A DNA stretch of 40,690 nt from a virus. The stretch is from positions 1 through 40,690 of IMG/VR virus record IMGVR_UViG_3300010885_068508. One strand, 5' to 3'. Positions within the stretch are counted from its first letter, which is position 1. Each line of letters begins with the position of its first letter. The notes under the pieces were generated by a model. That model was not told the DNA's origin. It saw only the letters and a program-made list of their open reading frames with translations, and made no database searches. A program made the position numbers and the translations under genes. Shown here one piece after another: positions 1-40,690 of the stretch.

Positions 1-606
1 GGTTTTATTTTTATTTTTTTCGCTAAGTATTTTTTTGGTCTTTTCTTTTAGAACCCTTCCGATTAAACCTTTACCTATATTTTTTTTATGTTCAATAGTT
101 AGCTTTTTTAATTTATGTGAATCCGACATTTTTTTCCTGGACTCTTCCGAAATGATTATGCCTTTTCTAGAATCTGACATTTTTTTTCTAGTTTCTTCAC
201 TAAAAATTTTCCCTCTATTAGCTTCGGAAATGCATTTTTTATGCTCTTCTGTTAATTTAATCCCGTAGCGAAAAGAATTCTTTCCGACATATTTTCCTTT
301 TAGTATTTCCGATATTTTTTTAGCTATATCTTTGTTCATTATGTATGAACTACCTCCTGATGCTACGTTATAGCCTATTTTATTCTCCTGTGATCTCAGT
401 TCCTTTATCCAAAATTTTTCTCTCTCGTCAGCTAATTTCTGATTATCGCATACCTCCAATACTTCCCTTCCAAAATTTCCCCTTCCGTATTTTTTAACTG
501 ATTTTATTATATAGACCCCACTACCTAAATATTTAGGGTTATCATATTTAGATTGTCCTATATAGATTTTTTTGTTTATAGTATTGGTAATTTTATATAT
601 AACCAT
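1..606 (-). CDS. GIY-YIG homing endonuclease with NUMOD3 repeats (3' end cut by window)
   Basis: My own translation of the minus strand from the ATG at 606 stays open to base 1, giving 202 residues with no stop, so the C-terminus lies outside the window. The N-terminus matches the GIY-YIG nuclease fold: VIY at residues 2-4, YIGQ at 15-18, a KKYGRGNF stretch at 38-45, then EREKFWIKEL at 61-70 carrying the likely catalytic Glu, and GYN...GG at 78-85. From about residue 117 there are about five NUMOD3-like DNA-binding repeats of the type S-E-E-x-R-K-K-M-S-D-S. This order is that of free-standing phage homing endonucleases, which cut a cognate site in a related phage and spread by repair. It starts 10 bases after the UvsY-like stop codon. 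A plus-strand open frame at 35-268 is only its antisense shadow. Confidence 0.9.
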   Translation of the reverse strand, partial: MVIYKITNTINKKIYIGQSKYDNPKYLGSGVYIIKSVKKYGRGNFGREVLEVCDNQKLADEREKFWIKELRSQENKIGYNVASGGSSYIMNKDIAKKISEILKGKYVGKNSFRYGIKLTEEHKKCISEANRGKIFSEETRKKMSDSRKGIIISEESRKKMSDSHKLKKLTIEHKKNIGKGLIGRVLKEKTKKILSEKNKNKT

Positions 607-616
607 AGATTATATA

Positions 617-1060
617 TTATTTAATGGTAGAACCTCTTAAATAGTCTTCAAGAGCTATCCTTTGTCTTATCCCATAAAGCATATGATCCACTGTTTGGAC
701 TGTCTGGTCTATAAATTTTCTATGTCCTTCTACCAATTCTAATTTTTCGACTATGTCAGAAAGATCCCCTTCAACTAAAGTTTTTATTTCGTTTGCTCCG
801 TATCTAAAACTACTATTCTCTGAATAATCTTTAGTCTTTTTATTCCTTTCGGTTCTGTATCTGGAATTAAGTTTAGCTATAATAGAAGCTAACTTATAAC
901 TATATTCCAAAAGAATTTGTCTTTGGCTAAAAAGATCTACTTGAGCATTTGCTACTGTCTTTATATCTTTTAATTGTAAAGAGATTACCTGGATTTTTTC
1001 TCTCCATTCTCCTCTTTCTTGTTCGAATATTTTTCTAAAATCTACTTTTTCTTCAGACAT
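617..1060 (-). CDS. UvsY-like recombination mediator (probable)
   Basis: This is a 147-residue, strongly charged, helical protein, close to the 137 residues of T4 UvsY. In T4, UvsY loads the UvsX recombinase onto gp32-coated single-stranded DNA. Visible features are a long N-terminal amphipathic helix, a central basic stretch (SRYRTERNKKTKDY, about residues 66-79), and a C-terminal half of regular helices ending in an IRQRIALEDYL segment, all in the layout of UvsY. The context agrees: the gp32-like SSB and the primase lie just upstream. Its ATG directly follows the TAA of the 88-residue gene with no spacer, which implies co-translation. Direct sequence identity to T4 UvsY is low by eye, so this is an assignment by architecture and context. 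The alternative is an unrelated helical DNA-metabolism accessory protein. Confidence 0.5.
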   Translation of the reverse strand: MSEEKVDFRKIFEQERGEWREKIQVISLQLKDIKTVANAQVDLFSQRQILLEYSYKLASIIAKLNSRYRTERNKKTKDYSENSSFRYGANEIKTLVEGDLSDIVEKLELVEGHRKFIDQTVQTVDHMLYGIRQRIALEDYLRGSTIK

Positions 1061-1327
1061 TTAAAATAAGTTTTTTTTGTTTTTTTTGTTTTTCCCCATT
1101 TCTACAATACTGAAAGATTTATCTAGATCTTTACCTCTTGGTTTTGGTTCTTTTATTATAGGTTCTTTGAACTCTAAGGTTTCCCCTTTCAAAGGATCTC
1201 CTTTAAGGGTAAGAGGAAATTTCAATTTAGGGGTTTCATCATCTCTAAGTTCATTTTCCCAAGAACCTGTTTTATCCTCTATTATAGAAGGATCTTTATC
1301 TGACAAAATATCTAAGGTCCAGTACAT
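1061..1327 (-). CDS. Small charged hypothetical protein overlapping the primase 3' end
   Basis: I do not recognise this 88-residue protein. It is rich in Lys, Glu, Asp and Pro, has no membrane segment, and ends in a very basic tail (KNKKNKKN before LF). Its start overlaps the last 32 bases of the primase in another frame. No later Met in the first two thirds offers a shorter start. The TAA is followed immediately by the ATG of the UvsY-like gene. The tight packing between two replication/recombination genes supports it being real. A role as a small nucleic-acid or protein adaptor is speculation. Confidence 0.55.
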   Translation of the reverse strand: MYWTLDILSDKDPSIIEDKTGSWENELRDDETPKLKFPLTLKGDPLKGETLEFKEPIIKEPKPRGKDLDKSFSIVEMGKNKKNKKNLF

Positions 1328-2357
1328 CTTTAGTGAAATAGTTATCGAATCTTTTTATTTTTTTTCCTGAGGATCTTAAATGTATTACTAGATCATTTAA
1401 ATCCCATTTTTTATTTTTTGTTATCTCGTGTTCTTCAAGGAATTTTCCCCAATTGAATACAGTTTTTCCTTCCCCTAGAAGTTCCATTGATTTAGTTATC
1501 CCTGCAGAATCCCAATCATACCAGTATCTTATATTATTAATACCGAAAGGAAATCTATTTTCTATAGAGCATAATCCAACGGAATTACTCCATAACCAGG
1601 AATCCATAGGTCCTTCAAATATAGTTACATCTTTTCCAAAATCTAAATTACCTATTCCAAAAACATGAGATATTGGATCTACTTTCTGGGCTTTTTCTAT
1701 TATTCTTTCGTCATTTATACCCAGTAATTTAGTGTATATCCCACTAAGTCTATATGTAAGATATTTAGAAGATCCTTTTATAGAATTCATATTCCTAATT
1801 TGAAGCCCCATAATTTTATTGTCAGGGGTTAGATTAAATAAAAATAATCTTTCTTTCTTAGGATCCCATGCAAATTTAGAGTTCGGATTCTGATGCCTTC
1901 TTTTAACATAAACAAGAATTTTAGAATCTTCTACATTTACTAGGTTTAATGTCTTACAAAAATCATTTCTATCTACTAGTATAGATTGAAAATCATTATC
2001 TACGAAATAGGATAAATCTATTTTACCGTAAGAATTATTTTTCTTGTTCTTATTTTCATCAAGTATCTGTGATATTTCTTTTTTCTCTCCACCTGACAAA
2101 GCTCCATAAAGACCAAAATCTTTAAAGAAAGAAATAGAATCTTTAAATACCCCGCATCCCCCGTTATAACACTTGTATGTTAATGTATCAAGATAAAAAT
2201 TTCCTCTCTTCTTTCTTGGGTTTTTGCTATCCCCGCAGTAAGGACAAGATATATTAAATCTATTTAAAGATTTTGATATATTTTGTTTTAGAGGATAATC
2301 TGGAAATTCTTTACTTAGAACACCAAAAACTAATTCTTCAATTCTAGAAGCTTCCAT
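1296..2357 (-). CDS. DNA primase (zinc ribbon plus TOPRIM)
   Basis: This 353-residue protein has the two parts of a DnaG/T4 gp61-type primase, which makes RNA primers for lagging-strand synthesis with the replicative helicase. The N-terminal zinc ribbon is visible as C38-P-Y-C41 and C63-x4-C68. The TOPRIM catalytic core appears as VTIFEGPMD, with the invariant Glu at 248, then YDWD with the two metal-binding Asp residues at 281 and 283, and a KWDLNDL motif at 317-323. The length is close to T4 gp61 (about 340 residues). The gene begins just after the terminator that follows the SSB gene, so it may be separately expressed or depend on read-through. Its 3' end overlaps the next gene by 32 bases. 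Confidence 0.88.
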   Translation of the reverse strand: MEASRIEELVFGVLSKEFPDYPLKQNISKSLNRFNISCPYCGDSKNPRKKRGNFYLDTLTYKCYNGGCGVFKDSISFFKDFGLYGALSGGEKKEISQILDENKNKKNNSYGKIDLSYFVDNDFQSILVDRNDFCKTLNLVNVEDSKILVYVKRRHQNPNSKFAWDPKKERLFLFNLTPDNKIMGLQIRNMNSIKGSSKYLTYRLSGIYTKLLGINDERIIEKAQKVDPISHVFGIGNLDFGKDVTIFEGPMDSWLWSNSVGLCSIENRFPFGINNIRYWYDWDSAGITKSMELLGEGKTVFNWGKFLEEHEITKNKKWDLNDLVIHLRSSGKKIKRFDNYFTKDVLDLRYFVR

Positions 2358-2370
2358 TTTAATTGGGATA

Positions 2371-2399
2371 AAAAAGGCAGCTTTAAAAAAGCTGCCTTT
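2371..2399 (-). terminator. Rho-independent terminator after the SSB gene
   Basis: On the minus strand, about 18 bases after the SSB stop codon, the sequence forms a 12-base-pair stem (AAAGGCAGCTTT against AAAGCTGCCTTT) with a three-base loop. The 3' arm runs into a U tract of six. The GGCAGC core is clearly more GC-rich than its surroundings. It ends transcription from the SSB side before the primase ATG at 2357. The plus-strand reading gives a less uniform U tract, so the main orientation is minus. Confidence 0.85.
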
Positions 2400-2416
2400 G
2401 ATTTATTTTTTATCTA

Positions 2417-3436
2417 TTAAAGATCTGCATAAAGATCATCCAGTGAAGATATTCCCCCCGATGAGCTAGTAGAAGAATCTACGGTGTTATCCGAAGATGT
2501 CTTCGTATTGGATGCTTCAGCATAGAAAGAATTAAAATCAGAAATCTGCTCAGTTGTATTAGCCTGAGAAGGTGGAGCAGATTGTGGTTGAGTATAAGAC
2601 TGAACTGGAGAGCTATAAGAATTGTTAGATGGAGTAGAAGGTGCAGAAGCAACTCCTCCGATAACTTCATTAACTAATCTTCCGTCAGGAATAGAATTTT
2701 TAATTACCGACATAACTCTTTGGGTTGTATTATCATCCCAATCTTTATAATCAAAAGAAGCTAAATTCTTAGGACCATTGTTTAGGTACTCTGTAATTTT
2801 TTTCATGTCTTCCGCGTTTCTTTCCATAGGAATTCCATCTATCTTAATAGGAGAAGGGTTACCAACAAAAGAACAAAGATCATAATTATTCCATTCGCCT
2901 ACTTTTCTAACTTGTAGTGCAAATTCTCTACCATTAAATAAGTCAAATGGATTCGAAGAATCACCGTATTCTGGTTTTAATTGTGCTTCGATCATATCAT
3001 TAAGTTTTTTACCGAACTTAAAGATCATAATTTTTCCTTCTGATTCAGGAGAGTTTTTATCCTGAACGATTTGAATCAAAGCGTAAAAATCTTCTTTTCT
3101 AGAGAAAGACTTAGCTAATTCTTGATCTGCTGCAGAATGAGAATTTTTAAGTTTCCAGAAAAGATCTTTTAGTATTGATTTTTTACCCACTGTAGAAGGA
3201 CAGTCTGCAGAAAATGATTCTCCAGAAACTGGATCATTTAAATACACATAGTACTTGTGGATTTTAGATTTAGCCGGATCTACCGGATTAGGTACGAAAC
3301 GGATTAGAGATTTATAAACCCCGTCTTTCCCGGTTTCAGGATAAGGTTTATAAAATTCCAAGTCCTTTTCAGTTCTCGAATTTACTTTGGTTACCAAAGA
3401 ATCCGCACTCAAATTAAAGATGTCCAAATTTTCCAT
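2417..3436 (-). CDS. Single-stranded DNA-binding protein, gp32-like
   Basis: This 339-residue protein matches T4 gp32 (301 residues) in layout: a polar N-terminus, a central DNA-binding core (about residues 25-235), then a Ser/Thr/Gln/Pro-rich linker (about 255-320) and a short acidic tail ending SSLDDLYADL. The core segments SLIRFVPNP, then KIMIFKFGKKLNDMI and the following NPFDLFNGREFALQV, correspond to the gp32 core. Gp32 coats single-stranded DNA in replication and recombination and recruits partners through its acidic tail. An oddity is that the gp32 zinc site is not intact: I see H60 and C79 but no C-x-x-C pair in the loop that follows. It lies between a RuvC-like gene and the primase and is followed by a strong terminator. 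Confidence 0.85.
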   Translation of the reverse strand: MENLDIFNLSADSLVTKVNSRTEKDLEFYKPYPETGKDGVYKSLIRFVPNPVDPAKSKIHKYYVYLNDPVSGESFSADCPSTVGKKSILKDLFWKLKNSHSAADQELAKSFSRKEDFYALIQIVQDKNSPESEGKIMIFKFGKKLNDMIEAQLKPEYGDSSNPFDLFNGREFALQVRKVGEWNNYDLCSFVGNPSPIKIDGIPMERNAEDMKKITEYLNNGPKNLASFDYKDWDDNTTQRVMSVIKNSIPDGRLVNEVIGGVASAPSTPSNNSYSSPVQSYTQPQSAPPSQANTTEQISDFNSFYAEASNTKTSSDNTVDSSTSSSGGISSLDDLYADL

Positions 3437-3475
3437 AATTGTTTTTTTAAATTTTTAAATTAACACATATTATAC
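3437..3475 (-). promoter_or_regulatory. A/T-only leader and possible -10 box of the SSB gene
   Basis: On the minus strand a TATAAT hexamer occurs at 3474-3469, followed by about 30 bases made almost only of A and T up to the SSB ATG, ending AACAATTATG. T4 gene 32 is translationally self-repressed by gp32 binding to an unstructured A/U-rich leader. This leader would suit the same mechanism, which is inference. The same AACAATTATG ending precedes the 78-residue gene at 4403. Confidence 0.35.
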
Positions 3476-3481
3476 ACTAAG

Positions 3482-3501
3482 ATCGGAAAAATATTTCCGA
3501 T
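3482..3501 (-). other. Hairpin overlapping the RuvC-like stop codon
   Basis: An 8-base-pair inverted repeat (ATCGGAAA, 4-base loop, TTTCCGAT) spans the end of the RuvC-like gene. On the minus strand it is followed by CTTAG rather than a U tract, so it is a weak terminator at best. It may instead protect the mRNA 3' end or form part of the structured region upstream of the SSB leader. Confidence 0.4.
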
Positions 3502-4157
3502 TATTTTAAATTATTTTTTAAAAATAAAAGAATCCATGTTGCATCTACTATATCATCCACTGGCTTATTTACAACCTTTTTCGGAGTAATCCACTCCTCT
3601 TGGTTTTCTGCCAAAATTTGGGTCAATTCATTCATATTAGTTCCCTCTTCTTTCAAATCAACTAAAGCATGGTAAAGCTCATCCTTTTTGGCATTTCCCT
3701 TTACTGCAAACTTTTTAATTGATGTAGGAGAAAAAACATGAAAATTTTCCACACCTATTTTATTGATGATTCTTTCTCTTAGTAGAGCAGTAGCCATTGC
3801 TATATCAACAAGAGAATTCCCATTAGAGGAAAAGCTAAGACCTTCCATAGCTACCCTAAATGGTTTATCGCCCATTTCATTAACAATTCCTTCCCATAGA
3901 TTATCAACTATTTCTAAAAAATATTCTATTTTTATTCTTTCCCTTTCGGAATATTCCGAGGGAAGTTCTTTTTTATTAAGAAAAATAAATCTTAAATTTT
4001 CCATATCCCCTAGAACGGAGAATGGTTTTTTGGAATTCTTTTTAAGAGAATCCTCTGTTCTATCTGATCTCGTCAAAGATCCCCAGACGTAATTATTGTC
4101 TTTAAGACAGCAAAAAGAAGGGGAATTGATCGAAAAATCTATCCCAACTAAATTCAT
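3501..4157 (-). CDS. RuvC-like Holliday junction resolvase
   Basis: This 218-residue protein carries the acidic residues of the RuvC RNase H fold: D7 in GIDFSI on the first strand, E105 in VAMEGLSF, and a C-terminal cluster D201, D202 and D205 in VDDIVDATWI. Between them lie the FSPTSIKKFAVKGNAKKDE segment, corresponding to the family's P-x-x-I/V-K motif, and a basic helix. RuvC-type enzymes cut four-way DNA junctions, and in phages they resolve branched replicative DNA before packaging. T4 uses an unrelated enzyme (endonuclease VII, gp49) for this step. It sits directly upstream of the gp32-like gene. An insert around residues 30-60 makes it somewhat longer than bacterial RuvC (about 170 residues). 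Confidence 0.8.
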   Translation of the reverse strand: MNLVGIDFSINSPSFCCLKDNNYVWGSLTRSDRTEDSLKKNSKKPFSVLGDMENLRFIFLNKKELPSEYSERERIKIEYFLEIVDNLWEGIVNEMGDKPFRVAMEGLSFSSNGNSLVDIAMATALLRERIINKIGVENFHVFSPTSIKKFAVKGNAKKDELYHALVDLKEEGTNMNELTQILAENQEEWITPKKVVNKPVDDIVDATWILLFLKNNLK

Positions 4158-4166
4158 AAAATTCTA

Positions 4167-4403
4167 TTATAAATCAGCTGGCTCGTTTTGTCCTACGGAT
4201 CCTGTGTAGCCGTATTCTTTAGATAACTTATCGAAACAAGATTTCATTTGTTGATCAGAAAGACAATCTACTAGATCATTAAGAACTCTTTGGTCGTTAC
4301 CACTAGCAGCTATTAAAGCATTTTTCATTTGGTCTTTTGCACTATAAAGTGGCTGACCGTACTTCATCTCGTTAATTTCCTTTAATTCCGTAAATGTTTT
4401 CAT
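4167..4403 (-). CDS. Small hypothetical protein
   Basis: I do not recognise this 78-residue soluble protein. It appears helical, has two Cys residues (in DCLSD and KSCFD) and no membrane segment. Support for its being real comes from its own candidate promoter element and an A-rich leader ending AACAATTATG. That leader closely resembles the SSB leader, and a RuvC-like gene begins 9 bases after its stop. The matching leaders suggest joint regulation with the replication genes. Confidence 0.55.
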   Translation of the reverse strand: MKTFTELKEINEMKYGQPLYSAKDQMKNALIAASGNDQRVLNDLVDCLSDQQMKSCFDKLSKEYGYTGSVGQNEPADL

Positions 4404-4417
4404 AATTGTTATTTTTT

Positions 4418-4430
4418 AATTTATATATCT
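4418..4430 (-). promoter_or_regulatory. ATATATAA promoter-like element before the 78-residue gene
   Basis: The minus strand reads AGATATATAAATT, about 15-27 bases before the ATG at 4403, inside a 42-base gap. It is one of several copies of the same element in gaps of this window and resembles, but is not identical to, the T4 late promoter TATAAATA. It lies at the boundary between the structural block and the DNA-metabolism block. Confidence 0.4.
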
Positions 4431-4445
4431 ATTTGTAAAATATTT

Positions 4446-4823
4446 TTATCCGTATATCTGTTTAATGAAGCAATTAATTATTCTTTGAGTAGAAATCCCT
4501 TCAATACCTAATTTCATTCCAAATATATCTTTTCCGTTTTTAAACCTAACGCCTTTAGAAAATCCCTTTAATGAATTCAGATAGATATTTCCAGAATTCT
4601 CAAAAACCGTATATTCAGGGAGAGTTTCAATAGAAGAAAGATCCACATACCCATTATTTTGAAAACAAACGTGAGATGGAAGATAATTAACGTCTTCCAA
4701 ATTGACATGTCTATCGGTAGATACAATTAGAACCTCCCCATTTTCATTATATGAATAACGATATGTATATCCCTTAAGTTTTAATAGAGATTCAAAGGCT
4801 TTTTTAGAATCTTCTTGTCTCAT
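4446..4823 (-). CDS. Small repeat protein (leucine-rich-like LP..V.F.N.G repeats)
   Basis: This 125-residue protein has a non-repeated N-terminus followed by about three units of roughly 20 residues: NYLPSHVCFQNNGYVDLSS, ETLPEYTVFENSGNIYLNS and GFSKGVRFKNGKDIFG. The pattern L-P-x-x-V-x-F-x-N-x-G-x-V-x-L is a beta-solenoid type seen in uncharacterised proteins of large phages. Its ATG overlaps the TGA of the tail-tube-like gene (ATGA), so translation is probably coupled. The function is unknown; a binding scaffold is a reasonable guess. Confidence 0.65.
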   Translation of the reverse strand: MRQEDSKKAFESLLKLKGYTYRYSYNENGEVLIVSTDRHVNLEDVNYLPSHVCFQNNGYVDLSSIETLPEYTVFENSGNIYLNSLKGFSKGVRFKNGKDIFGMKLGIEGISTQRIINCFIKQIYG

Positions 4824-5365
4824 ATTTCCATCTTTATGTCCAAATAGTTACACTTAAATCCAACTGAAAATGCAGAAAATTGTGGATTATTTGATGTGTA
4901 ATTCAATTCAATTTCACCAAAAGAAGTAAAAAGAACTTCTTGAAATGTAACTGAGGAAACAATATCACCCTGGTTGTCCATTATCCTAAGAGGAAGATTC
5001 ATTAGGAATACTTCTGGGTTTGCAAAATTAATAAAATCTAATATCGTATCCAGCATTATCCAATAACTAATAAAACCATCAGTCATTTTCATAGTAATAG
5101 TAAATTCTTTGCTAAATAGGTCCTGAACAGGGTTAGCTCCTTTGTAAGCTATCTTTTTACCTAATTTTCTTACCTGTTCAACAGAATCCAAGGTTAAGCT
5201 AGGAAATGAAACGGATTGTATGGTACTATTTATATACTGTTCTACAGTGTCAAAAGGTATTGGCTGTTTCTTTATATAGGGCAAATATTTTTCAGTTACC
5301 CTAGTAGGAAAAAATCCCCTTGGAAAATTAAAATAAAAACTATTGGACCTTGGATTTAAAATCAT
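4820..5365 (-). CDS. Tail-tube-like structural protein (candidate)
   Basis: This 181-residue protein has the size and beta-rich pattern of phage tail-tube-fold proteins (T4 gp19, and the tube-initiation proteins gp48 and gp54). It has an N-terminal extended part (FNFPRGFFPTRV), a SIQSVSFPSL-like strand, a central FTITMKMTDGFISYWIMLDTI segment of strand plus helix, and a long final beta hairpin (FQEVLFTSFGEIELNYTSN followed by a hydrophobic strand). In tail-tube families this is the order of the strands that close the hexameric ring. It lies next to the structural block and is coupled to the following gene by an ATGA overlap. The assignment rests on fold-like pattern, not identity. Another beta-rich baseplate protein is the alternative. 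Confidence 0.4.
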   Translation of the reverse strand: MILNPRSNSFYFNFPRGFFPTRVTEKYLPYIKKQPIPFDTVEQYINSTIQSVSFPSLTLDSVEQVRKLGKKIAYKGANPVQDLFSKEFTITMKMTDGFISYWIMLDTILDFINFANPEVFLMNLPLRIMDNQGDIVSSVTFQEVLFTSFGEIELNYTSNNPQFSAFSVGFKCNYLDIKMEI

Positions 5366-5372
5366 ATTTTAT

Positions 5373-7751
5373 TTAATCTAATTGAACACTAACTTTAAAC
5401 TTAATTGATGATATAAATGTAGGAGAATAAGAATTTAAATTATTCGTAGCTTTAGAATACAATCCTAAAAATTTATCTTTTGTTATCTGAGGATATTTAG
5501 AATAAAGATCCACAAGAGAAGTTACATAAAAAGAAGAATCAGATCCGGTAGAATTGCTAGGGAGATTAAATGTCCCAAACTGGCTAGAAGAATTCTGATT
5601 TGTCCCTGTTCCTTCGTCAAATACTGATTTTATTCCCGTAATTACAGAATTATCTAAAGCTATTCCTGTCAGTGAAGAAAGATCCGTAACCGTTTGAGTT
5701 GTTGGTGTTCCCCCGGTAGCTCCTAGATTCAATAGAGAAGCAGGGGTTAATGTATTAACAGAAGGTCTATTCGGAGTTTTAGGCGCGCCAACTATAGGTC
5801 TTTTTATAACAGGTGGAATTGCTTCGGATACATTAGAAGGAGGAGCTATCACTTCAACGACATCTTTTTCTCCTTCTGGTTTCCAGTATCCCCAATATAT
5901 AACATTTGCCTGAAAAGTCTTAGCAGGATCTGCTACTTGTTTTATAGCATTCAATGCATTTGATCTTTCTAATATTCTTCCTTTTATCCCTTGTTTCAAA
6001 GAAGTTTTTAGGGGTTTAGCTGCAGCGGCTATAGCTTTCTGCGGAGCTAATGATTTAGAAGGATCTGGATCCTCGGTTCCCGAAGTTATAAAGAATCTTC
6101 TGTCTTTAAGGCTTAATATCTTATAAGAATTAGATTCATCTACTTTAAATAGTATCTCCCCTTTAGATGGGTTTGCAATGGTATTATCGGTAAATGATTT
6201 TATGTTTAACTTTTCTCCTTTTTCCTCCAAAAAAGATATTCTAAGGATTCCAAAAGAGGTTAGATCTACATCAGTTGCAGATCCATCAGATCCCGATTTT
6301 ATAAATTTAAATTTATATAAATTATCGAAAGGAGAAACTGTTACCGTTAATTTTCCAGAACCTAAAGCTATCACCTCAGTGCTTCCTGTAGTAGATTTAC
6401 TTTCATTAGGAATTGTGATATTGCTAAATACTGTAGTTACATAATTCTGCTGGAGTATGTTATTAATGTATTTAGTTCTTTCGAGAATCTTAACAGGAGA
6501 ACTTTTAGTTCCGGATTGAACTACCCCTTGTCCGTATATTCTATTGTAAATTTTCTGTACCTGTGGAAAATTAGAAAGCTGTATAGGTGATATGTTAATT
6601 CCCCATTCGGAAGGATTGGAAGATGTGTATGTTCCTATTCTTATGACTCTAGATTGATCTTTATTGTTAACTAAAGACATAGTGTACCTAAGACTAAAAC
6701 TTGCGGCTACACCAGCATTTCTAACTATAGGTCGATAGTAATTAGGAACATCATATGCAGTTGTTTGTATACTTTCGAATCTCGAGGTTTCTATAAAAGA
6801 AGCTCCTATTTGTTCTATTATCTGTATTTGATGTGAAATGAAATAACTATTCCCTATTGAATTTTGGAAAAGTATAAAATCTTCTATAAATCCTTCATTG
6901 TCAGTAGCAAAGTACTCAAAAAATTGTCCTTGGTCTGATTCCTTTATAGTAGCTCCTATATTAGAAAAAGGATCTTCTTGTTCTAAAGAAAGGAGAGCTA
7001 AAGTAGCAGTATTGTACCTTTCGTATCCACTATAAGTATTTATGTTTTGGACCTCGTTTAAAGAAACTCTTAAAGGAGCTCCGTATATGAATCCTTTTCC
7101 ACTCTGACTTATAAGCCCAGCTAAAGTGCTAGGTTTAAAGAAATCTGAAGCAACAAGATATTTATCATTCATATCCTTAAGATTCGGTATCTTAATTTCT
7201 AAATACTTATCGTATATAGCAGAACCGATAGATATAGGGCTAGGACTAAATTCATATTCTTGATTTGTTCCCTTTCTAATGAGAACCTGAGACATTGTTA
7301 CATATTTTCCGTTTTGATCTGGAAAATCTATGGTAGCAATTATACCATCTATATTATTCAGATTATATCCTGCTCTTATGTGATATCTAACGCTGTCATA
7401 AACTACTGAAAGATTGGAGGGAAAAGTAATGGGTAAATTTGTAGTATTTGTTAGCTCGTCTGCAAAATCATTAAAAGGAACTATTAGATTAGGATCTAAA
7501 GTGACATAAGAGGTTTCAGAAATTTTAACAACACTAGTTATTGTTGTGTTATTTGTTATTGTAGAATCAGCAACGGGGTTAAATATCTGTATGGAATTAC
7601 TCATAAATCCGTTAACCAATTTATCATACCCTACTGTATTAGTTCCGGTATTAGTAAAATAGGTTTCAGGATTTGGCTGATCTGCATATCGATATTCCAT
7701 CAATAGATATGAAGTCAGCTGGAAGAATTTTGATGTATAATTAAAAGCCAT
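5373..7751 (-). CDS. Large virion structural protein (unassigned)
   Basis: This 792-residue protein has no family I can name. The N-terminal two thirds are beta-rich with many Thr, Asn and Ser residues and no signal peptide, as in baseplate and fiber proteins. A lysine/alanine-rich helical segment lies at about residues 564-602, then a Pro/Thr-rich linker (about 630-690, including APKTPNRPS and GATGGTP), and a final domain ending in strand SIKFKVSVQL. The linker suggests two independently folding parts. It precedes the tail-tube-like gene by 7 bases. Its position after the fiber genes makes a baseplate or tail-tip role likely, which is inference from context. Confidence 0.6.
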   Translation of the reverse strand: MAFNYTSKFFQLTSYLLMEYRYADQPNPETYFTNTGTNTVGYDKLVNGFMSNSIQIFNPVADSTITNNTTITSVVKISETSYVTLDPNLIVPFNDFADELTNTTNLPITFPSNLSVVYDSVRYHIRAGYNLNNIDGIIATIDFPDQNGKYVTMSQVLIRKGTNQEYEFSPSPISIGSAIYDKYLEIKIPNLKDMNDKYLVASDFFKPSTLAGLISQSGKGFIYGAPLRVSLNEVQNINTYSGYERYNTATLALLSLEQEDPFSNIGATIKESDQGQFFEYFATDNEGFIEDFILFQNSIGNSYFISHQIQIIEQIGASFIETSRFESIQTTAYDVPNYYRPIVRNAGVAASFSLRYTMSLVNNKDQSRVIRIGTYTSSNPSEWGINISPIQLSNFPQVQKIYNRIYGQGVVQSGTKSSPVKILERTKYINNILQQNYVTTVFSNITIPNESKSTTGSTEVIALGSGKLTVTVSPFDNLYKFKFIKSGSDGSATDVDLTSFGILRISFLEEKGEKLNIKSFTDNTIANPSKGEILFKVDESNSYKILSLKDRRFFITSGTEDPDPSKSLAPQKAIAAAAKPLKTSLKQGIKGRILERSNALNAIKQVADPAKTFQANVIYWGYWKPEGEKDVVEVIAPPSNVSEAIPPVIKRPIVGAPKTPNRPSVNTLTPASLLNLGATGGTPTTQTVTDLSSLTGIALDNSVITGIKSVFDEGTGTNQNSSSQFGTFNLPSNSTGSDSSFYVTSLVDLYSKYPQITKDKFLGLYSKATNNLNSYSPTFISSIKFKVSVQLD

Positions 7752-7753
7752 AT

Positions 7754-8599
7754 TTATTTTCCGAATTGTAAAAATTTAGGGGAATATTGAAGACCAATTC
7801 CTAAATAAATTCCAGGTCCTATCCCTTTCTGGTTTGCTGCTAATCCCATTCCAAAATTAACTCCTATACTATAAGGTTTTCTAGCAGCTTTTAAAGCATC
7901 CCTATTTTCTTTAGTGTCTAATATGGTAAATGAATTAACATCTTTAAAATCTATTCCGGGATATTCTGTAGATACCCTAGTCATTAGCCTTTTGGTCTCC
8001 GGATCTCTGTAAATTCCTGTTGTTATTTCTATGTTTTGTTTTATATCAAGTTCAGCATCCCCTGTATTTAGTTTAGTGAAAACTAAATCTTCTTTATCTG
8101 GGCTTTTTGTTATATCTAACGTATAAGGTATTTTTCCAGATATAGTTAAACTATTATTTCCCTTCATCTTAGGTGAATGAGTAAATGTTATAGATTCTTT
8201 CCCGTTTTTATCTTTTTCCACTTTAGTCGGAACGTTTATAAATCTATCAATATAAACTATTTCAGTTCTAACCACAACAGGAGGGGTTGTACTTTTTCCA
8301 TTGTCTTTAAGACCTAGTTTTGTTATTAACTTTTTTTGTTCATCTGATAATTCAGAAACTTTTAATTCCATTGCTGATTTTTCAACAATAAGATGATCTT
8401 TTTCCTTCTTTATAGTTCTAACCGAATCTTGCATAGCAAGATAATTATTATGTTGTCTTTTAGAGTCTGCTTCAGCCCCGTTTGCTCTTTCGCATTGTCT
8501 TATAGATAAAAATATAAGAAGAACTATTGCTCCTATAAGGACTAATCTATTAGAAACTATTTTATATATAGAATTTAAAATTTCGCTAATTTTTTTCAT
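7754..8599 (-). CDS. Membrane-anchored coiled-coil protein, possible spanin-like
   Basis: From the ATG at 8599 the product has 281 residues. This start overlaps the TGA of the upstream gene as ATGA; an upstream ATG at 8626 would add nine charged residues (290 in all). Visible parts are a basic N-terminus, one hydrophobic helix at about 19-33 (LVLIGAIVLLIFLSI) with a Cys at 36, a Lys/Glu-rich coiled coil at about 45-100, and a short strand YIDRFINVP. A beta-rich region follows, and the protein ends in Gly/aromatic strands (GVNFGMGLAANQ, GIYLGIGLQYSP) like outer-membrane beta segments. One inner-membrane anchor, a periplasmic coil and an outer-membrane-like end recall spanins, which disrupt the outer membrane at lysis. 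I see no lipobox and no adjacent holin or endolysin, so this is a hypothesis. Confidence 0.5.
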   Translation of the reverse strand: MKKISEILNSIYKIVSNRLVLIGAIVLLIFLSIRQCERANGAEADSKRQHNNYLAMQDSVRTIKKEKDHLIVEKSAMELKVSELSDEQKKLITKLGLKDNGKSTTPPVVVRTEIVYIDRFINVPTKVEKDKNGKESITFTHSPKMKGNNSLTISGKIPYTLDITKSPDKEDLVFTKLNTGDAELDIKQNIEITTGIYRDPETKRLMTRVSTEYPGIDFKDVNSFTILDTKENRDALKAARKPYSIGVNFGMGLAANQKGIGPGIYLGIGLQYSPKFLQFGK

Positions 8600-8853
8600 T
8601 TTGTTTTTTCTGTTTTGGTTTTCCATTCCATTGATAAAGGGTCTAATTCACCGATTCCGTATTTTTCAGTCATTTTTTGACAAAATTCTTTCTCCGTTTC
8701 TCTACAAGATTCAAGATTAGAAATTAGATTAGAGGATTCGGTTTCTAAAAATTGAATCTCTTTTTCGACTTTAACTATTTGAGAATGTATATCTATAAAC
8801 TTTTTAGATAGATTTAATATCTCGTTTTGTTCTTTTTTATTTAGTTTTTTCAT
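8596..8853 (-). CDS. Small coiled-coil protein
   Basis: This 85-residue, highly charged protein has heptad-like hydrophobics over about residues 5-65 (LNLSKKFIDIHSQIVKVEKE and onward), two Cys residues and a tail with KYGIGELDP. It is predicted to be mostly helix. It starts after an 80-base gap and its stop overlaps the next start by an ATGA junction, so the two are likely translated together and may interact. The family is unknown. Confidence 0.6.
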   Translation of the reverse strand: MKKLNKKEQNEILNLSKKFIDIHSQIVKVEKEIQFLETESSNLISNLESCRETEKEFCQKMTEKYGIGELDPLSMEWKTKTEKTK

Positions 8854-8933
8854 AGTTTAAGTTATATTAAAGAATTCGCAATCTATTTCGATTTAAGTAT
8901 ATATTTTTTCTTCAAATGAATTGAAATCGATTC

Positions 8934-10619
8934 TTAAAAAGTAGGAGCGGTGTTTCCTGTTATTGTAAATTGATTAGTTGCTTCTAATACACCGCCTTCT
9001 CCTTTGCAGGTTTTCCAAAATATTCTCCCGTTAGGATTTGTTGGGCTTCCCACGTAAGCCCAAAATAAATCCACATAAGAACATGATGATAAAAAATCTA
9101 TATATACAAGTCTATTTTGTAAACCACCTATGCTCGTTTCATAAATATATGAATAAGCTATTCCTCCTATTTCACGAGTTCTTTGCATGTCATTATAATA
9201 AACCCTATATTCATTTCCTTCTCCTGAATAAAATAGGGGTTCAAACGAAGGTGTCGTAGCAGATGGTATAAATATATAACCATTGCTGGAAAGTGTTTGA
9301 TCTGTTGTAACTACTATCATATTGGAATTCCATGAAGAAACAGAAGAAAGATTTAAAATTCTATTATTAATGTCTACATAATCCGAATGTAAAATTTTAC
9401 TATTATTTCTTTTTGAATACGGGATAAATGATCCATAAAAGAAATCGCCAGGATTAGCAAAAACATTGTTTAATCTTTTCACGTGATATGAATAAGGTGC
9501 TCCAGTGGAACCAGCAGCAACCCCTCCGCTTGCACCGAAAACAGTTTGTTTATGGTTTCCAGAAGAAACCGAACCTAAAGGAAGGCCGTATAAAACAGAG
9601 TGACCGTCCATACCAGTAAAATCAAATACTCTAGAAGTAGTGGGATCTGAATTTACGGAAATTCCTCCGAAATAATTGAAAGTAGATCCTGTAGAAGGGG
9701 TTGAGCTTAATGTGTAAGATCCTAAAAACCCTAAATACTCAGATATTTTGGTTAAAGTTTTCGTGTATAGTTTAGATTCATTTACCCCAAAATTTAATGA
9801 ATTTATTATTATAGGACTTATCTGGGAATTACTTGCAATTAGGCTAATCCTATTATCCCCCAGCAAATTCAAATTTCCCTGCGTAGTTGACGAAAAAGAA
9901 TTTCCTCTTATAAACAAAGATCCTCCTAGGATAAGATCATCAGAAGAGATCTCAATATCTAGTAGGGAATTAATCGATAATTTACCTGGGCTTTTAAATA
10001 TAAGATCAGAAAGAGTTCCTGTATTTTTCCAATAGAAAGAAGGAGAATCTACAGTACTACTTCCATTTGATTTGGAAAAAGAGAAAATAGGAGTATCTAT
10101 TTGGTCATCAGTAGCTACTAATAATTTAGAATTATTAGGATTTACGTCTGATGCAGAAAAATAGGTATCACTTATAACTAAAGAAGTTTGATCAGGGGTA
10201 TAAGTAGAATTAAATCCTATAGCAGATTTATTCGTTAGACCCAAAGGCCCAACTATTCCTGGGTAAACTTCAAAATAATCGGAATTAAAAAGGGATAATC
10301 CGGTATAAGACCAAGAAGAGGAATCTCTCTCATAGATATCTCCTAGAGAAGAAGAATTATCAACCCAAAGATCAAATTCTTGGGAAGATCCTGTTGAAGG
10401 AACTGTTGTGCTTCTAAACCATTCAGAAGCTCTATCCCCTGTATTTCCGGTTCTCCCTATTTTTCCAGAAGGTCCTGGAATTCCTGTAGCTCCTTTCGGT
10501 CCGATATATCCTTCGTGACCTATAGCAAAAGAAAGAACCTGATTGAAGTTGTAATTAACTTTATCTTTTATCTCCTTTTCGGAGTCTCCCTGGCTAATAT
10601 ATTTGTTATTAAAATGCAT
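8934..10619 (-). CDS. Collagen-like fiber protein, paralog 3
   Basis: This 561-residue protein begins with a short helical region (EKEIKDKVNYNFNQVLSF) followed by ten Gly-X-Y triplets at residues 34-63. A W...LWVD segment follows, like the G-D-Y-W motif found after collagen-like parts of tail fibers. The middle (about 140-260) aligns by eye with the two upstream genes: LVISD, then KLLVATDDQI, FSFSK and PSFYW occur in the same order. The C-terminal half is unrelated to theirs. Collagen-like stretches in phage fibers form trimeric stalks. The divergent end would be the receptor-binding or partner-binding part, by inference. It starts 5 bases after the stop of paralog 2, from an A-rich leader. 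Confidence 0.7.
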   Translation of the reverse strand: MHFNNKYISQGDSEKEIKDKVNYNFNQVLSFAIGHEGYIGPKGATGIPGPSGKIGRTGNTGDRASEWFRSTTVPSTGSSQEFDLWVDNSSSLGDIYERDSSSWSYTGLSLFNSDYFEVYPGIVGPLGLTNKSAIGFNSTYTPDQTSLVISDTYFSASDVNPNNSKLLVATDDQIDTPIFSFSKSNGSSTVDSPSFYWKNTGTLSDLIFKSPGKLSINSLLDIEISSDDLILGGSLFIRGNSFSSTTQGNLNLLGDNRISLIASNSQISPIIINSLNFGVNESKLYTKTLTKISEYLGFLGSYTLSSTPSTGSTFNYFGGISVNSDPTTSRVFDFTGMDGHSVLYGLPLGSVSSGNHKQTVFGASGGVAAGSTGAPYSYHVKRLNNVFANPGDFFYGSFIPYSKRNNSKILHSDYVDINNRILNLSSVSSWNSNMIVVTTDQTLSSNGYIFIPSATTPSFEPLFYSGEGNEYRVYYNDMQRTREIGGIAYSYIYETSIGGLQNRLVYIDFLSSCSYVDLFWAYVGSPTNPNGRIFWKTCKGEGGVLEATNQFTITGNTAPTF

Positions 10620-10624
10620 ATTTT

Positions 10625-12274
10625 TTAAGGTGTAGCTCCATTAGTGTATAACTCTCCGCATTGAGGTGCTGATAAATTTAATCCGTAAGCCTGGTATAAT
10701 ACTTTAAACCAAATATCTGTACCCCCGGTTCCCCCTGCAGATCCGGATATATTCATTATTGTAAATTCTATTGTGGTTGCATCGATGGTCAAGTTTACTC
10801 TTTGATCCCCTAATGGAGGGACTGTATTTTTTGTATTTGATACATTTATCCCTAAATATCTAAATCCTATCGAAGGACTTGAGGAATGTACTCTGAAATT
10901 CACGTATTCAGAATCCTCTAATAAATTTAGCCATCCCCCATTTTCTCCAAAAGATCCCCCTGTTGCAGGACACCATAGGCATATTCCTCTAGTAGATCCG
11001 CCAACAGGGGGAGGATCTACATAAAAATCAAGACCCCTTGAAACATTAAATGAGGTGGAATCAGTTTCTCCGTTGAGAGCAACAGTGGGATTAAATATGA
11101 TATATCTTATCGTTGTAGGCTGTATGTACCCGGGATCTTCTAAAGGATGCAAGGGATAAACCACCTTATCAACCTTAAAATCCCCTTTTCCCGATATTTC
11201 TAATATGCTCGTTGCCGAATTTGTGGCTTTGAATAGAGTAGATCCAGATCTAGTAGATGGATATATCTCATCCATTTTATAGTAAAGATTTCCTGCATCA
11301 GGATTGGGGGTTACCAAATTCAAAGATGGCTGTGACCCAGTAGTTCCTGTAGTCTGTATGTCTAGGATAGTCCTAGTACTTATATTGGATGCAGAAGATG
11401 CTATGCTTATATTTTTAGACTTAAAAAGAATCGAACTTGATCCAGAATTTGCGGTTATATTAAGATTTCCATTAGAAGAACTTGAAGAATATAATCCATT
11501 TATAAATTTATTTATTCTATATTGATTTGGTGAGTAAGGTGCGGATTTTATTATAATAGAACCAGATAAAGATTTTAAATTAAAGTCTCCTCCCAGATTA
11601 AAATCTAGGGATTGGGGACATAAAAATCCTAATCCGTAATTCCCATTGCTCGAAGTAGGACCAGTAGTCCAAAAGAAAGAAGGTGTTTCCTGATTAAAAG
11701 AAGTTCCGTGATAAGGTCCTTTTGTAAATTCTAATAGCCTCCTTTCTGTTATCTGAGAATTAGTAGAAATCACCATTTTTGTATATTGGGGATTTGCTAT
11801 AGAAGATCCACTAGTAAGATAAGAATCACTAAGAACCAAAGTATTTAAATCCGGGTAAGGTAGAGATATGAAATATCCATTTTTAGAGGAAGTTCCTGTC
11901 TGGGTCTGTAAAGGCCCAAATTCTCTAAAAATATCAAGGCCATTTATATTGACCGAATATAAATCCCAAACCCCTGTAGAAGAATTGTAAATTCTAATCT
12001 CGTTATTAGAATTCGGATTCATCCAATAATCACCATTTAGAGGATTAGGCGGAGGAGTAATTAAAACAGTCCATATATTTCCTCTTTTACCCTGGGGACC
12101 AAAAGATCCGTTAGGTCCTTCAGATCCAGGATTTCCTGTTCTTCCCTCGGGTCCTATCTTTCCATAAGGTCCTCCTTCAAAAGAAAGTACTTGGCTGAAA
12201 TTAAAATTAGCCTTGTCCACCAAATTTTTCTGTGAATCCCCTTTTTCTAGTAATAATAATTTAAGTTCTTGCAT
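10625..12274 (-). CDS. Collagen-like fiber protein, paralog 2
   Basis: This 549-residue protein has the N-terminal helix motif DSQKNLVDKANFNFSQVLSF and eleven Gly-X-Y triplets at residues 35-67, then GDYWMNP. The middle region shares LVLSD, KMVISTNSQI, LEFTK and PSFFW with its neighbours. It then departs into a Gly/Ser/Thr-rich beta region and a C-terminal domain (about 380-549) not seen in the other two. Unlike most genes here it has a good ribosome-binding site (AGGAG) directly before the ATG, and a copy of the ATATATAA element overlapping the previous stop codon, so it may be made at a higher or separately controlled level. Confidence 0.7.
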   Translation of the reverse strand: MQELKLLLLEKGDSQKNLVDKANFNFSQVLSFEGGPYGKIGPEGRTGNPGSEGPNGSFGPQGKRGNIWTVLITPPPNPLNGDYWMNPNSNNEIRIYNSSTGVWDLYSVNINGLDIFREFGPLQTQTGTSSKNGYFISLPYPDLNTLVLSDSYLTSGSSIANPQYTKMVISTNSQITERRLLEFTKGPYHGTSFNQETPSFFWTTGPTSSNGNYGLGFLCPQSLDFNLGGDFNLKSLSGSIIIKSAPYSPNQYRINKFINGLYSSSSSNGNLNITANSGSSSILFKSKNISIASSASNISTRTILDIQTTGTTGSQPSLNLVTPNPDAGNLYYKMDEIYPSTRSGSTLFKATNSATSILEISGKGDFKVDKVVYPLHPLEDPGYIQPTTIRYIIFNPTVALNGETDSTSFNVSRGLDFYVDPPPVGGSTRGICLWCPATGGSFGENGGWLNLLEDSEYVNFRVHSSSPSIGFRYLGINVSNTKNTVPPLGDQRVNLTIDATTIEFTIMNISGSAGGTGGTDIWFKVLYQAYGLNLSAPQCGELYTNGATP

Positions 12275-12280
12275 CTCCTA

Positions 12281-12295
12281 TTTTTATATATCAAA
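12281..12295 (-). promoter_or_regulatory. ATATATAA element with AGGAG ribosome-binding site
   Basis: The minus strand reads TTTGATATATAAAAATAGGAG just before the ATG at 12274. The element overlaps the last codons and TAA of the upstream paralog. It is the clearest Shine-Dalgarno sequence in the window with a start codon at normal spacing. Confidence 0.45.
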
Positions 12296-13873
12296 GTAAA
12301 AAGAACCTCCGGAACCTCCATTAGAACCATATGCTAAATAATCTACGCTGGTCCCCCGTCCTGTTGCTCCCCTTGATATTACAAAATCAACCGAGGTAGC
12401 ATAAAAAGGAAGGGTAGCTACTGTAGTCATATTTGAATTATTTCTTCCGTAACCTATATATTTAAACCCACTTAATGTATAAGTAGAACTGGCCACAGGA
12501 TTTTGGCTGCAATATGCAGAAACCCTTATAGACTGGCCTCGGTCTAATCCTCCTGTTGCCCCCCATGAATAATCGGAATGTGAATAAACCCCAATTCCGC
12601 AATAGGAACTTGAATATGTCTGATTTGTATATGGATTAATTATTGCTATATTTCCCGAATTAAGGGGGAAAGGTCTAAATGTACTAGTACTAGTAGAAGC
12701 TGCGGGAGCAGATGTTCTTGCTGCTAAATACCAATATACTAAATTTCCCCCAACTTTTCCAGTTGCGCCTGGTATAGAACTAGGGTATGTTATTCCCCCG
12801 TCTACTTTATTAGTTTTTATTTTACCTTTAGTATCTATAAAAAACTGGGATTCTGAAGCAGTTGCTCCATTAGATTCCAGCATAACATTATACACAGAAT
12901 GGGAAAGAGTACTAAAGTCGTCGAATGTTCTTTCCGTCTTTAATGCTCCAGTTGCTCCGGAAGAAACATAAATACTAGGGGAAGATGAAGATAATGTAGG
13001 GGCAAGATAAATATTTCTTCTTGCGTGGGTAAATGTTACTCCAACATTTAAGTTTTGTGTTGCTATATTAGAATTTCCCAATGGAAAATTTAAATTTATC
13101 CCCCCAGTAGCACTTAGATTATAAATCCCATCGAAAGTAATTCCCGTTGCGGATTCCATAGTTATATCGGATGCTGTGATATCCATTCCTGCACTTGCCC
13201 CTATCGAAAATTTACCCCCCAATACATCTAGATTTAAATCAGAGCTGGCCGAAGATGGGCTTCCCCATGTAAAAATAGGGTGAGAAGAATAATCCGATAT
13301 AGAACCATCTTCTATATCGGATTTAGAAAATTCTAAAAGACCCCCGTCATTAACAGAAGTATCTGTAGAAATTTTAAATTTAGAAAGTTCTTTGTTTATT
13401 AGAGGAGCAGATTCTGGGGATTGATCACCAAGAACAAAAGTATAAAGAGAAGGAGAGTTTTGGTCCTCCGTTATTGAAGTTCCCGCGGATCCGCCTATAG
13501 AGGTATACGTAACATCTCTGAATAAAGTATTTTGTGTTGATAAATTATACCCAGTATACTGCCATCCAGAATCCGTAAATATATAAATTTTAGAAGTAGA
13601 TACCTCTACCCAGTAATCTCCTTCTACCGCATAGGTTCCAGTACCTCCCGGTTGGGAAGATCTAACAAACCATCTAGATCCCCTGGGACCAGTGATTCCT
13701 GAATTCCCATTTAATCCCTGTAGTCCTATAGCTCCATCACCTCCGGTAGGACCGATATTTCCTTGAATTCCCCCATGAAATTCTATTAGCTCATCGAAAT
13801 TGTTATTTAATTTACTAACAAGTTCGTTTTGACTATCCGAATAATTAAGGCCTTGTATATTAGTATTTGGCAT
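12284..13873 (-). CDS. Collagen-like fiber protein, paralog 1
   Basis: This 529-residue protein starts with a helix motif (DSQNELVSKLNNNFDELIEF) and eleven Gly-X-Y triplets at residues 35-67, followed by GDYWVEV. The shared middle shows FVLGD, KFKISTD, LEFSK and PIFTW. After that come Gly/Ala/Thr-rich repeats such as GATGALK and a C-terminal domain with many aromatic residues, ending GGSFYFDI. It is the first of three tandem relatives and begins 2 bases after the 1837-residue gene. It is probably a trimeric fiber attached to the baseplate through the shared N-terminal helix, by inference. Confidence 0.7.
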   Translation of the reverse strand: MPNTNIQGLNYSDSQNELVSKLNNNFDELIEFHGGIQGNIGPTGGDGAIGLQGLNGNSGITGPRGSRWFVRSSQPGGTGTYAVEGDYWVEVSTSKIYIFTDSGWQYTGYNLSTQNTLFRDVTYTSIGGSAGTSITEDQNSPSLYTFVLGDQSPESAPLINKELSKFKISTDTSVNDGGLLEFSKSDIEDGSISDYSSHPIFTWGSPSSASSDLNLDVLGGKFSIGASAGMDITASDITMESATGITFDGIYNLSATGGINLNFPLGNSNIATQNLNVGVTFTHARRNIYLAPTLSSSSPSIYVSSGATGALKTERTFDDFSTLSHSVYNVMLESNGATASESQFFIDTKGKIKTNKVDGGITYPSSIPGATGKVGGNLVYWYLAARTSAPAASTSTSTFRPFPLNSGNIAIINPYTNQTYSSSYCGIGVYSHSDYSWGATGGLDRGQSIRVSAYCSQNPVASSTYTLSGFKYIGYGRNNSNMTTVATLPFYATSVDFVISRGATGRGTSVDYLAYGSNGGSGGSFYFDI

Positions 13874-13875
13874 AT

Positions 13876-16800
13876 TTAAATTTTAATAATCGGTATTGAA
13901 AAAGATAAAGAGTAATTAAAATTTTTCTCCGTATCAAAAGTAAAATTATAAACCAAATTATTTATTTGGGTTAAAGTGTAATTTTTATTTAATGAATACC
14001 CAGTAGTAGCTCTTTGATATGATGTAATATCCCCAACAACTAAATTAGAAATAGAAATAGTTTCAGAAGCAGTCTTTTTAACATATAAGTCAAAATTTCC
14101 TCCCTCATATGCAGGGGATATATTTAGATCTATATAAGTATTTATATCATCATTAATTGAATTAGGATCTCCTACCCCAAATTCAGATATTATATTGTCT
14201 AAAAAAACATTTTTTATACCTGAATTTAAAATATATCTTCTTAGGATTCTATCAAGTCTTATAATTCCAAAAACTCTATTAGAATCAGGAAAATACTGAT
14301 AGAAAATTTCTACATTCGGGAAAAGATTTTGATTCAACGATGAAAGATCCGTTCCGGATAAATAAGTTCCTCCGAATCCTATTCCGGTTCCCGTATTATC
14401 TTTATTAACATCCTGGATTTCTTTTACGTAAGAGCCCACGGTTGTATTTATAGAGCTAACCGAATTATTTCCATCAGTTCTAGAAATCTGAAGAACAGTA
14501 TAGTTATTAACATAAATCTCGAAAGGAGTTTTCATTATCTTAGATCCCATGAATGTTTTATACTCTTCCATCGATCTTGTTCCCGCAACCTTTGTAGAAA
14601 TTTCAGGTAAAGTAAATTTTTCATAATACCCAGGATCCCAGGATGAAGAAAATACATTAAAATCCTTTCTGGATATAGGGCTTTGACCCACTAATGGGTA
14701 TACACTTCCCTGTGGGAGGTTAGCACTTTTATCTAATATATTTGATCCTAAGTCAACCTTAGTAAAACAAAGGTTTCTTGATATTCCAAAATAATATTTG
14801 CCAGGAGCAAAATTACAATTTCTAAAAGAAAGATCTATAGAATTATCTCCTGTTACCGTATCATTTTTATCCCTATCGAAATGTAATATCTTTCTAAATA
14901 TAGGATCATATTTACCAGAATGTCTGGTAAGGCTAGAAGCTAAATTAGGATTTCTATCAGTTGTAAATGTATAAGAAGTAGGATCATTAGAACCCAATGT
15001 TTTTGGTCCGTTATATAAAGGGACAGGGATAGATCCCTCTGGCTTTAAAAGAAGATCTGGTCTTACAAAAGAGATTTCAAAAGAATCAGAGGTTTCTTTG
15101 GTAGAAGAAGAATCGGAATCCCAAGAATATGTTCTATATTTTATATAAGATGATCTTTTTTGTAGTTCTCCAAATATGTACCCTACTGATATTCTATTCA
15201 TTATAGCATCATAATAATTAGAACCCCCTTCTACTTGAAAAACTGGTTGGTTTTTATATATGCTGGAAGGTCCAACTGGGATTGTTGCAGGGGAAACAAA
15301 AGAGTATGGTATATTAAACGTATAGTCTGGGGTTGTTGTTATTCTTCCAAATTCTATAGAATTTGAATTTACTCCTATTGGCCAAGGGTAATTAAGACCC
15401 GTTGTTATAGTAGGAACATAGAAACTTAAAGGACCTGTTGATCCAGGAGAAGAGGTTGCACCTGAACTGTTAGGAGAAAAAGTTTTAGTTATTTCATCTC
15501 TTAAATCCGTATTATATTCCGGGTTTGTTATAGCATAAATAAATCCAGTAGGATCTATCGTATTAACTGAACTCCCTGAAGATAAAGAAAGATCAAGTCC
15601 TACACTTAATTTAATATCATCTATCGAATTAAATCCTTCTCCGTCGACAAGAGGATATGTTATCTTTTCTTTATCCGAAACAGTATACAGAAGAGTATAG
15701 TCTAAAATAGGGTTAGATCCGGTTCCACCTGTGTACCCAAGAGAAAGAGATTTTTGATCTTTAATAACTACATCTATAATAAAAACTATAAATTTCTGAG
15801 TCGTATTTTCAATAATTTCATACGTTACGGGAGATTGTATAATAGAAGAATCCTCTGGTATAGCTCTTAATATAGCTGAAAATTTATAATCTTGAAACCC
15901 TTTATATCCAGGAACATATCTATTAGAATCTTCTGGGTCATTCCCTGTTAGATCAGATCTCTTTTTTATCGTTATCTTTACCCCTCTAAAAAGAGTTTCG
16001 TAATACTCGGTTGCCTTATTATAAATCAGGGGAGTAAAAAGTTCTTTTGTGTAATTTTTTAAATCCCTAAAATCTAAAGGGTAATCAATAGGCTCCACCG
16101 TAAAATACGAGGGAAGATAAAGATTATTAGAAGAATTAGGATCTGCATCCTTAGAGTTAGCTAGATCTATAGAATAAGGTAAATAGCTATTTTGATCCCC
16201 CATATACTCGATAGGGAATTTTCTAGGGGGAGATTCTAATAAAAGCCATTCCTGAGTAAGGTATTTAGGATCTCTTTTATTTCTATCTACAGATGGCGAA
16301 AAATTAGTAGGGGTAAATGCAGGAGTAGAATTTAGTCTATATGAATTTCCTCTAGCGTCAGTTCCTGAGCTATAAACCCATTTATTAACAAAAGGAACTA
16401 CCCTAGAATAATTCGCAAACCTAGTATTGTAATTCTCTGAAAGGTAATCGTATTCTGTTTCTAACTTGCCGAAAGAAAATATTTGTTCTTTAGTATTTGT
16501 AGAAGGGGGTGTTCCCGGATTTAATTTTTGTATTCCGATGAATCCATTAAAAGTATCTAAATTCGGTTCATATCCTATATTGTTATATGTGGTAGCAAGA
16601 CTGTCGTATTTAACATTAGAATATTGGGCAGGAAAAACTACTACAGGGAAATTAGGATTTGGATTATATTCAGCATATGAGGTAATACCGATAACCCCGT
16701 TAAATGTAGATCCCGTATTAAAAATAGTTGAATTATAAAATACCTGCCCTTGTTTAATAAAATAAGTAATCCCGTCTTCTATGACACCTTCTCTGGAAGG

Positions 16801-19389
16801 CTGTATCTCGTAATATTTATAGGTTTCGGGAAAAGGGTTATAAGAATAATTAGAAGAAAAGAAATCAAAATCAAATTCTTTATAATCGAAAAAAGTAAAA
16901 ATCCCTACCTTTAAATCTGGGGTAGAATAAGTGTTAAAAGATTCATCAGATCCTAAATCTACCCTTGCATAATCGTCTTCGAATTCAACAACTAAATTAG
17001 TTAAAAATCCATTAAAAGAAATAACTTTTTTACTATCTTTATCTATATTAGGGGAATCAATATATCTGGTAACCCCTTTTATCTCATTAAATCCTCTTAG
17101 CGTTTTTATAAAATCCCCTAAAATTACTTGGTCAGTATATTTACTCTCGAATATTAATCTATTGTTTTTAGTTTTAGTTCCACCTACAAAATTAAAATTT
17201 TCATTTAATGACGAAGCATCGATTCCTTTTACGTTTAAATATCCTGAAGGGGAAAAAGTATAATATGGATCCCAAGAAAGGGAATCCAAAGGATTCGAAT
17301 TGAAATTCCCTACTAAAGGGGAAGGTATAGAAGAATTAGATTGGTAATATTTATCCAAATAGATAACAACATCACCTGGCGTATAAGAATCTGTATTATT
17401 CCATTCTTTTTTATAGATAGATTCAAAATTTAAATAATCATCAAAAACACTAACGAAGAAAGAAGAATTACCATACGTCCCCGTATTCTTCAACCTAACT
17501 GTCGTGTAGCCTTCATTAGATCCAGTGTCCCAGCTAGTAGCATTCAAATCATCCAATACATTAGAAAAGGCCCCAGAAATGTCGCTGGTGTCTCCTAAAT
17601 AGGCATTAAAATAATAGGAATCCCCAGAAGAATAATATGCTCCTTTTAGCCAAGGAAATATTGAAGAAAGATCTTTAGATTCTACAATATCGTATTTTCT
17701 AGGACCTTCTTTTTGTGATCCATTCGGCCAAAATATTTTAAATGTTAAAGTGGAAGGTAAATCATAAGGCTTTAAGAATTCTACATCTATATAGGATCTT
17801 CCTGCATCTTCGGGTTTGGTAGCTTTTATCGAAGCTGTCTTTTTACCTACCCCTGTAAAATCTAAAAGATCTAATTTAGTATCGTGTAGGGATAAAGACC
17901 CTGCAGTTGCTCCGGTAGAACCAGTGGCACCAAAAGAAAGTGAATTATAATCGTACGGACCAAAGAAATTCGGGGATGCGATATCATTAGAATTGTAGGT
18001 TTCTGATCTTTTTAAGCTGTAAAAATTTTCATTTTTATCAGTTAAATAAAATAATTTATATGGGTCATTTAGGTTAACGTCATTAGATCCAGGCATAAAC
18101 CCTGAGGAATTCTCATAAAAGAATTTAATTCCTGAGGTTGCTCCTAAACTAGAATTTTCCGTATTGTAATAGTATCCAACATTATTTCTATTAGGTTTTG
18201 GTAAATTTTCATTTCCTGGAAGATCTTTGAATTCATAATAAAAATTTCCATTGCTTCTAAGAGATGCTATGTCGTTTCTCGAAACATACATTCCAAAATA
18301 TCTATTTACGGTATAAAGATCCGAATCCTCGTCATCAAATAGAAATTCTAGATTTAGTAGATTAGGGCATATTACTCCATTTCTGGAGAAACCAGAGGTA
18401 ACGTAATCTTCTAGATCTATCATAGAATCTGAATCTGCAGATCTTAAATAATCATATAATATTTCACCTTTAGATGTAAAAACCCCATTTTTTATATCAA
18501 CACCATTCCAATATGAATATCCATTAGGAGACCAATTTATATCTATAGGGGATTTAGAAAAATTATTATTGTTGATTATAGATCTTATATAATCCCCTAT
18601 TAGTGTATTTTCTCTTAAATCAAATGTTTTGATTGCAGTAGCATTGGGTAAGATCTTATCTTTAAACGTATTTTCTACGTCGTTAACTTTATCCAGGTTT
18701 AAAAGTTCATTAAATATTACAACTTTTCCTGATCCCTCTATAGAAGAATAAGAATTATAGGATAAACTTCCCTCGAATATAGATCCTCCAGAATAATAAA
18801 TATCGTTCCCCAAAGGATCTACACCGTATTTTATTTTATAATCCGGAAGATTAGTAGAAGGATTTATATAGGTGCTATTATAATCCGCTATAACCTTATA
18901 AAAAGTCCCACCATTTATAGTAGTTACATTTTCTGTATAGGTGTAGCTTAAAGGGCCAGGAATTTTAAATATAACGAAAAAATCTGGTAATTCATCTTTT
19001 ATCCAAAGGGGAGAAAAATAGCTAAAAGCTTCTGGGTAATTTGGATCTATGAAAAGAGAAGCTCCGCTACCATAAAAGAAATCATACTGTCCAGCATAAT
19101 TCGTAGAGGTTTTGGTCTCCCCGTTAGTTTTTTTTGCTACTTCGAATATAGATTCTATAGGGGTTTGTCCCTGCTGAAAAAAATTATAGACATCTACATT
19201 AAACGTATTTTTTCCAGTTACGTTAAATTTTTTGAAATTTTTTGAACTTAATGTTGTATTTGCAGAAAAGCTATTAAAAGAAACAGCTCCTTTCGAATCT
19301 ACAGTTATTTTTAAATTCCCTGTGATTTTTGGGTTTGTTCTTAGAACAGAGAAAGAAGAATTATAATCAAATAATTTTGGTTCTACCAT
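13876..19389 (-). CDS. Giant virion structural protein, 1837 residues (unassigned)
   Basis: This is the longest gene of the window. The protein is rich in Tyr, Phe, Asn, Ser and Asp, apparently all beta with no long helix or membrane segment, and has no enzyme motif I recognise. Short Gly-Ala-Thr-Gly linkers occur (for example GATGSTGATAG at about 485-495, and another group near 1315-1330), suggesting several beta domains joined by flexible links. Segments such as YPEAFSYFSPLWIKDELPDFFVIFK near residue 120 look like a conserved domain of large phage baseplate-associated proteins, but I cannot name it. It sits between the 1201-residue gene and the collagen-like fibers, so an outer-baseplate or fiber-anchoring role is the best guess. 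Confidence 0.6.
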   Translation of the reverse strand: MVEPKLFDYNSSFSVLRTNPKITGNLKITVDSKGAVSFNSFSANTTLSSKNFKKFNVTGKNTFNVDVYNFFQQGQTPIESIFEVAKKTNGETKTSTNYAGQYDFFYGSGASLFIDPNYPEAFSYFSPLWIKDELPDFFVIFKIPGPLSYTYTENVTTINGGTFYKVIADYNSTYINPSTNLPDYKIKYGVDPLGNDIYYSGGSIFEGSLSYNSYSSIEGSGKVVIFNELLNLDKVNDVENTFKDKILPNATAIKTFDLRENTLIGDYIRSIINNNNFSKSPIDINWSPNGYSYWNGVDIKNGVFTSKGEILYDYLRSADSDSMIDLEDYVTSGFSRNGVICPNLLNLEFLFDDEDSDLYTVNRYFGMYVSRNDIASLRSNGNFYYEFKDLPGNENLPKPNRNNVGYYYNTENSSLGATSGIKFFYENSSGFMPGSNDVNLNDPYKLFYLTDKNENFYSLKRSETYNSNDIASPNFFGPYDYNSLSFGATGSTGATAGSLSLHDTKLDLLDFTGVGKKTASIKATKPEDAGRSYIDVEFLKPYDLPSTLTFKIFWPNGSQKEGPRKYDIVESKDLSSIFPWLKGAYYSSGDSYYFNAYLGDTSDISGAFSNVLDDLNATSWDTGSNEGYTTVRLKNTGTYGNSSFFVSVFDDYLNFESIYKKEWNNTDSYTPGDVVIYLDKYYQSNSSIPSPLVGNFNSNPLDSLSWDPYYTFSPSGYLNVKGIDASSLNENFNFVGGTKTKNNRLIFESKYTDQVILGDFIKTLRGFNEIKGVTRYIDSPNIDKDSKKVISFNGFLTNLVVEFEDDYARVDLGSDESFNTYSTPDLKVGIFTFFDYKEFDFDFFSSNYSYNPFPETYKYYEIQPSREGVIEDGITYFIKQGQVFYNSTIFNTGSTFNGVIGITSYAEYNPNPNFPVVVFPAQYSNVKYDSLATTYNNIGYEPNLDTFNGFIGIQKLNPGTPPSTNTKEQIFSFGKLETEYDYLSENYNTRFANYSRVVPFVNKWVYSSGTDARGNSYRLNSTPAFTPTNFSPSVDRNKRDPKYLTQEWLLLESPPRKFPIEYMGDQNSYLPYSIDLANSKDADPNSSNNLYLPSYFTVEPIDYPLDFRDLKNYTKELFTPLIYNKATEYYETLFRGVKITIKKRSDLTGNDPEDSNRYVPGYKGFQDYKFSAILRAIPEDSSIIQSPVTYEIIENTTQKFIVFIIDVVIKDQKSLSLGYTGGTGSNPILDYTLLYTVSDKEKITYPLVDGEGFNSIDDIKLSVGLDLSLSSGSSVNTIDPTGFIYAITNPEYNTDLRDEITKTFSPNSSGATSSPGSTGPLSFYVPTITTGLNYPWPIGVNSNSIEFGRITTTPDYTFNIPYSFVSPATIPVGPSSIYKNQPVFQVEGGSNYYDAIMNRISVGYIFGELQKRSSYIKYRTYSWDSDSSSTKETSDSFEISFVRPDLLLKPEGSIPVPLYNGPKTLGSNDPTSYTFTTDRNPNLASSLTRHSGKYDPIFRKILHFDRDKNDTVTGDNSIDLSFRNCNFAPGKYYFGISRNLCFTKVDLGSNILDKSANLPQGSVYPLVGQSPISRKDFNVFSSSWDPGYYEKFTLPEISTKVAGTRSMEEYKTFMGSKIMKTPFEIYVNNYTVLQISRTDGNNSVSSINTTVGSYVKEIQDVNKDNTGTGIGFGGTYLSGTDLSSLNQNLFPNVEIFYQYFPDSNRVFGIIRLDRILRRYILNSGIKNVFLDNIISEFGVGDPNSINDDINTYIDLNISPAYEGGNFDLYVKKTASETISISNLVVGDITSYQRATTGYSLNKNYTLTQINNLVYNFTFDTEKNFNYSLSFSIPIIKI

Positions 19390-19409
19390 TACGATATTTT
19401 TATATTTTT

Positions 19410-22400
19410 TTAAGATCTACTAACAACTGCACTATCGAAATTAGGAGCTACTAATGTTTCATTTTTATACGATCCTGTAACTTGTACGTCAAAAGAAAAT
19501 ATATCCTCATTTTTAATTTGAATATCTATTCCTAATTTTTTAGTGTATGTTATGTTAGAAAGATTTCCTGATTTTCTAAATCCTCCAACGTAACCTAATT
19601 TATCAACTGCTCTGAATTGGAAAACTAAAGGAACGTTTATAGCATTAATTTCCCCGCTTTCTAAATAAACTGTAGAAAGAGCACTTCTACCAGGGACTTG
19701 AAGAAAAGCTGAATCGACAGGACTTAGGAATAGATAAGCTCCACAAGAGTATTTACCTATTAGATATTCGTCATTTGCAGAAAATCCTAATTTATCAGAA
19801 TACATTCGGTCTTCGAGTCCTGCAGTTGGCCCTGTTGCAAATGTTATAGGATCTCTATAACCTTGTTGAACCGCATAGTCAGGAAGAGATGTATCCCCCC
19901 AGAAAGTTTGGGTATGTCTGAAAGGAGGGTAAACTTTGGTGTCCACTGAATAAGGTAATACCAAATCGGAATACGTATTGTAGCTATAAGCAGCTCCTAT
20001 CTGAACCAGATAAGGATGACTTGGGGATATACAGAATTCAGAAATAAATCCCCCGCCGGCAGGAGTTCCGCCTGTGGTACCCGAGAAAGTTCCCGCCCAA
20101 ACACCAGATGCAGTAGCACCAGATGCAACGGTAGGGGTATTTGCAGGGTCATAAGGGGTAAGTATTGTTCCATTTTGTGGATATGTACCAGAAACAGTAA
20201 AATTGGTCTGAACCGATCCATCATATGCATATGTAGAATTATACAATGAAGTAAATGAACCTGGAATAACAGGGGCTGCCGGACTGTTCCCAGCAGGTGT
20301 ATTCGTGGAAACGTTATTATCTACTGCACAATATAAAATTTCGTTAAGCCCTACACTTTTATATCTAGGATAAAGAAATTGGGAATAAGATCCAGAGGAA
20401 GCAAAGGGTGAAACTTGTCTAAAATATGTATTATCTTCTACCCCGCTTGATGTAAGAGAACTTATAGAAATAGGACATTGTCCATATCTTAGATTCTCGT
20501 TATACCCAACTGGAGAAGTAGATGTAACTACATTAGGTGCTTTAATTCCTAATCCCCCAGGTATAGTAGAAGCTAATTCTACTGCAGTGGTTTGGGAATT
20601 ATAAAGTTGTATATTATAAGTGGTTGATGCAATCTTACCAGCATCTGTTAATAGAGGATTACTGAATATTCCATCGTAAAATCCAGCATTAAGACTAACT
20701 AAAGATCCTCTTGTTACCTTAATCTTTTGGTTTAAAGAATCTACTATGTAAATTTCAAGAATTCCTTTGGTGTTAGTAATCTGTGATTTAAGTATCTCTA
20801 TTTGATTTTGAAGATCTGTTACTTTTTCGAATAGACTTATAACAGATCCAGATCCAGTATAAAATCCACTTGCTATATGAGTAGAATTGTGATAATAAGT
20901 AATATTTCCATCGGTGAATTGTTCAGATAAATGCTGAGGTAATCCTTGAGAGTTTAAGGTCTGTTGAACCTTAACAACTGCAGAATCTTCATTATTTTTT
21001 AATAGAGTATCTGAAGCCCCGTTTACATTAAGACTATCCGGGAAATTTATAACAACAGAAGGAGAAAATTCAGAGGTCAACGGGTTTTGAGGCCATCCTG
21101 CCTCGGAAATAGAAGCTATTTGGATTTCAACTTTTTCCCCTTTTGTTATTGGTATATCTAATTGATTTATGTTTACCGAATTTGCATTAGAAGGATCTTC
21201 CGTTGCCCACACATATATTCCTTTTATTGGATCATAAACTTTTTTTCTCTCCGGGGTTTTAGATTCTACCCAGTTAGAAAAAGCTGCATTTTTCTTAAGA
21301 CCGTCTTTGTCAGTATATTCTATTTGATCAGAAGGCTGAGAAGAACCAGAATCAGAAAGGTATCTGTATCTAATTATGAATTGGATAACCTCTTGTTTGG
21401 TTGTCCCGTTAACCACTGGGTCTGGAATAGGCCAAAACCCTCTAACTCTATATTTAGGTTTTTCTAAAAGCTGGGGGACATCTTTAGTTAAAGTAGAAAC
21501 CTCGCTAACTAAAGAAGCATAAAGTTCTGATTTATTAGATCTTTCAGAAGTTAATGATTTAATATTATTCTCTAAAGAAGATTTTTGATCCGTAAATGTA
21601 GAAAAAGTAGATCCTATTCCTCCAGCAGTTCCCGAATTTAAATTGTTTACCTGTAATTTAGTTTGTTGTAAAGCTTGATCTATAGAATCTATTTCACTTT
21701 TTATCGAGGTCTTAAGTTTTAATTTATCGTCAATACTTTTAATAGAAGTGGAATCGGTAACCTGTTTATTTATTTGAACTACTTTAAATGAATCTGTTGT
21801 TACCGTAGGTATATTAGGGATTAATCCTTCTAATGCAGTAACAGTGTTTTCTTTAGCAAGTCCTATAAAAAGTTTACCAAAATCGGAAACGCTATCCTTA
21901 TAATAAGTCGAAAGATTAACTACGGATCCGTCTGTTGTGGTTGTTTCTAACTCGCTAGACCAAAAGGAAACTCCGGTAGACCAAGTAGCAGAAACGATAT
22001 TAAAATCATCATCTATACTCTTAAAGAATATTCCTTGTCTTTCGTCATTTCCTACATTAACATCTGCAAATCTATTTCCGAAATCTGCCATTGCAATAGA
22101 AAGAGAATTACTTCCTAAAAGTACAGGTTGATACCCGGAAACTCTTTCTAATTGAACCGTAGAATCTGAAATATTTACAGAGGTAATCTTATATCTTGTT
22201 CCGTCCGGTGTAGATAAAGTATCCCCATTTTTTAAAGTTTCCCCGTTGGTAACAGATCCCGTGGAATCTGTATAATTTAAATCGGTAAGCTTATAATTTC
22301 TAACGGTAACCTGAAAAGTATTTCCTTGTGAATCTTTTTGATTTACAACATCGTCTATAAAATTTAAGACCCCAAAAGTTCCAACATACCTTATAGTCTT

Positions 22401-23015
22401 AAGAGGAAGATTTATTATATCTTCGTCTGTAAAATAGGATATCCCATATCCCTCTAAAGCAGCGATAAATCCATCGTGGCTTATATCATTTTTACCTTTT
22501 AGATTAAGATCAAAAAAGTTTTTTTGATTTTCGGTTTCAGTGTTTGCTATAATTCTTTTAATAACTATCCTATCGGAATTTTCCGGTATTTTCCCAGTTA
22601 CATCTACACTAACATATAAAAGTGGACTTAAGAAGCTCTCAAAAAACCAATTATCTTTTACCTTAAATGAGCTTGGGACCTGAAGTTCAGATGGACTTGT
22701 TGGTTCCTTCAGTGTTTTAGATTTATACACTTGTGAATAGGTGCCATCAGAATTTCTTACAGTAGCTGAATTCTCATCTAAGCCAGCTAAAGATTTTACA
22801 TTACTATTCAATCTTTGGATTTCCCCGCTCATATACCCATAAGAAGGTATATTTACTGTTGTTGGTAATCCTTTCTCGTCTAATATTTGTATAGTAACAG
22901 TTTCGTTGGTAGAGGTCGCAACCTCGTTTAACCCGTTTATTATTTCTAATGAATTAGATTGTAGTCTTAAAAACTGAGCTATTAAAGAACTTATACTATT
23001 ATTTGTACCTGCCAT
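19410..23015 (-). CDS. Giant virion structural protein, 1201 residues, with coiled coils
   Basis: The N-terminal helix (SSLIAQFLRLQSNSLEIING) is followed by a beta-rich part. A clear coiled coil spans about 425-520 (SIKSEIDSIDQALQQTKLQV through the next heptads). Then comes a fibronectin-type-III-like stretch (about 525-660, with QFIIRYRYLSD and KVEIQIASISEAG), a second short coiled coil near 725-745 (EKVTDLQNQIEILKSQI), and a Ser/Thr/Gly-rich C-terminal half. Alternation of coils and beta domains is usual for trimeric fiber or wedge-peripheral proteins such as T4 gp10. I cannot show homology to any of them. The gene follows the 733-residue gene by 4 bases. Confidence 0.6.
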   Translation of the reverse strand: MAGTNNSISSLIAQFLRLQSNSLEIINGLNEVATSTNETVTIQILDEKGLPTTVNIPSYGYMSGEIQRLNSNVKSLAGLDENSATVRNSDGTYSQVYKSKTLKEPTSPSELQVPSSFKVKDNWFFESFLSPLLYVSVDVTGKIPENSDRIVIKRIIANTETENQKNFFDLNLKGKNDISHDGFIAALEGYGISYFTDEDIINLPLKTIRYVGTFGVLNFIDDVVNQKDSQGNTFQVTVRNYKLTDLNYTDSTGSVTNGETLKNGDTLSTPDGTRYKITSVNISDSTVQLERVSGYQPVLLGSNSLSIAMADFGNRFADVNVGNDERQGIFFKSIDDDFNIVSATWSTGVSFWSSELETTTTDGSVVNLSTYYKDSVSDFGKLFIGLAKENTVTALEGLIPNIPTVTTDSFKVVQINKQVTDSTSIKSIDDKLKLKTSIKSEIDSIDQALQQTKLQVNNLNSGTAGGIGSTFSTFTDQKSSLENNIKSLTSERSNKSELYASLVSEVSTLTKDVPQLLEKPKYRVRGFWPIPDPVVNGTTKQEVIQFIIRYRYLSDSGSSQPSDQIEYTDKDGLKKNAAFSNWVESKTPERKKVYDPIKGIYVWATEDPSNANSVNINQLDIPITKGEKVEIQIASISEAGWPQNPLTSEFSPSVVINFPDSLNVNGASDTLLKNNEDSAVVKVQQTLNSQGLPQHLSEQFTDGNITYYHNSTHIASGFYTGSGSVISLFEKVTDLQNQIEILKSQITNTKGILEIYIVDSLNQKIKVTRGSLVSLNAGFYDGIFSNPLLTDAGKIASTTYNIQLYNSQTTAVELASTIPGGLGIKAPNVVTSTSPVGYNENLRYGQCPISISSLTSSGVEDNTYFRQVSPFASSGSYSQFLYPRYKSVGLNEILYCAVDNNVSTNTPAGNSPAAPVIPGSFTSLYNSTYAYDGSVQTNFTVSGTYPQNGTILTPYDPANTPTVASGATASGVWAGTFSGTTGGTPAGGGFISEFCISPSHPYLVQIGAAYSYNTYSDLVLPYSVDTKVYPPFRHTQTFWGDTSLPDYAVQQGYRDPITFATGPTAGLEDRMYSDKLGFSANDEYLIGKYSCGAYLFLSPVDSAFLQVPGRSALSTVYLESGEINAINVPLVFQFRAVDKLGYVGGFRKSGNLSNITYTKKLGIDIQIKNEDIFSFDVQVTGSYKNETLVAPNFDSAVVSRS

Positions 23016-23019
23016 TTTT

Positions 23020-25221
23020 TTATTGATTATCTGTCAAACTTTTTCCTATTGCATCCACTTGGAATATTAAATTCTGATCATCGATACAAACTATATCAAA
23101 TACTGGTTTATATCCCCATTCAGAAAAAATAGTATCATCGAGAACTATTATTGTCGTAGAATAAATTCCTCCTGACGGAGAACTTAAAGGGTATAGACCT
23201 TGAGCATCAGTTACTATAGTTATTATGGAAGACTGCGGATAAACTTTATCCCCAAAAGATATTCTAAATCTTTGTCCATTTTTCCATTTGACCTTAGTAT
23301 CATCTATTCTGATAGTCATATCCCCGGTTAGATTTATATCTATACCATTATTTATATGTTTAAAATAATTGGAGAAATTTAATAATTCTATTACATTCTG
23401 TCCAGTCTGGGTTAGAATACTATATCCCTTATTTTGTCCTATGTTAAAATCTTGGCTAGTGTTATTTATCGTAACCAAATTTTCTACGCTTCTATCAACA
23501 CCTATACCTAATCCTTGATTTATCGTATTTAAATTGTAAGACACTTCAACACTAGTTTCATTGTTAAGTATAGATCTTGTTAAATCGTAATTTTGATTTA
23601 TAAGGTTTAATATAGATTGGGTGTTGTTAAATAAAGCTTGATTTGCAGCCAAAGATTCTTCTATCCCTGCTATTCTCGCATTGAAATTTATGGAGGTTTC
23701 TGTAGTTAAAGCTATATTCTCTAAATTAGTTACTCTATTGGAAAGATCTATAAATTGGGATGCAGATTTATTAAGCGTAGAACTAGAATCTTGAAGAACA
23801 TTCATTGCATCCATGAACATACTCAAAGAGAAAGAAGAATAATCATTTATCGCCTGTTCTACACCAGTTTGATCTATATCGGTATCGAATTTAAGGTTTA
23901 TTTTAAATCCAAAAGAGTTACCATTTAACCCTGTAACTGGATTAGGTCTTTTCTTTTGTGTTCTAGGTATAAATATGTCTCCTGAAGAAGAATTAACCTC
24001 ATCTAAAAATAATATACCATATAAATTAGTTGCTCTATCGCTAGGGGTTGCAGGATCATAAACATCATAGTAGATTAAAGCTGCATTAAAATCAAAATCC
24101 GAAGCATCAGGTACAGAATTGTATTCATCTAAAGTTGATATTTGCAAATCTGCAATTTCTTTATATGAATCAGGATCGAAATCTATACCTATGGAATCTA
24201 ATTTACTTCTAACGTAAGTAAGAGAATTGGAATTCGCAGTTTTAGTAAGAATATAATTAGAAGGATCCGTAAATAACGAATCAGTAAAATATGTATTAGC
24301 AGTATCTCTAGGGGAATACCAATTTCCTGCTACCGGGGTAGGGGAAAGACCAGTATCTATGTAAGAAGCGGTAGGAGATCCTAAAACGTCATCATCGTAT
24401 ATAGCAAGAGAAGTTAATCCACTTGGATTAACTTCGGTGTAATTTCTTCCGAAAAGATATTCATCATTAAGAGGATTTAATGGACTATTTGTCCATTGAT
24501 AATCTGGATAATAATTTGTATCTACGATATTCTTGAAAAGAACGGTTGGGGTATTTCCTGAATTAGTAGGAACATAAACATAAACTTCAGAATAAGAATT
24601 ATTATTATTTGTTACAGAATTAACTATATCCAAAGAACCTACGTACTGAACCACTCTGTTGTAAACAGATCCGGTCATTCCATAAGCTCCAGTAGTTCCT
24701 GAAGTAGCATCTCCTTCTACGTATCTTTTTTGTGTTTGGGGAAGACCATTTGAATCTATGATAACACTATTTTGATTTAGTGTTGACACAACTTCAGTAG
24801 AATTTGCAGCTCTAAATCTAACAGCTCCTATCTCTTTAAGCCACTTAAAAAATATTCTTTCCGATATATTTTGTTTTTTAGTAGGATCGTAGTTATCATC
24901 TCCGGTTACAATAGATTCTAAATTCAAACAATAGCTCTGAAAACTTTGTGAAAAATCTATATTAGAATTTCCGGTTATAATATTTTGAGTATTATTTGCC
25001 CAGTCTAGAAAAGCTCCATCTGGTCCATTTAGTCTTACGTAATTCGTATCCGAGGTTGAACTATTATCAAAATCCGGAATGTTTAACAGGGCAAATTTAG
25101 AAAATGTAAATTTATTTGTGGAATTATTAAAAGTAAAAGCCAAATCCTCGGCAGAAGATGTAAAGGTATAAAAAGTACCACCTTGAACTTGCAGCGGCCT
25201 AATGAAAGGTGTTTTTGCCAT
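23020..25221 (-). CDS. Virion structural protein, 733 residues (baseplate candidate)
   Basis: The protein has an N-terminal beta region, a compact motif ISERIFFKWLKEIGAVRF near residues 120-137 that looks conserved and helical, a long beta-rich middle, and a coiled-coil segment at about 463-577 (for example LSNRVTNLENIAL and IAGIEESLAANQALF). A final beta domain begins near 610. This layout suits a trimeric baseplate or fiber-attachment protein. I recognise no enzyme signature and no clear T4 counterpart; gp8 or gp10 analogues are conceivable from gene order only. Spacing to its neighbours is 14 and 4 bases, consistent with one operon. Confidence 0.6.
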   Translation of the reverse strand: MAKTPFIRPLQVQGGTFYTFTSSAEDLAFTFNNSTNKFTFSKFALLNIPDFDNSSTSDTNYVRLNGPDGAFLDWANNTQNIITGNSNIDFSQSFQSYCLNLESIVTGDDNYDPTKKQNISERIFFKWLKEIGAVRFRAANSTEVVSTLNQNSVIIDSNGLPQTQKRYVEGDATSGTTGAYGMTGSVYNRVVQYVGSLDIVNSVTNNNNSYSEVYVYVPTNSGNTPTVLFKNIVDTNYYPDYQWTNSPLNPLNDEYLFGRNYTEVNPSGLTSLAIYDDDVLGSPTASYIDTGLSPTPVAGNWYSPRDTANTYFTDSLFTDPSNYILTKTANSNSLTYVRSKLDSIGIDFDPDSYKEIADLQISTLDEYNSVPDASDFDFNAALIYYDVYDPATPSDRATNLYGILFLDEVNSSSGDIFIPRTQKKRPNPVTGLNGNSFGFKINLKFDTDIDQTGVEQAINDYSSFSLSMFMDAMNVLQDSSSTLNKSASQFIDLSNRVTNLENIALTTETSINFNARIAGIEESLAANQALFNNTQSILNLINQNYDLTRSILNNETSVEVSYNLNTINQGLGIGVDRSVENLVTINNTSQDFNIGQNKGYSILTQTGQNVIELLNFSNYFKHINNGIDINLTGDMTIRIDDTKVKWKNGQRFRISFGDKVYPQSSIITIVTDAQGLYPLSSPSGGIYSTTIIVLDDTIFSEWGYKPVFDIVCIDDQNLIFQVDAIGKSLTDNQ

Positions 25222-25235
25222 GTTAAATTATATTA

Positions 25236-26144
25236 TTAAACCGTAATGTTAGTAGATCCTATAACTATCCAAGATCCATTCATGGTTGCTTGCCCTTGAC
25301 CTATCCTAGGTTCCCATTGAAGAGTAATAGAAGATCTATATGATTTATTCGGAGGAATTGTAATTCCCAAAGATGAATACCCGCCATAAGATGCATCGGT
25401 ATTAAATCCTGTATAATAAGTGGTAGAACCGGTAAGACCTGTAGAAATATATCCTGTTGCAGCTGTGGTATTTACTATAGTTACCCTTGTTCCTTGAGGT
25501 ATATTCGGAAGGGTTCCTCCTACAGGAGAAGTTCCAGCAACAACTTGCATATAAAATCCAGTAGGACCACACTGAGCGTAAATAACATCCTCTAGACCAG
25601 TTATAGAATAAGGGGAGTTTAATGAAGTTAATCTACCACCTCCTCCTACTGTATTTGCAGGGAATGCAGTTCCCGCAGTTAATCCGGTAGCAACTGTAGT
25701 ATTCTGGCTTATGGTATGACCTTGAACCCCAAGATAGAATGCTCCATTTGCACTTAAAGATCCGTTAAAGCTAGAGGAACCTCCTGCGATAAAAGTAGAA
25801 CCACTCCCTAAAGTTATACTTCCATTTGCTGCTAATGCACCGGAAACGGTAACATTTGTAGATGATAGGGAAACAAGCGAAGCTCCTCCTATCGAATCAA
25901 ATGAAGTAAGTGAAGTTCCAGTTGCAGGTAAAGATAGTGAATCGAATCTTCCTATTTTTGCCATAACCTTTCCTGTCGATGCAGATGTTAAGTCTAATAT
26001 ACCATTAGTAGTATCTACTCCAAAAACCTGGACATATCCATTTATCCAGTTCTGAAGTATTAAAAAGTTAGAATTAATAGTAACCCTAGATCCCGATATG
26101 GAATCAGATCCTAAAATTTCAGTAATGTTTACAGTTGAAGCCAT
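25236..26144 (-). CDS. Fiber-like structural protein, 302 residues
   Basis: The N-terminus (SGSRVTINSNFLILQNWING) resembles the short helix found at the start of the three collagen-like paralogs (N-x-N-F-x-x-L). It is followed by Gly/Ser/Ala/Thr-rich repeats (about 60-150) in which strands alternate with turns, as in phage fiber shafts. The C-terminal part (about 170-302) contains GPTGFYMQV, IPQGTRVTIVN and a final Trp-containing strand, and may be the globular tip. It is the first gene after a 97-base gap carrying a promoter-like element. It is probably a short trimeric fiber or decoration protein. Confidence 0.6.
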   Translation of the reverse strand: MASTVNITEILGSDSISGSRVTINSNFLILQNWINGYVQVFGVDTTNGILDLTSASTGKVMAKIGRFDSLSLPATGTSLTSFDSIGGASLVSLSSTNVTVSGALAANGSITLGSGSTFIAGGSSSFNGSLSANGAFYLGVQGHTISQNTTVATGLTAGTAFPANTVGGGGRLTSLNSPYSITGLEDVIYAQCGPTGFYMQVVAGTSPVGGTLPNIPQGTRVTIVNTTAATGYISTGLTGSTTYYTGFNTDASYGGYSSLGITIPPNKSYRSSITLQWEPRIGQGQATMNGSWIVIGSTNITV

Positions 26145-26159
26145 TTTTTTGTTTATTTT

Positions 26160-26174
26160 TTATTTTTATATATC
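26160..26174 (-). promoter_or_regulatory. ATATATAA promoter-like element before the 302-residue gene
   Basis: The minus strand reads CGATATATAAAAATA, about 16-30 bases before the ATG at 26144. It lies in the 97-base gap 26145-26241, the longest in the window. The rest of that gap is plain A/T-rich sequence with one small GGTAACC palindrome and no convincing terminator. Confidence 0.45.
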
Positions 26175-26241
26175 GTTTTTTCAAATAGTTAAAAATCAAA
26201 ATTGGTTACCAGTTATAGTAAAAACTAGAGGTAAAATTTCA

Positions 26242-29200
26242 TTATTCTCTTTTTATTTTTCTATAAGTAGAATCTGGATTATCCGGTATAACTATTCCTG
26301 GACTAAATTTAGTTTTATTTTTATCCTGTATTTCTTTTTGTTGTTTAATTAGATCTTTTTTCAATTTTTGTCCCTGATAAGATCTGTCACTGAAAGGTTC
26401 ATCTACCCCGTAATTAACAGAATTTATAGGACCGGTTTTTCTTCCTGGGATCCTCATTTTTTTATGGTCTATTACTTTGATGAACCCATTTCCTGTGGTT
26501 GCATAAACATTTCCTTCTGAGTCTAAAACCTCATTATAAATAGTATATTCTCCTTCTTCAGTAAACGTATAGATAAAATAAGGTGAATATTTTATATTCA
26601 ATATTTCGTCTCCTGTAACTGAATTGGAAAGAACCCATTTATTTGTATTTTTACCATATATTTCAGAAGTATAATTATTAAATACTATAGTAGACATAAG
26701 AGGAACTTCAAAGGATCCTTGTTCTTTTACGTGGGAATCACTCCACACCCAAGGATCTGATCCTGGTCTCGATATTATCTCCCCTTCATTTATGCCTAGA
26801 TTCGGGGCATATTGTTTAATCAGATAAGAGAATCCGGTAGTAACAGGAATATCTATTATTGGGGGATCTCCAAAATCTATATAAGCAGTTAACCCTAATG
26901 AATTGAATCCAGAAAAGAATATATTAGAAGCCGCATCATTAGATACAGTAACGTCCCCGTTAAAATCTCCTATTGTTACCGTATCATTAACCCTGGAATT
27001 CTCATCGGTTTTTAATATCTTAACAGTATATGGGGTATCATAATTTTCATAATGGATAACGAATTGATCATTAGGAAGTTTTAATGTAGTTTTTAAATCT
27101 AAAGAGGAATTAGATCCAGTTACAGAGGGATAAAAAATACTTCTACATACAGTTTGTTCTGTTAGCTTTGCAGTTAAGAAATAAGTATTTCCTGTTTCTG
27201 CTATGAAATTTTTTCCAAAATAAGATCCAGAAGATCCAGAAGATCCAACTACAGTAGTTACGTAATAATTAGATTCATCTTTAGTTACCCCTATCTTATT
27301 CCCAGTGTTACCAAATGAATTCAAATAGAATCCAGTAGATCCTATAGGATTGCTAGTTATAGAAATATAAAAAGGAGAATTTGAAGACCCCGTAGGAGAA
27401 AGATAATTATTAGAAAAATAAAATCCTCCTGTTGCAGATCCTGTTATGACAACAGATTCCCCAAGATCCAAAGAATTTATCTCAGAACCTATTCTTCTCC
27501 ATCCACTAGATCCAGGTGTATTCGAATTATAATTAGCCTGAAGGGAATAATCTAGGTTATTTAATTTAACATAAGAAAGTAATCCAGTATATGCAGGATC
27601 TGATAGATAAGAATCTACAAGATAATTATCATTTGTTCGGTTCCATTCATTCTTAAGAGTAGATAGATCTGCAAAATTTCCAGAAACATTAGATTCTACT
27701 AGTAAATGGGTATGGTAATTTGTTAATTGTACAGAGGTCAAAGGAACTTCTTGATTTCCTGCCAGTATGTTTAGATTTTTAACTGGGAAATTTCTAAATC
27801 TGGTAACCCGGTAAGATGAATTTATACCTGAATTATAATCCCCTGTAATTCCGGTAAAAGAAAAATTATTTCCTAGATCCCTCTGTATTTCCGTAGTAAA
27901 TACTCCATATGAATATCCATCAGGATTTCCAGGAAAAGAATTCAGATTTTTAACTAAAGGATAAGTATAATTTGTCCATTCATAAAAATCTAAATTAACA
28001 CTTCCCCCTGTCAAAAAAGGAAATACACCAGGATTACCGTATTGGTAGCTAAGTCCTATAAAAAGACCTCCTGGTATCGAAGATATAGATGTTATACTGT
28101 AAAGAGCATCTGGCGAAGCTGTTATGCTTAGGACATTGGAAGTAAGCAATGATTCTAATAATGAAGTTTGGTTTGCCGCCAAATCATCAAAATAAGAAAT
28201 GTAAATACCATTAACGTAAGAAAAATTATTAGATACGGTATAACTAAGATCAAATTCTCCAGATGATATAGATACTCCTACACCTGCATTGTATGTCCAA
28301 GAACTAGATGCTAAGGAAGGACCAGTAGGTCCTAGAGGATCATATATCCAATCGTAGATTCCTGAAGTTATCCCGGGATAATTGATATTAGTAGCTCCGT
28401 AAGGTGCTCCGGTAACTCCATTTCCCGAAAATGCATTAGCTCCTTCCCAAGAATGCCAAACCCAAGGTCCAGATTCCATAAACCAATCATAAGATCCAGA
28501 AACCGATACCGTATTATTATCAGGACTAGGATCTAAAGAATCTATTCTAGTTCTATACCCTCTAAAAGGTAATATGCTATCAACGGAACCTGAATAATCA
28601 TAGCAAACTACAAATCCCATTTCCCCGTAAAAGCTAGAAGATCCAGCAGTTCCGCCAGAAGCTCCTATCGTAGGGTTTAGATTGTCAATAGTAGCTAAAG
28701 TTGAATCATTATAATATCCAAAAGAAACTTGGGATTCCCCAGAAATATATCCTCCTATTAGATATTTGGTTCCGAGATCTGTTTCTAATGAAGTCGAACA
28801 TGTAATCTTAACATCTCCTGATCCTCCTAGTGTTATCTGTGAATCCCATAAAGATTCCCCTATTTTTTCTCCTAAAACTTTTTCATCGTAGCTTTCTATT
28901 GGAGAATTACCCCAATAATATTGTTCTCCTGCTTTTCCGTCAGCGATGTCTTCTAAAGGGACAGTAAGAAATAAATTTCTAGGATCCAATCCCGGTAATT
29001 TTGAAGCTACGAATTCGCTATCATAAACTTGCCATTCGGGATAAGTCCATGTGTATTTATTCACTTTGGCAATAGGCGGAGCTCCTGTTTCTCCAGTTCC
29101 CCCCAGTGGAACTCTATAGGTAAAATTCCATCCCGTTGCACCTTCATTTTTAGAAGAAGCGTAGACGTGGGGTAAATCGTAAACGAAAGAGGAAAGATCA

Positions 29201-31473
29201 TTTAGACAAAGTATCCAAAGAGAATTCTCATATAAGGTTATATTTCCTTGTTTTGTTCCGGCTTCTATCAGTCCTATATCTAAAATATTATTATTAGGAA
29301 GATTTGAATTTAATGTATTTAAATTTATATGTGTAGTTCCATTAAAATGATAAAGACCTGTTCCTTGTGATAATTCTCCATCTCCTATTGAATAGAATAC
29401 ATGTCCATTTTCTCTGGATTTTACATAAGTAACTGGGCCAGCTGTTGGATAATTCCAAAATCTATTTCCGTCAAAAAAAGATATCCCTTGATCTGTTCCT
29501 ATCCAGAGATTCCCATTCTCATCAAAATCTAAAGTGTAAATATTATTGGATATTATTCCACTTGTACTAGTATTATAAACTCTTGCTTGTTTAACTATTT
29601 CTCCTCCGTCATTCAAAGAAAGAGTGCTAAGTATGCCAGGGGGTATTACCCAAAGTCCTTCGGTAGTTCCTAGGAAATATTTATATTTTTTCCCCCCGTA
29701 TCCCTTTGCTTTTATTTGGAATATATGGGGCCAAGTGTATTCAGCTAAGGTTTCGTTCCATTTTTCTATATTTTCATCATAGAAAAATAGTCTTCCCCCC
29801 GTAACCCCATCTATTCTGGTGTAAGCAGTTGCCCCTACCGTTCCTATTCCGTTCAGTGGATTTATGAAAGCTAAGACCTCACTCCCGTATGGGGAAGCAT
29901 ATATTAAAGATGTTTCATACAATAGGTTATCAAAAGTAGATATATCATAAGAATACCAGGATTCTCCTACTGTAACTTCTGATGTATCGAGTTTAAAAAC
30001 CAAAGGTGTACTTGGGGTTTGAGTACTGGAATTTAGCCTAATATTATAATTTCTGGTATTTCCCGCAAAGGTAGTAAAGTCTCCTCCTATAAGGATTTTC
30101 CCATCAGATTGTATCTCCATACCATAGACATCACCCGGTGAACCAAATCCTGGACTTATGGGGCTATAAAAATTGGAATCCCCTGTTCCATCTGAATTTA
30201 ATCTTGCTATTCTATTTCTATTGAATCCCCCGTTATCGTTAAAATCAGTAAAATCTCCTCCAACTATAATTTTTCCATCTGATTGTATTCTACTAACAAT
30301 GATTGTTCCATTCTGGAATCCTGATCCATCACCTGTACTAATCAGATTAGTGTAAAATTGGGTATCCTCTAAACCTGTATCGTTTAATCTAACTATTCCA
30401 GTTCTTGAGAAAGAGTTATATAGACTAAAAAATCCCGTGGCTATAATTTTACCGTCATTCTGTAAAGTTATCCCATAAACTGATCCATTAAACCCAGATC
30501 CATATAAAGATAGATTTGCATAGAATGCGGTATCCTCTATTCCGGAGGGATTCAGCCTTACTAGTCTTTGTCTAGAATTACCATTTAGGGAAACAAAATT
30601 TCCACCTATAATTATTTTTCCGTCGATCTGTTCCCTTATAGAATACGTAGTACTTGTATTATTAAATCCAGACCCTGTACCTGTACTTGTCAAATTAGTG
30701 TAGAATGAGGTATCCTCTGTTCCATCCGAATTAAGTCTTACTATTCTATTTCTAATATTTCCGTTAAAGGAACTAAAAGATCCCCCTATTAGGATTTTTC
30801 CATCCGATTGAACATATACCGAATAGACAAATCCATTAAATCCAGACCCTGTACCTGTACTTGTTAAATTAGTGTAGAATGAGGTATCCTCAGTTCCGTC
30901 TGAATTAAGTCTTACTAATCTATTTCTAGTATTTCCATTTAAAGTACTGAAACCACCCCCAATAAGTATTTTTCCATCCCCCTGGATTTTTATAGAATCC
31001 AGAGCAATCAGTGCATTGAATCCAGACCCTGTACCTGTACTTGTTAAATTAGTGTAAAATGGAATATCCTCAGTTCCATCTGAATTAAGTCTTAGTATAT
31101 AATTTCTAGGGGATCCGTTAAAATTAGAAAATTGTCCACCCATTACTATTTTTCCATCAGACTGGATTCCAAAACAGGATACGATATAGTCAAACCCGGA
31201 AGTTCTTTGATTATAGAAATTTACATCTTCGCTGTTGGCTACGCTTAAACCATTTGATGTCTGTGCTATACCTCCCCAGAGAATTTCTTTATCGTCTATA
31301 GATATAGATCTGGTGTCTAAATAATATGGGGATCCGCTTGGAACTGCAGAATTTAGGGAATCGTAATATTCCCATGATGTCCCGTTAAATTTCCTTAAAT
31401 CTTGTCCAGTTGCCCAAACAAAAGAATTGGAATCTAAATCTATCTGATTTATATAAATACTACTTCCAGGCAT
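26242..31473 (-). CDS. Giant beta-propeller virion protein (delta-60 / DUF5122 repeats), 1743 residues
   Basis: The N-terminal third holds seven copies of a repeat of about 55-62 residues, each with a core like IQSDGKILIGG.F, a short loop, R-N-R-x-x-R-L-N-S-D-G-T-E-D and FYTNL. Cores begin near residues 103, 163, 221, 283, 338, 396 and 454. These are delta-60 repeats (DUF5122), each forming a propeller blade, and seven would close a typical propeller. A second propeller-like region at about 560-760 has a Reg_prop-type unit (IYTLDFDENGNLWIGTDQGI), and a similar unit sits at the N-terminus (FVWATGQDLRKFNGTSW). The rest is beta-rich with G-T-G linkers, ending in a basic tail. It follows the gp7-like gene, so it probably belongs to the baseplate or a surface-binding fiber. 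Propellers often bind glycans or proteins. Confidence 0.75.
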   Translation of the reverse strand: MPGSSIYINQIDLDSNSFVWATGQDLRKFNGTSWEYYDSLNSAVPSGSPYYLDTRSISIDDKEILWGGIAQTSNGLSVANSEDVNFYNQRTSGFDYIVSCFGIQSDGKIVMGGQFSNFNGSPRNYILRLNSDGTEDIPFYTNLTSTGTGSGFNALIALDSIKIQGDGKILIGGGFSTLNGNTRNRLVRLNSDGTEDTSFYTNLTSTGTGSGFNGFVYSVYVQSDGKILIGGSFSSFNGNIRNRIVRLNSDGTEDTSFYTNLTSTGTGSGFNNTSTTYSIREQIDGKIIIGGNFVSLNGNSRQRLVRLNPSGIEDTAFYANLSLYGSGFNGSVYGITLQNDGKIIATGFFSLYNSFSRTGIVRLNDTGLEDTQFYTNLISTGDGSGFQNGTIIVSRIQSDGKIIVGGDFTDFNDNGGFNRNRIARLNSDGTGDSNFYSPISPGFGSPGDVYGMEIQSDGKILIGGDFTTFAGNTRNYNIRLNSSTQTPSTPLVFKLDTSEVTVGESWYSYDISTFDNLLYETSLIYASPYGSEVLAFINPLNGIGTVGATAYTRIDGVTGGRLFFYDENIEKWNETLAEYTWPHIFQIKAKGYGGKKYKYFLGTTEGLWVIPPGILSTLSLNDGGEIVKQARVYNTSTSGIISNNIYTLDFDENGNLWIGTDQGISFFDGNRFWNYPTAGPVTYVKSRENGHVFYSIGDGELSQGTGLYHFNGTTHINLNTLNSNLPNNNILDIGLIEAGTKQGNITLYENSLWILCLNDLSSFVYDLPHVYASSKNEGATGWNFTYRVPLGGTGETGAPPIAKVNKYTWTYPEWQVYDSEFVASKLPGLDPRNLFLTVPLEDIADGKAGEQYYWGNSPIESYDEKVLGEKIGESLWDSQITLGGSGDVKITCSTSLETDLGTKYLIGGYISGESQVSFGYYNDSTLATIDNLNPTIGASGGTAGSSSFYGEMGFVVCYDYSGSVDSILPFRGYRTRIDSLDPSPDNNTVSVSGSYDWFMESGPWVWHSWEGANAFSGNGVTGAPYGATNINYPGITSGIYDWIYDPLGPTGPSLASSSWTYNAGVGVSISSGEFDLSYTVSNNFSYVNGIYISYFDDLAANQTSLLESLLTSNVLSITASPDALYSITSISSIPGGLFIGLSYQYGNPGVFPFLTGGSVNLDFYEWTNYTYPLVKNLNSFPGNPDGYSYGVFTTEIQRDLGNNFSFTGITGDYNSGINSSYRVTRFRNFPVKNLNILAGNQEVPLTSVQLTNYHTHLLVESNVSGNFADLSTLKNEWNRTNDNYLVDSYLSDPAYTGLLSYVKLNNLDYSLQANYNSNTPGSSGWRRIGSEINSLDLGESVVITGSATGGFYFSNNYLSPTGSSNSPFYISITSNPIGSTGFYLNSFGNTGNKIGVTKDESNYYVTTVVGSSGSSGSYFGKNFIAETGNTYFLTAKLTEQTVCRSIFYPSVTGSNSSLDLKTTLKLPNDQFVIHYENYDTPYTVKILKTDENSRVNDTVTIGDFNGDVTVSNDAASNIFFSGFNSLGLTAYIDFGDPPIIDIPVTTGFSYLIKQYAPNLGINEGEIISRPGSDPWVWSDSHVKEQGSFEVPLMSTIVFNNYTSEIYGKNTNKWVLSNSVTGDEILNIKYSPYFIYTFTEEGEYTIYNEVLDSEGNVYATTGNGFIKVIDHKKMRIPGRKTGPINSVNYGVDEPFSDRSYQGQKLKKDLIKQQKEIQDKNKTKFSPGIVIPDNPDSTYRKIKRE
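30667..31095 (-). repeat. Near-identical direct DNA repeats inside the propeller gene
   Basis: Three blocks of about 70 bases start at 30667, 30841 and 31021 (spacing 174 and 180 bases). Each begins TCCAGACCCTGTACCTGTAC and differs from the others at only a few positions. The flanking repeats of the same gene are more diverged. The spacing equals 58 and 60 codons, so exchange between copies would keep the frame and change the blade number. Confidence 0.85.
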
Positions 31474-31484
31474 TAATTCTTTTT

Positions 31485-31500
31485 ATTATTATATATTCCT
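31485..31500 (-). promoter_or_regulatory. ATATATAA promoter-like element before the propeller gene
   Basis: The minus strand reads AGGAATATATAATAAT, about 12-27 bases before the ATG at 31473. Directly upstream is a small A/T hairpin (CCTTTTT against AAAAAGG). No convincing terminator is present in this 51-base gap. Confidence 0.4.
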
Positions 31501-31524
31501 TTTTTAAAAAGGTACAATCTTACT

Positions 31525-34500
31525 CTACACTGGAACCGAAGGAGGAGCCGGATAAGGGGAAGGAGAAGGAGAGAAACTCTCTATTCCTACATTAACCGGT
31601 GGAGAATCGCTATTAAAAGCCCCGCTCTCGTTTGGTATTGGTCTATAGTCATAATTTCCTATATGAGAATTTGAATTCGCATTCAACTCATTGGATATCT
31701 CTTGTATCGTAGACCCGGTAATTCCATAGAAACCTAAACTATAGATAGACGGATTAAAATTTTTGGTATCTGGAGGGGTAAGAATACCAGAGCTTACCGA
31801 TATCAAATCTCCTATACTTAAATTATGTAATTCAAATCCTCCTAGCCAATCGTTGTTAAATTCAAAATCGAACCACGAATGTGCATATCCATCTTCCCAA
31901 GTATTATTAAAGAATATATCCCAATTTAACCTTTTAGTTCCCCAAAATTTTAAATTTTCATTCGGATACGTATCACTAGATTCACTCCAGTATTCATATG
32001 TTTCTAAAGGACTTATCCCATACTCCAGAGTTGGATCATAATATGTGGTAGATAATAGTCCAGAAGTTGATACTGTCATTGGAGTTCCATTCTGGGTATC
32101 CCCTAATTCATCTGGAGCATGTATTATTATCGAGGTAGGATTAGTTGTAGGATCCGTACAATAAGCAAAATAATCAGGGTATGTTGTTAAATTATTTATA
32201 GAAGAAACCAAATAATTTGTGGTATTATATAATAATTCTCCAGATATAGTAGATCCTATAATAATTCCTCCTACGTTAACAGAAACAAATCCACTCCCTG
32301 TTATTAACTGGGAAGGATAAGCAGTTGGCGAAATTTGAAGTCTGTTAGGGGAAACCGCAGAAATTACTCCTGGCCATACCGATTGAAGAACTGTACTTAT
32401 TCTAATTTCGGTTGTCGATATTACAGTTACCTCCCAGCTTCCTGAAAGTTCAGGTATTGTGTTGGAAACGTAAACATAATCTCCATTGCTTAATCCGTGG
32501 ACAGATGCAAATGATATTCTAACGTATCCATATTGGGACGGAGTTATTTCCAAAGAGTATATTTCGTTTACAGTTAAAAAGGATTGGGCCAAACGGATTT
32601 CTCCGGTAGCTCCTACCGGATCTGTTTTAACTTTAACGTAAACGTCTTGTCCTTCCTCTGCCTTATTTCCATAAAATGCGAAATCTAAAATTTCTTTAGG
32701 CATTAGATTTACCATTTTGTCTTCGCTCTTCCCTTCCGCCGGATATTCCCATATAGATTCATATCCATCCCAACCTCGGTAGATATTTTCCCAGTTGTAG
32801 TATTCTATTTCTCTATATCGAGTCCAAGAACTCGCTTCCTCAGTTGCCCAGGATTCTAATTTTATCTTTTTAGGTTGAACTGTTAGATTCTTGTTCTTTA
32901 TCTTAGTAGATTTTGCGTTGAAGCCGTCATAGATGTTGCACGTGACATTAAAGTCTCCTGTGAAGGGGATAAAATGGGCTAGCTTATTAAAGTCAATTAT
33001 AGGTCCTCTAAATTCAAAATTATAAGGGGATCCATTCTGGGTTGCATCTTTATTTATTATCCATTCTATTTCTAGATAATTAGAAAAATCTATGTTTTTC
33101 CAATTCATTAGCCCATATCCCTGGTTGTTGGAAAATAATTCAAATCCCTCGAAAGTATAAACTAAATTATCAGAAGTAAGGAGAACATCATAAGTTCCAT
33201 TTGTATAGTTTGTATTCACAACAGTACCAGAATCTCCAGAAGGAATTTCTATAGTAAGTGTTGGACTTGATGTATACCCAGATCCAGGGGATAATATCGT
33301 AATGGTTGTTATTCTACTACCACTGATAACGGGTAAAAGAACTGCACCAAGACCTCCGCCGCCGGTAACTGTTATTAAAGGAACGGTAGAATAGCCTAAT
33401 CCCGGAACGTTTATAGTAACAGATCCTATTGTTCCCCCTGTTATTCCTGCAGTTAAAGAAGCAGTCTGTGGTTTAATTTCTACGAAATCGCCTACTTTAA
33501 ATGTTGGGAGATTTATTCCGCTCCAAGAAAAGTTCATTTCATCCCAATCCCATCGATCTATTTCTAATTCTAGGACTAACGGTGTTCCTATTGGAACTAT
33601 GTACGGTAGATTTGTTGAAGGATCTATATAAGAAGGGGGATCATATTTTCCATCCCCTAAAAGTTGGATTTTTCCCTCTTGCTTTAATTCATAAAATTGA
33701 TTTATCGAATCTATTAGACTTTCATTTTGGATAGAAGTGTAATTCTGCTGAAAATCTAATGGATTTATTATATTGCCTAGATCCGATATATCGGGAGGCA
33801 AAATATTTACGATTCCGTTTATATTAGGGTTTTGTGGGCAATAATAATAAACCGGAGTTATTTGTTGGGGATTTACATTCCAGATTATACTAGAAGATCC
33901 TGGGGTTGCTCCATTTCCCGTCAATCCTATAGGATCTTGCTGGGTAAAACCAGGGGATTCGGTTATATAAAAACTAAACCCTTCAGTGGAAAGATTAAAG
34001 TTATATGATTTTCCGATTACAACATTCAAAGGGGGATTAGGACCTGAAGGACCTGTTATTCCTAAATCCGGAAATCCAGTAAAATACAAAGCACTTCCAG
34101 TTCCGCCAAGAACATTTACCCCTATTTCATAATTATTATAATAAACACTTGGGGTTTGTATAGGAAGAGCATCTGGTTTTATATTAAAATTCCTTAAATC
34201 TTCTATGTAAGCTAAATCTGGGTTTACGCGGAAATCGAAATAATTACCGGATTTTATATCTTCAACCTCAAGAAAATCTACCCATGATCTTGTATTGACT
34301 ACGGAAAAATAAACTCCTTCCCCTGTTATATCTACTATCCTTGCATTAAGAGGTAAATAGTCTCTTTTTAGTTTCTGTTTTAGCCCAAATAATTTTATTA
34401 AGACTTCTTCCTGTGTAAATTGAAAAGCATCAACGACTACTGGATATCCATATTCATCGGTTTCTGATGTCACCTTATTTAGATCATAATATAACCCAAA

Positions 34501-35955
34501 TAAAGATGTTTTTTTGTATGTATTGCTAGGAACCAGGGTATTTTGGGATGAGACATCAAGAACATAATTACCTTCTGCATCTGGTCCATAGGTTTGTTCC
34601 ATCCTGTATTTACCAGAATTTGGATTATCCAGAACATCTTTTATTTGATAAGATTGGGATCCTGTCTGTAACCTTTGTGTTTTTATTTCATTTAAGGCTA
34701 TTTGATTCTTTAAACCAGGGGAAGTTAAATCTTCTTCTCCTAAAAAACTAAGATTTAACCAATATTCTTTTATCCTTAAATCCTGATATCCGAAAAATTT
34801 AAGAGCATTTATAAGTCCTTTGTAACTTCCTATATACGGGAATATTTCTTCCCCTGCTAAAAGTAGCTCTTTTCTCTTTTCGTTTATTTCTTCGTAGTTT
34901 GGTAGAGGTTCCTTAGGATCATGATTTCTTAGAATTATAGAATCCTCATTATTAAAAGCTCTTCCCAAGTTATTTGCTAATACCTTTAGCCTTTCGTCTT
35001 CTGCTATTATTTGTCCATAGAAATTAACTTCCAATATTTTACTTACATTAGCACCGGTAACCCCTGCACTTATGTCTTCTATGATAAGTTTTCTTTCGTA
35101 TACCTCTTCTGATTCTTCTGGACCATTTAACCCTATGTTTACAGAAAGAGATTTGGATTCAGAAGGTGTAAAGGTAGGACAATTTAAAGATCCATTGGAG
35201 TAGTAATCGGAAGAAGATGCTATTATATCATTATAAACTATATTCGGATAAGAAACTATTAAAGGTTGTCCGTCGCCTCCTTCTAATTCATCCAATATTT
35301 TATAAGTGAATAATATCTCGGTTACGTCTATATTACCATAAGAATTATTGTACCATCTGGTTCTCCATTTTCCTGAAGTGGCTCCAGTAGCTAAAGTTCT
35401 TGGGTAACTATAATCAATTCCTCCAGAAGGACCAATTATTTGCTGGGTTATGAATATTTGTTCGTTTTCGTAAAGACCAGCCGAAACAGGATCAAAATAA
35501 ATATTCCCTGTGAAATATCCGCCCGGTCTATTTTTATAAGATATAGTAAAAGATATGGTATTATCTAAACTAATTATATTCTGGCCAATAAAATTATTTA
35601 CCGGAATTGTAATAAGAATTCCCCCTGGTGTAACTACACAAGAAGTAACTTTTCCTTTGAATTGGCTACCCTGTATTACTCTTCCATTTAAATAAATTTC
35701 AGATCCTCGGGATAAGAAATAATCGATTTCATTTCCAATTGAATTTAAATTGAAAAAATTGACATCATTCGTGTTAAACTGAAAGGTATAGTTACCTCCA
35801 GATTGCTGGAAAATAACATTTCCGTTAGAGGTAGAAACAGAACTAGTCTTATATAAGAATTTTGAATCTAAAGGGCTAGGACCTGTAGGTCCGATATATT
35901 CGAAATTTAAGGGATTCCCCCTTTTATTAAAAAATCTAAGTTTTAAATCCGCCAT
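31525..35955 (-). CDS. Baseplate wedge protein, gp7-like candidate, 1476 residues
   Basis: The gene follows gp25-like, gp6-like and a small gene, the place of T4 gene 7 (1032 residues), whose product links the wedge to the outer baseplate. The N-terminal 320 residues are beta-rich. A helical region at about 332-403 (FNNEDSIILRNHD, then FPYIGSYKGLINALKFFGYQ) resembles the P2 gpI/tail protein I type of wedge segment. At about 840-905 there is an inserted pair of glycine-rich repeats (VPGLGYSTVPLITVTGGGG and SPGSGYTSSPTLTIE), a module common in phage structural proteins. A Trp/Tyr-rich region lies near 1040-1070, and the C-terminus is Pro/Ser-rich (SPSPSPYPAPPSVPV). The gp7 assignment comes from order, size and the helical motif. 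Confidence 0.55.
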   Translation of the reverse strand: MADLKLRFFNKRGNPLNFEYIGPTGPSPLDSKFLYKTSSVSTSNGNVIFQQSGGNYTFQFNTNDVNFFNLNSIGNEIDYFLSRGSEIYLNGRVIQGSQFKGKVTSCVVTPGGILITIPVNNFIGQNIISLDNTISFTISYKNRPGGYFTGNIYFDPVSAGLYENEQIFITQQIIGPSGGIDYSYPRTLATGATSGKWRTRWYNNSYGNIDVTEILFTYKILDELEGGDGQPLIVSYPNIVYNDIIASSSDYYSNGSLNCPTFTPSESKSLSVNIGLNGPEESEEVYERKLIIEDISAGVTGANVSKILEVNFYGQIIAEDERLKVLANNLGRAFNNEDSIILRNHDPKEPLPNYEEINEKRKELLLAGEEIFPYIGSYKGLINALKFFGYQDLRIKEYWLNLSFLGEEDLTSPGLKNQIALNEIKTQRLQTGSQSYQIKDVLDNPNSGKYRMEQTYGPDAEGNYVLDVSSQNTLVPSNTYKKTSLFGLYYDLNKVTSETDEYGYPVVVDAFQFTQEEVLIKLFGLKQKLKRDYLPLNARIVDITGEGVYFSVVNTRSWVDFLEVEDIKSGNYFDFRVNPDLAYIEDLRNFNIKPDALPIQTPSVYYNNYEIGVNVLGGTGSALYFTGFPDLGITGPSGPNPPLNVVIGKSYNFNLSTEGFSFYITESPGFTQQDPIGLTGNGATPGSSSIIWNVNPQQITPVYYYCPQNPNINGIVNILPPDISDLGNIINPLDFQQNYTSIQNESLIDSINQFYELKQEGKIQLLGDGKYDPPSYIDPSTNLPYIVPIGTPLVLELEIDRWDWDEMNFSWSGINLPTFKVGDFVEIKPQTASLTAGITGGTIGSVTINVPGLGYSTVPLITVTGGGGLGAVLLPVISGSRITTITILSPGSGYTSSPTLTIEIPSGDSGTVVNTNYTNGTYDVLLTSDNLVYTFEGFELFSNNQGYGLMNWKNIDFSNYLEIEWIINKDATQNGSPYNFEFRGPIIDFNKLAHFIPFTGDFNVTCNIYDGFNAKSTKIKNKNLTVQPKKIKLESWATEEASSWTRYREIEYYNWENIYRGWDGYESIWEYPAEGKSEDKMVNLMPKEILDFAFYGNKAEEGQDVYVKVKTDPVGATGEIRLAQSFLTVNEIYSLEITPSQYGYVRISFASVHGLSNGDYVYVSNTIPELSGSWEVTVISTTEIRISTVLQSVWPGVISAVSPNRLQISPTAYPSQLITGSGFVSVNVGGIIIGSTISGELLYNTTNYLVSSINNLTTYPDYFAYCTDPTTNPTSIIIHAPDELGDTQNGTPMTVSTSGLLSTTYYDPTLEYGISPLETYEYWSESSDTYPNENLKFWGTKRLNWDIFFNNTWEDGYAHSWFDFEFNNDWLGGFELHNLSIGDLISVSSGILTPPDTKNFNPSIYSLGFYGITGSTIQEISNELNANSNSHIGNYDYRPIPNESGAFNSDSPPVNVGIESFSPSPSPYPAPPSVPV

Positions 35956-35956
35956 T

Positions 35957-36499
35957 TTAGAAAACTCTTCTGTTATTTTTAGGTACTGTATAGTTAAAAT
36001 AATTTTTTATCTGCTTAGTAGTTTCTACTAAAGCAAAAAATCCCTTCTCAAAATAAGATAGAATACTAGCTTTAACCGGGTCTTTAAATAAGACCTTGGA
36101 TAAAGTTTTTCCTAATATTTTATCTTTATAATCGAATCCTTCATATGCAGTGTCATTAGTACTATACATTACATCAAAGATATTATTTCTCTGATCGAAA
36201 TCATAATACCTTCTTTCTTCATTAACCGCATTCATCTGCTTCATTATTTCCGTGTAGTCGGTAGCATTCGAGCAAGGAAAAAATTTAAGATCCCCATTAG
36301 CATTTATAACAGCAGATCTATATCCAGAGCATCCTATATTAGAAGATCTTTCCTCTGCCGATTGGGATGCATCATATTGATCTTTTTGGTCATAAAAAGT
36401 TGTGTTCGAAGTTTTATACTTAGCACCAAATGGGGTATAGTTTACCCTTAATTCATCTCCTGGAAAAAAAGGAGAAAATCTTTCATCTTTATGTTCCAT
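35957..36499 (-). CDS. Hypothetical protein between gp6-like and gp7-like genes
   Basis: This 180-residue protein has two Cys residues in a compact motif (IGCSGYRSAVINANGDLKFFPCSN, about 54-77, quoted here only in part as its core GCSGYR and FFPC), an acidic/aromatic middle (RRYYDFDQRNN) and a hydrophobic helix-like segment near the end. It has no signal peptide. The one-base spacing to both neighbours puts it in the wedge operon, so a small wedge or wedge-assembly component is likely. I do not recognise the family. T4 gp53, another wedge protein of similar size, is a possible functional counterpart only by context. Confidence 0.55.
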   Translation of the reverse strand: MEHKDERFSPFFPGDELRVNYTPFGAKYKTSNTTFYDQKDQYDASQSAEERSSNIGCSGYRSAVINANGDLKFFPCSNATDYTEIMKQMNAVNEERRYYDFDQRNNIFDVMYSTNDTAYEGFDYKDKILGKTLSKVLFKDPVKASILSYFEKGFFALVETTKQIKNYFNYTVPKNNRRVF

Positions 36500-36500
36500 C

Positions 36501-38225
36501 TTATTTATTTATTACAGATTGTCGGGTAGTCATATTCAATTGGTTATTGAAATTAACAGGAACAGGTAATCCCTGAACAGTTATATTTATAGGACCTAAG
36601 CTTCCTGTTACCGGGCTGACAGTATAATTGTTTCCATCGAGATCAGTCCATCCTCCCCTAAAAATCACCAATTGGTTTATTCCGATTATTATATCACCAA
36701 AACTATCTATGGAAGATGATTGATAATTTATAGTCACTCCAGGACCTGCAGTATTCTGTAAACCTATTAATGCTTCTTGATCTTCTTGGGATAGAAATTC
36801 CACATATACCGAATCTACCCCAGCTACAGATTCTATTATTGCAACCATATCAGATCTTGGTATTTTGTCTCTTCTTTTTAGATTTAACATGTAATCTGAT
36901 ATCTTATTTCTTATCTGTTGTTTTACAGTGCTGGGATCGAATCCTACGAATGTAGTCATATCTATATTCATGACGAATTTCTTAACTATAGGATCAACTA
37001 TTTGAACCACCGTGGTTGCTATCATAGATCCTGAGTCTTCTATCAGATTCATTATCCTAGCTTTTTGAGAAGACGTAAGTATAAAGTTCTGAATAGGAAC
37101 ACTAAAATAATCCTGGTTTGAAGCTAAATTCAAAGTGATATCAGGAACTAAATAAATGTAAACAACATTATCATCATCCAAATTATCATCATCGAAAGTA
37201 GAGTATGCTTGTATTTGGGAAAATATTGCTAGCTTATTTAAAAATATCTCATAGCTTTGGGCATTTGCAAAAACAAAGGCTCTACTTGTTTTTGGTGCAA
37301 CTATTCTTATCAAAGATGTTGCGTCTGGATCTGTACCGAAATCTGGATCTAATGAATTAACTATATTTAAATATTGATTTAAATCTAGAGATGCTCCATA
37401 TAAATCTGTTCCACTGCCAGAGAATTTCCAAGTAAGGGGATTGTTTTGTGTGGAATAAACATTTCCTTTTATTCCTAGGTTAGTTAGAGATTCTACCCGG
37501 ATTTTAGATCCTGGTTTAGGTATTTGTCCAAAGAAAGAATTACCAAAATAAACATCGATCCCATTTGAAATCCCACTCTTGATAATAAATCCTTTTGCGT
37601 TAAGAGGAATATCATAGAATGAATCATATCTTCTCCATCTTTCTTCATTAACAAAAACATCCACATAGAATTGATCTATATTTTGTCCATTTATAGAAGG
37701 AACATTAAAACTCAAAAGAGATGATCCATCCGAAGTAAAATTACTAGAAGCAAAAACCCCTTGAACTACTTTAAATGTTTGAGGCTGGGATTGTGAAGAA
37801 AGCGGGATTGTTACTGTATCAGAAGGAATAATCAGGGTATACATTTGACCATTTTGTTGATTTCTGATCTGAGTATTTCTGTTGATTATAACACTTCCCC
37901 CTCCTGCTTGAGTATTAGAAGAATTCCAAGATACAACAACTTCACCCTGGGAGGCTGTAGATCTTTTAGGGTCGTATCCTGATATTCTTGCAAGACTTCT
38001 TACCGAATAATCTCTGGTTGCTTGTTCTATATTTAATTCGGTTATGGAATCTTCTATGAAATAAAGAATAAGCTGGGATATATTCTGAAAAACAAAGGTA
38101 ATTTGTCCCCAAGCAGAAGCTACAGTAAAAAGGTTTTTACTTTGGGAATAGGTTTTGGTAATAAAAGAATAGGTACTAGAAAGAAGACCTGAGATTAATA
38201 TATTATTCTTTTTATAAATATTCAT
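36501..38225 (-). CDS. Baseplate wedge subunit, gp6-like (Baseplate J family)
   Basis: This 574-residue protein (T4 gp6: 660) has the features of the gp6/Baseplate-J group that forms the continuous inner ring of contractile-tail baseplates. The N-terminal helices contain the common ...YFIEDSITELNIEQATRDYS segment (core IEQATRDYSVRSLA), followed by ISGYDPKR. A beta-rich middle domain comes next. The C-terminal part has the typical helix-strand unit: VKQQIRNKISDYM, then RRDKIPRSDMVAIIESVAGV and DSVYVEF. It lies directly after the gp25-like gene, as in T4, with 3 bases between them. The gene ends one base before the next start. Confidence 0.8.
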   Translation of the reverse strand: MNIYKKNNILISGLLSSTYSFITKTYSQSKNLFTVASAWGQITFVFQNISQLILYFIEDSITELNIEQATRDYSVRSLARISGYDPKRSTASQGEVVVSWNSSNTQAGGGSVIINRNTQIRNQQNGQMYTLIIPSDTVTIPLSSQSQPQTFKVVQGVFASSNFTSDGSSLLSFNVPSINGQNIDQFYVDVFVNEERWRRYDSFYDIPLNAKGFIIKSGISNGIDVYFGNSFFGQIPKPGSKIRVESLTNLGIKGNVYSTQNNPLTWKFSGSGTDLYGASLDLNQYLNIVNSLDPDFGTDPDATSLIRIVAPKTSRAFVFANAQSYEIFLNKLAIFSQIQAYSTFDDDNLDDDNVVYIYLVPDITLNLASNQDYFSVPIQNFILTSSQKARIMNLIEDSGSMIATTVVQIVDPIVKKFVMNIDMTTFVGFDPSTVKQQIRNKISDYMLNLKRRDKIPRSDMVAIIESVAGVDSVYVEFLSQEDQEALIGLQNTAGPGVTINYQSSSIDSFGDIIIGINQLVIFRGGWTDLDGNNYTVSPVTGSLGPINITVQGLPVPVNFNNQLNMTTRQSVINK

Positions 38226-38228
38226 TTT

Positions 38229-38603
38229 TTACGTTATTAATAATGTAACAATAGGGCTTAAACCCGAATTTGAATTAAATTTAAAATCTAATGTTGCTAT
38301 GTCTCTATTAGTTCCTAAGTAAAATTTTAATTCGTATGTTCCCCCCAATTTTTCGAATTCAGGTATATATGCTCTTATATTATTTTGAACCTCTTTTCTT
38401 ACTGCTGATTCCGATAAGTTCATATCGTAGATGAGAGATTCTAAATCTAGACCAAAACTAGGATCTCCTAATACTTCTCCTTTTCTAGTAAATATCATCA
38501 TTTTGATTTTTCCTACACAAGCTTCTAAAGGATCTGTTACTTCTAACTGATTCTCTTTGTAGTTAGGATCTTCTGGATCTTTATTATAAATTTCTCTCAG
38601 CAT
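38229..38603 (-). CDS. Baseplate wedge subunit, gp25-like
   Basis: The length of 124 residues fits the gp25/GpW family (T4 gp25: 132). The diagnostic segment is present: a strand with MMIFTRKGEVLGDPSFGLDL followed by ESLIYDMN, then a helix EVQNNIRAYIPEFE, and closing beta strands (TYELKFYLGTN, IATLDFKF). Gp25-like proteins join the baseplate wedge to the sheath and are conserved in contractile injection systems. It starts after a 53-base gap with an A-rich leader and a promoter-like element, and is followed by the gp6-like gene, the classic order. Confidence 0.88.
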   Translation of the reverse strand: MLREIYNKDPEDPNYKENQLEVTDPLEACVGKIKMMIFTRKGEVLGDPSFGLDLESLIYDMNLSESAVRKEVQNNIRAYIPEFEKLGGTYELKFYLGTNRDIATLDFKFNSNSGLSPIVTLLIT

Positions 38604-38610
38604 ACATTTT

Positions 38611-38626
38611 ATTTTTTTATATATCC
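38611..38626 (-). promoter_or_regulatory. ATATATAA promoter-like element before the gp25-like gene
   Basis: The minus strand reads GGATATATAAAAAAAT, about 8-23 bases before the ATG at 38603, with no Shine-Dalgarno sequence after it. It would be the start of the baseplate wedge transcription unit. It shares its core with the elements near 31490, 26170, 12290 and 4425. Confidence 0.45.
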
Positions 38627-38656
38627 GAGAAAAAAATCCAAGAAAAATATATTAAA

Positions 38657-39451
38657 TTACGACCACTGTAAGAAATAAGAAGCCGTATTTTCTCCGTTTA
38701 TCATTTCCATGACCTCCTGAACTTCTGCTTCGCCGTTTGCTTTTATGTCTGCAGAATTAACCTGAACCCCTCCAGGAAGGGTGTAAGCAAATACTCCAAG
38801 CATAGTTCCTAAGGCTATTTTACATTTACCTATACAATATCTGACAAATAATTCATCATCATATAGGTATTCATCATTTATAGCTACGAAACATCTCACT
38901 GCAACATCAGAACCGCCTGATCCAAATCCTTGGGCTAATTGAGCCTGCTGGGATCCAGTTCCCTTACCGCTTCTCCCGGGATCTCTACCCAGAATGGTTA
39001 GAAATTTAGTATTTTTATTCCATTTAAAAGCATAGGTAGGAAGAAGATAAGCTTTAGCTAAATCGAAATAGGAATACATTACAGTTCTATAAACTAAATT
39101 GTCACCTATAAAAGGGGATAACATTAGCTCTGATCCTAATAATTTAGAATCACTAAAGTCTTTATCCGGGTTTCCTGAAATTCCAGCTCCCCCAACTTCT
39201 CTAACATCAAATATAGTTACTATAGAATCCGGAAGTTTAATTTGTCTGGTTTTTCTGAATTCTGGATGATTAAATAATTGATTCGCAAGAACCATTATTC
39301 TTTCTTCTACCGCATATTGGTAATTATCATAGAACCAAGCTCTAGCTCTTTTTATAATTCTTTCTGTTTCCTGTCTATTCAGGTTATAGGGCAAAGAACA
39401 GCTAAAAGATATGGAATCTTCTATTTCTTGTACTAATTCGTCTAGAGTCAT
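38657..39451 (-). CDS. Virion structural protein, possible neck/connector component
   Basis: This 264-residue protein starts with a helical part (ETERIIKRARAWFYDNYQYA), followed by KLPDSIVTIFDVREVGG, a Tyr-rich middle, LTILGRDPGRSGKG, a helix-containing segment YDDELFVRYCIGKCKIALGT, then LPGGVQVNSADI and a final amphipathic helix. An N-terminal helix with a basic face, a beta core, and an LPGG turn before a last helix suit phage head-tail or tail connector proteins. The position just upstream of the wedge genes fits too. I cannot match it to a specific T4 protein (it is not evidently gp13, gp14 or gp53). The start is 4 bases after the amidoligase stop. Confidence 0.45.
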   Translation of the reverse strand: MTLDELVQEIEDSISFSCSLPYNLNRQETERIIKRARAWFYDNYQYAVEERIMVLANQLFNHPEFRKTRQIKLPDSIVTIFDVREVGGAGISGNPDKDFSDSKLLGSELMLSPFIGDNLVYRTVMYSYFDLAKAYLLPTYAFKWNKNTKFLTILGRDPGRSGKGTGSQQAQLAQGFGSGGSDVAVRCFVAINDEYLYDDELFVRYCIGKCKIALGTMLGVFAYTLPGGVQVNSADIKANGEAEVQEVMEMINGENTASYFLQWS

Positions 39452-39454
39452 TTT

Positions 39455-40690
39455 TTAATAATTTAGGTTTCCAAATTTGGATCTTCTGTAATCTGGGTTT
39501 AAATCCTTTAATCTACTATCGGTTACAAACCTTTCATTTCTAAGATCATTAAATCCTTTAACTTTTATAGTATCTTTACCTATTTCTGCATATTCTCCGA
39601 TGTTACCATCTCTTAGAACTCCTCCTATCGTCTTACAGTTAACATTTTTACCTTTGCAGTCAATAAAACAATCTGTTAGTTCATTGGAAAATTCTATTAC
39701 GCTATCATTAACTTTGGAAGAAGATATTTTGCATCCATTAGCAACGTTACAGTTTTCTATTCTTGATTTTTTTATATCACAAGTAAAAAGATTACAGTTT
39801 TCTAAAGCTCCGCCTTTTATATCGCAGGATATTAAATCCAGGTCTTTAACTTTCATAAAGTTTCTTATCCTAGCTTCTTTTACCTGGTATCTACCATTTG
39901 TAGTGTCGTAATTAAAATAACAAGATCTAACATTACCATCCACAACCAAATCAAAAATTTTATCTTTTATCATTGGAAAATATGTCTTTATATTTTCATC
40001 TAATCCCTTTAGATCTACGAAAATATGAAAGTCTGGGAAATTCATAAAAAATAATTCAGGATTACTATAGCATCTTACAACTTTGCTATATTCCTTCATC
40101 ATTTCTTTAAGTTTAGATAGATCCTCTTTGGTATATCCATTTGACCTATGGCTAAGAATATCATAAAGGTATAGAATAACATAATCTATAACTTCTCTTA
40201 TTTCTTTTACCTTCTTTTGGTAATCCCTATTTCCTAAATACCTAAATTCTAGATATCCATCTTTAAGTTTAGTGAAATTTACTCCGTAATATTTTTCATC
40301 AGGAACTTTGAATAATTTAGGGTCTATGTAAGTTATATTCTCTAAAATAGAGAATCTATTAACAGGAACGACTCTTTTTACCGTGTTAGCATATACGTTA
40401 TTAGATCTATTTCCAAACTTGGAATAAATAAAATTTTCATCTATTCCTAGTATAAATTTAAGTTTATCTAAATTTTCTATTCTATCCTTTATTTCTCTCC
40501 TGAATTTATCAAAACTAAGGGAAAATTGGAATGCACATCTATCATCGGTCCACCCATTTTTCTCTATCCAATTTAGAATTTTTATCATAACAGGGATAGC
40601 TTCGGAGTATTCCATTGGTCCAGTTATTAGCTCGACCATTTTATTTCCTCCTGAATAATCAGGCTCTAACTTAAATAAGGAAGAACTAAC
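39455..40690 (-). CDS. Amidoligase-like enzyme with Cys/Asn-rich repeat tail (5' end outside window)
   Basis: The frame stays open to the right edge: 17 codons precede the Met at 40639 and encode LEPDYSGGNK. These belong to the protein, because D-x-S-x-x-N/E-x-x-x-E-L-I-T-G-P is the start of the amidoligase fold (carboxylate-amine ligases related to glutamine synthetase). The true start is therefore not visible, and AGGAGG before that Met is probably coding. Further family traits are a helix after the motif, DDRCAFQFSLSFD (the family's G-x-H-x-H/N-x-S strand), and YLEFRYLGNRDYQ (the E-F-R strand near residues 145-160). These enzymes form amide bonds with ATP. The last 130 residues form a solenoid-like tail (ISCDIKGGALENCNLFTCDI and on). 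The substrate is unknown. Confidence 0.6.
   Translation of the reverse strand, partial: VSSSLFKLEPDYSGGNKMVELITGPMEYSEAIPVMIKILNWIEKNGWTDDRCAFQFSLSFDKFRREIKDRIENLDKLKFILGIDENFIYSKFGNRSNNVYANTVKRVVPVNRFSILENITYIDPKLFKVPDEKYYGVNFTKLKDGYLEFRYLGNRDYQKKVKEIREVIDYVILYLYDILSHRSNGYTKEDLSKLKEMMKEYSKVVRCYSNPELFFMNFPDFHIFVDLKGLDENIKTYFPMIKDKIFDLVVDGNVRSCYFNYDTTNGRYQVKEARIRNFMKVKDLDLISCDIKGGALENCNLFTCDIKKSRIENCNVANGCKISSSKVNDSVIEFSNELTDCFIDCKGKNVNCKTIGGVLRDGNIGEYAEIGKDTIKVKGFNDLRNERFVTDSRLKDLNPDYRRSKFGNLNY

Follow-up and report, generated by a model that had tools for sequence, protein, structure and literature searches.

Why does a gene that lies among the tail and baseplate genes of a virus carry a run of delta-60 repeats, and what might such a module do there? 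The gene encodes a protein of 1743 residues in the IMG/VR record IMGVR_UViG_3300010885_068508, a stretch of 40.7 kb (40,690 nucleotides) that was analysed whole and is here called the window. An earlier note on this DNA had read the repeats as a propeller in a baseplate-region protein. Here we report that the delta-60 block is, judged from an alignment of homologous sequences, a clean insertion into a turn of a second, host propeller, a nested position that the earlier note had missed; the folds of both propellers are predicted. As a naturally occurring propeller within a propeller, whose blade number is six or seven among close relatives, the protein may be useful for work on propeller evolution and design.

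Delta-60 units and cap

The seven motif matches start at residues 106, 166, 224, 284, 340, 399 and 457, with spacings of 60, 58, 60, 56, 59 and 58 residues, as the earlier note had described (seven repeats about 58 residues apart). Profile searches of the kind that it had suggested agree, with seven matches far above the cut-offs: PF17164 (DUF5122) matches the 1743-residue protein in seven stretches with an E value of 8.9e-77 and 253.5 bits (cut-off 27), and TIGR02608 (delta_60_rpt), also in seven stretches, with 1.3e-49 and 165.9 bits (cut-off 76.5). At the level of sequence, the match to the delta-60 family is far beyond chance. All seven units lie within this gene, and a scan of the 40.7-kb record found no delta-60 matches outside it. 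The exact core IQSDGKIxxGGxF occurs in units 1, 6 and 7 and is varied in the other units.

The repeats proper occupy residues 97–488, and the module including its N-terminal cap occupies residues 72–488 (Table 1); the position first given for it, 29990–31230, is slightly shifted from the module at 30010–31260. In both alignment and model, the cap (SEDVNFYNQ) supplies an element absent from unit 7, and it probably closes the propeller ring. Supplying an end element from the other terminus is the usual way of closing a propeller ring. The same seven-unit register and the cap recur in independent, unrelated seven-unit modules.

Table 1. Features of the 1743-residue protein, its neighbours and a related insertion (window positions unless a contig is named)
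Feature	Position	Strand	Basis
1743-residue baseplate-region protein: host propeller with nested delta-60 propeller (predicted), then long C-terminal region	26242..31473	-	intact ORF; syntenic homologs in IMG/VR
Residues 1–71: blade 1 and strands A–B of blade 2, host (Reg_prop-like) propeller	31261..31473	-	56-sequence alignment; predicted strands 50–59 and 64–72
Residues 72–488: inserted delta-60 propeller module (predicted fold)	30010..31260	-	window and L001 only; AF2
N-terminal cap, residues 80–94 (NSEDVNFYNQRTSGF), resembling the repeat end (DGTEDTSFYTNL...GF)	31192..31236	-	alignment with independent modules; predicted helix
Delta-60 unit 1, residues 97–156	31006..31185	-	motif, alignment
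Delta-60 unit 2, residues 157–214	30832..31005	-	motif, alignment
Delta-60 unit 3, residues 215–274, 78% identical to unit 2	30652..30831	-	motif, alignment
Delta-60 unit 4, residues 275–330, counterpart of L001 unit 3	30484..30651	-	unit comparison
Delta-60 unit 5, residues 331–389, counterpart of L001 unit 4	30307..30483	-	unit comparison
Delta-60 unit 6, residues 390–447, counterpart of L001 unit 5	30133..30306	-	unit comparison
Delta-60 unit 7, residues 448–488, without last element, counterpart of L001 unit 6	30010..30132	-	unit comparison
Residues 489–765: host propeller, strands C–D of blade 2 and blades 3–7	29179..30009	-	predicted strands; weak Reg_prop match; Foldseek to Reg_prop sensors
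Residues 766–1743: conserved C-terminal region	26245..29178	-	aligned in relatives
Neighbouring 1476-residue protein, kept beside the 1743-residue gene	31525..35955	-	local matches to baseplate-wedge PHROGs
gp6-like baseplate wedge protein	36501..38225	-	phrog_219, E 6e-31
gp25-like baseplate wedge/sheath initiator	38229..38603	-	
Ycf48/PSII_BNR-like propeller in blade 3 of the L064 scaffold	L064:6379-7320		Pfam, phmmer

Insertion into a predicted host propeller

Homologs of the whole protein are found in 56 viral contigs. Their alignment places the insert where an eight-residue turn would otherwise join strands B and C in blade 2 of a Reg_prop-like seven-bladed propeller. Only the short turn is present in 54 of the 56 aligned sequences (window included), among them sister phages about 75% identical, and these insert-free homologs carry WxGVAQGPTAGxNxxAVF at the place of insertion. 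The loop measures 417 residues in the window protein, 350 in the contig L001 and 6–11 in the other homologs. Predicted strands define seven host blades, with the insert between strand B (residues 64–72) and strand C (residues 490–496) of blade 2; the host propeller was modelled with low confidence (a mean pLDDT of 57), and this blade assignment therefore rests on the predicted strands together with the sequence.

Searching with the 880-residue model, Foldseek returned Reg_prop two-propeller periplasmic sensors (BT4663, 4a2l; BT3049, 3v9f) and PorZ as the best matches, with E values of about 1e-15 and whole-model TM-scores of about 0.2. Unlike those sensors, the window protein is a phage protein in which no sensor domains were detected. 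The Reg_prop family match at residues 639–661 scores 18.4 bits, below the cut-off of 20.4 (18.4 to 19.1 over the searches made), and we therefore denote the domain Reg_prop-like only, for its resemblance by fold match.

Predicted fold of the insert

We modelled residues 72–488 with AF2, using an alignment in which 28 further viral modules share the register of the window module, and obtained a pLDDT of 89.6 and a pTM of 0.90. In every unit the model shows three well-defined strands, and a short helix falls on the DGTEDTSFYTNL segment; a helix at module residues 13–16, in the cap, mirrors those at each repeat end. Confidence is high at both ends of the model. Among solved structures, the best Foldseek match is CylK (E 8e-14 to 1e-12, TMq 0.52–0.57), whose C-terminal domain is seven-bladed, followed by Reg_prop sensors, streptogramin lyase, Photorhabdus lectins and YCF48. 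TM-scores against solved propellers are moderate, at 0.4–0.6; in BFVD the top match reaches a TMq of 0.71 over 419 columns. With full-length matches to the closed, seven-bladed CylK, the insert is predicted to be a seven-bladed beta-propeller forming a closed ring, the fold that the earlier note had expected a structure prediction to give. A phmmer search of the insert against the PDB found no match, and a profile of the insert found mainly designed symmetric proteins there.

History of the insertion

In a tree built with the insert columns removed, the window and L001 group together (SH-aLRT 99), with the insert-free L002, L007 and L015 as their sister group. A single gain is thus the simplest history, and on this tree the gain is shown to be recent. 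Neighbouring genes keep the same order in the window, L001, L002 and L007 and are 71–90% identical, apart from one partial match of 66%. As it is absent from most close relatives, the insert looks like an exchangeable surface module. A foreign base composition was looked for and gave no signal (GC 35.3% in the insert against 34.4% in its flanks).

The nearest matches to the insert are viral (68% identity, then 49–54%), with one bacterial secreted protein at 48%, so that direct capture from a bacterium and transfer between phages leave the same picture. The proposal that a module had been captured therefore holds in so far as the module arrived by insertion and hardly any homolog has it, and loses its direct bacterial source, for which one genome scan gave bacterial relatives of 48% and 34%, too few to decide.

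The scaffold has received a second kind of insertion elsewhere. In L064, which belongs to a distant clade, the B–C turn of blade 3, equivalent to the delta-60 insertion site but one blade further on, holds about 310 additional residues. They resemble a Ycf48/PSII_BNR propeller, with a Pfam match below the cut-off (E 8.5e-5, 22.4 bits against 27) and phmmer alignments over the whole length to Ycf48 structures (E values of about 0.02). Because the two carriers' positions lie far apart on the tree, and propeller family and site both differ, the insertion in L064 and that in the window and L001 are most likely independent.

Blade number and selection

L001, the sole other carrier, has six delta-60 units. 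Units 4–7 of the window correspond one to one to units 3–6 of L001 (71–83% identity), and units 1–3 of the window and 1–2 of L001 are more alike within their own protein, or nearly so, a pattern characteristic of local duplication or loss of blades. Changes of blade number by local amplification among close relatives have been reported (Pereira and Lupas, PMC9218822); the words 'phage' and 'inserted' are absent from the main text of that paper, whereas the change seen here sits in a nested phage module. Seven had been put forward as the usual number for a closed propeller, and the window does have seven, but the count is not fixed: since the only other carrier has six, a seven-bladed ring is either dispensable or altered in L001. 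Elsewhere, the closely related phage proteins of L035 and L027 have five and seven delta-60 units, L035 being without the first two through natural loss or assembly collapse.

Between the window and L001, dN/dS is 0.10 for units 4–7 and 0.07–0.09 for the rest of the gene. Values of about 0.1 indicate purifying selection, which shows that the module is translated and used. Within units 4–7, 15 of 24 sites have changed in the innermost strand (strand A) and 34 of 190 elsewhere, a contrast with a Fisher p of 1e-5 that comes from a test chosen post hoc, once the pattern had been seen, and from cells that are not independent. Across 440 viral units, variation over the 49 columns peaks at the x of GGxF; position 5 of the inner strand is another of the most variable positions. 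Such variation fits a changing ligand pocket at the central channel.

Proposed function

We think it rather probable, though well short of certain, that the insert is a self-contained, exchangeable seven-bladed receptor-binding propeller carried on the outward B–C turn of a conserved scaffold; both its outward display and its receptor binding are what we infer. The scaffold would keep its fold and present the inserted propeller on its surface, and this propeller would act alongside the phage's tail fibres by binding a receptor, either a glycan or a surface protein. Individual lineages would acquire, drop or exchange such modules, with duplication or loss of blades altering the blade number. 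Beta-propeller lectin domains serve as receptor-binding parts of contractile injection systems, in eCIS fibres (PMC12923769); there they stand in fibres with collagen-like shafts, whereas the present insert sits in a baseplate-region scaffold.

More tentatively, at somewhat less than an even chance, the scaffold may be a display platform in these large phages: the equivalent B–C turns of adjacent blades would accept complete propellers from more than one family, a delta-60 one in blade 2 and a Ycf48-like one in blade 3, as exchangeable receptor-binding cassettes, so that host range could change without a change in the tail fibres. If true, this would give contractile-tail phages a second site, besides the tail fibres, at which to vary host recognition. 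The receptor-binding idea is testable in natural present/absent pairs (the window and L001 against L002, L007 and L015).

The strongest competitor, which we hold to be unlikely but worth real weight, is that the insert serves as spacer or stabiliser through protein contacts inside the baseplate, with no receptor bound. Propellers are generic scaffolds for protein interaction, a proven receptor-binding relative is lacking, and purifying selection would fit any structural role; that most homologs do without the insert could also suit an ornament, yet its absence from 54 of 56 sequences despite conserved neighbours makes it dispensable for assembly. The changes moreover cluster in the innermost strand and not on the outer faces, and L064 has a propeller of a different type in the next blade.

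An enzymatic insert, modifying the host surface as a polysaccharide lyase, a glycosidase or an enzyme of the alkylating type, seems improbable to us. The best solved match is indeed a propeller enzyme, CylK, and structural matches extend to streptogramin lyase, GH74 enzymes and DFPase, but these likenesses are at fold level (8–15% identity), no enzyme family model scores above its cut-off, and no single distinct site is seen in the near-symmetrical repeats.

We give very little credence to the idea that the repeats form an extended arm, whether an open solenoid or another fold that does not close into a ring. A unit number that varies, seven here and six in L001, would come more easily to an open array, yet closed propellers with varying blade number are documented (PMC9218822), the confident AF2 model and top matches to propellers only point the other way, viral modules sharply favour seven units, or 14 when in tandem, and the cap complements the shortened last unit. 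Least probable of all is misassembly as the source of the insert or of its unit number, for although all data are metagenome contigs and repeats can collapse or recombine during assembly, two independent contigs share the insertion site while differing by 0.08 dN and about 1 dS, the reading frame is intact, the flanks are syntenic on both sides, and at the DNA level the units diverge by about 20% or more, so that short reads should be able to separate them.

Delta-60 modules in other viruses

Delta-60 repeats had been described as mostly known from bacteria, a view not supported by one scan that found modules in 68 viral contigs, in many different phage proteins, nor by a viral protein in BFVD named 'Delta-60 repeat'. 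In 38 of 71 non-redundant viral modules exactly seven units are detectable, and in two more 14 are, weak or truncated units lowering some of the other counts. Some of the proteins (in L026 and L094) match tail-fibre PHROGs; a tail role is at most putative for the majority of modules outside this lineage. Three successive genes in L081 (L081:3820-9950) each hold a seven-unit module, and phage proteins in L120 and L132 have numerous DUF285 repeats joined to a delta-60 propeller.

The window module has the same LNxDGTxD and QSDGKIxxGGxF signature as known delta-60/DUF5122 propellers (TIGR02608, PF17164). It differs in being nested in a baseplate-region propeller, whereas a secreted-looking bacterial protein (L037:4055-7222) has two delta-60 modules in array, with a FYTNLGTGF motif as in the phage modules. 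Proteins of uncultured Caudovirales (BFVD A0A6J5M436, 'Delta-60 repeat', and A0A6J5NBZ2; PHROG 5490) share fold and repeat family; they are annotated as uncharacterized or by repeat name, and no tie to the present scaffold was seen. A literature search found nothing under 'delta-60 repeat' and, for DUF5122, a modelling paper only.

Genomic setting

The earlier placement of the gene in a baseplate region stands: the gp25-like and gp6-like baseplate-wedge genes lie only a few genes away on one side, tail-fibre-like paralogs lie on the other, and from this position the product would be a virion protein. In relatives, the C-terminal region gives weak, sub-threshold PKD matches. The virus is probably a large phage of Bacteroidota, a host suggested by a neighbouring 733-residue protein related to proteins of Flavobacterium, Tenacibaculum and Prevotella phages. 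Among named phages, the whole protein matched only through its delta-60 region, in two Stenotrophomonas phages, and a tblastn search with the insert-free L002 protein found no match.

Three adjacent tail-fibre-like paralogs (561, 549 and 529 residues; phrog_3904 matches) occupy 8934–13873 of the window. In related phages of 434 and 430 kb (G008 and G009), homologs of the first (8934–10619) are longer than it and contain delta-60-like units, which in G008 also occur in a collagen-like gene elsewhere. Primase-like and single-strand-binding-protein genes (1296–3436) adjoin the structural genes of the window.
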